In this document: positions 1-64,000 of the stretch, one piece after another
Position numbering within the stretch: position 1 is the first letter of the stretch
Layout of the letters: each line of letters starts with the position of its first letter
Origin: Turnera subulata
Taxonomy: Eukaryota > Streptophyta > Magnoliopsida > Malpighiales > Passifloraceae
DNA length: 64,000 nt
Assembly (NCBI GenBank): GCA_028386065.3
Contig: JAKUCV010000349.1
Coordinates: forward strand, 50,138 to 114,137
Direction of reading: 5' to 3'
Position numbers and translations under genes: made by a program
The notes under the pieces: model-generated
Seen by the model: the letters and a program-made list of their open reading frames with translations, nothing else
Told to the model about the DNA's origin: nothing
The model's database searches: none

Positions 1-720
1 TGGGAACTTCGACTTTTGACAAAATCAACGTGTAACTCTGACCAATGGCAAAAAGAAGAAAAAAAAGAATAAGAGAGAAAAAAAGTTAGATTCTGGTCTA
101 TTTGGCGATATTGGATACGTCTTTGGCTTTCAACCAAAATGTAATTTAATTAGGGAATAGTTTTTTAATTTCAGTAGTGAATTTATATCACAAAAACCGA
201 CGTAAGCGCTATTATTGGGTATAGCAAAATATTATAGTAGTAGTAGGATAAGAAAAGAATCAAAATGAAAAAGATAAAAGAGAATCTCACATGGATCCAC
301 AGGCCCAATAACTTTACTCTCTATTTCGACACGTAATTGCAAAAGAAAGATTCTATGCGCAGCTAATCATATGCGCTCGATTAATTAAAGGCATTAAGAT
401 AAGGAAGAAGACATTAAGGCATGTCTTAAAAATAAATGCTCCAATTAAGAAGACTAGTTAATTGTTATTGTCACTGGCCGGCCCAAACCCAAAATACCCA
501 ATAATTGACTCGACCTTGACAAGTTGGCGTGAGAATCCAAGACCATAAGCACATGACGCGCCACCAGAACTCCGCGTCCAGCTAGCACACAGCCACCTCC
601 TTCGCCACCACCCCACCCACCCACCCAAAGCACCTTCTTCTCCTTTTCCCTCCCTAAACAAAAAAATAAATAAATAAACAAAAGAAAAAAAGAAAAGAAA
701 AAACGCGCCGTGGAATAGAA
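1..720. other. 5' flank of the TH1-like gene
   Basis: AT-rich flank with no convincing gene. A GGCCCAAACCC run at about 479-489 (reverse GGGTTTGGGCC) resembles the plant site II (TGGGCC) element common in promoters of housekeeping genes. A C-rich CCCACC run lies at about 610-630. I see no clear TATA box. Site II function here is inferred from motif shape only. Confidence 0.35.
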
Positions 721-1825
721 ATGAACAGATACAACAGCAACCGGCGCGTCCAGGTCGACGATTCGCAGCTCCCGCAAAACGACGACGATGAAGCGGCGGA
801 GGAGGAGAACGACAAGACGCGGCTGAGCACTTCCGGGAGCAACGTCAGCGACGACCAGGAGCCGTTCATGGGCGTCAAGGTCCGCAGAAAAGCGTCGCGG
901 CACCGGGACGTCAAAGGCGATTACATCGACGTGCCTTCGCATCCTAATATCATGAAGGTCCTGCAGAAACAAGGTAGGCTCGGTTCGGTTAGGTTTAGGT
1001 ACCTCCATTTTTTTTTTCTAGATTTCGATTCTCGCCGTTTTCTCGTTTCGCGGATTTTTGTTGCTCACGTACTGCGTCGTTTTGATCTGTTTTGTGTTTG
1101 TTTTTAGGGGACAAGCAGGTGCTCTTCGCCGACAAGGTGTTGAAATTCACCGGCTCGGGGAAGATGAAACGGCGCGTGTTGTTGATTACGGATTTTGCTG
1201 TTTACGTTTTTGACCCTGAGACCGACGCGCTTAAACGACGGATTATACTGGCGGCTGTTGAGAGGCTGTGTTTGAGCGAATTGAGTGATAATTTCTTGGC
1301 GATTATTATTCCAACGGAGTATGATCTGCTCATCGCTAGCACGCTAAAGACCGAAATTGTTAACGCCATAGTTGAAGCTACTAAATCCGCGTCTAACTTT
1401 GAACTTGACGTGGCTTTTGCCAATAGGTAAAAAACTTTTGGAGTTTAATTGATTCGCAATCCATTTTCTGCTTGTACTTGGTGTTTTTGGGTTAGTCTTA
1501 TCGATTTGAGGTTGCAGTTTGTGTTTTTTTGGTGGGATTACTGTTGGTTTTGATGGGTCTTCTTGTTATTGCAGCTTCGAATACAACGCAGCATCTGATC
1601 TGGTTAAGGAAGTTCAATTTGAGGAAGTTGAAGGTTAGCAATTTCGAACTTGGGAACTATCGTTTAATGTATGGGAGGATTCTTTGTATTCCCGGCTATT
1701 ATGCATTTTTATCTGGTTCATGTTCCGATATCTTGCGAGTGATCATATGTGCTTCTATAGCAATTGCCATTCATTTTGTGTTGTGGATTTCAGGTGGTGT
1801 TAGAACAAGAATTGTGAGGAAGTGA
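721..1825 (+). CDS. Myosin TH1 (PH-like) domain protein, 220 aa
   Basis: Four exons, 721-973, 1108-1426, 1575-1633 and 1794-1825, join in frame with GT-AG introns to give 220 residues. The N-terminal ~75 residues are acidic and low-complexity. The rest resembles the TH1 tail domain of class I myosins: KMKRRVLLITDFAVYVFD, then an ISLS-like strand (LSELSDNFLAIII), and a C-terminal FEYNAASDLVKEVQFEEVEGG segment. TH1 domains in myosin I bind acidic phospholipids through a PH-like fold. No motor domain is present, so this is a stand-alone TH1 protein and a membrane-lipid adaptor role is only inferred. The ATG at 721 is the first in frame and begins a clean exon. Exons 3 and 4 are short but both phases agree. 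The family is fairly clear, the role unknown. Confidence 0.75.
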
Positions 1826-3109
1826 GTTGCAGCCGGAAATGTGCATTCTTATGTTTATAGAGTACTCTGGATGCTGGAGCTGTGCATATTAAGGATTGAA
1901 GATTTGTTATCCGATTTTCGTGTGTGGTTGTACTCGGTATCAATTCTGACCCCAGTTGCGAAGATGTATGTGTTGTCCTTGTTTCCAGTATCTGTTTTTC
2001 CCCTGTGTAATTGTTGTTTAGAAGATTTATGATTCTTTGGTGACGCTTCCAATTCTTATTCCAGTGTGAGAAATTTTGGTTACCTCTTGAGTAATACAAG
2101 ATTTATTCCCTATTGATGCCAATCCTTCTTGGTTCTTAAATTATGTCTGTGGGAGATAAACAATTGGTTTTGTGCACGGGTTGAACCTTTTTTTGTTGGA
2201 ATAATGCATACTAGTGAGGGTAAAAGAATTGAATACGTTTTTGAATTTGACAACAGCGTGGTACTGGTACTTGAAGGTGTATTACAGTCAACATCCTGAA
2301 ACAACATTGATGGAATGAAAGCGTTTTACCCAAAGAGACTTCATACCCAGAATAACAGCTCCCTGCTATAGCTCTGTGTTTAGACATTGACTCTTTGTTA
2401 GATCTAACTACTGGATTTTGTAGATACTTGCGATTTATAACAGTTTATTTTATTTTATTTTTCTGGGTAACCTTTATGAGCTAATCGTCATGGAATAGGA
2501 CACATTTTTAGTGTCCCAGGGAATCGGGACCAGAGTATAGTCATGTCTATCAGTAATCTTCTGTGGATGACGGGATTCCTCTCCATTATTCCCAGCTCGT
2601 CTGGAACCAACAGGTCTGATGAATATGCCCTTGCCCTTCACTGTCAGGCCTTTCAAGGGGCAAAGTACAACTGGATCCCTCTTTCATGGATTCCCTTTTT
2701 ATTTCTGATTTATTATTACAATAGAAAGCTAAATGTGGATAGCCTTCATGAGGCAAGAACCATGCCCGCCAAATAATAAGGATGGGAGCGGAGGGGACAT
2801 GTTCTAAGAGCTCTGTGTTCATGAGAGAGGGTGAGAGGGAGAGTGAGAGGGAGAGGGAGAGCCCAACTCCAATGGGTTGAGAATCCATTATACAGAATTA
2901 TCAAGCAATGACAATGAACCCCGTTTCCTTTTCAATTTAGTTGGATAATGTTTGCTAAAGTGGATTTTGCGGCCAAATTTGCCATGGAAATAGGATGATA
3001 CATGGACAAACTCAAACAACTAAAACTAAATCATCAATTCAAAATCATCTCAAATAAGGAAAAAAAAAACAAAAAATTATGACACCTACGACCAAAAGAG
3101 GAGACAACC
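1826..3109. other. Intergenic, 3' flanks of convergent genes
   Basis: Holds the 3' end of the TH1-like gene and, further on, that of the LRR kinase, which converge here. A degenerate GA-rich microsatellite lies at about 2822-2862. Short open frames in 2470-2890 show no recognisable domain. No RNA gene seen. Confidence 0.4.
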
Positions 3110-5165
3110 TCATTGAGGGGCAGATGAGGTACCGCCAACTACAGCTGCCTCAGGTGTTGGCGTTGAAAAGACAATCTCTGGATTAGTTTCGGAGGATGGT
3201 CGGTTTTCAGTATTGTCTCGCCTAATATCCTCCACCATTTTTAGTACATCTCTCATTTTTGGTCTCTGCTCTGGCACCCTCACTACACAAGCTAGCCCAA
3301 TCTGTAACATCTCTACCATTTCCTCCTCAATATTGGCGTGTCTTAAGAGCGCCACATCAAATACTTCAGCAGTCCACTCTTCTCTGACTACAGAATTCAC
3401 CCACCTCACCAAGTGAACAACCTCGTCCCCACCAGCCGCGATGGTGGGTGACTTTCCGGTGAGAAGCTCCAGCAGCAAGACCCCATAGCTGTAGACATCA
3501 GACGCGTGAGTTGCTTTCCTGGAGTCTGTAACTTCTGGGGCACGGTAGCCTGCAGTCCTCATTACTGGTGGGGGCATTGGGCTCATCAATGTTGCCAAAC
3601 CAATGTCAGATACACAACCGTATCCTTGAGAGTTTAGGAAGATATTTGAGGATTTTATGTTTCCATGGACGAGCTTCCCTCCATTCTGTGTGTGGATGTG
3701 AGTGATGCCCCTTGCAGCGCCAATTGCAATCCTTAGCCTTGTTTCCCAGTTGAGTGGAGTCTGGCCTTCCCCTTTTCTACCTGCAAAATGTTGGTATCTG
3801 TATTAGCTACATCTCTGCAACCTGCAGTCACATGACTGCTAACAGCTTCCAAAAGTAACATGTATTTGAAGGGTATCATCAAATCATAGAAAAAACAAGG
3901 ACAAAGAGCTTAAGATTGAAAATTGGATACTTACCATGTAACATAGCAGAAACACTCCCCTGTTCATAGTAATCAGACACTGTAAGTTTCTCATCCTTGG
4001 AATAGTAATATGCCCTCAGGGGAGACACATTAAGATGCCTAATACTTCCAACCACTTCCAACTGCTGCTCAAACTCCTTTTTACCCACAGTAACTTCCTT
4101 TAGTCTCTTCACCACTACCGTGGTTGCATCCTCAAGAGCAGCCTTATAGGTTATCCCAAAGGTTCCCTTACCAAGAACCTCAGCAGATGCCCTTAATAAG
4201 TCCTCCAAGTCAAATGCAAGGCTAGTGTCCTCAAAGAATACAAGCCTGTTATTCTTATCCTGGCTCTCTGAAATTTTTTTCTCTGAAGATGCTTCTTTCT
4301 TCTGTGACTTTGTTGGTAAACCACCTTCTCTTTCTTTCTTAGAATAGCGGCAAATCATCAATAGAGCAATGACCACGAACCCCAATACACAGCCTCCTAA
4401 TACAATCCCCAATATTGCAGATTCACTCAGTTTCTTGGATTTCTTTGATGGTGGAGCACTGGGTGGCTGAACTGGGAGAGCTGGAGGGAGAGCGGTTTCT
4501 GATAAAAGATGATTACCAGAGAAAACCGAGCTTGGAAATCTTTCAAGAGATTTGGGGACCGGTCCAGTCAGATTGTTGTTAGATAAATTTAGCTGTTGTA
4601 AACTAGGAATATTTATATCAGGAATGGCACCTGAGAGTGAGTTGTTTTCAAGGTTAAGAGCTGTGAGGTGAGGCAAATTAGATATTGAAGGAGGAATGTT
4701 CCCAGTAAAGCCATTGTAAGAAAGATTAAGAATTGTGAGATTGTTCCAAACCGAGAAATCCCAAGGCAATGGGCCTGAGAATTTGTTGGACTGAAGATAA
4801 AGCATGGATAAGTTCTTGAGCCTGGAGAAATCAGCAGGGAAAGAACCTGATATACTATTGGATCTGAGGCTTAGGATCTCAAGTGCTGATAAACGACCAA
4901 GAGTGTTGGGTGGGATTGGACCATGAATTCCCAACCCAGGCAACCTTAGGGCTACTACTCTGGACTGATCACTATTACAGGTCACTCCTGTCCAGTTGTT
5001 GCAGACAGAGGTGCTAGCATTCCATGTGAGAGAGCGTGAGTGACTGATATTGTAAAGAAAATCTAGCAAAGCTTGTTTGTCTTCAACTGGGTCGGCATTG
5101 GTTGACAACAAAACCACTCCAAAAACAAGAAATGCAGAGAAAATGAACTTCAATACCATGCTCAT
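3110..5165 (-). CDS. LRR receptor-like kinase, probably inactive (LRR-III type)
   Basis: Two exons, 5165-3935 and 3780-3110, join in frame (phase 1) to give 633 residues, normal for LRR-III receptor kinases such as the At4g23740 type. In order: signal peptide, LRR N-cap with [16 protein letters not shown], about five LRRs, a Pro/Ser spacer, a membrane span near residues 250-275 ([20 protein letters not shown]), then a kinase-like domain. The glycine loop ([13 protein letters not shown]) and beta-3 lysine (VVVKRLK) are kept, but HRD is replaced by HGN (VHGNIKSSN) and DFG by DIG. That predicts a pseudokinase acting by scaffolding at the plasma membrane. The frame runs four codons further upstream but there reads TTG, so I start at the ATG at 5165; ATG 5159 is also possible. 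A leader intron is possible (GTAAGT near 5690) but unproven. Confidence 0.9.
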
Positions 5166-7745
5166 TTTTCCTCTCAATTTAGAACGGAACCAATCTACCT
5201 GAAGCAGTATTCCACTTGAAGCTGCCTATCCAAATCCTGGTTATATCTACATGAACGGGTGGAAGATAAACCAGAATTAGAAACAGAAACACAAACGCAC
5301 TGTGGCGTATATTAAAAGCATAGAGATCTATTCAAAAACGGAATCAATTGTCTCTTGACACTTTTTTAATTAGGTCCCATTGGTCAAAGTTAACAGCTAA
5401 AGCATGATTTACAAAACCTACTACAGTTGCTGTCTGTTGACTTTTGCACCATGTTTTGCCTAACTTGTTTGGTTTAATTGGTTGCTGAAAAGAAAACAAC
5501 AAGAAGCCAGAACAAGAAGCAAAGATTTCATGTTCCGCACATGGGTGCCGCCTCAAACAACTCTCTGGTAGTCTGGTTATGTTCTTTTGTTTCCCTTTAA
5601 CTTTAACTTCCTCGTAAACAAAACAGATACTAAACCACAACAAGAAAAAAGATTGCAGGACACAAAGAAATGCAGAGTAGACACAAACTTACTGGATATA
5701 TGATTGCAGATCACATCAGAACTGTTTAAAGAACTGAAACCAGACAGCTCTCCACCTTCATAAGTTCAGTTTCTCTCCAAGAAGACAAAGACAGAAACTC
5801 CCCATCAATGGCAATAGCACTTGAAGAAGGGTACACACTACATACAGTATTGTGGGTATATTCTTGGTTAAAAAATTTAAAAAAAAAAACCAAGAAAGTA
5901 GCAGGGGGGAGTACGATTTGACAATGATAAACGATGATTAGAAATGATAATGAATATGAGCTGTTTTTGCTTGGGAGGGCAGGATCACATGCAAGACACT
6001 ATAAGATAATGATTGAGAAGCAAAGTCCATGCATTAGCGCTAAGTGCCATTAGTATTTTATAGCGTACGAACAGGAAGGTGCATGTGGTGACAAAGGAGA
6101 GACAAAATATTAAAACAAAGCATTAGAAGCTACTACTGACCATAACCAACCACGGCCGCTGTAGTATTACTTGTATTTGTATTGTTCACTAATGTGTTCT
6201 ACCAAACTGTGGGCCACAGGGTACATGGAGCTCCAGCGTTTCGCGCCACGGATGCTTCTTCCAAGCAGCAATGTGCCATATCCTATCCCCTAGCTCTGTG
6301 CAATTTTTTACTAGTACTTGATTAGTTAATTGGAACTTGCTGACCAAATATAATGTAAGACTATGCAGTAATAATTACACATGGGCGGTGAGGATTGCGT
6401 CATTTTGGGGACTTCTTATAAAGTCTTGTCGAATTGAATGAAGATAAGTACTGCGAACGATTTTTTTTTAAAAAAAAAAAGAGCTGAAAAAGACAAAGTA
6501 AACAGGATGGTAAACAAGATTTGTCGCTCTCTGGTAAAGATGATTTGCGGGTTCAATCTTTCTTTTTCTCTTTTGAATTCAAACTTCTAATTCCACATAT
6601 TGGGTAAGCAGTGATTCAGCCAAGTACCCATTTTTAAAAAAATTATATCAATAAAAAGTCTAATCAAACACTGGACAGTTTATTGGGTAAATTTTTATGT
6701 AGCATCAAAGGTTACTTTCTCTGTATTTGGGGTAATTGGTTTATATAAACCTTTTTGGCTCTTAAGGGTAAATGAAATCTTACTGTTCTGCTAAAACGTT
6801 AAAGAACTTGACCAATTAGCTGAGATGATTTAAGAAAAAGAGCAGTACTGCGCTTTGTACAGAATATTGTACCTATGAATTAAAAAGGAAAAGAATACTA
6901 TAAAAGACGTTTTACAATTAATTATATTGATAGATTTGATGGACCAATATTTATGATGAGTTTTCCAATAGGAGCCCAAAGCCAATGGAGCCACGCTAGA
7001 GAAGTATTGGCGACATTAACAAGACAGGATACTGTGGTTCCCCACTTCTCCAACCCCTCTGGGCTCTGTCACCTGCAACGACAAAAACTCTGACAAAATT
7101 TCTACTTGAAGCGAAAATCACATTTCATGCACGGAAATTAATGAAACGTTGATATCCATGCACTATCCATTCATAACTGTATGGAAGGAAGGGTATATTC
7201 TTTTTTAAATCAAAATTGCTTAAACAAGTACTATAATTAATGTCTATCACCAGTACATTTAACGCCCAAACAATATATATCAGCATTGGCATACACGAAG
7301 TTACACAAATTTGATTTTTGTTGATTTGTTGGAATGGTGTTTCGTGTTTGGACACCTTTGTTTGATCCAGATCTTTAGGTAGGGAGGGATTTGGGGCTAA
7401 ATTTATGTCATAATAAAACTTTTCACTCCCTTAAAAAAACATGGTGTATTTTATTTGATTTTTTATCATGAAAATTACATAAATAACACATATAAGTTGC
7501 GTAACCTTACATCCAAAAGAAAGCCCACTACCACCATTTGGCACATTTATATACATGGCTTGACCTCTTTTTTTTTTTTTGGGGAAAAAGGCATCGTATC
7601 GTTGATCAATACCGATTATATTTTGACATTATACCCTATTTTTAGGGAAGACTGTCACTAGGGCAGGACACCTGCACGCTCCAAGCGTCAAAGACTATAA
7701 TTCAATTTTAGACTTAACAGTTAGCACCCACACTATGAAATGCTA
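5166..7745. other. Intergenic, upstream of the LRR kinase
   Basis: AT-rich with long A and T runs (5875-5890, 6460-6480). About 5166-5900 should hold the leader and promoter of the minus-strand kinase. A GGGTTCAATC stretch near 6550 resembles a tRNA B box but I could not build a matching A box or cloverleaf. No gene supported. Confidence 0.35.
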
Positions 7746-7890
7746 CATTCGACTGCATCATATAAATAAGACTAACTAGAAGCACTGAGGATCGATCCCA
7801 AATCCGGATAGTTATGGAAGGTCGTATTCAACGGCATCAAATAATCGACATTTAACTGGGAGCGCCAAAGATCAAACCCAAATCATGTCA
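7746..7890. repeat. Diverged tandem duplication, ~79-bp period
   Basis: Two diverged copies start near 7746 (CATTCGACTGCATCA) and 7825 (TATTCAACGGCATCA). Each continues into an ACT-rich segment and ends in a GATC..CCCAAATC block (about 7790-7804 and 7870-7884). The reverse strand of those end blocks resembles a pol III B box, so the unit might be an old tRNA-derived fragment. That origin is speculative. Confidence 0.4.
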
Positions 7891-7898
7891 TCCTAATC

Positions 7899-8264
7899 CT
7901 ATAATGAAGTGATGGAGGGGTTGACATTTGATTTGTTGAATATCTGGGAATTTCTATTGGACAAAACCGCCACCGGGCACCGTAGCCATAAATCATTAAA
8001 CGAGCGCCAATCAATAGTGACGGTTATCTTCGGTGGCATTTGCAGCAGTAGTCCGTTCATTATAGTTAGCACGTGCAACTTATTATCAACCACCACGCGC
8101 TGTACAGGTAAGTAAGGCACACTATAATGGTCTTGATAGTAGTCAAGGGACAGCCAGAAAAAAGTGGGCCCTTTGGTCCACATGTGGGTATCCAGAATCC
8201 AAGACCACCCCCCAAACTTTGGTCCTGATTTCATTTCATAAGTGAATTCAAAGTCTTCACCCAT
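7899..8264 (-). other. Unrecognised open frame, 121 codons
   Basis: An ATG-to-stop frame on the minus strand, rich in Trp, Tyr and Phe, for example FGGWSWILDTHMW and FFWLSLDYYQDHY. I recognise no family. It has no clear splice partners and sits in repeat-rich sequence. It could be a decayed gene fragment, a small lineage-specific gene or chance. Only the open frame is supported. Confidence 0.15.
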
Positions 8265-8297
8265 TTGCCGACACCTCTTTTGTATTTAAAATATTTG

Positions 8298-8465
8298 TTG
8301 AAATTATCTAGAACAATTAGATATACCCATTTCTTCCATATTCCTTTGTTCTCTTATTCAAGTATGCTCCTCCCTTGAATTTGAAACCAAGTTGAAATCA
8401 ACTAGAACAATTAGAAACCGTTCTTTTTTTCATATTCTTTTATTCAATTATGCTCCTCTCTTGAA
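8298..8465. repeat. Diverged tandem duplication, ~94-bp period
   Basis: Two copies, about 8298-8377 and 8392-8465. Each starts with TTGAAAT..CTAGAACAATTAGA and ends with TTATTCAA.TATGCTCCTC.CTTGAA. They differ by scattered substitutions and small indels. Function unknown. Confidence 0.6.
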
Positions 8466-8782
8466 ACGAAAATTCGGTAAGAATTCCCTTTTGATGATTT
8501 GGGAGTTAATAATTTCTACTATTTGATAATATGTGAAGTATAATTATAAAAGTAAGGGTGCAAGATGTATCATTATAAAGATGGGGTTCTCATCGTAACG
8601 AGATGCAACAATATGTCACAAATATAAATTTTTAATACAAAGTGCGGTCAAGTACTTCTAAAATATGCAATGTTTAAAATAAATATTATTCCTTTATCAA
8701 GCGAGTACGCTAGAAAAAAATAGAAAAATTGTTAGTTGCCACTGTTTTTGTGAAGTCGTGAATCGTAGATGACATATAATAG

Positions 8783-9053
8783 TAGTCTCTTGTCCCTTGT
8801 TTTTAGGCTTTTTATTTTATTTCACAATATAAGTCGTTTTAAAATTTCAAGAAGCATTAAATTATTTTTGTCTATATTTATCCTTATATTAAATTAGTTG
8901 TTTTAGGCTTTGTATTTTCTTTAAGTTTTGTTGTTGGAATAATAAAAAAGATAAATTGGTAATCTAAATATTTTATGAGATTAGGCTCATTTAATACTTT
9001 TCTTAAAAATTGTACAAAATCCTTAAACGACTTATATTAGAGACAGAAGGAGT
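8783..9053. mobile_element. Stowaway-like MITE (Tc1/mariner type), ~270 bp
   Basis: The right end read in reverse starts TACTCCTTCTGTCTC and runs to AATATAAGTCGTTT. The left end starts TAGTCTCTTGTCCC and also reaches AATATAAGTCGTTTT (8826-8840 against 9025-9038). This matches the plant Stowaway terminal consensus (CTCCCTCCGT and a nearby TATAAGTCGTTT) flanked by TA. The left arm carries about 25 extra T-rich bases. There is no coding capacity. Confidence 0.65.
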
Positions 9054-10524
9054 AATAATTAGTAGCATGACAATATGCACTAATTATGTCCACTCACAAT
9101 AATTACACTCTTTAACATAATTAGACATCCACCTTGTCGGGAAAGTTGAGAGAGAGACACATTAGGCCATCAATTCAAGGGAATAAATATTGAAGGTTAA
9201 GAGAGGATAGATTTGGTTGGAAGTTACTGCGTGTGTTTTTACAAAAATTGGTTTGGACTTCCTTGGCATAGGCCGAAGAAAAGTAAAGAAATCTCATAAG
9301 ATGTGGATGGTAAAAATTTTCCACCGCGTTTTTCACTTTGATTAATCTAGATCTGACCCCGGTATATTTGGATGTGTTGGGTGAATCTCTCAATAAAAAA
9401 AATTATACATAAAAATTTCGACCGAGATTTATTTAAGCTAAACGGATATGTTTATCGTTCATCAACCCCACATTGGAAAAACAATTGTACAAATTAATTG
9501 GCCAGGCTATGGTTTTGGAACAATGGCGTGGGCGGACCAAATTATAACTTAGCCGATACAGATTGATAATGTCATGGTGTTCTTTCTTTCTTTTTTTTCT
9601 TTCTACTATTATGATTCTTGCAGATAAGTTCAACACAAAAGTCAGAGATTTACTATTGGTTGGTATTGTAAAGTGTTGACCAGTCCGTATCATGGATTAT
9701 TATTATTATAATTTGCCGATTAGTCATCAATGGGACACAAATCGGGTAAAAGTTTGGTTAATGGCTACGTCATACATAGAATAAAAAAAGGTCATACACG
9801 GGTCATTGGGGAATTCTAAACAACGAATAGGTAACTAAACTTAAGAATCAATTTGTAATGCTTATCCAACGAAAAGTTTTCAGAGTCTTCTGAAAGTGGA
9901 GACCGGACTATTGTTATTCTGAAGTAGTGTAAATAGGCAGAAGGGAAGGCAAGTATTTTTGGTGCAAATAGAAAGAAAGGACGCGTAAGAAACAGATTAT
10001 GGATTCACATAAATTACGTAATAATAGGCTAATTAAAATTCTCCACATGATTTTGATCTCTTTGTGTGTCTCTTTGTTTTATAATAACATGTAAGCTACA
10101 ATGTACATTGAATGACAAGGATCAAAGGGACCTCCACCAGATCTAATTTTTGGTTGAGATAGTTATTAGAAATGGTACCGAAATCCATTATGATTAAGCA
10201 CTTGCTTGTTTAAATCCCCACGTCTAAACTTTTACTTGAGAAAGAGTGTTAGAGTATAAGACTAAAACTAGTCCAAGAGCCTAAAAAGGCTTTGCAAGGC
10301 ATTACATTTGATTACATCTAACCAAAATCGTGTGCGATTAAGTTATATGATTTTAACAAAAGTGGTAAGTGGTAACCCACTCTCTATCATGTCCAAAAAA
10401 AAAAAAAGAAAAAAAAAAGCTCAATCTCTATTCTTTTGCACTAATTTCCTAAGTCGATTTAGCCCATCTTTAAGACACATCAACCACCACTTATCCGTGT
10501 ATTATGGGATGACAGAAACCGGGT
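9054..10524. other. Intergenic, no gene seen
   Basis: AT-rich sequence with several chance open frames on both strands, none with a recognisable domain. Homopurine A-runs at about 10390-10420. I see no RNA gene or clear mobile element. Confidence 0.35.
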
Positions 10525-10597
10525 GGTTTGGCAGCCCAGAGGGCATGCATAGTGGGCCTGTAACCCACAGTATCTTGGATCGAAACCGGGCTTTAAT
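10525..10597 (+). pseudogene. Initiator-Met-tRNA-like pseudogene
   Basis: The 3' two thirds follow plant tRNA-iMet closely: an anticodon stem GTGGG/CCCAC around loop CCTGTAA (10557-10563), then a T arm with ATCGAAA loop at 10579-10585 and a GGGCTTTAAT 3' end. The loop would carry anticodon TGT (10559-10561) where iMet has CAT. The D arm is distorted and a few bases too long. The 5' acceptor strand does not pair with CTTTAAT. This looks like a decayed tRNA copy rather than a functional tRNA-Thr. Positions of the 5' end are approximate. Confidence 0.5.
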
Positions 10598-10718
10598 AAA
10601 TGGCTTACTTCCGGGGTCAAAGTTTCTAATTTCTCCTCAAGTAACGCCGTCGTTTCATCCATTGCAGTTTTCAGCCATCATATATGTCGTGTCGACATCT
10701 TAGTGGTTCACAGCTACA

Positions 10719-10736
10719 CGATATATCGATATATCG
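10719..10736. promoter_or_regulatory. 18-bp perfect palindrome in promoter region
   Basis: CGATATATCGATATATCG is its own reverse complement. It lies about 800 bp upstream of the split start codon of the hAT-derived gene and about 290 bp before its first exon end. A dimeric factor site is possible, chance in AT-rich DNA also. Confidence 0.3.
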
Positions 10737-10892
10737 CCAAAATAGCAAAAAAATCTAAAAAAAATTTAAAAGCAAAATTGGAAACGAGAAAAAGAGAGGA
10801 TTAATTGGATCAAACAAAAAAGGACAGCGCAGAATGACGAAGGAGGAGGGAAGGGAAGGGCAAACGAAGGGCAAAACAGAAAAAAAAGAATC

Positions 10893-10901
10893 AAACCCTA
10901 A
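10893..10901 (+). promoter_or_regulatory. Telo-box AAACCCTAA
   Basis: A perfect telo-box just upstream of, or within, the 5' leader of the hAT-derived gene. Telo-boxes are common in plant promoters of genes expressed in dividing cells. Function inferred from the motif only. Confidence 0.45.
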
Positions 10902-11013
10902 GCTCCAAAATCTCGCGATAAATAAAAAAGGAAAATAGGCAAAAACAAACTCCCCAAATCTGCAAACCTCCGATTATCTCTCCGTGGTGAAGACTCGGCT
11001 TCTCTCTCTCCCC

Positions 11014-11475
11014 GTAAGCTCCTTATATATTTCTCGCTATTTCTCGTTAATTCCCTGCAACTTTTCCCTCTTCTTTTCTCTTCCTACTACAACGTCTTCC
11101 ATTCCTTTCATCACCTGAACAATAATTACATAATTTCAGTTCCATTTTATAGTTTGTAGGATTAGCATTAAGCTAGCTAAGATTTTAGCTGTTTGGTTAC
11201 TGAGGAAATGAGTGAAGTTTCTATGCTGCATCTCCTCCCAAACGCCATCACTACTGGAGGAGAGAAATGCAAAATCCGGATTTGTAGCGAAAATAGATAT
11301 TATTTTTTGCTTTTTTTTTTTTGGGAATTGGTGTTTTATGGAATTAATGATGCACCCGAATTTCAATTGATGATAGTTTTTAGTTAATTTTGGGGGTTAA
11401 GTAATGTTAATAAAGCTTATGGATTCTCGTTCGTTTTTCTTATCACCGCGCTTTGTTGTTTGTTCCTTTTTGCAG
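11014..11475 (+). other. 5'-leader intron 1 of the hAT-derived gene
   Basis: Donor CCC|GTAAGC after 11013 and acceptor TTTTTTGCAG ending at 11475. It separates a noncoding first exon from a small exon (11476-11524) that carries only the first base of the start codon. Confidence 0.6.
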
Positions 11476-11523
11476 GTCAACGGTTTGACCACAGAACACC
11501 AATTCGTCGATTTCTGCGTGATC

Positions 11524-14272
11524 AGTAAGTTTCCATGCTTATTTTTCTCTTTTTCGTGAAGCATTGGCAGCTTGGATTGCTGGATCAATAGAGTATCACA
11601 CTCTTTTGGTTTAATTTTGATGAATATTTTGTGAAATTAAGTGGTGGGATGAGGTGATTTATTGTGTGTTTGTCTGTCTTTCCGGCAGTGGTTAGGGAAA
11701 AAGATGTTTGTTGGGAATATGCGGAGAAATTGGATGGGAATAAGGTGAAATGCAAGTTTTGCCAGAGAGTTTTGAATGGTGGGATTAGTAGGCTGAAGCA
11801 TCATTTGTCACGGCTACCGAGTAAAGGTGTAAACCCTTGCAGCAAAGTGAGGGATGATGTTACTGATAGGGTAAGGGCAATCATTGCATCTAAGGAGGAC
11901 GTGAAGGAACCAACGCCTACTGTTAAGAAGCAGAAGCTTGTTGAAGCCAAATCTCCCGGAAATGTACCTCCAATTAAAGGTCTTCCGCCTGTGGAGGCTG
12001 CGCAGCCACCTCCTGTGGCGAAAGTTTACCCTACTGTTATACCGGTGGCCCCTTCCTCTTTAAGCAACCAAGAGAATGCAGAAAGAAGCATAGCTCTGTT
12101 CTTTTTCGAGAATAAGTTGGACTTTAGTGTTGCGCGTTCTCCGTCCTATCAGCAAATGATTGATGCAATAGGAAAATGTGGTGCAGGATTTACGGGGCCA
12201 TCAGCGGAAATGTTGAAGAGTACATGGTTGGAGAGAATTAAGTCGGAAGTGAGCTTGCAGTCGAAAGATGTTGAGAAAGAGTGGGGTACTACTGGTTGTA
12301 CCATCATTGCTGACACATGGACTGATAACAAGTCAAGAGCTTTGATTAACTTTTTAGTTTCTTCACCTTCTAGGACCTTCTTTCACAAGTCTGTTGATGC
12401 ATCATCATACTTTAAGAACACCAAATGCCTTGCTGATCTATTTGACTCTGTCATTCAAGACATTGGCGCAGAAAATGTTGTGCAGATTATTATGGATAGC
12501 AGTCTCAATTACACTGGTATTGCTAGCCATATCCTTCAGAACTATGGAACCATTTTCGTTTCTCCCTGTGCCTCTCAGTGTTTGAACTTGATACTGGATG
12601 AGTTCTCGAAAGTGGATTGGGTGAACAGATGTATCTTACAAGCGCAAACTATATCAAAGTTTATATACAATAATGCTTCGATACTTGATCTGATGAAGAA
12701 GTTTACTGGAGGGCAGGAACTAATCAAGACTGGTATCACAAAGTCTGTATCAAATTTCCTTTCATTGCAGTCAATGCTAAAGCAAAAGCCGAGATTGAAG
12801 CTAATGTTCAACAGCCCTGAGTTCTCAACAAACACATCCTATGCAAACAAACCACAAAGTATTGGCTGTATTGCCATTGTTGAGGATGGAGAGTTCTGGA
12901 GGGCGGTGGAAGAAAGTGTGGCCATCTCTGAGCCTTTCCTTAAAGTGTTGAGAGAAGTATCTGGTGGTAAACCTGCTATTGGATCAATATATGAGTTAAT
13001 GACCCGGGCTAAGGAATCTATAAGGACATACTACATAATGGATGAGAGTAAATGCAAGATATTTTTGGATATAGTGGACAGAAAATGGCGTGACCAACTC
13101 CATTCCCCTCTGCATGCGGCAGCTGCATTTTTGAACCCTAGTGTCCAGTACAATCCAGAAATAAAATTTTTGGTAGCGATTAAGGAAGACTTCTTCAAAG
13201 TTATTGAGAAACTACTTCCCACCCCGGACATGAGACGTGACATTACCAATCAGATTTTCATTTTCACCAGAGCAAATGGGATGTTCGGTTGTAGTTTAGC
13301 AATGGAGGCAAGGGATACGGTCGCACCTGGTATGTATGCAATTATGTCTCACAAAATCATGTCCATGTGTGTACATTGCAACATGTGTACGTATGCTTCT
13401 TTAAACTATATGAGCAGTGTAGGCTGCAGTCTTTTAGGACGGGAAATGGGAATTTCAGATCAATATATTGTGTTAGTGTTACTTATCAATCAAAGAGTAT
13501 TTTTCTGATGACTTCCAACTTGAATAGTCTAAGCCATAATCATCAACTTTAGCTAATTATAATGATTTTTGGAATAATGATTAAAATATCTTGGTTGTTT
13601 ATCAAGTCTTATGGGGAAGGCAATGGTATTATTGCTCCAACTAGCGATTATGTACTTGCAGAATATCTCCGAGAATGTGTACTACATGTCGAATGTTGCA
13701 ATTACATTGCTTATTGTTAGAGAGACAGCACAGAGGAGTTGACCTGTTGGCTCAAGTCTATATGCATTCCTTTTATAGATTATTTTATGCTTGTGCAAAT
13801 AATGATTTGGTGTGCGTTCAAATAATTAATTTGCTGGGTTTTGTAACTTATTGTTGAAATTGATGCAGGGCTTTGGTGGGAGCAGTTTGGTGACTCTGCA
13901 CCTGTTTTACAACGAGTTGCCATCAGAGTACTGAGTCAAGTTTGCAGCACTTTTACTTTTGAGAAGCATTGGAACACATTTCAGCAAATTCACTCAGAGA
14001 AGCGGAATAAGATCGACAAAGAAACCTTGAACGACCTCATCTACATAAATTACAATCTCAAGTTAACAAGACAGATGAGAACGAAAACTCCAGAAGCTGA
14101 TCCTATCCAATGCGATGACATTGATATGACTTCAGAATGGGTAGAGGAAAGCGATAACCCAAGCCCAACACAGTGGCTTGATCGTTTTGGTTCGTCCTTG
14201 GATGGGAGTGATTTGAATACAAGATTCAGTGCTGCCATATTTGGTGCAACTGACCACTTATTTGGTTTGTGA
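11524..14272 (+). CDS. BED zinc-finger hAT-transposase-derived protein (At1g79740-like), 681 aa
   Basis: The start codon is split by an intron: A at 11524 (exon GATCA|GTAAGT), TG at 11689-11690 (acceptor GGCAG). Coding continues 11689-13329 and 13869-14272, both joins in frame. The product begins MVREKDVCWEYAEKLDGN. Domains in order: BED zinc finger (CKFC, HH, residues ~20-50), Pro-rich linker, DUF659-like transposase core, hAT C-terminal dimerisation region (WWEQFGDSAPVLQRVAIRVLSQ). Active hAT relatives carry a TDNA-type aspartate motif and CAAHC; here these read MDSSLNY and CASQC, so catalysis is probably lost. No terminal inverted repeats flank it, and it matches a conserved single-copy plant gene, so it is a domesticated, probably nuclear DNA-binding protein. 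Its target is unknown. Confidence 0.85.
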
Positions 14273-15028
14273 CAGGAGAAGCTTCATCCCTTTCACAACT
14301 TTTTGTAAGTAACTAGCTCAGAAAGTAGCCTGTATTGATTTTGGCAGAAAATGTAGAAGGGCAGGACCTTGAGACAAAGTGTTGTCTTCCCTTGATGTTA
14401 CAATATCTAGATAGTTAGTTCTTTCCCTTTAGCGAAGTGAATTGTTGTCTCCATAGATAGTTGGTAGGTGAGATGTAGGATAGTGCAAGTGGATGAAAGA
14501 TGTTTGTTTGTACAACAGCAGTGATGCAATACGAGAGAACCAAAGCTATTTCGGTATTTTGCAGCACGTTATTTAACCATCCATAGTAATTAAATTTCAT
14601 AGAATTGTAACATTTTAAGAGCATAGCCTTTCGCTACTACTTAATCTCAAGTTTTAACTCCCTTTAAATTCTCCGTTATCAACTAAACTTGGATATTGTG
14701 CTCAAAAAAAAAAAAAACTAAACTTGGATAAGATGGTTTAACTATAAGGAACCGAGTCACAACGTGCAACAAAAAAGAAACCGAGTCACACAATAAGAGA
14801 TAAAAGCCAAACAGAGCGTCGATGACGTGTCGTTCGTTCGTGAGACACTGGATCGGGGGAGAATTGTCCTAAAACCAATACAGGATAGCAATAAACCTAC
14901 CGAACATAAAACCCGAGCATACCCCCATAGCTCCAACGCCGCGTTGGTCCTTCTTCTTCCCAGACAAAGTATTCTTCTTCTTCTTCTTCCTTACTTCCGT
15001 CAATTTCTCTCTGCTTTCTGTTTTCGCG
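14273..15028. other. Intergenic and 5' leader of UBA gene
   Basis: 3' end of the hAT-derived gene, then AT-rich DNA with a short local duplication (AACTAAACTTGGAT at about 14680-14730 around an A-run). A TGACGTG ACGT-core motif at 14823-14829 and a TTC repeat near 14970 precede the UBA-gene start and fit a promoter and leader. Confidence 0.35.
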
Positions 15029-16518
15029 ATGGACTACGATTTCAGGAACCGAACCAGCTCCCCCTACGATGCGTACAACAGATCATCCACGTCCTCATCG
15101 GCGACGCCTGGGAGCCACCCGATGTACGGACAGCAGCCTATGTATCCGAGAGTTGGTCAACCCGCCCAAGGCCCTCCCGTAGGCGGCCGCCACCCCTCTT
15201 TCCACCACTCCTCCCCTCATCCTCCCTCTGCTCCTTCTTGTAAGTATCCCTAATTCCCTCATTTCCTTAAAAAAAAAAAGCCCCTTTTACGTCATCGTTT
15301 TTGTGATGTTATTTTTTTTCCTTTTTGGCAGCGGGATCTGGTATACGAATCACCGTAAAGCCGGAGTACCGCATCACTCCTCCGGTATTGTTTTTAAAAA
15401 AATTATAGTGCTGGTGATATTTTGCAAATGCTTAGATTTTCTGTTTTGTTTTGTTTTGATTTGGTTGTTACTCTTTGGGTGATTTTGTTAGCCTCAAATT
15501 TTTTTTTTAATTGCTCGTGTTATTTGTAGCCTCAATTGTCACCTCTAATAGGAGAGATTCCAAGGAGCAAATTCCAGTTTGATTTTGATCTTGAGCGGAA
15601 GATTTTAGCTGAAGCAGAGAAGGGAAGCCAGGACTGGAGCAAGCTTGGCTTGGAACATCTCCCTTCTAAACCTACAGAATCAACTCCTTCGCCGGTATGT
15701 TATCGCCACTCCCGTAACATACCTGTTAATGCCGTTGTTGAGGCATGTCTTGAGGCAAAATTAGGTCATGGCATCTAGAGATTCTATATTGAACTGTGAA
15801 ATGAACTTCGGTTTTTAATGCAGGGTCCAGCTGGAGACCCTGTGGTGAGCAAGTACATTGCGTCGGGACTCGATCGAGAAGCAGTTATACTTGCAGTAGC
15901 AAACTATGGAGACAATCCAACCAAGGTATTTTTCTTGAGGCTTTTGTGCTTTAGTAGTGCTGAAGTAGTGAGACCTGGTTGTTGCTATTTGTTGTCACTT
16001 GTCACAAGCACATGTGTTATGTGCACTGACTTTGGCTGCACTGAATATGCTAGGGGAAATCCCTTCAAGCAAAAAGATGGGATCTTCCTTTGGAAGTTGA
16101 TATCTTTGTTTAGAGTGCGGATTGAAAGAACACTGTGGCCTGTTGTCTGATGGGATCTTTCTTGCTGGAAATTTATTGTTTTTGAGCTGGGCATTATTGT
16201 GAGATCCCGCCTGGATTATGCCTGATATATGTTTTTGCGATATTTTTGCTTTTTAGTATTCAAATGGCGACTTATTCTTTATTTGTGCGAGAGATGATAC
16301 CAAGTTGCAAGCACCTCTCAGTAACATTTCATTTCCTTCAACAGTTGTTGAAATGCTTGTCTTTGTGTTTTTGTACACTTCAGGTTCGGGAATTTGTCAG
16401 TGGCTACAATCTCCTACGAGAAATGGGTTTTTCATCAAACAATGTAGCGGAGACTTTAGTCATGTACGAAAATGACACGGACAAAGCTTTGGCACATTTC
16501 CTTAACAATTCATCTTGA
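15029..16518 (+). CDS. UBA-domain protein, 221 aa
   Basis: Five exons join in frame: 15029-15239, 15332-15384, 15530-15694, 15824-15925, 16384-16518. The N-terminal ~75 residues are disordered, rich in Ser, Pro, Tyr and Gln (MDYDFRNRTSSPYDAYNRSS). A short conserved core follows (GIRITVKPEYRITPP, then SKFQFDFDLERKILAEAEKG). The C-terminal ~75 residues hold UBA-like helices: LDREAVILAVANYGDNPTKV, then NLLREMGFSSNNVAETLVMY and a final DKALAHFLNNSS. Two closely packed UBA-like units recall the overlapping UBAs of animal UBAP1 (ESCRT-I). A ubiquitin-binding adaptor role is inferred; an ESCRT link is speculative. The ATG is preceded by a pyrimidine-rich leader and begins a clean exon. Confidence 0.8.
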
Positions 16519-17826
16519 AGATGCGAGAAACAGTTGGCTGTATGATATGAATAGTTTACATGGTGTTATACGATATAGTATATTCTTTTCCATTACCCCT
16601 TGGTTTTATTCTGGTTGTAAAAAAATATGACTCTTTTGATCCTATACAACGATGGCGGCAATTTGTAAGCATCACAAAAATTGTCTTATGTTAGGCAGTG
16701 TTAACATGTGACTTAAGGCTACATCTATAGTTTATTCGTCTGCTGCATTTTCTTTCTCTTGGTTTTGATTTTGTATGCACAAGACTCACAATGTAGTGAT
16801 GGTGATAGTCTGATCTTTGGTAGCTGAAACTTGTGGTTTGGCGAGTCTTTGGAGGATTGGGAACTTGAAGAAGGTAGATTTTTAAAGAATAACTCTCTAG
16901 AATCAAGGCTAATTTCATTTGCACTTTCTTTACCCAACCTCAACATGACAAAATAATCAATTAATCATAGGATTCAACGATACTCATGCTTTACGAAGTG
17001 ATAAAATTTGAACTCCAAGGCAGAATGTTTCACTTCATCTCATTGGTAATGGACAGAACTTATCAAGAAGTGCCATCCTGTTTTGGAGGTATGGCCATTA
17101 TTCACTTTGTGTTGAAAATAACATCAGACTACTTATTGATACTGTTTACCGTCTTTCCAATACCCCTTTACCTAGAGTCTAGGCAATATCCTCGCCTGTT
17201 CTATTGCTACAGATATCAAAATCGTAATTAATTCTTCTGGGATATGCAACAGTAAAAAAGAGAGGTGAGGTCTCAGGTTGGAGTCTCACTCTCCTCGACT
17301 AGTATAAAAAAAAAAAAAAGGAGAGGTGAGGTCTCAGGTTGGAGTCTCACTCTCCTCGACTAGTATAAAAAAAAGAAAAAAAAAAAGGGGAGGGGCTTCA
17401 AATGTCAAATATCAGAGGAGACTCCGCATGAAACTCTCTGCTTTTGGGTGTAAAGTAGAACAATCAATCCGTGACTTACTGATATTGATACGAAAAAATG
17501 GTATTATAAAACCAATGAAACAATCGAGTCAAATGTGTGTGTTACATTAGACCAAATATTAAGATGGCTGTCTAGGCGTTGTACACGTATTGCCCTATTG
17601 ACTCTCTTATACCCCAGCTGTGTACCGTAAGCAAATGTACAGAAACAACTCTCATCTTAGTGGGAAAGATCCACCGTATTGACTAGAAGAAATGCCTGTG
17701 AACATTTTTGAAGTGAGCAGCCCCATGTGTAAGAGTCCACAACCCCAAACTACAGCCAGTTAGAAGGTGAAACAACTGCAGGAAGATTATGTCAGCTCCG
17801 AGTTTTTAGCCGCTTCCGTATGCGAA
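16519..17826. other. Intergenic, convergent 3' flanks
   Basis: 3' flank of the UBA gene and, in its right part, the probable 3' UTR of the minus-strand galactosyltransferase. Contains the SINE-tail duplication listed separately. No gene supported. Confidence 0.35.
17262..17390 (+). mobile_element. Two tandem SINE 3' fragments
   Basis: Two near-identical ~61-bp units begin near 17262 and 17322. Each holds GAGGTGAGGTCTCAGG, a B-box-like GGTTGGAGTCTCAC and CTAGTATAAAA plus an A-run. The B-box block matches the SINE at 41753-41847 (GAGGTCTCGGTTCCAGTCTC), so these are tails of the same family. The A box halves are missing. Confidence 0.5.
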
Positions 17827-20800
17827 TCAAACTCCAGAACATATAGCTCCTGACAGACACAAACAGAAGTTGAATTGTCTCATGCAAACAATTGCAGTTG
17901 TAACAATAGAAGAACCTCCACCATATATTAGCAATAACTTAAAAAGATTTGCCTGCTAAAACTCTTCTGGGACAGGCTACACCTTTGAGACTCATGACGT
18001 CATGTAGAATAGGCTGTGTACATGTGCATGTGTGTGACTGTGTGAGGAAGAGAGAAAGAGAGAGAGAGAGAGAGACCTGATGACCAGGAGGAGCAGCAAA
18101 ACTTTCCTTCGTCAACATGTTTGACATCAAGTCCAAGAAACCAGGATCCAGCAGAGACATCATCATGTGCATAGGTGCGAAGAATAGATCTGGTCACTCA
18201 TAAATCAGGACTCTGACCTTGATTCAAGTATGCATAGACTATTGAAGTCACGCATGGGAGAGAAAAGAACTAACCTATTTATTGAGACAAATTTAGCCAA
18301 AGCTCCCGATATGGCATACATCTCGCCTGAAGCATGGCGGAAGTATCTGTTGGATGCCGAAAAAACTTATCATTTAGGCGAGTGGTTAAAGGGAAAAAAG
18401 GATTTGAAGGAGAACCAGAACATTGAGTAAAGAAAAATCCTTTAGAAATTTCTGTCCCAACATGTCAAATATTTAGATGATAATGCATGCTCATACATCA
18501 GATAAATCCACACAGCCAGAATTTGTTGGTTAACCAGCAAAAAACAAAGTAGACCAAAAACTGAGGTAAATAGAATACAAAGATTGCTTGAATAACTTAT
18601 AAAGTTCCACCTATTGTTCAAGTCCTGCAGCCAACCAGGTCTAAATGGGGATTAAGTTTTGACAGCAATCCAATGATTGAAAATTGGACAAAAACTAACA
18701 ACATGATCAGTCACCTGAGAAGTGAAAAAGAAGAAAACCACTTCATCACAGACGTTAATTCATAATATACAGGTTCAGGTACATTGTAACAGAAGTTTTG
18801 AAGCAAATAATGAGATTAATGACTATACAAAACACCAATGAGGGAAATACATTCCAGATTTTTTGTGTTGAGTGGGGGGAGAGAGAGAGAAGAGAGGAAG
18901 AACCAAACTAGTATACATGCATGTAGCATCAGAATTAATATTTTTTGTCAGTTTATTGATGTCCACAAACTAGAAGGAAAAACTCGGTTATAAACTTACG
19001 ATTTCTTATCACCAAACTTCCACCAATCTGGTTCGTACCATTTATGATTCCTGCCATATGCGCAATAATTCAGTTAGTTCGAGAATAGGAAACTAAAAAG
19101 CAGCAATTTGATAGCCAGCCCATATCTTTTGGAAATTCTAAAAACTTTGTTCTTGTTGATTCTATCAGAAAAGTTAAAAAAAAGAACTCACGATTCGGAG
19201 AACACTTCACCCGACTTCATACAACCAATATAGACGCGAGGCTTGTCCAAATGAGCTGCCAAAGTACTTCCAAGGGCATCTGTGAAGGACTAAAGGATAA
19301 GAAGTAAAGAAACACCCAAGACCATATACTAGATCAAAGAGAAGTTTCAGATTCAGAACAAACAAGTAGATCTAGATGAATTAAGAAAATAAAGTTTTCA
19401 AAATAAATTAGGATCACTATATATATGTCTTGTAAGGTGATAGTATGCTAGCAGGCCCAAAGGACACTCTCTCTCACACACACACAAACACCATACACAT
19501 CTCTGTCATCCACTGGTTGAGTCACACAACAGAAGAACATAACTCGATTGACCAACAATTCTAGTCGATGCATGTCGATGCATGGAAATGCCTTGAATAA
19601 TACAGATGAATAATGGGGACTACACTTTGTAAACTGAGCTTCTGAATAAAGTTCGAGAGATGTATGAAAGAAAAAGAACAAGGGAAAATTCTCCAGGTAA
19701 TAATTCAGTGACTTAAGGCTGGACTATAGCGAATCAGTGATGTGCAATTTGCACCATAAAGGTCAAGTCAATCTTAACCTGAGACATCAGGATAAAGATA
19801 AAGAACTTTGGACACAGTTTTTGCTAACACCAGCGACACAAAAGGATGACAAAGATTGTTTTCATCTTTGATCACACTAACCAATATTCACATAGACGTT
19901 ATCATTGACTTTAGCATAATACTCAGCATCCCATTTATCTGCAGCATGAGCAAAGAACAATTTAGCTTTATTTGGTAAATTGCCAGTTGCCTCCATATGG
20001 TTATCCTGCACAGAAGCAGAGCCCAGTGAACAGATAATTCATGCAGACAGATAAAAAGGAAAAAACAAAGATTGAGGCCAAAGCTGGTTTTGTAAGCCTT
20101 GCAATAACATTTTCTCTTTCAATTTCAGCTTACCATAACAAAGATGGGGCACAACTGCCTTAATCATCAAAGCATTGAAGCATGTTAAACACCATGTAAA
20201 AGGCATTCAAGAATATAATTATTGCAATGTCCGAAAGTGTCTTGTATTTATAAAGTGCAGACAGAATTATAGTGATTCAAATATGAAAGTATAAGAACTA
20301 TCAGTAACTCATGAACATACAAGAATAAGGAAGTCCTTAGTCAGCCTATTTTCACTGTCAATACTCCAATCTGTACTGTCCCCACGGTTTGCACTGCTCA
20401 CAAGACAGGAAAACATCATCCATTTCAGCAAGAACCATAACAGAACAAAAGAATATGAAAAAATAAATACGAAAATAAAGCACACACCTTCTTCCAATGA
20501 CAAACCGTGCAACTATTCCCTTCTCAGTCTCCATCCTTTTTAAAGTCCCACCTGTTAAAAATAAGTATTGGTTTTAATGCTCCAAACGATAACAGATATT
20601 CTCACCACTTGAGACATTATCGCATTTTCAAACAAAACAAATTAGCATAACCCAAACAAGATTAACTGATGATTCAGGGATGATAAATCCTAGCAATAAA
20701 TGTGTAGTCAACCTCAAAAGCATTCAATCAAAATGCTTGATGGTAATATTTCTCAAATATTTCGTTAATGTAGTGGAAGGCCTCAGAACAACTGTGATTA

Positions 20801-22060
20801 TTCAGAAAGTCACAAGATATTTAAATTTTTGTGGGAATCTATAAATAAATTTTGGTCCTAGCATATAACCGGCATTACATATAGACACTGGGAATCCATG
20901 GTAATTCACCACAGAGTTCATTGTTCCATAACTACATCCTATATGCCTCAACAAGGAAAATCTCAACCAAAACTAAAGGTTCTTTTCCTTTCAAAATAGC
21001 TAATGTCTTCTCATTACCCCACTATACAAATGAACATCCTTTCCAACATAGCCCATGGACATATCCTAAAAATCCCAGCTCACGTCTTGTATAGAAATAT
21101 GATCTTTGAATTGGAAGTGCATATCATCACTTCAGTAGCTTTAATGGGAAGGAGCCAAGTGATCAGGGACATACTACAGTGAGTGATGCAGCACAACATA
21201 AACAGCAAAAAATCTCATCAAATTAAACGGCAACACGAACTATCTAAGAAAATCTGCAACACTCTACCTGTTCCCATCCATGCCTGTCGTATTGCATCCC
21301 TGTTGTTCTTACTGCCAAACCCTGTCATTATTCCAATCACCACAAGATTCCTCTTCTTTAGATGAGTGGCATCATTCCCGGATAAAAGCTTTGAAGCAAA
21401 ACCCTCTTGCTTGGCGGCAGCCAATTCCATCTCCAGGGCAGATAATTTCTTTTGTTTTTCTCTAGCATTAACAAAAATCAATGAAGAACCCATCCGTCAA
21501 TAAATAACACAAAATACAAGACTTTGCTAGTTTTCTAAGCATAACCCTGCAATCATATTTACCTGCAGTCTATTATTTTTAATGTATCATCAACTGATAT
21601 CGCAGATTGTCCCTACATAGCAAAAGCCAAACCTGACTTAGATCATTTCCGAAGACATCCCAACCAGACAAAATCACCATCTAAATAAATCAAACAGAGC
21701 CAGAAAGGAAGCAAATTTCGAGCACAGAGAATAACAGAGCGTCACTAACTTGAACTAAATCGAAAACCCACCTGCCCAGTAATCCTATCAAGCTCTTTTA
21801 TCAGATAAACCCGGTTCTGCGAATCCTGCCACAACCTATATATCTCACATACCAAACCAAAAAAACACGCACACACAATCAGATTAAACCAAACAACTCA
21901 CACAAGACAATCACTAACAAGGTTAAGGAGAGACAAGTTACCGGCCAGCAACATAAATGGAAGCGAAAACAGCGAACATGAAGAGCAACAGAGTAGAAAT
22001 TCTCGATCCATGGATCATACTCGATACCCTGCCATTCGATACTTTACCAGTGGCGTGCAT
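17827..22060 (-). CDS. Hydroxyproline O-galactosyltransferase (HPGT-like, GT31), 344 aa
   Basis: Twelve exons join in frame: 22060-21942, 21835-21772, 21612-21563, 21461-21268, 20551-20488, 20393-20321, 20005-19882, 19279-19192, 19050-19000, 18346-18275, 18189-18077, 17849-17827. This gives 344 residues, close to Arabidopsis HPGT1-3. It is a type II Golgi protein: short cytosolic tail, membrane anchor at ~20-40 (STLLLFMFAVFASIYVAG), stem (SQNRVYLIKELDRITGQ), then the GT31 domain with VVIGIMTGFGSKNNRDAIRQ, IARFVIGRS, an NDNVYVNID segment in place of the usual DxD, and HDDVSAGSWFLGLDVKHVD. It ends AICSGV. The family adds the first galactose to hydroxyproline of arabinogalactan proteins. The ATG at 22060 gives a full anchor. 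Exon 12 encodes only the last few residues. Confidence 0.9.
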
Positions 22061-23872
22061 CTTTTGAGCCTTTCACTCTCGAAATGACAAAGATTTTTGG
22101 TTAATAATATTACTAGCCAACTCAAGAGACTAGATCTTCGTTCACCTCCTCCTCCTCTTCTAATATGGAAACATATCAATCGCTGAAATTTGTGTGCTTT
22201 GTTACTTATTTAGCACAAACTGATTCCGTGATTAGTAGTAGATGATTATGCAGTAGCTACTAATAATGTAACATTGCCAGGTGGGTTTTTATTGCTTGGA
22301 AAAGAAAAGAAATAGGGACAAAAACATCGTGGGTTTGGGGTTCATGTCCAAATCTTATAGGTTCCTGGATTGGTCCATGTGTTCATAGTTTCTTTTCTTT
22401 GTCGAATATGTGTTCATTCATAGTTTCAGTCCAATACCTCAAAAGTAACAGTGGAGTTACGGTTTGGGTAAAAAAATTTCACTTTCACTTTCTGTTTTTT
22501 AAAAAAGGAAATTTCACTTTCTTTTATTCACAGCCACAAGTAAGAATTTAGTGGGCCTTGGGCCTTCAGAAAATTTTTAATTAGCTTGTGCGGTTGTGCC
22601 TAACCTATGTAATAAACACTACCAGATCCTCCGGGATAACCCCACTTGTCCCTTTTAACTTAAAAAATGCTCGTTAAACTGATATTTTTGTGCTCCTACA
22701 GAATTCTGCTACCGTCAGTGATCTAGCAGCTGCAATGATGGCTAGCAAAAAAAAATGGGTTTGATCAATGAATAATCAAGGAAATGGAGTGAATTACTTG
22801 GGACTAGGTTTCTTGTAAAGAACAAAATTTTCCCCATATGAACATGGGTTTTGATCACGGAAGAAACGCATCCGGTGATTGAAGGATTTGACTGTAAACA
22901 TGGATTTTTTAGCAGAAATCTCAACGCAAAGCATACATTCCTATCATATAAAATATAATCAAGATTGACCCTAATCTTCCCCTTCTCATCATCCAACTGC
23001 GTTTTCTCATTCTTTCCGTGGCGGGTGCAATTCAAAGAAGTCATCCTTGCGCCGCTAGGAAGCATTTAAGCTAACATTCTGTACTCAACAGATTACTCAT
23101 AGGTGAAATTTTTGTTCTGGTTTGTTGGGTCGGTGCTAAATCCAACAGCTTTACCTATACATAATCTGGAGTCAGATTTGGTGTTGTTTTCCACGCTTTT
23201 ATTTTAATTTCCCACCAGGATGTCTCATTCTTTTTTCAAATGTTTTCTTGGTTTCCAGTCAAAGAAAAACAGTTAGTTCATATTTAATTGGAACATGTTG
23301 ATGTGTGGACTGCCGATTGCAGAGTTGACCTTTAATGTATTGGCCACTTTATTCGCATGTATTATTCTAATACCCTGAATAGATCAACTCGTGTGTTGTC
23401 TCTGCTTCTTCTCCCACATAAAGACTTTTGCAGTGGACATAAAAGCTGATAGGTTTGATGAAGCTGCAGTGTTTACTTTGTAGGAAGTAGTTGGTTAATG
23501 AGAAGAGGTGGAGGGAGATTGCAGTTCAGACTTTCGACCAAGTAAGTTGTGTCATTTCAAAATCTTTTTATTTGTTCTTCCTAAGATACCTCAGTTTGGC
23601 ACAATTGTCTATCTTAATTAGTATGGAGAAGCCTTTTTCGTGGTCAATGTAAATCCGATTGTTTCTTTACATCTTTCTTGTTTGCTTTTTAGAGTTCTTC
23701 CTGGAATAGTGCCGCCTGCTTTCTAGAGTTCTCTGACTGTTGCCCAGTATTCTGATTTTCATGCCTTACATTACTGATAAAGGATACTTTTTGGTATAAC
23801 CTTGACAAGTGTTTTTTTTTTTTTCTGGGATTTAATGCAGAATTTGAAGGGTCAATAGAAAAAGGAAAGATA
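22061..23872. other. Divergent promoter region, HPGT and ABCC copy 1
   Basis: Shared upstream region of the minus-strand HPGT gene and plus-strand ABCC copy 1. About 22725-22930 is homologous to 33580-33790 upstream of copy 2 (shared GCAGCTGCAAT, GGAGTGAATTA and AAAGAACAAAA blocks), so the flank was duplicated with the gene. A leader intron of copy 1 runs 23542-23840 (donor CCAA|GTAAGT, acceptor TTTAATGCAG). Confidence 0.5.
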
Positions 23873-26800
23873 ATGGAGGATTTGTGGCTGATCTTCTGTG
23901 GGAAGACAGGCATTTCAGATGATGCAATTCCTGCCACTTGCTGTATCAGTAACACATTAATCATTGGCTTCGATATTTTGCTTCTAGCTATGCTCTTACT
24001 CAATTTGATGCAAAAGTCATCAAGAACACACAAAATTCCACCAAGAGTTGGTGCATTATCGTCTCTTCAAATAACTTCTGCCATATTTAGTGGATGTATT
24101 GGTTTTGGGTACTTGTGCTTGGCGCTATGGATTTTAGAAGAAAAGTTGAGGAAAACTAAGACTGCTTTACCTCTGAATAGGTGGCTGACACTGTTGTTCC
24201 AGGGGTGTACATGGTTGCCTGTGTGTTTAACTGTAAGCCTTCAAGGAAAACATCTTCCAAAACTGCCATCGCAATTGCTGCCAATTCTTGCATTATTGTT
24301 TTCTGGGATAGTCTCTGGTTTGTCTCTATACTCTGCATTTTTGGCCAAAAGAATATTGATCAAGACAGTGTTGGATGTTCTGTGTTTTCCTGGTGCAATA
24401 ATGTTACTACTGTGTAGTTATAAGGTGCCTAAACATGAAGACTTTGATGATAGTGATAATGGACTTGATGCGCCTTTAATTGGTGAGGCCAGTAGGATTG
24501 GTAAAACTGATTTTGTTTCCCAAGATACTCCAATTGCTAAAGCAGGATTCTTCAGTACAATGTCATTTTGGTGGTTGAATCCACTTATGGAAAGGGGAAA
24601 AGATAAGACTCTTGAAGAAGCGGACGTCCCCAAGTTGCACCCAGCAGATCAAGCGGAAAGCTGTTACATGAGTTACCTAGAGAAATTTAACAAGCAAAAA
24701 CAAGCTGACCCATCATCTCAACCGTCACTATTGAGGATAATTATCTTATGTCACTGGAAAGATATTCTCATTTCTGGGTTCTTTGCCATGCTTAAAGTAC
24801 TAAATTTATCAGCTGGTCCTCTTCTTATTAATGCCTTTATTTTGGTTTCTGAAGGAAAAACAAGCTTCAAATATGAAGGATATGTATTGGCATTGGCACT
24901 TTTCATTGCAAAAAGCTTGGAGTCCTTGTCACAAAGGCAGTGGTATTTCAGGTCCAGGCTGATTGGTTTGAAAGTTAGGTCCTTGCTTACGGCTGCAATT
25001 TATAAGAAGCAACTGAGGTTATCAAATGCCGGTCGATTGATGCACTCAGGTGGCGAGGTAATGAACTATGTTGCGGTTGATGCTTATAGAATTGGCGAGT
25101 TTCCTTACTGGTTTCATCAGACATGGACAACAAGCTTCCAGCTTTGCATCTCTCTTGTAATTCTCTTCCGTACACTGGGGCTAGCAACATTTGCAGCCTT
25201 AGCGGTGATAATACTTACTGTTCTATGCAACGCTCCGATTGCAAAGTTACAACATAAGTTTCAGTCGAAACTTATGGTGGCACAAGATGAGAGATTGAAG
25301 GCAACATCCGAGGCCCTTGTCAACATGAAGGTGCTGAAATTATACGCTTGGGAAACCCATTTTAGAAAAGCTATAGAAAATTTGAGGAAGGTGGAGCATA
25401 AATGGCTATCTGCTGTACAATTCCGAAAAGGATATAATGACTCACTCTTTTGGTCTGCACCTGTTTTAGTATCTGCTGCTACCTTTGGTGCATGCTATTT
25501 CCTTAAAATTCCCCTGCATGCTAATAACGTTTTTACTTTTTTGGCAACTTTACGACTAGTTCAAGAACCAGTTAAGTCCATCCCCGAAGTTATTGGGGTG
25601 GTCATTCAAGCCAAGGTGGCCTTTTCTCGCGTAGTAAAGTTCCTTGAGGCACCAGAGCTGCAGAGCAGAAATGTTAGGCAAGAGCTCACAGCAGAGAGTG
25701 TGAACCATACTATTTATCTGAAGTGCGCCAATTTTTCGTGGGATGAAAAAACATTAAAGCCTGCACTGAGAAATGTATGTCTGGAGGTTAGGCCTTGTGA
25801 GAAGGTGGCAATATGTGGTGAAGTTGGCTCTGGGAAATCAACCCTTCTGGCAGCAATTCTTGGAGAAGTTCTAAACACCGAGGGAACTGTAAGTGTCGCT
25901 TGCCTTTTTTACTTTCTTTTGAGTATACCTAAAAGGCATCTCAATCTTTTGGGAACTAGGTCTTAACATTTGTGCCATGGTGCACTTGGCATATTGTTTT
26001 GAAATGAGTTCATTTGTCCTAATTAAAGTAATCTAGTTGTCTTTTTCCCTTCAATATAAATAACTGTTCTTTAGCAATTAACTATCTTCACTTTTGTCCA
26101 TTTTCTCGGATACAGATTCAGGTTTATGGGAGGATAGCCTATGTTTCTCAAACTGCTTGGATTCAGAGTGGAACAATACGAGATAATATCTTATTTGGGT
26201 CAGCAATGAGTAGCCAGAGATATCAGGACACTCTTGAGAGATGTTCGTTGGTAAAGGACCTTGAACTACTTCCTTATGGCGATCTCACTGAAATAGGTGA
26301 AAGAGGAGTCAATCTCAGTGGAGGCCAAAAGCAGCGAATTCAACTTGCCCGTGCTCTCTATCAGGATGCTGATATATATCTGTTGGATGATCCATTCAGT
26401 GCTGTGGATGCAGAAACTGCAACAAACTTATTCAAGGTACTGAAAAATTCTTGCTTCAAAGGCAAAAGATACCTTAACTGCTAACTAGCTTTTGTGGTGA
26501 AACCTAACTTACATAATGACAGGAATACGTCATGGGAGCACTGGCAAGGAAGACCGTCTTACTTGTGACGCATCAAGTGGATTTCCTGCCAGCATTCAAT
26601 ATGGTGTTGGTTAGTGACTATCTAACTATCAAGCATATGTTTGTGCTTGCTTTATTCTTTTATGTAAAAGTTTAATCTCCTTCTAGTATCCTAATGTGAC
26701 GCATTGGATTTTTCATCAGTTGATGGCAGATGGAGAAATTCTACAGGCAGCTTCTTATAATGAGTTATTGTCCTCCAACCAAGAATTTCAAGAGCTTGTC

Positions 26801-29770
26801 AATGCGCACAAGGAGACTGCAGGTTCTCAAAGCATGGCTGAGGTTACTTCCCCTCTGGAACGTTCTTCTGCTAGGGAGATCAAGAAGAGTTATTTGGAGA
26901 AGCAAGAGATGGGTTCCAAAGGAGATCAACTGATAAAGCAGGAAGAGAGGGAAGTAGGGGACACAGGGTTGAAGCCTTATATTCAGTATCTGCGCCAGAA
27001 CAAAGGATACTTGTACTTGTCCCTCGCTGCTCTTGGTCATCTTGCTTTTATGATCGTTCAGCTACTACAAAACGCTTGGATGGCAGCTAATGTTGACAAC
27101 CCTCATGTTAGTACACTGAAGTTGATTGCAGTCTACTCGCTAATTGGATTTACTTCGATCCTCTTCTTGCTTTGGAAATCTATTTATACAGTAGTTTTGG
27201 GTCTTGAATCATCCAAGTCACTATTTAAACAGCTACTAAATTCTCTTTTTCGTTCCCCTGTGTCTTTCTATGACGCTACACCTCTGGGAAGAATACTCAG
27301 CCGGGTAAGCATCTCAATCAGAAAATATTGGATGCCAAAAAGCGCAACTGGATGCAACTAATATTGGATGCTGTGTGTCTATCAGGTTACATCTGATCTG
27401 AGTGTTGTTGATCTTGACGTTCCTTTCAACTTAGTCTTGGCAGTGGTCTTTACCATAACTTTTTCCACTACCCTTCTAGTACTGACTGTTATTACCTGGC
27501 AAGTGTTGTTTGTCGCCATACCAATGGTTTATCTAGCCACCCGTTTACAGGTAATTTTTACAATGGCCCTCTAAATGTAGTACTCAGCAGGAGGAGTCTC
27601 TATTAATCTCCTTAGATTGTCACTTGCTGAAGAACATTTTTGCACTCTTTTTTGGAAACGTATGATATTACCAATGCTTTTTCTTGCTCACTAGATAAAA
27701 CAGGCATCTTCTTTGAACTGTTTAGTAGTTAAAAACATTGATTTCTCTTTCTGAAGTTCAAAAAATTTATGCCTTTACCTATTTTCAGAGATATTACTTT
27801 GCCACTGCAAAAGAGTTAATGAGGATCAACGGCACTACCAAGTCTTTAGTGGCAAATCATTTAGCTGAATCTGCAGCAGGAGCCGTGACCATAAGGGCTT
27901 TTCAGCAGGAAGAGCGCTTCTTTGCTAAGAATCTTGACCTCATTGACACAAATGCCAGTCCTTTCTTTCATAATTTTGCGGCAAACGAGTGGTTGATTCT
28001 ACGACTAGAGACACTCAGTGCAACTGTGCTTGCTTCTGCAGCACTCTGCATGGTTTTGCTTCCTCCTGGGACTTTTAGCTCTGGTCAGTACAACTATCAT
28101 GATGATCCAGGAAAAAATAATTATCTCGTCTTGGTACATTCTAATCTACTTATGATGCTCTTATAAATGCTAGAACACAAGTTTATGAATCTTCTATAGC
28201 AAAACATGTTAATATAATGACCGACTCTATTAAATGCAGGACTTATCGGAATGGCACTTACATATGGTCTTTATTTAAACATGGCCCTTGTCGCCTCAAT
28301 CCAATACCAGTGCACCATGGCAAACTACATAATTTCTGTTGAGAGGCTTGATCAGTATATGCATTTACCAAGTGAAGCGCCTGAGGTGATAGAGGATAAT
28401 CGTCCTCCACTCGACTGGCCAGCAGTGGGCAAAGTAGTTTTCTCTGATTTGCAGGTAAAATCTCCTTCGTTTAGTGTAAAGGTTGACTACTGTAAATAGT
28501 CAGAATATTGATCAATCTTCAAGATTGAAACAGATAAGGTACAGGCCAGATGCACCTCTAGTGCTTCGAGGGATTAGCTGTACATTTCAAGGAGGGCACA
28601 AAATTGGCATTGTTGGCAGAACAGGAAGTGGAAAGACTACTCTCATCAGTGCTTTGTTTCGGCTGGTTGAGCCTGCAGGAGGGAAGATCATTGTGGATGA
28701 AATTGACATCTCAAAAATTGGACTTCATGACCTGAGGTCAAGATTCGGAATAATACCACAAGAACCAACCCTTTTCAATGGGACTGTGAGATACAATTTG
28801 GATCCCTTGTCACAACATACCGACCAGGAAATTTGGGAGGTAAATGACTAATGCTTTATCATCCATGGTTATTAAAGCAAAAACAGTAAATCAATCTAGC
28901 TACTGCTTGAAGTGCCTGCACATGCTTCTTGAGTGTGTACTCTCCCTGTAATTTTGCTAGGTTCTTGGGAAGTGTCAGCTTCGGGAGGCTGTTCAGGAGA
29001 AAGAGGAGGGGCTGGACTCTGGGGGTACATTCTTAACCCTTTTAAGTTTGTAGTCTCTCTATTTTGCATTTGTATAACAGATTACTAGATGAATATCATT
29101 GACTTGCTTCCTCTACAGTTGTGGGGGATGGATCGAATTGGAGCATGGAGCAAAGACAATTGTTTTGCTTAGGCCGTGCACTTTTGAGGAGGAGTCGGAT
29201 ATTGGTGCTTGATGAAGCAACAGCATCAATAGACAATGCAACTGACTTGATTTTGCAGAAAACTATCCGAACTGAATTCGCGGATTGCACTGTGATCACA
29301 GTAGCTCACAGGATACCTACTGTGATGGATTGTAACATGGTGCTTGCCATCAGTGACGGTAAGTTTTACCCTTCCCACATATGTCTGTGGCTTTGCTGGC
29401 TCTCCAAGATAGTTACAGGAATTTCCATAATCCGTAGGTCTAGTTAAAGGAATACTTGGAAGTAAGTTTCACCCACTTGGGGACTGTCTCAGTGGAGGTT
29501 GCTAATATCTAGAATCCCAATGTTGATCTGAAAAGTGGAAGTGCCTCTTAGTATCATATGAGAGAGCTGAAATGAAGCATAATTTAAAAACATAAGATAT
29601 GCTCTAGTTCATTTACGTATACATGAGAAGTATGACAATATTTTTGATGAATCTCAGGAAAACTAATGGAGTACGATGAGCCGATGAAGTTGATGGAGAC
29701 GGAAGGCTCTCTGTTCGGGCAGCTTGTTAAGCAGTACTGGTCACATTTTCAGTCTGCAGAGTTACAATGA
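23873..29770 (+). CDS. ABCC10-type ABC transporter, copy 1, 1468 aa
   Basis: Eleven exons join in frame: 23873-25888, 26116-26436, 26523-26609, 26720-27304, 27386-27550, 27789-28083, 28240-28454, 28534-28839, 28961-29024, 29119-29358, 29658-29770. Layout is TMD0-TMD1-NBD1-TMD2-NBD2, as in plant ABCC/MRP pumps, usually vacuolar and exporting glutathione conjugates and other organic anions. NBD1: Walker A GEVGSGKS, signature LSGGQ (~740), Walker [11 protein letters not shown] with Asp at the catalytic position, normal for ABCC NBD1. NBD2: Walker [10 protein letters not shown] (~1257), Walker B ILVLDE (E1384), His1415. Odd: the NBD2 signature reads WSMEQRQ instead of WSMGQRQ (E1362), with W to G at 1351 and E to G at 1354. 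It also lacks 11 N-terminal residues present in copies 2 and 3. Closest to Arabidopsis ABCC10 by family recall; substrate unknown. Confidence 0.92.
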
Positions 29771-32700
29771 AGCCGGACAATCATACCAGAACCGTTGCTT
29801 GGATACTCATCCTTAGTTCTACATTTTAATAGTTTGTAGTTTTACTGTAATAATGTTTTCAACTCCTGAAGGATTCTCCTAATTAAAGCTTCTATACATT
29901 GGGGTAGTTTAGCAACAAGACAAGAGTCACTACGAGTTATAAACTTTTGTTCTCCTTTTTCTGATACGTAATCCTGCAAAATTCATTAAGAACAGAAGGA
30001 AGTTCCATATGCAGCATAAAAATAGTTTTGTCCCTGATGTGGGTCCAATTTGTGGAGAGATCTTGCTAGCTGAATATAAATATCCAGGTTCTGTTTAGTT
30101 TTGATTTTATACTGTAATATTTTTCTATAGGATTTAGATTGTGTCCCTATCTTGATCAGCTTGCTACGCGCCTATTGCATGTGCACCTTCAATTCATTTT
30201 GTGAATTTTCATCAGATATGCCTGGCCCTGGCTGGTTGTCAGCTGAACAATTGTAAAAAGCTTATATAATGACTTCATCTGTAAAAAATCTCTCTTAATA
30301 AATAAAAATATCCCTCTTATCTTCCATAAAAAAAAAAAGAGGAGAGTTGGAGTGATATTTTTATTTAATAAGAGAGATTTTTTTTATTATAATATTGTGG
30401 GACGTTGGGATGACTAAATAAGTAAGAGAGCTGTACATCTATTGTCTATTTTGTTTTTTTTTTTTTTAAGTTGATAGAATAACAAAGCTACATATTTTTT
30501 TCCCAAAAAGAATCTAACCAGGATTCACCAAATATAGTGTTCACATATATTTTCTGAGTAGATCTGTTAACTTGTCAATTAGACATATTCATATTCATGT
30601 TATGTTCAAACTGACTTTTTAAAAATAATTAGGTATAAAATCTGGATCATAACCTTCTTGTTGATTTTTATATACCCTAATCTAAAATAATAAAACTAAA
30701 TAATCGAGATAGAATTCCTTTTAGTTGACTTTATTTTGTTTAGTTATTAAATATTTTTCTTTTTTTGCTGCCCAGGATAACGTACTAGTTGACAATTAAT
30801 GTTTTAAGGTGCAGTTGCAAGCGGATCTCGATGGGATCTGATGCTGAATATATAATGAGGTCATACGGCAGCAAGTTGATTAATTAAGTTCCTAGCATTG
30901 ACAGTTTTTTTTGGTAGCAAAGCATTAAAATAAACCAATGTAGTTGAACAAGATCTTGTATGGTTCTGGCAAAAAATTGGCCATAGTTTTCTACCTATGG
31001 TGGTTGATTGAGTCCATAAATTTTTAATTTAGGTCAATTAGAAATTGGGTTAATTTGTCCAACATTGACATGGGTTAATCAATTTATGTAAACTGTCTAC
31101 CCAAATTGATTAGTCCAATCAATTAAAAATTTCATGAAGGCTTCCTGTACATATATAATATTCTAAATATAATTTAATCTTTTCAAGTTAACACAAATTA
31201 TATTCAATTTTAACTTCAATTTTGATCTTATACAATTTAACTTTATAAAATTGAGGTATACAAATACAACCGATCAAAATTGAAACTTAAGAACTCGATT
31301 GGACCAAATATATGCCCCGTGACAGTATATGAGTGGTGCCACGCGGCATCTATGTCTTAGCAACTATTCGAGATGTAGGATTAGTACATATGTAGCATAT
31401 GATTGGTAAATTTTTTTTTGAGGTATATGATGGTACAAATTGAAAAAATTTGGGTACTAGAGACTGCTAAACTTAAATGATACGTTGGGGAGGTTTTGCC
31501 CCATTATTTTTTAATTTAAAAAAGTCTTTTAATAATTTGTTTGGTTTATCTTAACAGCCTGATAGGGATTTCATTCCCTTTTTTTTATGAGGAGGACCGG
31601 AAACCATTCATACATTTTTGCGATGAAACCATTGATGCATTTGATAACAAAACAAAAAAAAAAAATCAATCATCTCATAAAATAAACATTTTGTGCTTGC
31701 TTGATTCATCTTTATTTTTTTTTCCTCTGCCGTTCATGACCTGCTGCCTTCTGTTAGCGAGGCCAGTTGCAGCCGACACAAGCTGAAAGCAGTCATCACT
31801 TCATCATCAATTCACATCAAACTTTGATGATCAAAGTGTGAATCATGCCAGCAAATATGAATGCTTCAGTACTCGAAGCACAAGGTGCCATGGTGGATTT
31901 AGCCGATCATATATGGCACGCCATATTAGTCACATGTGCTTTAAGTTTTACTGTAATAAATGCTTCAACTTCTGTCAGAAAAAATGCTTCAACTTCTGTC
32001 AGAAAAAATTGCTTCAGCTTCTTAAAGGAGTACTCTTCTTCTAGGCTTTTATATTCTACTTATTTTTTTTTACTTCTTCAGATGCAAGACTACTTCCATA
32101 ATTAATGTTGCTATTCCCTTCCGTTCCCTTCCCTGAATTAGATTAGAGTCACAAACTATCAGAATTGTGGGGCTGAATATTCCCTACTCTTTATTGCCAA
32201 AGCAAGGGAAGCTTCAATATTTCAAATTAATGCAGCTATATAGAAATAGTTTGTTCCGGAATCTGGGTGGAGTTGCTTCAGGAATACACGCACTTTCTTC
32301 TTTTAAGGTAGTAAAAGTAAAGAATACAGGCACTTTTGGTGGACCTTATTATATCCAGGTTCTGTTTAGTTTTGTTTCGTAATGTATATACATATATATT
32401 TTCTTTCCCCTTCGATCTAGACTTGTCCTGTCTAATTCATCAGCTTGCAAACGCCGAATATTGCATGTGCCCAGATTTGTTTTGTGAATTTTAATCAGAT
32501 GCCTTGTTAATAAATGATTGAAAAATGGAATGCTTCTTGTAACAAAAAAAAAAAAGAAAAAAAAAAGAAAAAGACGAAGCAAAGGCTGATAAACAGAAAC
32601 AGGCGGTGATTGACTTTGAGGACATAATCCCAATCGAAAATACATGCTAATTAGAAGTATTTTGGCTAGCCAATAACGAGAAAAAGAAAGGGCCACAATA

Positions 32701-35591
32701 TATATTAGCCAGTCTCTTGTGTTTTTTTTTTTTTTTGGATCAGAAGTAAACTGTAATACGAACCCAATATTAGCCAGTCTCGCGGCGTGGCACAAAGAAA
32801 CTAGCAAAATTAAGCATTTTAAAAACTAGATCAAAGAACAAATAACCTTAACAACCCAACCAACAGGAGAAAGATCAGAACTGGCCGGCCGGCCACCACT
32901 AACTGCTTTTGCACAGAGAGGCTTTACAATCCGATTTAACTATATTATATATAACGTCAAATCTGTACAGAATAATTATGCTGACGATCGAAATTATAAC
33001 GTACTTATTTTATTTTATTCATATGGCTATCTAATTCCTTGAGACTTTAATTAATTTTATCACTCAGAACAATATTCAACTGGTGTATGAGTTTTTCTGT
33101 ATATAATTCGGTGAACGAAACATCTTGGTCTCGTTCTCAAAGAAAATCCTCCAAAGAACATCCTGCAACAAATTGAAATGGCACCAGCAGCAATCCCTTG
33201 TTACAGCACCCATCATCATACCTACCTAGGTTTTACCATTCCAAAAAATCCATGCAGTAGTAGTATCCAGTTTCCAAAGACCAGCCAGAGGAGCTTCCCA
33301 AACACTGTCATCAAAAGGTAGAAAGCTTAATTTTTTTTACTGATAATTTTGTTTTTGCCGCATTAAATTATATTTTTCTTCACTCCAAAAACTTTTTCTG
33401 CATACTCTCCTCTCTTTCTTTTTTTTTTTTTCTACCTTCTCCTCCATCCACCACTTGTGGCGGTGTTTGCCGCTGCCACAGCGACGACCAAGCCAATGAT
33501 ATTATTGGGCCATATATAGTATTACTATTAATTAACTGTGTTGGTCTTTGTTTTGGCACTTAAAATCCTGTTAGTTGGAGGACTACGGCAGCAGCTGCAA
33601 TATTGATGCCTGGCAAAAAAGATGTAGGCCAGGTTTGTTCAATAGATGGTCAAGGAAAGGAGTGAATTATGTGGGTCTAGCTAGCTCGGTTTATAAAGAA
33701 CAAAACAAACCTTTCCAGGATTTTAAATATGGGATTTCACTTTTTAGCAGACATATCAACGTGAAAACTTAAAATTTCATCATATAAATAACATCATGAT
33801 GATCAACACCTGCAACAAAAATTAAATAACATCAGATACATATGTCACCGCCCACACAGCGCTCTATTACAGTTTAGTTGATCACTTAGTAGACCATCCC
33901 TCAATCTTTCACTCACCAACTTAATTACGATTTGAATTCATATGCCTTGATTTATATGATATGATTATCAAAAACAGAAGAGAGGAAGGCGGAGATGCAT
34001 GATACGTTCAGGGCAATTTCATCAGCTTGAATTAAATAAAAAGGAAAAAAGGGGTGGATGCCACTTCTAATGTAAACTTGTGGCGATAAGATAATCTGTA
34101 AATATTATTAATTACAAACTCTTCATGAACCTCCACTCAACCTTTTTTTTTCTATTTTTTTAAAGAAATCTGAGGTGACAACTTGGTACTCTTTTTGTGT
34201 CAGAATCACCTGGAGGAAAAAGATGGCGCTGTAATTAATTATGTTGACCTTTCGGGAAAGGATAATTAATGACCCGGGACATAATACGGTTCAATAATTT
34301 GGGTGGGAGTGGAAGTGACTCCTCCTTGGCTTGTGTCCCTGTAAGTTTTTTTTTCTTTTACACAGGATTTCTTTCATAGTAGAACAGAAGCAGGGAAGGG
34401 CACATTATATTCTGCTACCGGAGAGAGACGTGAGCCATGACGCCATGTTTCTACGTACCATATATATAGCATTTGCGCTTCTAGCTTGCTTCTCTTTGTC
34501 TTTGCCCGAACAGTAATTTCCTTGTCTTTGTCTTTGCCCGATCCTAACAGTATTCCATGTCTTTGTCTCCACACTCAAATCTGTTAGTATATTCCATCCA
34601 CATCCACTATCTACTACCTAGTATCCATACCTATTAACTACAGAAACAGACCGCGCCCAACTAAACTCCGAATTTATGTCAAAAACGTAATCAAGATTGA
34701 CCCAAGAGGCGAAAACATCCTCATCAGTGGCCAAGATTAAAAGATCGTTAAACTACTGTTTATGGCGAATGAAATTAGAAGAAGTCACCCGTTGGATTGT
34801 TAAGCAACATTTTGTGGTTTAACATTTCAGGTTTGGTGCAATGTTTCCTTCAGGTTTGTTCGTTTCTGTCACGTTTTGTTTCTTTCTGTAAATTCTTCTT
34901 GTTTGTTTTTTACCCCCTTTTTAGATCCTTTCCTACTCTATTATCTGGCGTCGGATTTTGGTTTTGTTTTCCACGTTTTCATTTTCAATGTACGTGTCGT
35001 GTGTGGTGGGGGTTGCAAAGAAGACTTTTTGTTCATTCCTTTGTTTTTTAATACCGTGATTAGGTAAAATCTTGTATTGATAGTTGCACTAGTTGGTTGT
35101 TTTGTAGGAAATACGAAGAAGCTCTTGTATGTTGCACTAGTTGGTTAGTGAGAAGAGGAGAGGCCAGGAGTGGAGTTCAGGCTTTTGGCAAGTAAGTGTT
35201 GTCCTTAATTTCAAGTTTAAAACATTAACATCTTTTCATTTCATCTAAGTGTAAACTTCTATTTGGTGCAATTGTTTATCTTAATTGGTTTTTACTTTTT
35301 AGACGAATAGAGAAGCCTGTTTTAGCTCCACTTCTTCAACTTCTCCTTGTGGTCGATGTAAATCCGATTCATGCTATGGGCCCGATTGTTTGTTTAAATC
35401 TTTTTTATTTGCGTGTTTAGTGTTCTCCCGGAATAATGCCACCTGCTATTCCCCAGTATTTTGCTTTGTTATCTATTGAATTACAGATAAAGAATGGGAT
35501 TTACCTTTTTGTATAGCATAAACAAGGTCTTTTCTTCGTTTTGTGTGCAAGTAATGCAGAATTTGGAGGGTCAAGAGAAAAAGGAAAGATA
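29771..35591. other. Long spacer between ABCC copies 1 and 2
   Basis: 5.8 kb, AT-rich. About 30083-30235 and 32350-32510 are diverged copies of each other (both start TATCCAGGTTCTGTTTAGTTT and share TTGCATGTGC). A 24-bp tandem repeat lies at 31961-32020. Part of the 5' flank (33580-33790) duplicates that of copy 1. An AGAGACGTGAGCCATGACGC block near 34427 recurs at about 42901 before copy 3. The copy 2 leader intron runs 35192-35559. No intact gene otherwise. Confidence 0.45.
31961..32020. repeat. 24-bp tandem repeat
   Basis: TGCTTCAACTTCTGTCAGAA plus A-run is repeated exactly at 31961 and 31985, with a partial third unit (TGCTTCAGCTTCTT) at about 32010. No gene covers it. Confidence 0.8.
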
Positions 35592-38500
35592 ATGGAGGAT
35601 CTATGGCAGACCTTCTGTGGGAAGTCGGGAATTTCAGATGCTGATGGAATCCCATCCCTTTCTAACTTTTTGCTCGCCAGTCCAGCCACTAGTTGTATCA
35701 CTAACGCATGGATCATTGGCTTCTCCATTTTGCTTCTTGCTATGCTCTTATTCAATTTGATACAAAAGTCGTCAAGAACAGATAAAAGTCCATCAAGATT
35801 TCATGGGTTATCATCTTTGCAAATAGCTTCTGCTATATTTAATGGCTGCATTGGTTTTGTCTACTTGTGCTTGGGCATATGGAATTTAGAAGAGAAGTTG
35901 AGGAAAACCCAGACTGCTTTTCCTCTGAATAGATGGCTGTTACTGTTGTTCCAGGGGTGTACATGGTTGCCAGTGGGTTTAACCATAAGCATTCATGGGA
36001 AACACCTTCCAAAAATGCCATCGAGATTAATGGCAGTGCTTGCATTCTTGCTTTCTGGGATTGTCTGTGGTTTATCTCTATACTCTGCTATTCTGGCCAA
36101 AAGAGTATTGATCAAGACAGTGTTAGATGTTCTGTGTTTTCCGGGTGCAATAATGTTAGTATTATGTACTTATAGGGTGCCAAAACACAAAGAGATTAAT
36201 GATGAGGATGGACTTTATGCGCCTTTAAATGGTGAGGCCACTAGGATTGGTAGAACTGATTCTGCTACCCAAGTTACTCCATTTGCTGACGCAGGATTCT
36301 TCAGTAAAATGTATTTTTGTTGGTTGAATCCACTCTTGAAAAGGGGGAAAGTTAAAACTATTGAAGATGAGGATATACCCAAGTTGCGCCCGGCAGATCG
36401 AGCAGAAAGCTGCTATATGATGTACCTAGAGCAATTTAACAAGCACAAGCAAGCCGATCCATCATCTCAACCATCACTGTTGAAGATGATTATCTTATGT
36501 CATTGGAAAGAGATTCTCATTTCTGGGTTCTTTGCTATGCTAAAAGTACTTACTTTATCAGCTGGTCCTCTTCTTCTTAATGCCTTTATTTTGGTTGCTG
36601 AAGGAAAAGCAAGCTTCAAGTACGAAGGGTATGTATTGGCATTGACACTTTTCATTTCAAAAAGCTTGGAGTCCTTGTCACAAAGGCAGTGGTATTTCAG
36701 GTCCAGGCTGATTGGTTTGAAAGTTAGGTCCTTGCTTACGGCTGCAATCTATAAGAAGCAACTGAGGTTATCAAATGCCGGTCGATTGATGCACACAGGT
36801 GGTGAGATAATGAACTATGTCACGGTTGATGCTTATAGAATTGGCGAGTTCCCCTTCTACTTTCATCAGACATGGACAACAATCTTCCAGCTCTGCATCT
36901 CTCTTGTAATTCTCTTCCGTGCAGTGGGGCTAGCAACATTTGCAGCCTTAGTGGCGATAATAATCACGGTTCTATGCAACACTCCAGTTGCGAAGTTACA
37001 ACATAAGTTTCAGTCCAAGCTTATGGTGGCACAGGATGAGAGATTGAAGGCTAGCTCTGAGGCTCTTGTTAACATGAAAGTGCTGAAATTATATGCTTGG
37101 GAAACCCATTTTAAGAATGCCATAGAAGAGTTGAGGAAAGTGGAGTATAAATGGTTGTCAGCTGTACAATTGCGAAGAGCATATAATGGCTTGCTCTTCT
37201 GGTCCTCACCTATTTTGATATCTGCTGCTACCTTTGGAGCATGCTATTTACTGAAAATTCCTCTGCATGCCAATAACGTTTTTACTTTTGTGGCAACTTT
37301 ACGACTAGTTCAAGAACCAATTAGGGCTATCCCTGAGGTTATTGGGGTGGTCATTCAAGCGAAGGTGGCCTTTTCTCGCATAGTAAAGTTCCTTGAGGCA
37401 CCGGAGCTGCAAAGCAGAAATACCAGGCAAGAAAAGCTCAATGCAGAGAGAGCAAATCATACCATTTATATCAAGTCAGCCAATTTCTCGTGGGATGAAA
37501 AAACAATAAAGCCTGCACTGAGAAATGTATGTCTGGAGGTTAGGCCTTGTGAGAAGGTGGCAATATGTGGTGAAGTTGGCTCTGGGAAATCAACCCTTCT
37601 GGCAGCAATTCTTGGAGAAGTTCTAAATACTGAGGGAACGGTAAGTGTTCCTTGTCTTGTTTACTTTCTTTTGATACCTGAAAGGCATCTCAATCTATTG
37701 GGAATTAGGTCTTAACATTTGTGCCATGTTGTTTTGAAATGAGTTCATATGTCCTAATTAAAGTATTCTAGTTCTCTTTTGCCTTCAATATAGATAGCTG
37801 TTCATTAGCAATTAACTGTCTTCACTTTTGTCCATTTTTTCGGATACAGATTCAGGTTTATGGGAGGACAGCCTATGTTTCTCAAACTGCTTGGATTCAG
37901 ACTGGAACAATACGAGATAATATCTTATTTGGATCAGCAATGAATAGCCAGAGATATCAGGACACTCTTGAGAGATGTTCGTTGGTAAAGGACCTTGAAC
38001 TACTTCCTTACGGCGATCTCACTGAAATAGGTGAAAGGGGAGTCAATCTAAGTGGAGGTCAAAAGCAACGAATTCAACTTGCCCGTGCTCTCTACCAGGA
38101 TGCTGATATATATCTGTTGGATGATCCATTCAGTGCTGTTGATGCAGAAACAGCAACAAACTTATTCAATGTACTGGAACTTTCTTAAAAGCAAACAATT
38201 TCTAACTGCATGACTTTTTACCCTATGGTGGAATCTAAGTTAAACATTGACAGGAATACGTGATGGGAGCACTTACAAGGAAGACTGTCCTACTCGTGAC
38301 GCATCAAGTTGATTTCCTGCCAGCATTTGATTCGATCTTGGTTAGTGGCTGTAAATTAGTAATGCATATTGAAACTTGGGTTTGGTTTGGTGCTTTCTTT
38401 ATTAGTTCTCTATAAAAGTTTAATCTCTTTCCAGTAATCTAATGTGACACAATACATTTTTGTTATCAGTTGATGGCAGATGGAGAAATCTTACAGGCAG

Positions 38501-41496
38501 CTTCTTATCATGAGTTATTGTCTTCAAGCCAAGAATTTCAGGAGCTTGTCAATGCACACAAGGAGACTGCAGGTTCTGAAAGACTGGCTGAGGTTACTTC
38601 TGCTCAGAAACGTTCTTCTGCTAGGGAGATCAAGAAGAGTGATGTGGAGGAGCAACAGATGGGCTCCAAAGGAGATCAACTCATAAAGCAAGAAGAGAGG
38701 GAAGTAGGAGACACAGGGTTGAAGCCTTATATCCAGTATCTGTGTCAGAACAAAGGATACTTGCACTTCTTCCTGGCTGCTCTTGGGCACCTTATTTTTG
38801 TGATCGGTCAGATATCACAAAACACTTGGATGGCAGCTAATGTTGATAACCCCAATGTTAGTACACTGCAGTTGATTGTGGTCTACTTGCTAATTGGCTT
38901 GACCTCTACTCTCTTCTTGCTTTGTAGATCTATTTCTGCAGTAGTTTTGGGTATTGAATCATCCAAGTCATTTTTTACTCAGCTACTAAATTCCCTTTTT
39001 CGAGCCCCTATGTCCTTTTATGACTCTACACCTCTTGGAAGAATACTTAGCCGGGTAAAGCATCTCAATCAGAAAATATTGGATGTCAAAAAAATGCTAA
39101 TGATGCAACTAATATTAGACTCCTCTGTTTCTGTCAGGTCACATCTGATCTGAGTATTGTTGATCTTGACGTTCCTTTCAGCTTAGTCTTTGCTGTAGCT
39201 GCTACCATAAATGTTTATAGTAATCTTGGAGTACTGACTGTTGTTACCTGGCAAGTGCTGTTTGTCTCCATACCAATTGTTTATCTCGCCAGTCGATTGC
39301 AGGTATGTTCACAATGTCCCTTTAAATGTAGTACTTAGCAGGAGGAGTTTCTTATCTCCTACAATTTTCACTCGTTCATTTTGAAGGATTCTTTTGCTAT
39401 CACTTTGGGAACTGCAGTATATGAGAAATACTTTTTCTTGCCCATTAGATAAAACAGGCAGTTCTTTTCCACGGTTTCCTAGTTAAAATACCAATTTTTA
39501 ATATGCCTTCCCTTGTCCACAGAGATACTACTTTGCAACCGCAAAGGAGTTAATGCGGATCAATGGCACAACCAAGTCTTTAGTAGCGAATCATTTAGCT
39601 GAATCTGTAGCTGGAGCCATGACTATAAGGGCCTTTGAGGAGGAAGAGCGCTTCTTTGCTAAGAATCTTGACCTCACTGACACAAATGCCAGCCCTTTCT
39701 TCCATAATTTTGCAGCAAACGAGTGGTTGATTCAACGGTTGGAGACATTCAGTGCTACCGTGCTTGCTTCTGCAGCACTCTGCATGGTTTTGCTTCCTCC
39801 GGGAACTTTTAGCTCTGGTGAGTAAATAAACTATTGTGATGCACCAACATTTTTCAATTGCCAGGAAACAATTATTTTTTTAATTTACTTATGATACTTT
39901 CAGAAATTCAAGAACACAAGTTTATGAGCCTTCTATAGCAAAAAGGTTAACATAAGGATTCCATTTAATGCAGGCTTTATTGGATTGGCTCTTTCATATG
40001 GTCTTTCACTAAACAACTCCCTCGTTCTGTCAATCCAATACCAGTGCATCATAACAAACTACATAATTTCTGTTGAGAGGCTTGATCAGTATATGCATAT
40101 ACCAAGTGAAGCTCCTGAAGTCCTAGAGGATAATCGTCCCCCACCCATGTGGCCAGCAGAGGGCAAAGTGGTTATCTCTGATTTGCAGGTGAAGTCTCCT
40201 CGGCTTAGCATCAATTTGGCCACTCACAACTGTCAGAAAACTGACGAAGCTTAGCTTGAAACAGATAAGATACAGGCCTGACGGACCTCTTGTGCTCCAA
40301 GGGGTTAGCTGTACATTTCAAGGAGGGCACAAAATTGGCATTGTTGGCAGAACAGGAAGTGGGAAAACAACTCTTATTGGTGCTCTATTTCGCCTGGTTG
40401 AGCCTGCAGGAGGGAAGATTGTCGTAGATGGAATTGACATCTCTAAAATTGGACTTCATGACCTGAGGTCAAGATTCGGAATAATACCACAAGATCCAAC
40501 CCTTTTCAATGGGACTGTGAGGTACAATTTGGATCCATTGTCACAACATACCGACCAGGAAATTTGGGAGGTAAAATCACCATTTCTTATCACCTGTAGT
40601 TGTTAAAGAAGCATCAGGATATCAATTTAAGAGTCTTCATATGCTTCTTAAGTGAGGAATCTCCCTGTAAATTTTGTAGGTTCTTGGGAAGTGTCAGCTT
40701 CTGGAGGCTGTTCAGGAGAAAGATGGGGGCTTGGACTCTTGGGGTACATTATTTTAACACTTCAAGTTTGTGTCTGTGTTTTTATAACTGATTACTGGAT
40801 AATTGTTGACTTGCTTCTATACAGTTGTTGAAGATGGATCAAATTGGAGCATGGGGCAAAGACAATTGTTTTGCTTAGGCCGTGCACTTTTGAGGAGGAG
40901 TCGGATATTGGTGCTTGATGAAGCAACAGCATCAATAGACAATGCAACTGACTTGATTTTGCAGAGAACCATCCGGACTGAATTTGCGGATTGCACTGTG
41001 ATCACAGTAGCTCACAGGATACCAACCGTGATGGATTGTGACATGGTACTTGCCATTAGTGACGGTAAGTTTTACCCTTCCAACTCCTATAACCAAGGCC
41101 AACATTGGCCTCTATGGACTTCCCAGATATCTATGACTTCCTCTTGAAGATGCTTTTGTTCGAAAATTCGTAGTGTTTGCAGTAGCATCCTCTTAGTGGA
41201 CATTGCTAAAATTCTAAGATGATCTGAAGAACATCTTAGAAACAGAAGTATTTGCCGCGGTTCAAGATGGTTGAAATATAAAACATAGTTTAAAACATGA
41301 GAGATGCACTTTGCACTAGTTTGTTTACAATATATCTGAAGAATGCACATTTGTATTATGGTAATGTTTTTGGTGAATTTCAGGGAAAATAGTGGAGTAT
41401 GATGAGCCGATGAAGTTAGTGAAGAGGGAAGGCTCTCTGTTTGGGCAACTCGTCAAGGAATACTGGTCACATTTTCAGTCTGCAGACTCACATTGA
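35592..41496 (+). CDS. ABCC10-type ABC transporter, copy 2, 1479 aa
   Basis: Same 11-exon plan as copy 1: 35592-37640, 37850-38170, 38254-38340, 38470-39054, 39138-39302, 39523-39817, 39974-40188, 40265-40570, 40680-40743, 40825-41064, 41384-41496. Exons 2-11 have the same lengths in all three copies. The frame is open further upstream, but the leader-intron acceptor at 35559 places that stretch in an intron, so translation starts at ATG 35592 ([19 protein letters not shown]). NBD1 carries [13 protein letters not shown] and [13 protein letters not shown]2 carries GRTGSGKTT, a normal WSMGQRQ signature and ILVLDE. No lesion is visible. Likely a vacuolar multispecific anion pump by family; substrate unknown. 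A SINE sits about 250 bp past its stop codon. Confidence 0.92.
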
Positions 41497-41752
41497 AGCC
41501 GACAATAACATGAACTTAAGACACAAGGCTCTTTTAGTTAGGCAGCTTGAGGGAGAATACTGTTCAGGTTTTAACTATGCAGAGCTCGCTGGACAGAGTG
41601 GCATCATACATTACCGTGTGGCTTTTCTCACTTGATAGCAGCAACAAAGAGAATAGCCACAAAAATTGTACAGTAAACGGCAAGGCATTCGGCTTTAGAA
41701 AAATTATTAGAACCCGGAAACATGAGAAGAAAGAAAAAAAGAAAGTACCAAT

Positions 41753-41847
41753 GGGCTAGTAGTTCATTGGTACTTTTGTGTCAAAAGCACAAGAGGGTTG
41801 AGGTCTCGGTTCCAGTCTCACTATTATAAAAAAAAAAAAGAAAAAAA
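41753..41847 (+). mobile_element. tRNA-derived SINE with target-site duplication, ~95 bp
   Basis: Flanked by GAAAGTACCAAT (41741-41752) and GAAAGTACTAAT (41848-41859), a 12-bp duplication with one mismatch. Inside are an A-box-like CTAGTAGTTCATTGG, a B-box-like GGTCTCGGTTCCAGTCTC and an A-rich tail. It shares size and plan with the SINE at 48001-48092. Confidence 0.7.
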
Positions 41848-43045
41848 GAAAGTACTAATAGCCTCCCTTCGTGTTGTATTGTAACATATTTAGTATCTCC
41901 CCAGTTTGGTAGGTATCATTACTACATTTATGCTGCACGCTTCAAGAAAGCAACTCAATATAAATATTCCATAGCAAAATCATTGCATGGCGAGTGGCGA
42001 CTGATGTAGATCTAAAATATAACAACTTGGCGAACATGTTTATTGTTTACAACGGATTGCAACTGAGCTTTCATTTTGTAAGAACTCCGACAAGATAAGA
42101 ATTGAATTTTTCTTTTTTAAAGGAATAAGAAGAAGGATTGATTTTAAAAGATTCCATAGGGATAAGTTATCCTAGAGAATAAGGGCCAACCCATAGAATA
42201 CAATTGAAAAAAGCAATTTACCACAAAAATCATGGTGATTAAAAGTAATTTACCACAAAATCATAATGACTTTGGATGAGGGGAAATGCTATAGAACTCT
42301 CGCACACAACAACAAATTAAACTCACACACATAGCGACAAATTGAACGGTGTGAGATTTATGGTGTCACCATAATGTACAAGACATTCCAAACATAAAAG
42401 GTACCCTAGCGAGTCAAAAGGTTATCATTTGCAAGTAAAAATGAGGAAGAACATAGTCACATACTACATAATTGAAGCAACTTATAGGGATCCTTTCTTG
42501 GATTTTTCACACAATGCATGATTGCATATGATGATGATCTGTGGGTGACAATTTCAAGACAAAAAAAATGGGAGAAAAAGAAAGAAGATCCCCAAGTTAG
42601 ACAACCTGCCCAATAGAGACAATAAATAGGTAAATAAATAATAAAGGGACAAAAAAACAAAAGGGATAGTAAACAAAGAGAAGCCTAGTAGAACTTTGTC
42701 ACTTCACTCGATCAAATAAAACTCCAAAAAAACATATTCGGATTGAAAAAGAAAGAAAATGGAAGTGACGATTCCTCTCCTGTGACAATCCTACGTGTGT
42801 AATAATAATACAAAGAGACGGAGACATTTTACGATTCACGGGGAATTTTATAAAAACAGAAAACCAAAGAAGCGAAGCGAAGGCCACACATCTGCAACCA
42901 AGAGACGTGAGCCATGACGCCATCCTTCTCCGTCCCATACAGACCCTACACTCCTACCTCCTGTTTTTCTTGCCCGACCACAACAGCAACTCCCTTGTTC
43001 CTTTGTCTTTGGGCTCGAATCCGTCTCATCCTCCTACACCTACAT

Positions 43046-43053
43046 CTATATAA
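43046..43053 (+). promoter_or_regulatory. TATA box candidate of ABCC copy 3
   Basis: CTATATAA about 735 bp upstream of the leader-intron donor and 1.2 kb before the ATG. Distance to the true transcript start is unknown, so this is a candidate only. Confidence 0.3.
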
Positions 43054-44228
43054 CACCAGCGATATAACATAACACGCCTCGGGCAGAGAAACTCTCCCTT
43101 TATATTTCCAACACATGATATAGTAATATACAAAGACTTCTATTTCAAGATTGACCCGAAACCTCCTCCTCGCTCTTTAAACCAAGATTAAAGATTGCGT
43201 TTGACTACCCTTTCCTTTTGTGACGGATGAGACCAAAAGAAGCCATTTCTTAGGCTGATAAGCACTTAAGAACCCACATTTGTACTTCTTCAAGATTTCT
43301 GGTTGGTGCAATATTGTTCCCCCCCTTTTTTTTTTTTTGTCGTTTAAATTTTCTTGTGCGTGTGCTTTGCCATCATATTCATACATAATCCTGCGACAGA
43401 TTTTGGTTCTTTTTTTTTTTTTTCCACCGCTTATCTATTTCTTTTAAATACCCAGAAGGGTGGTATTGCCTTTTTCTTTGATTCTTTCTTAGGCCATTCT
43501 TTATAGAGAGTGTCGTGTGTGAATTGCAGAGAAGGCTTTTAATGTCTTTGCTAGCTCCTTTGGTTTGTTTTTTAATGCCGTGATTAGCTATATTCTTGTT
43601 CTTGTCCCTGCTTCTTTTCCCTTATAAATAATTAGTTAGTCGAGGAAGACTTTTGCGGTGAACAGGCAAGTTGATAGCTTTGATGAAACTGGTTATATTC
43701 TGCAGGAAGTACGAAGCTCTCATATGTTGCACTAGTTGGTTAATGAGAAGAGGTGAAGCGGGAGTGCAGTTCAGACTTTTGGCCGAGTAAGTTGTGTCCT
43801 TTCAAGTTCAGTCATAAATATTAGAGTATCTAGATAATGATAGAGATAAGACTTATATTCTGATAATGGTAGAATTGTATATAGTGATCATATAGACAGT
43901 GCTTGTATTTATTCTGCAAATTTGTAAGAATCCTGAGTAGCATCCTGTAGTATACTTTTCAACTTCTCCACTCTGACCTTTTGGTGGTTAATGCAAATCC
44001 CATCCACGCCATGCCCTCAACTGTTTCTTTAAATTGTCCTTATTTTGCTTTTTATGAGTTGTCCTCGAATGATGCTTGCCCGGATTGACCATTTAGCTGT
44101 GTTCCTAGTATTCTGGTTTACAATCCTTAAAATTATTGATAAAGCATTGGATTTACTTTTTGCATAACAAGGACATGGATTTGTGTTGAATGCAATGCAG
44201 AATTTGAAAGGTCAAAGATTTGGGAAAG

Positions 44229-47200
44229 ATGACGGAGGATTTATGGCTGACCTTCTGTGGGGAGTCGGGCATTTCAGATGCTGATGGAATGCTGTCACCT
44301 TCCAATATTTTGCTCCTCAGTCAAGCCACTTGCTGTTCCAATAGCGCATTGATCATTTGCTTCGATATTTTGCTTTTAGCTATGCTCTTATTCAATTTAA
44401 TGCAGAAGTCATCGAGAACAGATAAAATTCCACCAAGATTTCGTGGACTATCATCTTTGCAAATAGTTTCTGCTATATGGAATATCTCTGTTGGGTTTGT
44501 GTATTTGTTCTTGGGCATATGGACTTTAGTAGAGAAGTTGAGGAAAACCCAGACTGCTTTACCTCTAAATAGATGGCTGTTACTGTTGTTCCAGGGGTGT
44601 ACATGGTTGCCAGTGGGTTTAACCATAAGCATTCATGGGAAACATCTCCCTAAGATGCCGCTGCGATTACTGTCAATCCTCGCATTCTTGTTTTCTGGGA
44701 TTGTCTGTGGTTTATCTCTATACTCTGCTTTTTTGGCCAAAAGAGTATTGATCAAGACAGTGTTAGATGTTCTGTGTTTTCCAGGTGCAATAATGTTACT
44801 ACTATGCACTTATAAGGTGCCTAAAAATGAAGACATTGATGATAGTGAAAATGGTCTGTATGCGCCTTTAAATGGTGAGGTCAGTAGGATTGATAAAACT
44901 GATTCTGTTTCCCAAGTTACTCCATTTTCCAAAGCAGGATTCTTCAGTACATTGTCATTTTGGTGGTTGAATCCACTCATGAAGAGGGGCAAAGATAAGA
45001 CTCTTGAAGATGGAGATATACCCAAGTTGCGCCCAGCAGATCGAGCAGAAAGCTGCTATATGATGTACCTAGATCAATTTAACAAGCAGAAACAAGCTGA
45101 TCCATCAACTCAACCATCACTATTGAAGACGATTATCTTATGTCATTGGAAAGATATTCTCATTTCGGGGTTCTTTGCTATGCTAAAAGTACTTACTTTA
45201 TCAGCTGGCCCTCTTCTTCTTAATGCATTTATTTTGGTTGCTGAAGGAAAAGCAAGCTTCAAATATGAAGGGTATATATTGGCATTGACACTCTTCTTTT
45301 CAAAAAGCTTGGAGTCCTTGTCACAAAGGCAGTGGTATTTCAGGTGTAGGCTGATTGGTTTGAAAGTTAGGTCCTTGCTTACGGCTGCAATCTATAAGAA
45401 GCAACTGAGGTTATCAAATGCTGGTCGACTGATGCACTCAGGTGGTGAGATAATGAACTATGTCACGGTTGATGCTTATAGAATTGGAGAGTTCCCTTTC
45501 TGGTTTCATCAGACATGGACAACAAGCTTCCAGCTCTGCATATCGCTTGTAATTCTCTTCCGTGCGGTGGGGCTAGCAACATTTGCAGCTTTAGTGGTGA
45601 TAATAATTACTGTTCTGTGCAACACTCCGCTTGCAAAGTTACAACATAAGTTTCAGTCCAAGCTCATGGTGGCACAGGATGAGAGATTGAAGGCAAGCTC
45701 TGAGGCTCTTGTTAACATGAAGGTGCTGAAATTATATGCTTGGGAAACCCATTTTAAGAATGCCATAGAAAATTTGAGGAAAGTGGAGCATAAATGGTTG
45801 TCAGCCGTACAATTCCGAAAAGCATATAATAGCTTTCTCTTTTGGTCTTCACCTGTTTTAGTCTCTACTGCTACCTTTGGAGCATGCTATTTCCTTAAAA
45901 TTCCGCTGCATGCTAATAACGTTTTCACTTTTGTGGCTACTTTACGTCTTGTCCAAGAACCAATTCGGACTATCCCTGATGTTATTGGGGTGGTCATTCA
46001 AGCAAAGGTGGCCTTTTCTCGTATAGTAAATTTTCTTGAGGCACCAGAGCTGCAGAGAAAAAATATCAGGCAAATGCTCAATGCTGAGTGCGTGAACCAT
46101 AACATTTATATCAAGTCAGCCAATTTTTCGTGGGATGAGAATATATCAAAGCCCACACTGAAAAATGTAAATCTGGAAGTTCGTCCTTATGAGAAGGTGG
46201 CCATATGTGGTGAAGTTGGCTCTGGTAAATCAACCCTTCTGGCAGCAATTCTTGGAGAGGTTCCAAATACTGAGGGAACTGTAAGTGTTCTTTGCCTTCT
46301 TTACTTTCTTTGAATATACATGAAATGAATCACTGTCTTTAGGGAACTAGGTCTTAACATTTGTGCCATGGTGCACTTGGCATCTTGTTTGAAAAAATCT
46401 AATGTAACTCCCCTTCTCCTTGAATATAAATTAGTGTTCTTTAGCAATTAAATTTGTTGGTTTTGTCCATTTTGTGGGATGCAGATTCAGGTTTATGGGA
46501 GGATCGCCTATGTTTCTCAAACTGCTTGGATTCAGACTGGAACAATACGAGATAATATCTTATTTGGTTCAGCAATGAATAGCCAAAGATATCAGGACAC
46601 TTTAGAGAGATGTTCGTTGGTGAAGGACCTTGAACTACTTCCTTATGGAGATCTCACTGAAATTGGCGAAAGAGGAGTTAATCTGAGTGGAGGCCAAAAG
46701 CAGCGAATTCAACTTGCCCGTGCTCTCTATCAGGATGCTGATATATATCTGTTGGATGATCCATTTAGTGCTGTTGATGCAGAAACAGCGACAAACTTAT
46801 TCAATGTACTTGAATTTTCATGAAATGCAAAAAGTACCTTAACTGCTTGTTTTTCTAGCCTTTGGTGAAATCTGACTTGCATACTGACAGGAATACGTGA
46901 TGGGAGCATTGGAAAGGAAGACCGTCTTACTAGTGACGCATCAAGTTGATTTCTTGCCAGCCTTCGATTCAGTCTTGGTTAGTGGCTTTTTATCAATAGT
47001 GCATATTGAAACTTCGGTTTTAGTTTTGTGCTTTCTTCATTTTTTCTCAATAAAAATTTATTCTCTTTCCTTTATGCTAATGTGAACACAATGGTTTTTG
47101 TTATCAGTTGATGGCAGATGGAGAAATCCTACGGGCAGCTTCTTATCATGAGTTATTTTCCTCAAGCAAAGAATTTCAGGAGCTTGTCAATGCGCACAAG

Positions 47201-50200
47201 GAGACTGCAGGTTCTGAAAGACTGGCCGAGGTGACTTCTCCTGAGAAAAGTTCTTCTGCTAGGGAGATCAAGAAGAGTTATGTGGAGAAAAAACCGACGG
47301 TTTCCAAAGGAGATCAACTGATAAAACAAGAAGAGAGAGAAGTAGGAGACACAGGGTCGAAGCCTTACATCCAGTATCTGTGTCAGAACAGAGGATACCT
47401 GTACTTCTCGCTGGCTGCTCTTACTCAGGTTACTTTTGTGATCTGTCAGATATCACAAAACTCTTGGATGGCAGCTAACGTTGACAACCCCCACATTAGT
47501 ACACTGCGGCTGATTGCAGTCTACTTGCTAATTGGATTTATCTCAACTTTCTTCTTGCTCTGTAGATCTATTTCAGCAGTTGTTCTGGGTCTTCAATCAT
47601 CCAAGTCATTGTTTTCCCAGCTACTAAATTCTCTTTTTCGTGCGCCTATGTCTTTTTATGACTCTACACCTCTTGGGAGAATACTTAGCCGGGTAAGCAT
47701 CTCAATCAGAAAACATTGGACATGAAAAAATGCTTTTGATCTTGATCGTTGTGAAGCGAATATGTGACTGTAGTCAATCTATTGAACTAATATCAGATTT
47801 CCTCTCTGTCTGGCAGGTCTCATCTGATCTGAGTATTGTTGATCTTGATGTTCCCTTCAGCTTAATCTTTGCTGTCGCAGCTACCACAAATTTTTACAGT
47901 AATCTTGGAGTACTGGCTGTTGTTACCTGGCAAGTGCTGTTTGTCTCGATACCAGTGGTTTATCTATCCATTCGTTTACAGGTAACTGTCTACATTCTCC
48001 TACCAATGAGCTGTAGCTCAAGTGCTACTCTTCAGGGCCTAAGGTCTTGAGTTTTGAGTCTTAGTCGTAGCCTTTAAAACTAAAAAAAAAATTACATTCT
48101 CCCTTTAAATGTAGTACTCAGCAAGAGGAGTTTCTATTATTCTCCTATTATTGTCACATGCTGAATAAAATTTTTTTGCTATCACTTTGTGAAATGCATG
48201 ATATTAGCAATAATTTTTCTTGTCCAATAGATTAAACAGTGATTCCTTTCCCATGGTTTCCATTTACAAAAATAATTTCTCTTTGTGAACTTCAAAAAAA
48301 TATGTGTTTTGCTTATTTTCAGAGATATTACTTTGCCACTGCAAAAGAGTTAATGCGGATCAACGGAACAACCAAGTCTTTAGTAGCAAATCATTTAGCT
48401 GAATCTGTGGCAGGAGCCATGACCATAAGGGCTTTTGAGGAGGAAGACCGCTTCTTTGCTAAGAATCTTGACCTCACTGACACAAACGCCAGTCCTTTCT
48501 TTCACAGTTTTGCAGCAAACGAGTGGTTGATTCAACGGTTGGAAACATTCAGTGCCACCGTGCTTGCTTCCGCAGCACTCTGCATGGTTTTGCTTCCTCC
48601 TGGGACTTTTAGCTCTGGTGAGTGAATAAACTATCATGATGCACCCCCTTTTTGAACTGCCAGAAAACAGTTATCTCAATTGGTATAGTTAATCTACTTT
48701 TGATGTTCTTGGAAACTCAAGAACATAATTTTCTTAGTTTTCTGTAGCAAACAAGTTGATATAAGGACTGTTTCAATGCAGGATTTATTGGAATGGCACT
48801 TTCATATGGTCTATCATTAAACATGTCCCTCGTCTTTTCAATCCAAAACCAGTGCACCATAGCAAACTACATAATTTCTGTTGAGAGACTCAATCAGTAT
48901 ATGCATGTACCAAGTGAAGCCCTTGAGGTGATAGAGGATAATCGTCCCCCACCTAAGTGGCCAGCAGTGGGCAAAGTTGTTATCTCTGATTTGCAGGTGA
49001 AATCTCCTTTCCCTAGCATCAATTTTACTACTGAAAATCGTCAGATTGCTGATGAATCTTAATTTGAAACAGATAAGGTATCGGCCTGACGCACCTCTAG
49101 TGCTTCGAGGGATTAGCTGTACATTTGAAGGAGGACACAAAATTGGCATTGTTGGCAGAACAGGAAGTGGGAAGACTACTCTTATTGGTGCTCTATTTCG
49201 GCTGGTTGAGCCTGTGGGAGGAAAGATCGTTGTAGATGGAATTGACATCTCTAAAATTGGACTTCATGATCTGAGGTCAAGATTCGGAATAATACCACAA
49301 GATCCAACCCTTTTCAATGGGACCGTGAGATACAATTTGGATCCCTTGTCACAACATACAGACCAGGAAATTTGGGAGGTAAATCACCAATTCTTCAGCT
49401 GCCGTGGTTGTTAAAGCAGGAACAAGTTCTACACCTTGAGAAGTCTGCACATGCTTATTAAGTGTGTAATCTTCCTGTGAATTTTGTAGGTTCTTGGGAA
49501 GTGTCAGCTTCAGGAGGCTGTTCAGGAGAAAGAGGGCGGCCTGGATTCTTGGGGTACATTATATTAACACTTTTATCTTTCAATTTTGGGTTATTGTCAC
49601 TGATTACTGAATGATTATTGACGCTTTCTATACAGTTGCGGAAGATGGATCAAATTGGAGCATGGGGCAAAGACAATTGTTTTGCTTAGGCCGTGCTCTA
49701 TTGAGGAGAAGTAGGGTATTGGTGCTCGATGAGGCAACAGCATCAATAGACAATGCAACTGATTTGATTTTGCAGAGAACCATCCGGACTGAATTTGCAG
49801 ATTGCACTGTGATCACAGTAGCTCACAGAATACCTACCGTGATGGATTGTAACATGGTACTTGCCATCAGTGACGGTAAGTTTTACCCCTCCAACTCCCA
49901 TATATGTGTATGACTGAGCTGCCTCTTGAAGATAGTTTTGTTCTTAGAAAGTCCTGATGTTGAACTTTTCTTGGATGTCCGTGATCCGGAAGTCTATTTA
50001 CTGGAATACTCGGCTGTAAGTTGCACCTCTTAGCAAGGGTGGCTTTGCCTTTGTGAATGTGCTAAAATTGAGAAACCCAGTATTGATCTGAAAGATAAGA
50101 ACATACTACATCAGAAGTGTTCGCTGCTTTTTTTATAGAGAGCTGATGCAAAGCATAGTTTGAAATATTAGAGATGCACTTCCACTAGTTCATTTACTTA

Positions 50201-50371
50201 TTTCTTGGAAGAATTAATGTATACATGAATTGACCATAATATTTTCGATTAATTTCAGGGAAACTGGTGGAGTATGATGATCCGATGAAGTTAATGAAGA
50301 CTGAAGGCTCTCTTTTTGGGCAACTTGTCAAGGAATACTGGTCACATTTTGGCTCTGCAGGGTTACATTGA
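44229..50371 (+). CDS. ABCC10-type ABC transporter, copy 3, 1480 aa
   Basis: Exons 44229-46280, 46485-46805, 46891-46977, 47108-47692, 47817-47981, 48323-48617, 48782-48996, 49073-49378, 49490-49553, 49636-49875, 50259-50371 join in frame. The frame extends three codons upstream to a TTG, but the first ATG is 44229 ([14 protein letters not shown]). All motifs look intact: NBD1 [26 protein letters not shown]2 [22 protein letters not shown], and the H-loop VAHR. Intron 5 (47982-48322) holds a young SINE absent from the same intron in copies 1 and 2. N-terminal sequence ([14 protein letters not shown]) has diverged from copy 2 more than the NBDs have. Role as for the family: probable tonoplast organic-anion or conjugate pump, substrate unknown. 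Confidence 0.92.
48001..48092 (+). mobile_element. 92-bp SINE in intron 5 of ABCC copy 3
   Basis: Flanked by a perfect 10-bp duplication TACATTCTCC (47991-48000 and 48093-48102). Contains a pol III A box TAGCTCAAGTGC (48014-48025), a B-box-like GTTTTGAGTC (48051-48060) and ends in an A-run. The matching introns of copies 1 and 2 run straight across the site (..CAATG.CCCT.TAAATGTAGTACT), so insertion postdates the duplications. Confidence 0.8.
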
Positions 50372-51758
50372 AGCCAATAATCATACGAAGTCAAGACACA
50401 AGGCTTTTTATTTTGGGCAGCCTGATGGGGGAATACTGCTCGCGTCTTGACTCTGCAGAGCTATATTGAGTAGCATGACAGCATGTGGCTTTTCTCACTT
50501 AGGAGTAACAAAGAGAAGGGCAACAATATTGTACAGGAAATAGGACTCTAATGGCTTCAAAAAAAAAATGTTAGTAGCTGGAAACCGAGGAAAAAAAAAA
50601 CTAAGAATTGGTCCCCTGCTCGGGTTAGCTTCATTTCAAAATGATTCTTAGGGGGACCATATAATGAGGGATTACACTGATGTATAGGAATTACTTGGTA
50701 TTCCAGTTTGGAGCCTGTAATTGCTATATTCACTCTGTACGCTTCAAGAAAGTAATTAGATAAAATCAGCATTTTTTTCATGAGAATCTCGTTGCAACCC
50801 TTATTTTCAAAATTCCAAAATCGTTGAATGGAGAACATTTTGTTTAACTTTTAAAATGGTTTTCAACTAGCTATTGACGTTTCATTTTGAAGCTGTTTAT
50901 CCTGCCCAACTTATTCAGTCATAAAGAAAGTTTTTTCCTCCATCTATAGGTCTTTTTTCTTCCTAATCTCTTTAGGAGATAACGTTTGTGCAGGAGGTAC
51001 TATCCCCTTGGAACACCTGCAATCAAGCCATTCATAGTTTCAAGATAGAATGATCAACTTCATTGTACTTTTCTGGTTCTTTGACAATAACAGCATCATC
51101 TGCCCCTTTCAACACTAAGCGTTACTCTTTTTAATCCCTTTTTCAAGGTAACTGCATAAGAAATGCCATCTCTAAGCCCAATGAAGGCATTGACTCTGAT
51201 GAAGGCAGCAGCAATACTTCCTCCAAATCTTTTCATCGTATAAAGTGGAATTCACAGAACAACAAGACCATAGCAACTGCAGTTCTGAATTAGCTTTGAC
51301 CAAATAAGAGAGATCACCAAAAGGAATGAACTCGTGAAATTGGCATAAAATTCTTCTGCTTGGGTGATGTTTCTCCCCACATGTAGGAGTGTGTTTGCTG
51401 CTGCGGTTTTGCTCCAATTTTCTTCATTTTTCAACCCGCAGGCGTAATTAAAGAAGAACGGCATAAAAGCATCAAGGCAGAACATAAAAAGGATAGCGCT
51501 GTGTGTAGATTTGACAATATACATTGAAAAGAGAATCAGATTTACTATTCCATATCCATGAAGAAGATCAAGCTCTTTGAATGAGATCGTGATAAGATTA
51601 AATCGAATGCCTTTCTGATAACTGAGCATTTAATATGCAGAACTGTGATAAGAATCACCGAAGGAGAGGACTGATTGTAAAAAATTTCAAGAAATAAGTT
51701 ATTCCCATGAATGCAGCAAACCATAACATACATTGTCAAAACTACCGTGGCACTCTCC
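50372..51758. other. Intergenic, convergent 3' flanks
   Basis: 3' UTR of ABCC copy 3 and, to the right, that of the minus-strand DUF3143 gene. Small open frames here show no domain. No RNA gene seen. Confidence 0.35.
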
Positions 51759-52965
51759 TCAAGGTCCTCCAAGAATAGCATTTTCTATATCTTCTCTACT
51801 CAATGCATAACTGAATCTTCTCTCCACGTCCTTTTCAAGATTCCCAGGTCCACTCTTCAGATACCTTCATAAAAACGTAAATGTTTAGCAGCCAAATAAC
51901 TGTTAAGATTCCTAAATCAGCCAATCAAGTAGTATGACAGACGAGTCAAATAATGGTTTCATGATCTCCCTCTACATAGAAATAACAACTATGCAAACAA
52001 GCCTATTGATACTTGTCCTTCGTATGTGTGTGCTTTTTGTGCGCTTGCATTCGCAGTCAATTCACATGAACTTATAAATCAAATCATTCACACATTTTCT
52101 TATCCCGGTAATAAAATCCTATTTGCAGGAAGGTCGGCTAATTACTCAATAAAGCAGGCAGGTGCGAAGCTTGAAGTTCCAATAACAAGTACCCAAAGGT
52201 AAATATAGTCTGAACAAACTCGAGCATAAAGAAAGTGCCTTCTCTAATAGGAACAATAGTGTATTATTCTCTTGTTGTGTCATGGATTCTCCTACTCTCC
52301 CAGTTACAACCCAGCAAGAGAAAGGAAAAAAAGAATCCTCTTTCCACATTATTGCATTAGAGGTCAAAGGTAAACCATATTCTATGTAAATGGAAGTTTT
52401 GTCTGCCGCTAAAATTCTATCCCAGAAACAAATTGACACACATCGCTAGTTTTTTTTCCGCTTTACTTACCTCTACTCCATCCTATCCTAACACCCACCA
52501 TCCTAACTGTTACATAATAGAAGAGAGCAGGCCGAAAAAGAGAAACCCATGAGATTTTTTTAATTGTTTTTACCTTATATAAAGATCGGTGACATCAAGC
52601 GAGAGCTGGGCATGCCACTCTGGCTTCTCCACCAACCAAACGGCACGGTCCTCTCTGCTCTGGAAGAAACCCAGGTTTCTAAGCCAAGCCTCGATACAGG
52701 GCAAGCTGTGGGCGAAGAGAGGCCTTTTCTTGTCGGGGAGTTTCTGGAGCCACTCGTCTTCCGTGGACGGTGACGATGACGACGACGGTGAAGCCTCCTC
52801 CGCCTCGGAGCATTTGGATGAAACCAATCGCGGGGGTCTCTTTCCTGGGGAGCAAAAGCGAGGGTAGTGGCATGGAGGGAGTTTGGAGGGAGACAGAGGG
52901 TATGAAGCGGGAAAGCGAAAGGAATTTGTCGAGAAGGTAACTATGGAGGAGGGAATGGTAGACAT
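51759..52965 (-). CDS. Chloroplast DUF3143 protein, 165 aa
   Basis: Two exons, 52965-52574 and 51864-51759, join across a 709-bp intron (phase 2). The N-terminal ~60 residues are Ser/Pro/basic (MSTIPSSIVTFSTNSFRF), a likely plastid transit peptide. Next comes a Ser-rich acidic linker, then the conserved domain: PLFAHSLPCIEAWLRNLGF, DRAVWLVEKPEWHAQLSLD, VTDLYIRYLKSGPGN, RRFSYALSREDIENAILGGP. This fits the DUF3143 family shared by cyanobacteria and plants (LYxHPLPxIExWLxxLG, FxYSLSRxDIExAIxxGP), consistent with endosymbiotic origin and a plastid location. No biochemical function is known to me. The ATG at 52965 gives a full transit peptide. Confidence 0.85.
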
Positions 52966-54049
52966 GGTTCTTCTGGTTCTGGTTATTGTTGGTTTGTGTT
53001 TTGGTCTACTGTTTTTTTCTTTTTTTATTGAATCTTCAAAGTCCTGGGGTTTTTCATGGATTGGAGAGAAAACCCAGTACTACTATGGGATCAAAAGCCA
53101 TACTTGGTTGGTGCTGATGATTAATGGTTCATCCAGGAAAAGTGGTAGAGGAGTAGTAGTGCTTCATCTAGCAGAAATGGAGAGTTTGATTCGTTATCTT
53201 CATATTTCGGGCCTGAAGTTTTCCAGGACGGTAATAATGTTATGGTACCATTTTTTGTTTGTGTTGGTTTTGGGTGTCTTTAATTGTTCGCTACAAGGCC
53301 GAGACCCAAAACCTCAAAACTCTACAACCGCAAGGGTCATCAGGCCCAGATGTTTCGGCCCGCTTTAGGTTCCCAATTGTCCTTTTTTTTCCCTGGTCCA
53401 TACCTATTGTCTACATCTACTTTTTGGTCGAATTAGTTATTTCGATTATTTTTTTGACAATTTATTTCGATTTTTTATTTTAATGGTCTGGAATCTGGAT
53501 GTTGCGTATCTTATGATTATCAATTTAAAATTTTATTGACCTTTTCTAGAGCGGGGAGGAGTACATTTTAGTTTTTAGTATTATTTAAAATAAAAAGTAC
53601 ACCAACAATGGGTGGAAACACAAAGTGGACCGACCTTCATCAATCAAGTAGAAATAATTAGTACATCAACAATGAGTGCCCAAAAATTATTGTCTTAATG
53701 TAAAATAGAGTGGAAGCCCTTTTCACCAACCAGGCAACTATGAGATTTTCCTATAAACTAATAATCGAACGGGTTATGAGGTATGTATGAGTGGAAAACT
53801 AGTATAACACACATGCAAAAAAGGTTGCAGAACACATTAAAAAGGGATTTAGGTTGTGGAGACTCGGAAGTCGATCCGACAAACTGTGACTACTTCTATT
53901 GACCGGTAAATCGAGCTAAGCACCCAATCCTGCTTCCAATGTATTGTTTCCTACTCCTTTAATTTCTTCAAGTATAAAAAAGTTACATTTTATTTTACCT
54001 TGTGAATAGTATTTGAGTGACATCGACGTAATTAAATTATTTTTATTAT

Positions 54050-54425
54050 ATTTTATCCAAGGTTATTAAACTCGGCCCGATCATTAATCCGTTTCAGTGT
54101 TCGGATCGCAGGTTTAGAGGTTTAACCGTGGCTCAACAGAGTCTGACCATATTAGAATTAATAGTAAAAATATACAACTTTTTTAGTGAAGGTCCAACCA
54201 AAAGTTTAATCATGGTCTGACTAAGACAAAAATTTGAAAATTTTGACTTTTAACCTGGAAAAAAAACCGAAAAAAGTCAATAAACCCGAAAAATTCAAAG
54301 AACCGGTCATGACCTGGCCAGTTTTTTGGAGGATGAAACCCAGAGGGGTAAAGAACCTGGATTTGTCTCCGGGTCATGGTTATCCAAGTTCAACCAGCCG
54401 GGCTGGGCCAAGTTTGACAGTAATG
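54050..54425. repeat. Candidate degenerate dispersed repeat
   Basis: The left end reads CCAAGGTTATTAAACTCGGC. The right end in reverse reads CAAACTTGGCCCAGCCCGGC. Both are GC-richer than the surroundings and carry the 'accounting for CGG/GGTT' style text typical of plant nonautonomous repeats (for example AACCGGTCATGACCTGG). Ends are only loosely inverted and no target-site duplication is clear. Confidence 0.3.
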
Positions 54426-55055
54426 ATTTTATCTACCAAATTGATTATTGGTAATTGTGACCAAATGATGCAAATGTTATTAATGGTAAAACAAATGTTA
54501 TTACTGAGTGTAACGATTTATTTAGGGGTTTTGTTGAGTCAAGTTATTGGCGAATTATTTAAGATCGATACGATGATAACTCAAACTCAACTTAATTTTT
54601 TACCAATTTTGGGGCGAGCTTTTATCAAGCGAATTATGCTCGAGCTCGGTACAAGTTGACTTGCTACACTTACGAACCTACCCAAATTCTCAATTTGGGA
54701 ATAAACAAGCCAAAGCTGCATACATTAGATTCAAACTTAATTCAGTTAATTCTAATTTAAATAACAAGCTTCATTGAACTCAATTTCGGACATTTTCTTA
54801 ACGGATTGCTGCTCTCATCATGAATTTATTTCATACTTTTCATTCAATCTAGAATGATGATGCTTACCATATCAGAACTCTATTGCTATCTTGTATTGGT
54901 TTGAAGCTTGAACTGATGTTTTTTCAGTACAACTCGAAATCTTCATTCCCTCCCCTAAAGAAAGAAATCGAATAATTTTTAACAAAAAAAGAATTTCGAA
55001 AATTCCAATTCCCTCGTGCACGGTCATGTGCCCATGTGTGATACAAATACAAAGC

Positions 55056-55061
55056 CACGTG
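55056..55061. promoter_or_regulatory. G-box CACGTG
   Basis: Palindromic G-box about 175 bp upstream of the Treslin-like ATG. G-boxes bind plant bZIP and bHLH factors. Motif only. Confidence 0.4.
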
Positions 55062-55099
55062 ATAAGAAATCTTTGTAGATCGACACGACCCAAAAAAAC

Positions 55100-55140
55100 T
55101 CCCGCCAAAAGCAGCAAAAACAAATCCCCAAATCCCGCCC
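55100..55140. promoter_or_regulatory. Two E2F-like sites upstream of the Treslin-like gene
   Basis: TCCCGCCAAA at 55100-55109 is the reverse of TTTGGCGGGA, a textbook E2F site. A second core, TCCCGCCC, lies at 55133-55140. They sit about 95-135 bp before ATG 55234. E2F sites mark S-phase genes, which supports a replication role for the gene downstream. Confidence 0.6.
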
Positions 55141-55233
55141 ACTGGAAACGACGTAGTATTGCTCTCTTCTTCCCCACCTCCACAAAACCCCCAACCACTA
55201 CCCATCTTCCTCCAGAATTTTCAACCGGAAACA

Positions 55234-58200
55234 ATGTCAGATCCACTCACCGGCTACACCAAAACCCAACGCATAGTCCTCCTCGTAGACCTAACCCCAC
55301 TCCTCCACAACAACAATCCCTCTTACAAAACCACACTCCTCTCCGCCGCCAAAACCATCCTCTCCTCCCCTCCCTTTTCCTCCTCCTCCTCCTCCTCCAC
55401 TCTCTTCTCCCTAAAGCCCTTCTTCTCCTCCCTCTCCCCTCTCCTCTCCTCCTCCAAACTCCCTTCCCCGCCTCCACTCTCCCTCTCCTTCGACCTCCAC
55501 TCCCCCACCCTCCTCTCCCTCTCTTCCCTCCTCTCCGCCTTCTCCCCTCCCTCTTCTCCTTCTCCGATCCATCCGAAGGCTGACCATCTCGCCGCCTCCC
55601 TCCGCCAGCTCCTCCACCACTACGACTGGGACTCCGTCGCCTCCGATGACCTCCCATTCTCTGCCTCCTCCGGTACGCCCCGTAACTCTGTTAGCTCCAA
55701 TTTGGTTCTTCTTTTCTCGCCGGCTTTACGCTCTTTTGACTCCCTGGCTGAGTTCTTCGCCGTCGGGTTGGACGGCGAGAGTTTGACAAACGTGGATGCT
55801 TTTAATTCCCATTTTCGCGGGTTATTTGGTGGTGTAAATGACGCTTTTGCTAGGAGAGGGATCCATCTTAGTTGGGTGGATGTGAGATGTGGAGTAGGGA
55901 ATGGTTTAGGTGGTGAATGTGAGTTAGGGTTCGGGTTTTTTAAGAACGCGATCAGGGATTTGGGTTGGGGGTTTTGTTCCAGCGATTCTATTGTTTTGGG
56001 GTCTGCAGTTGTCCCTTTCAGTTTGATTTATCCGAGCATTGGGGTTTCGCGGAGACTAATTGAGTTGGATGATCATTGTAAGAAGATCAGAGGGAAGATG
56101 TCTCTGGGGATAATAGATGTCGTTGGAAAGTCAATGAAATGTGAATGCGGTGATCTTGAACTGGTGGATTTGAGCCAGTTTCTTAGAAATAACACGAAAT
56201 TGATGGACCCAAATGTGGCCGGTTGTGGACCAAAGAAACCGTTTTGGGAAGATTTTAGTGACGAATCCACGAAACTTCATGTTAAGGTTAAGGCAATTCA
56301 GGTACTTGATGAGTATGGAGAATTGGAGGGGAGCAGAGTGGATCCTGTTCTTGTACGTGAGTACTTTGGGGATTCAGATGATGTTCGAGATGAGAGTGGT
56401 GGTGAATTTTTCGAAGACAGGGTTCTTGGGATCCTGAGGACCGAAATGGGTGAACCAAGGAGGAGAAAATCTGTGCCCATCTGGCAGATCCTGTTGAGTT
56501 TTCTCGGTAGAAAAGGTTACCGAGCTCTGGTGTCTATTTCTGTTGGAAATGGGAAATCGTTTGCAGGAATCCTCAAACCTTTCACCGTTTCTTCAGCTCT
56601 CCTTTACGTTGCTGGTGGTAGCGATGTAGTTGAATACGATAGGCCAGGTATAGGAAAAAATGGCACCAATGGAGTAGGCGAACTTGAAAGTAATGTGAGC
56701 AAACCTGGTGTTGATAGGAAGAAGAAGGATAAAAAGAGCTTACATATGCTTCAGGAACTAACGTGGAGCGGCTTCTGTAAGGCAGCTCTAGAACATATCC
56801 AAATTGAGCTGGAAGAGGTTTATTTTTCCAGGGATTCCAACAAGTCGAAGGAGTTAAAATTTCTGAAATGCTGGATGAAACAGATTGTGAAATCAAGACA
56901 ATGTAGATTGACGATGCCAGATAAATCAAAGCAGCATAAGGAAATTCGGGAAGAAGTAGACAACAGGTTGACTGGGTTGCCTCAGGAAAATGAACAGAAA
57001 GTTGCATCATCTGCCTCTGGAGAGGATTCTTTAGCAGCACCTGCTTCTAGAATACAGGATGAAGATGCAGTTGCTCATCCCTCGGAAACTTTGGAAAGTT
57101 TCTTCAATGACCTTCCTAAAAGAATCCAGCAAGGGCTCGAGTCTGAAGAAGTTGAATTGGGCCCTTTTGCTGAGCGACTTGTTAAATCATCTATTTATTG
57201 GTTGCATCAGAAGTATGAAAAAGTTGTGCTGTCAGAGAGTCAATCCCCAGTTGGGAATCATGAGGATACTTCTGCGGAAGTGGCTGCCGAACTAACTAAA
57301 CTGCTACTTAGGGAGCCCAAGGACTTGGCTTCCCTGTACAGAGATACTAATTCCTCCTTTCAGACATCTGATCCAACTGCCTCCCAGGCTACACCAGAAA
57401 ACATTGTTAGACTGTATCCTTATGTTAGTTATCTATTGAATTTTTGTCTTCTTTTTCTGGCCGGTGCCTTATGTCATCTCTTATGATTAGATTAACAATT
57501 TTAGACAGATGAAAGTTGTGCTTTCCTTAATGAGCTCTAGATATGAATTACAGATCCTGTTTCGAATGGAGATACTTCAGTCCGAGGTTGGAGTAAGCAT
57601 AGGAATGTCTACCAAGAAAAAGTTTCTGAAACACATTTGCTCGCTTTTAGAGACCATTCGGCGTCACCTTAGGGGAGACGATGATTGGAGTCTTGAAAAT
57701 TATGCAGAGAAGATCATAAAAAGCAGGTAATCGTGCTTAGACTGTCCATAAATACTTGTCTCGGATACTGTTTGATTTGGATCACTTTACAGAAACGTGA
57801 TTAGTTTTTCTCTGGATTGTAAAACAGACTTATCCTTTGTTGCCATATGTAATGGCATTCATGTTGCGTTGTTTGCGTCCTCATTTTAACCAACACCATT
57901 AATATACATACATGCATTGCCTAAAAGCCTAGATGTAGGAGGAGCTTCTTCCTTCAAAGGCATGGGATTTTGGAACATGGTTTTGGGATGCTGTCTACTT
58001 GGCCATGTCTTGTTTCATGCATGCTAGTAGTTAGATACCTCACATTGAAAGCGGGCCCATATCATACACAATGAGCCTCTTGCTTGAACTTGATGTCCTA
58101 GCATTCTGGCGATGCCCGGTGAACGATGATCAATATAACCAAATTATATACTCGAATGCAAAAATTTTCAGGTATTGGCATAATCTTGCGGATGTGGTCC

Positions 58201-58733
58201 ATAAAATCTATGAAGAAATGGATCTGTTGCTGGGTGAGGAAAAGGAATCCTCGAGTCACTATATCAACAATGGGGACAACAATCAGTCTAGGAGAGAAGA
58301 AACATTTAAGGACGAAATGGACGATAATTTTAGAGCCAGTGACCCTTTCTCAGCAGAAGATGAATCCCTGCAACAGATCGAAGGTGAGTGCCAGGAATCC
58401 AGAGGGATTCACAAGGAGCATGCTCGTAAATTAATTGAAGCCCAGGAAAGGAGACAAAGGGCTCGAAGGTTTTCATCTTTCACAAGCTGGGTTCCAGATT
58501 TACAAAAAGTTTGGGCACCAAAGCAGCATGCAACGAGACCAAATCCGGTGCAACTTGGGTATTTGACGAAAAGAAAGAAGCCAAGGTCAAACTATGACAT
58601 GGTATGTAACACACCAATGAGCGGAAGCAAACGTACATGCAACAAAGGAAGTAGTAGCCCTGATGACCTCGGGGACCAATATTTTGGGGGTTCCTGCGGG
58701 TCTGTTTCAAAGGCTTTGTTTCAAGATGACTGA
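55234..58733 (+). CDS. Treslin/TICRR-like DNA-replication protein (candidate), 989 aa
   Basis: Three exons, 55234-57423, 57509-57726 and 58172-58733, join in frame. The frame is open 25 codons upstream but without an ATG, so I start at 55234 (MSDPLTGYTKTQRIVLLVDL). The N-terminus looks like a von Willebrand-like fold: IVLLVDLTPLL, ASLRQLLHHYDWDSV, SNLVLLFSPALRSFDSLAEFF, FARRGIHLSWVDVRCGV. These line up with features of human Treslin's N-terminus as I recall it. The middle (LHMLQELTWSGFCKAALEHI; SSRYELQILFRMEIL) could be the Sld3/Treslin domain. The C-terminus is charged and basic (ARKLIEAQERRQRARRF), fitting a nuclear protein. Treslin recruits CDC45 at replication origins under CDK control. 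Bases 55260-55640 are extremely CT-rich, encoding Ser/Leu/Pro tracts. Gene certain, family name probable. Confidence 0.65.
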
Positions 58734-59456
58734 TGTCTTTCAATGCTGCTGGTTAATGCTACAGTTTTTACGCCTGATGAGCAGAAATCTAGAGGAGAAA
58801 GAATAAGAAAAATCTTCAGGAAAGGATAAAAAGCTAAACTCAAGAAGACCAACCTTCTTGTAGAATCTGTAGATATTCATCATAGTTACTGGAACTTGCT
58901 CTTGTCAAAAAGTAGTCATATCATAACTTTACAGTTGGAATGGAAAAGAAAAAGAAAAGTCTCGTGATATAATTTTGCTGTTTTCTTATTAGGATTAGCC
59001 TCTTCCAAATTCTTCTTGCCATGACGCGCAAGACAAGTATAGTTTCTCATGCAAAGGTTGTACACTATTAGTTGCGAAATAAGTATGGATTACCATGTTC
59101 CCTATAATATTCAGCAAAAGACTTGTATTAATAGTATTTTTTAATTCCAAAACCTAAAGAAAATGACTATTTTTAATGTTAGTATTATCACCTACCACAC
59201 ACACATTGGCAGAAGAACAAGCAATGCCTACCTACTTGTGGACTTGTTAAGAGGCCATCAGCTTGTAAACAAGTTTAAGGCTTTGTTCTTGTTCTAAAGA
59301 GAAAATAGGCCCAGGTCAGGTGTTGTAATTGTTAACTTAACATCAAATACCTCACCCCTGTAGTTACTGGTTCTTGTGCTTTGGAAGAAGGCACGGGCAT
59401 AGATTTTTGTCTCAGTCTTCGTATGTAACGGGGACTGCTTGCACGCCGCCAATTTT
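58734..59456. other. Intergenic, 3' UTR and PPR promoter
   Basis: Probable 3' UTR of the Treslin-like gene followed by the promoter and leader of the PPR gene. No other feature recognised. Confidence 0.35.
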
Positions 59457-61487
59457 ATGAAAATCGTTGCTCATCTTTCCCGCCGTTTTTCAACTTCTAA
59501 ACAACCATACTCTGTTCTATCTGTCCAGGAGCCGGGATTGGCCCCCCGGTTCTCTGCTCTCACTGAGGAATTGTGTGAAAAGATTTTGGACCAATACCCA
59601 GATGTCAAAACCCTGAAAAAACTCCACTCCAAAGTTTTCCGCGACCAACATCTTCACTCAAACCCTTCTCTTGGCATCAAATTGATGAGGGCTTATGCTG
59701 CCGGCGGCGAGCCGAGACTCACACGCCACGTGTTCGATGAAATTACAGACAAGAATGTCGTGTTCTTCAATGTTATGATCAGGAGCTACGTTAACAACAG
59801 TCTATTCCCTGACGCTTTACTTGTTTACAAAAGCATGTCCACCCAAGGTTTTGATCCTGATAATTATACGTACCCTTGTGTGTTAAAGGCATGCTCTGGC
59901 TGGCCATTAAACACCCAACCGTACGTTTAAGTACCACGACAACACTTTCAACCCGAACTGAGCTTAGAAAAGCATCCTTTACCCAATTAAAGGTACATAC
60001 CCTTTACGGACAGATACCGCCGCCGACCCGTCTAAAAACTACTCTACGGCTCATCTCTATATCAAAGAACCTTAAGTTACCAACGACCAATACGTGTCAA
60101 TGGGAGGTTTGACGATGCGTTGGAGCTTTGTAAGGAAATGGAGACCTTAACGCTAAGACCTGATGCTGGCACAATGGGCAGCCTACTGCCAGCTGTGGCT
60201 AACACATCCTTTGCGAATGTTTTATATGTCAAAAATATGTTCATGAAGCTGGCGGATAAGAGTCTGATATCTTGGAATGTGATGATTGCGGTGTATGTAA
60301 AAAATGCAATGCCCAACGAAGCGGTTGACCTGTATATAGAAATGGAAGCTCGTGGGGTTGAACCTGATGCAGTTTCTATTGCGAGTGTTCTACCTGCTTG
60401 TGGAGATCTTTCAGCTGTGGTTTTAGGAAGGAGAATCCATGAGTATGCCGACTGCAAGAAGCTTCGACCAAATTTGCTTTTAGAGAATGCATTGATTGAT
60501 ATGTACGCAAAATGTGGATGCATAGAGGAAGCAAGAACAGTATTTGAGGAAATGCATTTCCGGGATGTTGTCTCATGGACTTCTATGCTGTCTGCTTATG
60601 GTATGAGCGGCCAAGGCCGTGATGCTGTGATGCTCTTTGAAAAAATGCGGAAATCAGGTTTCAGTCCAGATCCGGTTGCCTTTGTTTCTGTGTTAGCTGC
60701 ATGCAGTCATGCGGGTTTGTTGGATGAAGGATGGAGTTGCTTTAATTTGATGTCAGAATATGGAATACGGCCAGGGATAGAACATTTTGCTTGTATGGTG
60801 GATCTATTAGGACGTGCAGGGAAAATTAATGAGGCCTATGGTATGATTAGGCAGATGCCAATGGAACCAAATGAAAGAGTCTGGGGAGCTCTGTTGAGTG
60901 CCTGTCAGGTTTATCCAAATATGGAAATTGCTGTTGTGGCTGCTGATCATCTTTTTGAATTGGCTCCTGAGCAATGTGGTTATTATGTCTTGTTATCCAA
61001 CATCTATGCCAAGGCTGGAAGATGGAAAGATGTTGCGGCTGTAAGATCGATAATGAATAGTAAGGGTATAAAGAAGATTCCCGGCATCAGCAATGTGGAG
61101 CTGAGGGATCATGTTTACTCCTTTCTTGCTGGTGACAGGTCACATCCGCAGTCGCCAGAGATCTATAAAGAGTTGGATATATTAGTTGGGAAGATGAAGG
61201 AATATGGTTATATGCCCGAGACTAATTCTGCCCTTCACGACGTGGAAGAGGAGGACAAGGAATGTCACCTAGCAGTTCATAGTGAGAAGCTAGCCATCGT
61301 GTTTGCTATACTGAATACCAAGCCCGGGACTCCAATCAGAATTACCAAGAATCTCCGTGTCTGTGGGGACTGCCATATTGCTGCCAAGCTTATATCTAAG
61401 ATCACTGAGCGTGAGATCATCATTAGGGATACTCATCGGTTTCACCACTTTCACCTTGGAGTTTGCTCTTGTGGTGACTTTTGGTGA
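59457..61487 (+). CDS. DYW-type PPR editing factor (At3g49142-like), interrupted by a complemented segment
   Basis: Single-exon PLS-class PPR gene of 676 codons if read through. The frame is open two codons further upstream only via a TTG codon; the ATG at 59457 gives MKIVAHLSRRFSTSK, a likely mitochondrial or plastid targeting start. PPR repeats run to ~residue 490, then E/E+ motifs and a DYW deaminase-like domain: zinc ligands HSEK (HxE) and CGDCH (CxxC), ending GDFW instead of DYW. Such factors bind organelle RNA and direct C-to-U editing. As printed, the frame hits a stop at 59928-59930. From about 59901 to 60098 the sequence is the unreversed complement of the expected strand; base-wise complement restores 66 open codons in the same frame. 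Both flanks share one frame, so the underlying gene was intact. Confidence 0.88.
59899..60098. other. ~200-bp segment complemented but not reversed
   Basis: Read as given, neither strand encodes PPR sequence and several stops occur. Complement each base in place, left to right, and the PPR gene frame gives motifs such as VGMQIHGAVVKVGLDSNLFV and DIVSWNSMVAGYAQ. The last joins NGRFDDALELCKEM at 60099. The right edge is exact at 60098|60099. The left edge lies between 59899 and 59902, because several starts give acceptable residues there (CSATGN, CSGTGN or CSGSGN). Starting at 59899 makes exactly 200 bases. Confidence 0.95.
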
Positions 61488-62021
61488 CTGACTATGAGTT
61501 GTAATCCAGAAATGTTGTAATTTCCTTAGCTAGAAAGTTACAATCTCAATGAAAGGATTATCGAAAAGCCTTGATCATCAACTGGGATTAATGCAATTCT
61601 TTTATCTTTCTGGGTCTTAATTTGCTTTTGTTTTCTTTCAAATTTTCTTTTGTGCTAATCATTAAATTAATCCCTTTAAAATGCAGAAACCATATATTGG
61701 AAGTGGTGGAGAGTTTTCTTCTTGGTAATCAAACTTTATTGATGAATCACAAAAGATCTCAAAGTACAGAGCCGAGAAGTACAAACCCAGAATGACACAA
61801 AAACCAGTCTGATACAAACAAAAAGCTAAGTGCTTAGGTCTATCTGAAACTTCTGCTCACACCTATCCATTGCTTAATGGTTTCTGCATAATATTAATTT
61901 CGAGATTATCCAGTCCTTTACTTAGATATGAATATTTTAGTTAACTAATTGGTAGCCCAAGTTACCCACTTACACACAGCTAGCGGATCAATCTCATTTA
62001 AGTGCATACGTGTAGAGAGGT
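61488..62021. other. Intergenic, convergent 3' flanks
   Basis: 3' ends of the PPR gene and of the minus-strand Kunitz gene. No gene, repeat or RNA recognised. Confidence 0.35.
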
Positions 62022-62690
62022 CTACACGACAGGTTTTATCCCGTTCCCCTCATAATTGGATGCCTTGAGGAATACAAAATATTCAAAGTAACGAGGCTTG
62101 AAAACCTCCAGAGTCAAACGAGTTACACCATATACACTGTCGTAGCGAGGCCAAATGCTGGCTCCAACAGGAGCTCCATCCTTAGCAGTGGAACCAGAAA
62201 CCTCGAAACCGTTACCCCTCTTAAACAGCCTGAATTTGGATGGTTTGAAGAGTGGACGCGGGAAAAGTTGTACAAAATGGTTTGACCAGGAATCAAAGGA
62301 GACACGTCCCCATGTGGATGGAAGGAGGCAGGGCATCTCGGCAGTGTTGTTTACAAAACTGATGAATAGGTCGAAGTGGGGGTAATCATTAATGCGAATG
62401 GTTGCCAGGTTAGGAACTGTAAATTTTATTGGGATACCCATATCATCCTCAGGTGTGAGAACTACTGCAGATGGGCATCTTTCGTGCCAGATTCTGTGTG
62501 GGGCAAAACCACCCCAATTGGAGTCATTTGTTTTGGTCATTGGTTTCATGTAATAAGGAACGTTGGTGTACAGCACATCTTCATACCCGTCAGGATGAGC
62601 TGCATCTGAAAAGGAGATCATCATCATCATCATCATCATGGAGGAGGCAAAGAGAAGAAAAGGGAGGGCTACTCGTTGAGCAGAGGCCAT
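62022..62690 (-). CDS. Kunitz-type (STI family) inhibitor-like secreted protein, 222 aa
   Basis: Single-exon frame. It is open upstream of the ATG but only from TTG, so I start at ATG 62690 (MASAQRVALPFLLFASS), which gives a clean signal peptide. The peptide contains seven consecutive Met codons (62619-62639) from a CAT microsatellite. The mature protein follows the Kunitz STI plan: VLYTNVPYYMKP, GGFAPHRIWHERCPSAVVL, GIPIKFTVPNL, FDLFISF, MPCLLPSTWGRV, and a final RLTLEVFKPRYFEYFVFLKA like the family's RLAL...FVFxKA strand. Length fits the family. Only two Cys (CPSAVV and MPCL) are evident in the mature part, enough for one disulphide; the usual second pair seems absent. Inhibitory specificity cannot be read from sequence. 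Confidence 0.75.
   Translation of the reverse strand: MASAQRVALPFLLFASSMMMMMMMISFSDAAHPDGYEDVLYTNVPYYMKPMTKTNDSNWGGFAPHRIWHERCPSAVVLTPEDDMGIPIKFTVPNLATIRINDYPHFDLFISFVNNTAEMPCLLPSTWGRVSFDSWSNHFVQLFPRPLFKPSKFRLFKRGNGFEVSGSTAKDGAPVGASIWPRYDSVYGVTRLTLEVFKPRYFEYFVFLKASNYEGNGIKPVV
62617..62639. repeat. (ATC)n microsatellite inside the Kunitz signal peptide
   Basis: Seven CAT units on the plus strand read as seven ATG codons on the minus strand, giving a poly-Met run in the signal peptide hydrophobic core. Confidence 0.9.
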
Positions 62691-62924
62691 TTCTTTAGCT
62701 AGGGGAAGAGCTACTAGTTTAGAGGCAGAAGTGTGTGGATGAGTACAAGAGGAAAACCCTTGTCGATTTATAGAGCTACAAAAACGTATCAATTACCCCT
62801 AGCATCTTAATTAATTATGATTATGCATAAATATCTTACATACAAATCCATCAATCCAGTTGAGACTTACGACTTCAGTGACATGCATGTTTTTCAGTAC
62901 ATAAACATTCTGCATGTTTTTTAG
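62691..62924. promoter_or_regulatory. Kunitz gene promoter with TATA box
   Basis: On the minus strand, CTATAAAT at 62773-62766 lies 76 bp before the ATG, a good TATA position with a ~40-50 nt leader. No other gene in this interval. Confidence 0.55.
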
Positions 62925-64000
62925 GGGCTGCGACAAACCTCTTCTTTCCTATGCTACTGCAGAGGTTCCTTCTTCTTTAACCAATGCTTGTGTTAGAGAT
63001 TTGGTTGACGATTCTGGACAATGGAAATGGGGAGCCTTTCAACATTTGCTTCCTTCAGAGACTTTACTTAGAATTGCAGCTTCACTTCCACCTGGCGATG
63101 TATTTGAGCATGACAGTATTGCTTGGGCTCCTTGGTCGGATGGTAATTTTTTCACCAAAACTGCTTATGCTCTTATTGAAAAGCAAAATTGGAATGTGTG
63201 TAACGACCTTTGGCAATGGGTTTGGAAATGGCAAGGTCCTCACAGAGTAAAACATTTCTTGTGGTTGGCTGCCCATGATAAGTTAATGACAAATAGCCAA
63301 CGGTTCAAGCGTGGGTTCTCCTTCTCCAACTCTAACTGCTGCGAAGCTTGCCCAGGTAGGGAGGAAAATGTTTTGCATGTTCTTAGATCCTGTTGGCGTG
63401 CTCAAAGGTTTTGGCGGAAATTAGTTCCACGTGAGCGATGGAATGATTTCAATTCTGGTTCTTTGAAATGTTGGTTGCTCCATAATTTGAATTCCAAGGC
63501 TATGTATTCGAACTCTATTCCATGGACCACTGTCTTTGCTAACACAGTTTGGTGGTTGTGGCGATGGAGAAATGAATGGATTTTCCAAAGGGCTAATATT
63601 CATTGTGGTTCAATTAAGATGATTATGCAGGAAGTGCATCTAAAAGACATTGCCATGACACCCATTACAAGCCTAGAGGATCCAAAGCGGGGTAGCATGA
63701 GATTGGTTGGGTGGAACAGACCTCTAGAAGGTTGGATTAAGATTAATACAGATGGGGCATCAAAAGGTAATCCGGGGTTGGCAGGTGCAGGTGGAGCTAT
63801 TAGAGATGCCTCGGGGCGTTGGATATCAGGTTTCTCCGCTAATTTGGGGCTATGCTCGGCGTTTTCTGCTGAGTGTTGGGCTGCCCTATATGGTCTTAGA
63901 TTGGCTTGGAGGCTGAATTTTCGACGAGTGATTCTTGAGATGGATTCTGCAGCCTTAGTGTCTGTCCTCTCCGCAGATGGGTGTAGTCTAGCTAGGGACC
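62925..64000 (+). mobile_element. 5'-truncated LINE ORF2 tail: zf-RVT and RNase H, runs off the window
   Basis: One open frame from about 62925 to the right edge. First comes the plant LINE zinc-binding region: VRDLVDDSGQWKW, WAPWSDGNFFTKTAYALI, RVKHFLWLAAHDKLMT and C..C..H ligands (CCEACPGREENVLHVL). Then comes an RNase H domain with Asp in NTDGASKGNPG, Glu in SAECWAA and Asp in LEMDS, all three acidic residues present. The reverse transcriptase core is missing to the left, typical of LINE 5' truncation; the Kunitz promoter abuts it. The 3' end lies outside the window. Confidence 0.8.

Follow-up and report, generated by a model that had tools for sequence, protein, structure and literature searches.

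To judge from their pattern, a 200-bp block within a PPR-DYW gene of Turnera subulata and dozens of other stretches (at most about 200 bp each) in the same assembly, all printed as plain complement, are very likely the product of a strand-handling fault in data processing. These blocks are a property of the assembly as stored and not of the window, by which we mean the whole stretch of 64,000 nucleotides analyzed here (C313:50138-114137). The assembly searched comprised 518.7 Mb in 7,125 contigs, and contig C313 as stored was the same as the window sequence over a 3,000-bp stretch that included the block. Searches covered sequence outside C313:114138 to about 129252, a stretch that adjoins the window and is N in the stored genome.

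A complemented block in a PPR-DYW gene

The affected gene is At3g49142-like, and the complemented stretch (block 1) lies between its 5' and 3' parts, as follows.

59457..59898, + strand: 5' part of the PPR-DYW gene, an ATG-started open frame with PPR_2 at 1.6e-11, co-linear with contig C252
59899..60098, no strand assigned: block 1, 200 bp of plain complement, unreversed; 200/200 against C252 after complementing, 131 bits with the orthologue HMM
59928..59930, + strand: first in-frame stop due to block 1, by the codon table; the others are at 59988 and 60033
60099..61487, + strand: 3' part of the gene with PPR repeats and E, E+, and DYW deaminase domains, by Pfam and identity to C252

As printed, the gene is not one open frame: from the ATG at 59457 to the stop at 61485-61487, it contains three in-frame stops, all within block 1, which causes the reading frame to end at codon 158. 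When 59899-60098 was complemented in place, 0 of the 3 stops remained and a single open frame of 676 amino acids was obtained. Complemented positions 59901-60098 comprise 66 whole codons, TGNLWVGMQIHGAVVKVGL...VSWNSMVAGYAQ, joined to NGRFDDALELCKEM at 60099, and this bears out the claim of a first-pass annotation, made from the sequence alone, that complementing opens 66 codons in the frame of both flanks. Pfam identified the complemented piece as PPR (PF01535, 3.1e-6) and gave no match to the block 1 piece as printed, and the right junction of the block is crossed by a PPR repeat in the restored protein (residues 203-229). The 3' part by itself matched DYW (1.9e-41), E_motif (1e-22), and PPR_2 (2e-41), and the restored protein, which belongs to the PLS class, matched PPR_2 (2.9e-62), E_motif (1.2e-22), E+ (4.3e-10), and DYW (3.6e-41).

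The restored 676-amino-acid protein has relatives in many flowering plants, including protein P0001 at 79% identity and a Salix brachista protein at 80%. No protein from the species itself was recognizable among the best 120 matches, the best of which reached 79-80% with the restored protein and 82% with the 3' part as the query. The restored protein thus resembles genes of the At3g49142 type as a full-length relative, whereas the gene as printed departs from them by stopping at codon 158.

The identity of the exchange was examined by scoring 144 recodings of block 1 (24 base permutations, 2 directions, and 3 frames) against an HMM of 120 orthologous proteins. The top score, 131 bits (7e-41), went to plain complement read in the gene's own frame, and the runner-up among the 144 recodings reached 19.8 bits, so the fit of the plain complement exceeds chance. 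The printed, reversed, and reverse-complemented versions were all outside the best 12 of the 144. The orthologues were collected by searching with the restored protein; a search with the unaltered 3' part alone listed many of the same ones.

A normal counterpart on a second contig

When window 59700-60300 was used as a genome query, another contig, C252, matched on either side of block 1 but not inside it. After complementing, 59899-60098 is identical to C252:13845-14044 at 200/200 bases, and the forward alignments of both flanks abut block 1 in C313 as well as in C252. Both edges of the block are exact because a complemented base never equals itself, and the earlier description of 59899-60098 as unreversed plain complement is in this way confirmed to the base. 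Identity between C252 and the window flanks was 96% upstream and 99.5% downstream (60099-61414). C252 is probably the other haplotype, and likely an allelic contig, which is normal through the stretch of block 1. The same assembly therefore holds a normal second copy of the locus (200/200 after complementing).

C252 is itself damaged in this gene, with one N and a loss of about 55 bp at the DYW end (window 61415-61469 against C252:15351), so neither contig has an intact PPR-DYW gene as printed. The earlier statement that the gene is non-functional holds for the printed file but does not extend beyond it, since the likely allelic C252 is normal through the block 1 stretch. Elsewhere, about 6.3 kb of C252 (2720-8983) is absent from the window (at about 54918-54954) and is partly related to other C313 repeats; this extra sequence is likely an allelic insertion.

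Further complemented blocks in the assembly

A second block was revealed by aligning plain-complemented C313 to C313 and C252. Block 2 occupies C313:1518-1710 (193 bp), has identical best edges against 5/5 other copies of the repeat in which it lies, and is, once complemented, identical to two other repeat copies along the whole block. In a genome search with C313:1000-2300, many other copies aligned on both sides of block 2, and no match from another copy covered the block itself (query 519-711). With 800 bp of the block 2 repeat, plain-complemented, as the genome-wide query, block 2 was recovered together with one block on each of two more contigs: C1623, where it fits as about 188-201 bp, and C6439, where it measures at least about 101 bp, the left edge being soft in both.

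Block 3 was defined by comparing contigs C4876 and C1355, which agree at 180/180 bases after complementing and are flanked by sequence with 98% identity on the right and 95-96% on the left. A Markov-type model weakly favored C1355 as the contig with the complemented version. C1355 was rejected in this role, since 4/4 fetched copies of the class that is interrupted at this stretch have the C1355 form. Copies of the class that aligns straight through show differing edges against the C1355 form, which identifies C4876 as the complemented partner.

A genome-wide series in one repeat family

The C4876 repeat belongs to a family with many copies that are 97-99% alike across the left flank. In a normal search with the C4876 stretch, 9 of 40 scored copies, C4876 included, aligned straight through, and 31 were interrupted like C1355, resuming at query position 418 or 419 in 30 cases and at 496 in 1. 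Ten further copies were fetched, 4 of the interrupted class and 6 of the straight class. All 4 interrupted copies had the C1355 form, and all 6 straight-class copies carried complemented blocks with differing edges and lengths of 145, 162, 184-197, 161, 159, and 197-201 bp.

When the plain complement of the 636-bp repeat was searched genome-wide, at least 40 matches on 39 contigs were found (40 scored of 68 candidates). The 40 listed matches were 112-200 bp long, some possibly shortened where they stop at the query end, and were spread over query positions 46-635; no two of the 40 shared a pair of edges. Twenty loci from this list were taken with their flanks, and 20/20 were complemented in place, 8 of them in minus-strand repeats, with fitted lengths of 151-201 bp and soft ends to 203. 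At 20/20 of these loci, in-place complement outscored a reversed or reverse-complemented middle block, these alternatives being fitted on a coarse 12-bp grid. Together with block 1, block 2, the blocks of C4876, C1623, and C6439, and the 6 straight-class copies, the 20 loci made up 31 blocks compared with their flanks, all of which were complemented in place; 13 of the 40 listed matches stand outside this comparison.

None of the matched or fitted blocks was longer than about 200 bp. Inspection by eye of the junctions of 16 sharp-edged blocks gave no clear common motif, the largest skew noted being G as the last block base in 8/16. The blocks thus lie at unrelated loci, have private edges, and show a length limit of an algorithmic kind, the value of about 200 bp being derived from matched lengths within a single repeat family.

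Controls and detection

Several searches addressed the specificity of the signal. Genome-wide, recoding the 636-bp repeat query by either of the two remaining symmetric four-letter exchanges gave 0 candidates. The fetched loci (257 kb) were scanned with the 22 recodings other than complement: 16 of them, each changing three or four letters, had 0 hits, and the 6 two-letter swaps did have hits, with the two best matches of each at the same place or at its C252 counterpart. Escherichia coli 16S rDNA served as a control from other assemblies, in a collection of 5,426 genomes: a complemented stretch of 701 bp matched none of 20,395 E. coli records, against 37,559 places matched by the normal sequence.

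Two further repeat families, with a combined length of 876 bp, gave 0 matches when searched as complement. Block density is therefore apparently uneven by family, with at least 40 listed matches (68 candidates) for one family, 3 for another, and 0 for the two searched together. Either a real difference in density or merely differing copy numbers may fit these counts, candidate counts from the search tool not being copy numbers.

C313 was also scanned with a Markov model for stretches whose fit improves on complementing. Block 1 ranked among the lowest three windows of 200 bp, but block 2 was not extreme, which makes the scan a weak detector. One scan candidate, near C313:12195, was rejected as a complemented block given its normal alignment to other copies. 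The stretch C313:9902-10101 showed a Markov complement signal as strong as that of block 1; it begins with a motif that we take to be an LTR start, and its signal may for that reason be a false positive.

Where the block letters came from

The source of the letters in the blocks is a separate question from whether the blocks are complemented. Across 27 loci of the 636-bp repeat family, the blocks carried 272 mismatches to the reference versus 382 predicted from the flanks, with fewer mismatches than predicted in 23/27 loci. Strongly diverged copies retained most of their predicted divergence (33 observed versus 39.5 predicted in C1698, 19 versus 21 in C953, and 21 versus 26 in C41), so the blocks of these three did not come from the common young copies. 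Other copies were far below prediction, including C6051 (6 versus 18) and C3816 (3 versus 12.5), and C555 also had much less than predicted. This deficit may reflect selection by search rankings that favor well-matching blocks, and patches from related copies would also fit. Windows of block size with zero differences made up 5.7% to 71% of 4/5 flanking alignments and 0% of the 583-bp alignment just left of block 1. Since such windows are not rare in flanks, the 200/200 and 180/180 identities, which at first suggested patching, need not point to it.

Possible origins of the blocks

A strand-handling fault of the following kind is proposed. A processing step would write or replace short fragments from the opposite strand while applying just one of the two operations that make up reverse-complementing. 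Either a correctly ordered fragment would be complemented once more, or a reverse-strand fragment would be reversed with its complementing omitted; in both variants, plain complement would be left in the right place, and the source of the fragment could be either the locus in question or one closely related to it. Local mis-assembly in its familiar forms (inversion, collapsed repeat, or wrong gap fill) resembles the blocks in being local, with intact flanks and two disagreeing contigs. Known mis-assemblies, however, keep same-strand or reverse-complement sequence, whereas the blocks here are plain complement. To our knowledge, no assembler is documented to write plain-complement blocks, and our search of PubMed Central (CC0, CC BY, and CC BY-SA articles) found neither a description of genome assemblies with blocks complemented in place nor an assembler producing them. 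The earlier argument, by which plain complement can never result from an ordinary assembly error, is not decisive for this assembly, whatever program was used.

The first-pass annotation had suggested an in-silico edit or file-handling fault. An in-silico origin is indeed by far the likeliest, but the idea of a single edit does not survive the many blocks found elsewhere. That the window alone was altered by one deliberate or accidental edit, such as a planted 200-bp test separate from the rest of the genome, would suit a block of exactly 200 bp with exact edges. It is nonetheless very unlikely, and we rejected it: similar blocks, mostly not of 200 bp, occur outside the window in C313 and on many other contigs, and stored C313 equals the window over the 3,000 bp spanning block 1. 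Small inversions, and gene conversion by another copy, are both common in repeats. Their chance of accounting for the blocks is negligible, although the deficit of 272 versus 382 mismatches seen at the 27 loci is what a younger copy, acting as donor in conversion or patching, would produce. Inversion predicts the reverse complement of normal sequence, which is not what the block is; that version scored far lower at 20/20 loci and was absent from the best 12 of 144 recodings at block 1. Conversion could provide the letters of a block but would not complement them.

A real molecular process, in which DNA synthesis or repair in the plant copied lengths of DNA up to about 200 bp in parallel polarity at many gene and repeat loci, so that a duplex came to hold its own sequence as plain complement, is very unlikely. 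We know of no polymerase or ligation chemistry that joins strands in parallel polarity, and such a process would need this synthesis plus a reason for the length limit. In its favor, the exchange is systematic, is limited to complement within the set of recodings tested, and switches abruptly at both edges of block 1, and such DNA has been claimed to exist in GenBank (PMC4942731). Among the 40 listed matches, however, no matched block exceeded 200 bp and no edge pair was shared. As edge pairs are private despite many copies that are 97-99% alike, no listed block looks inherited by copying. The absence of a clear junction motif in the 16 sharp-edged blocks and of any complement match in E. coli 16S genes also counts against a process in the cell.

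The exchange itself has a literature. The first-pass annotation held that a molecule truly reading this way would need a process nobody has described, which is too strong, since Seligmann and co-workers have published claims of exactly the A<->T + C<->G exchange as 'swinger' DNA and RNA (PMC4942731, PMC7027195). One paper states that the description of such GenBank entries as swinger is this author's alone (PMC4942731, PMC7027195), and swinger DNA is claimed in GenBank for nuclear and mitochondrial genes under the A<->T + C<->G rule only (PMC4942731). The blocks resemble swinger sequences in the same systematic base-by-base exchange of four letters with abrupt switches to normal sequence (PMC4942731), and differ in that swinger sequences are there claimed as polymerase behavior, largely in RNA and rRNA (PMC4942731, PMC7027195). 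In contrast to swinger sequences, the blocks have edges that vary by locus, reach about 200 bp at most, and are scattered in one assembly, features that indicate a processing origin. The length limit and the private edges would likewise speak against a polymerase origin in the cell.

Implications and additional observations

If a processing fault is responsible for the blocks, it is of an unusual kind. To ordinary aligners and gene finders, a gene broken by a complemented block of at most about 200 bp would look only as if sequence were missing, and its annotation would be that of a pseudogene or would include wrong exons. Detection is simple: haplotigs or repeats can be aligned and stretches of equal length that fail to align tested for plain complement. 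The pattern described here also offers a plain explanation for some reported swinger sequences, as an artefact of this kind could yield swinger-like database entries as well. Were the blocks to exist physically, antiparallel-only DNA synthesis would be in question. As a separate feature of the window, three same-orientation copies of a unit of roughly 3.9 kb, with 83-86% identity, lie at 23660-27554, 35452-39305, and about 44022-47985 and form a local gene or repeat cluster.
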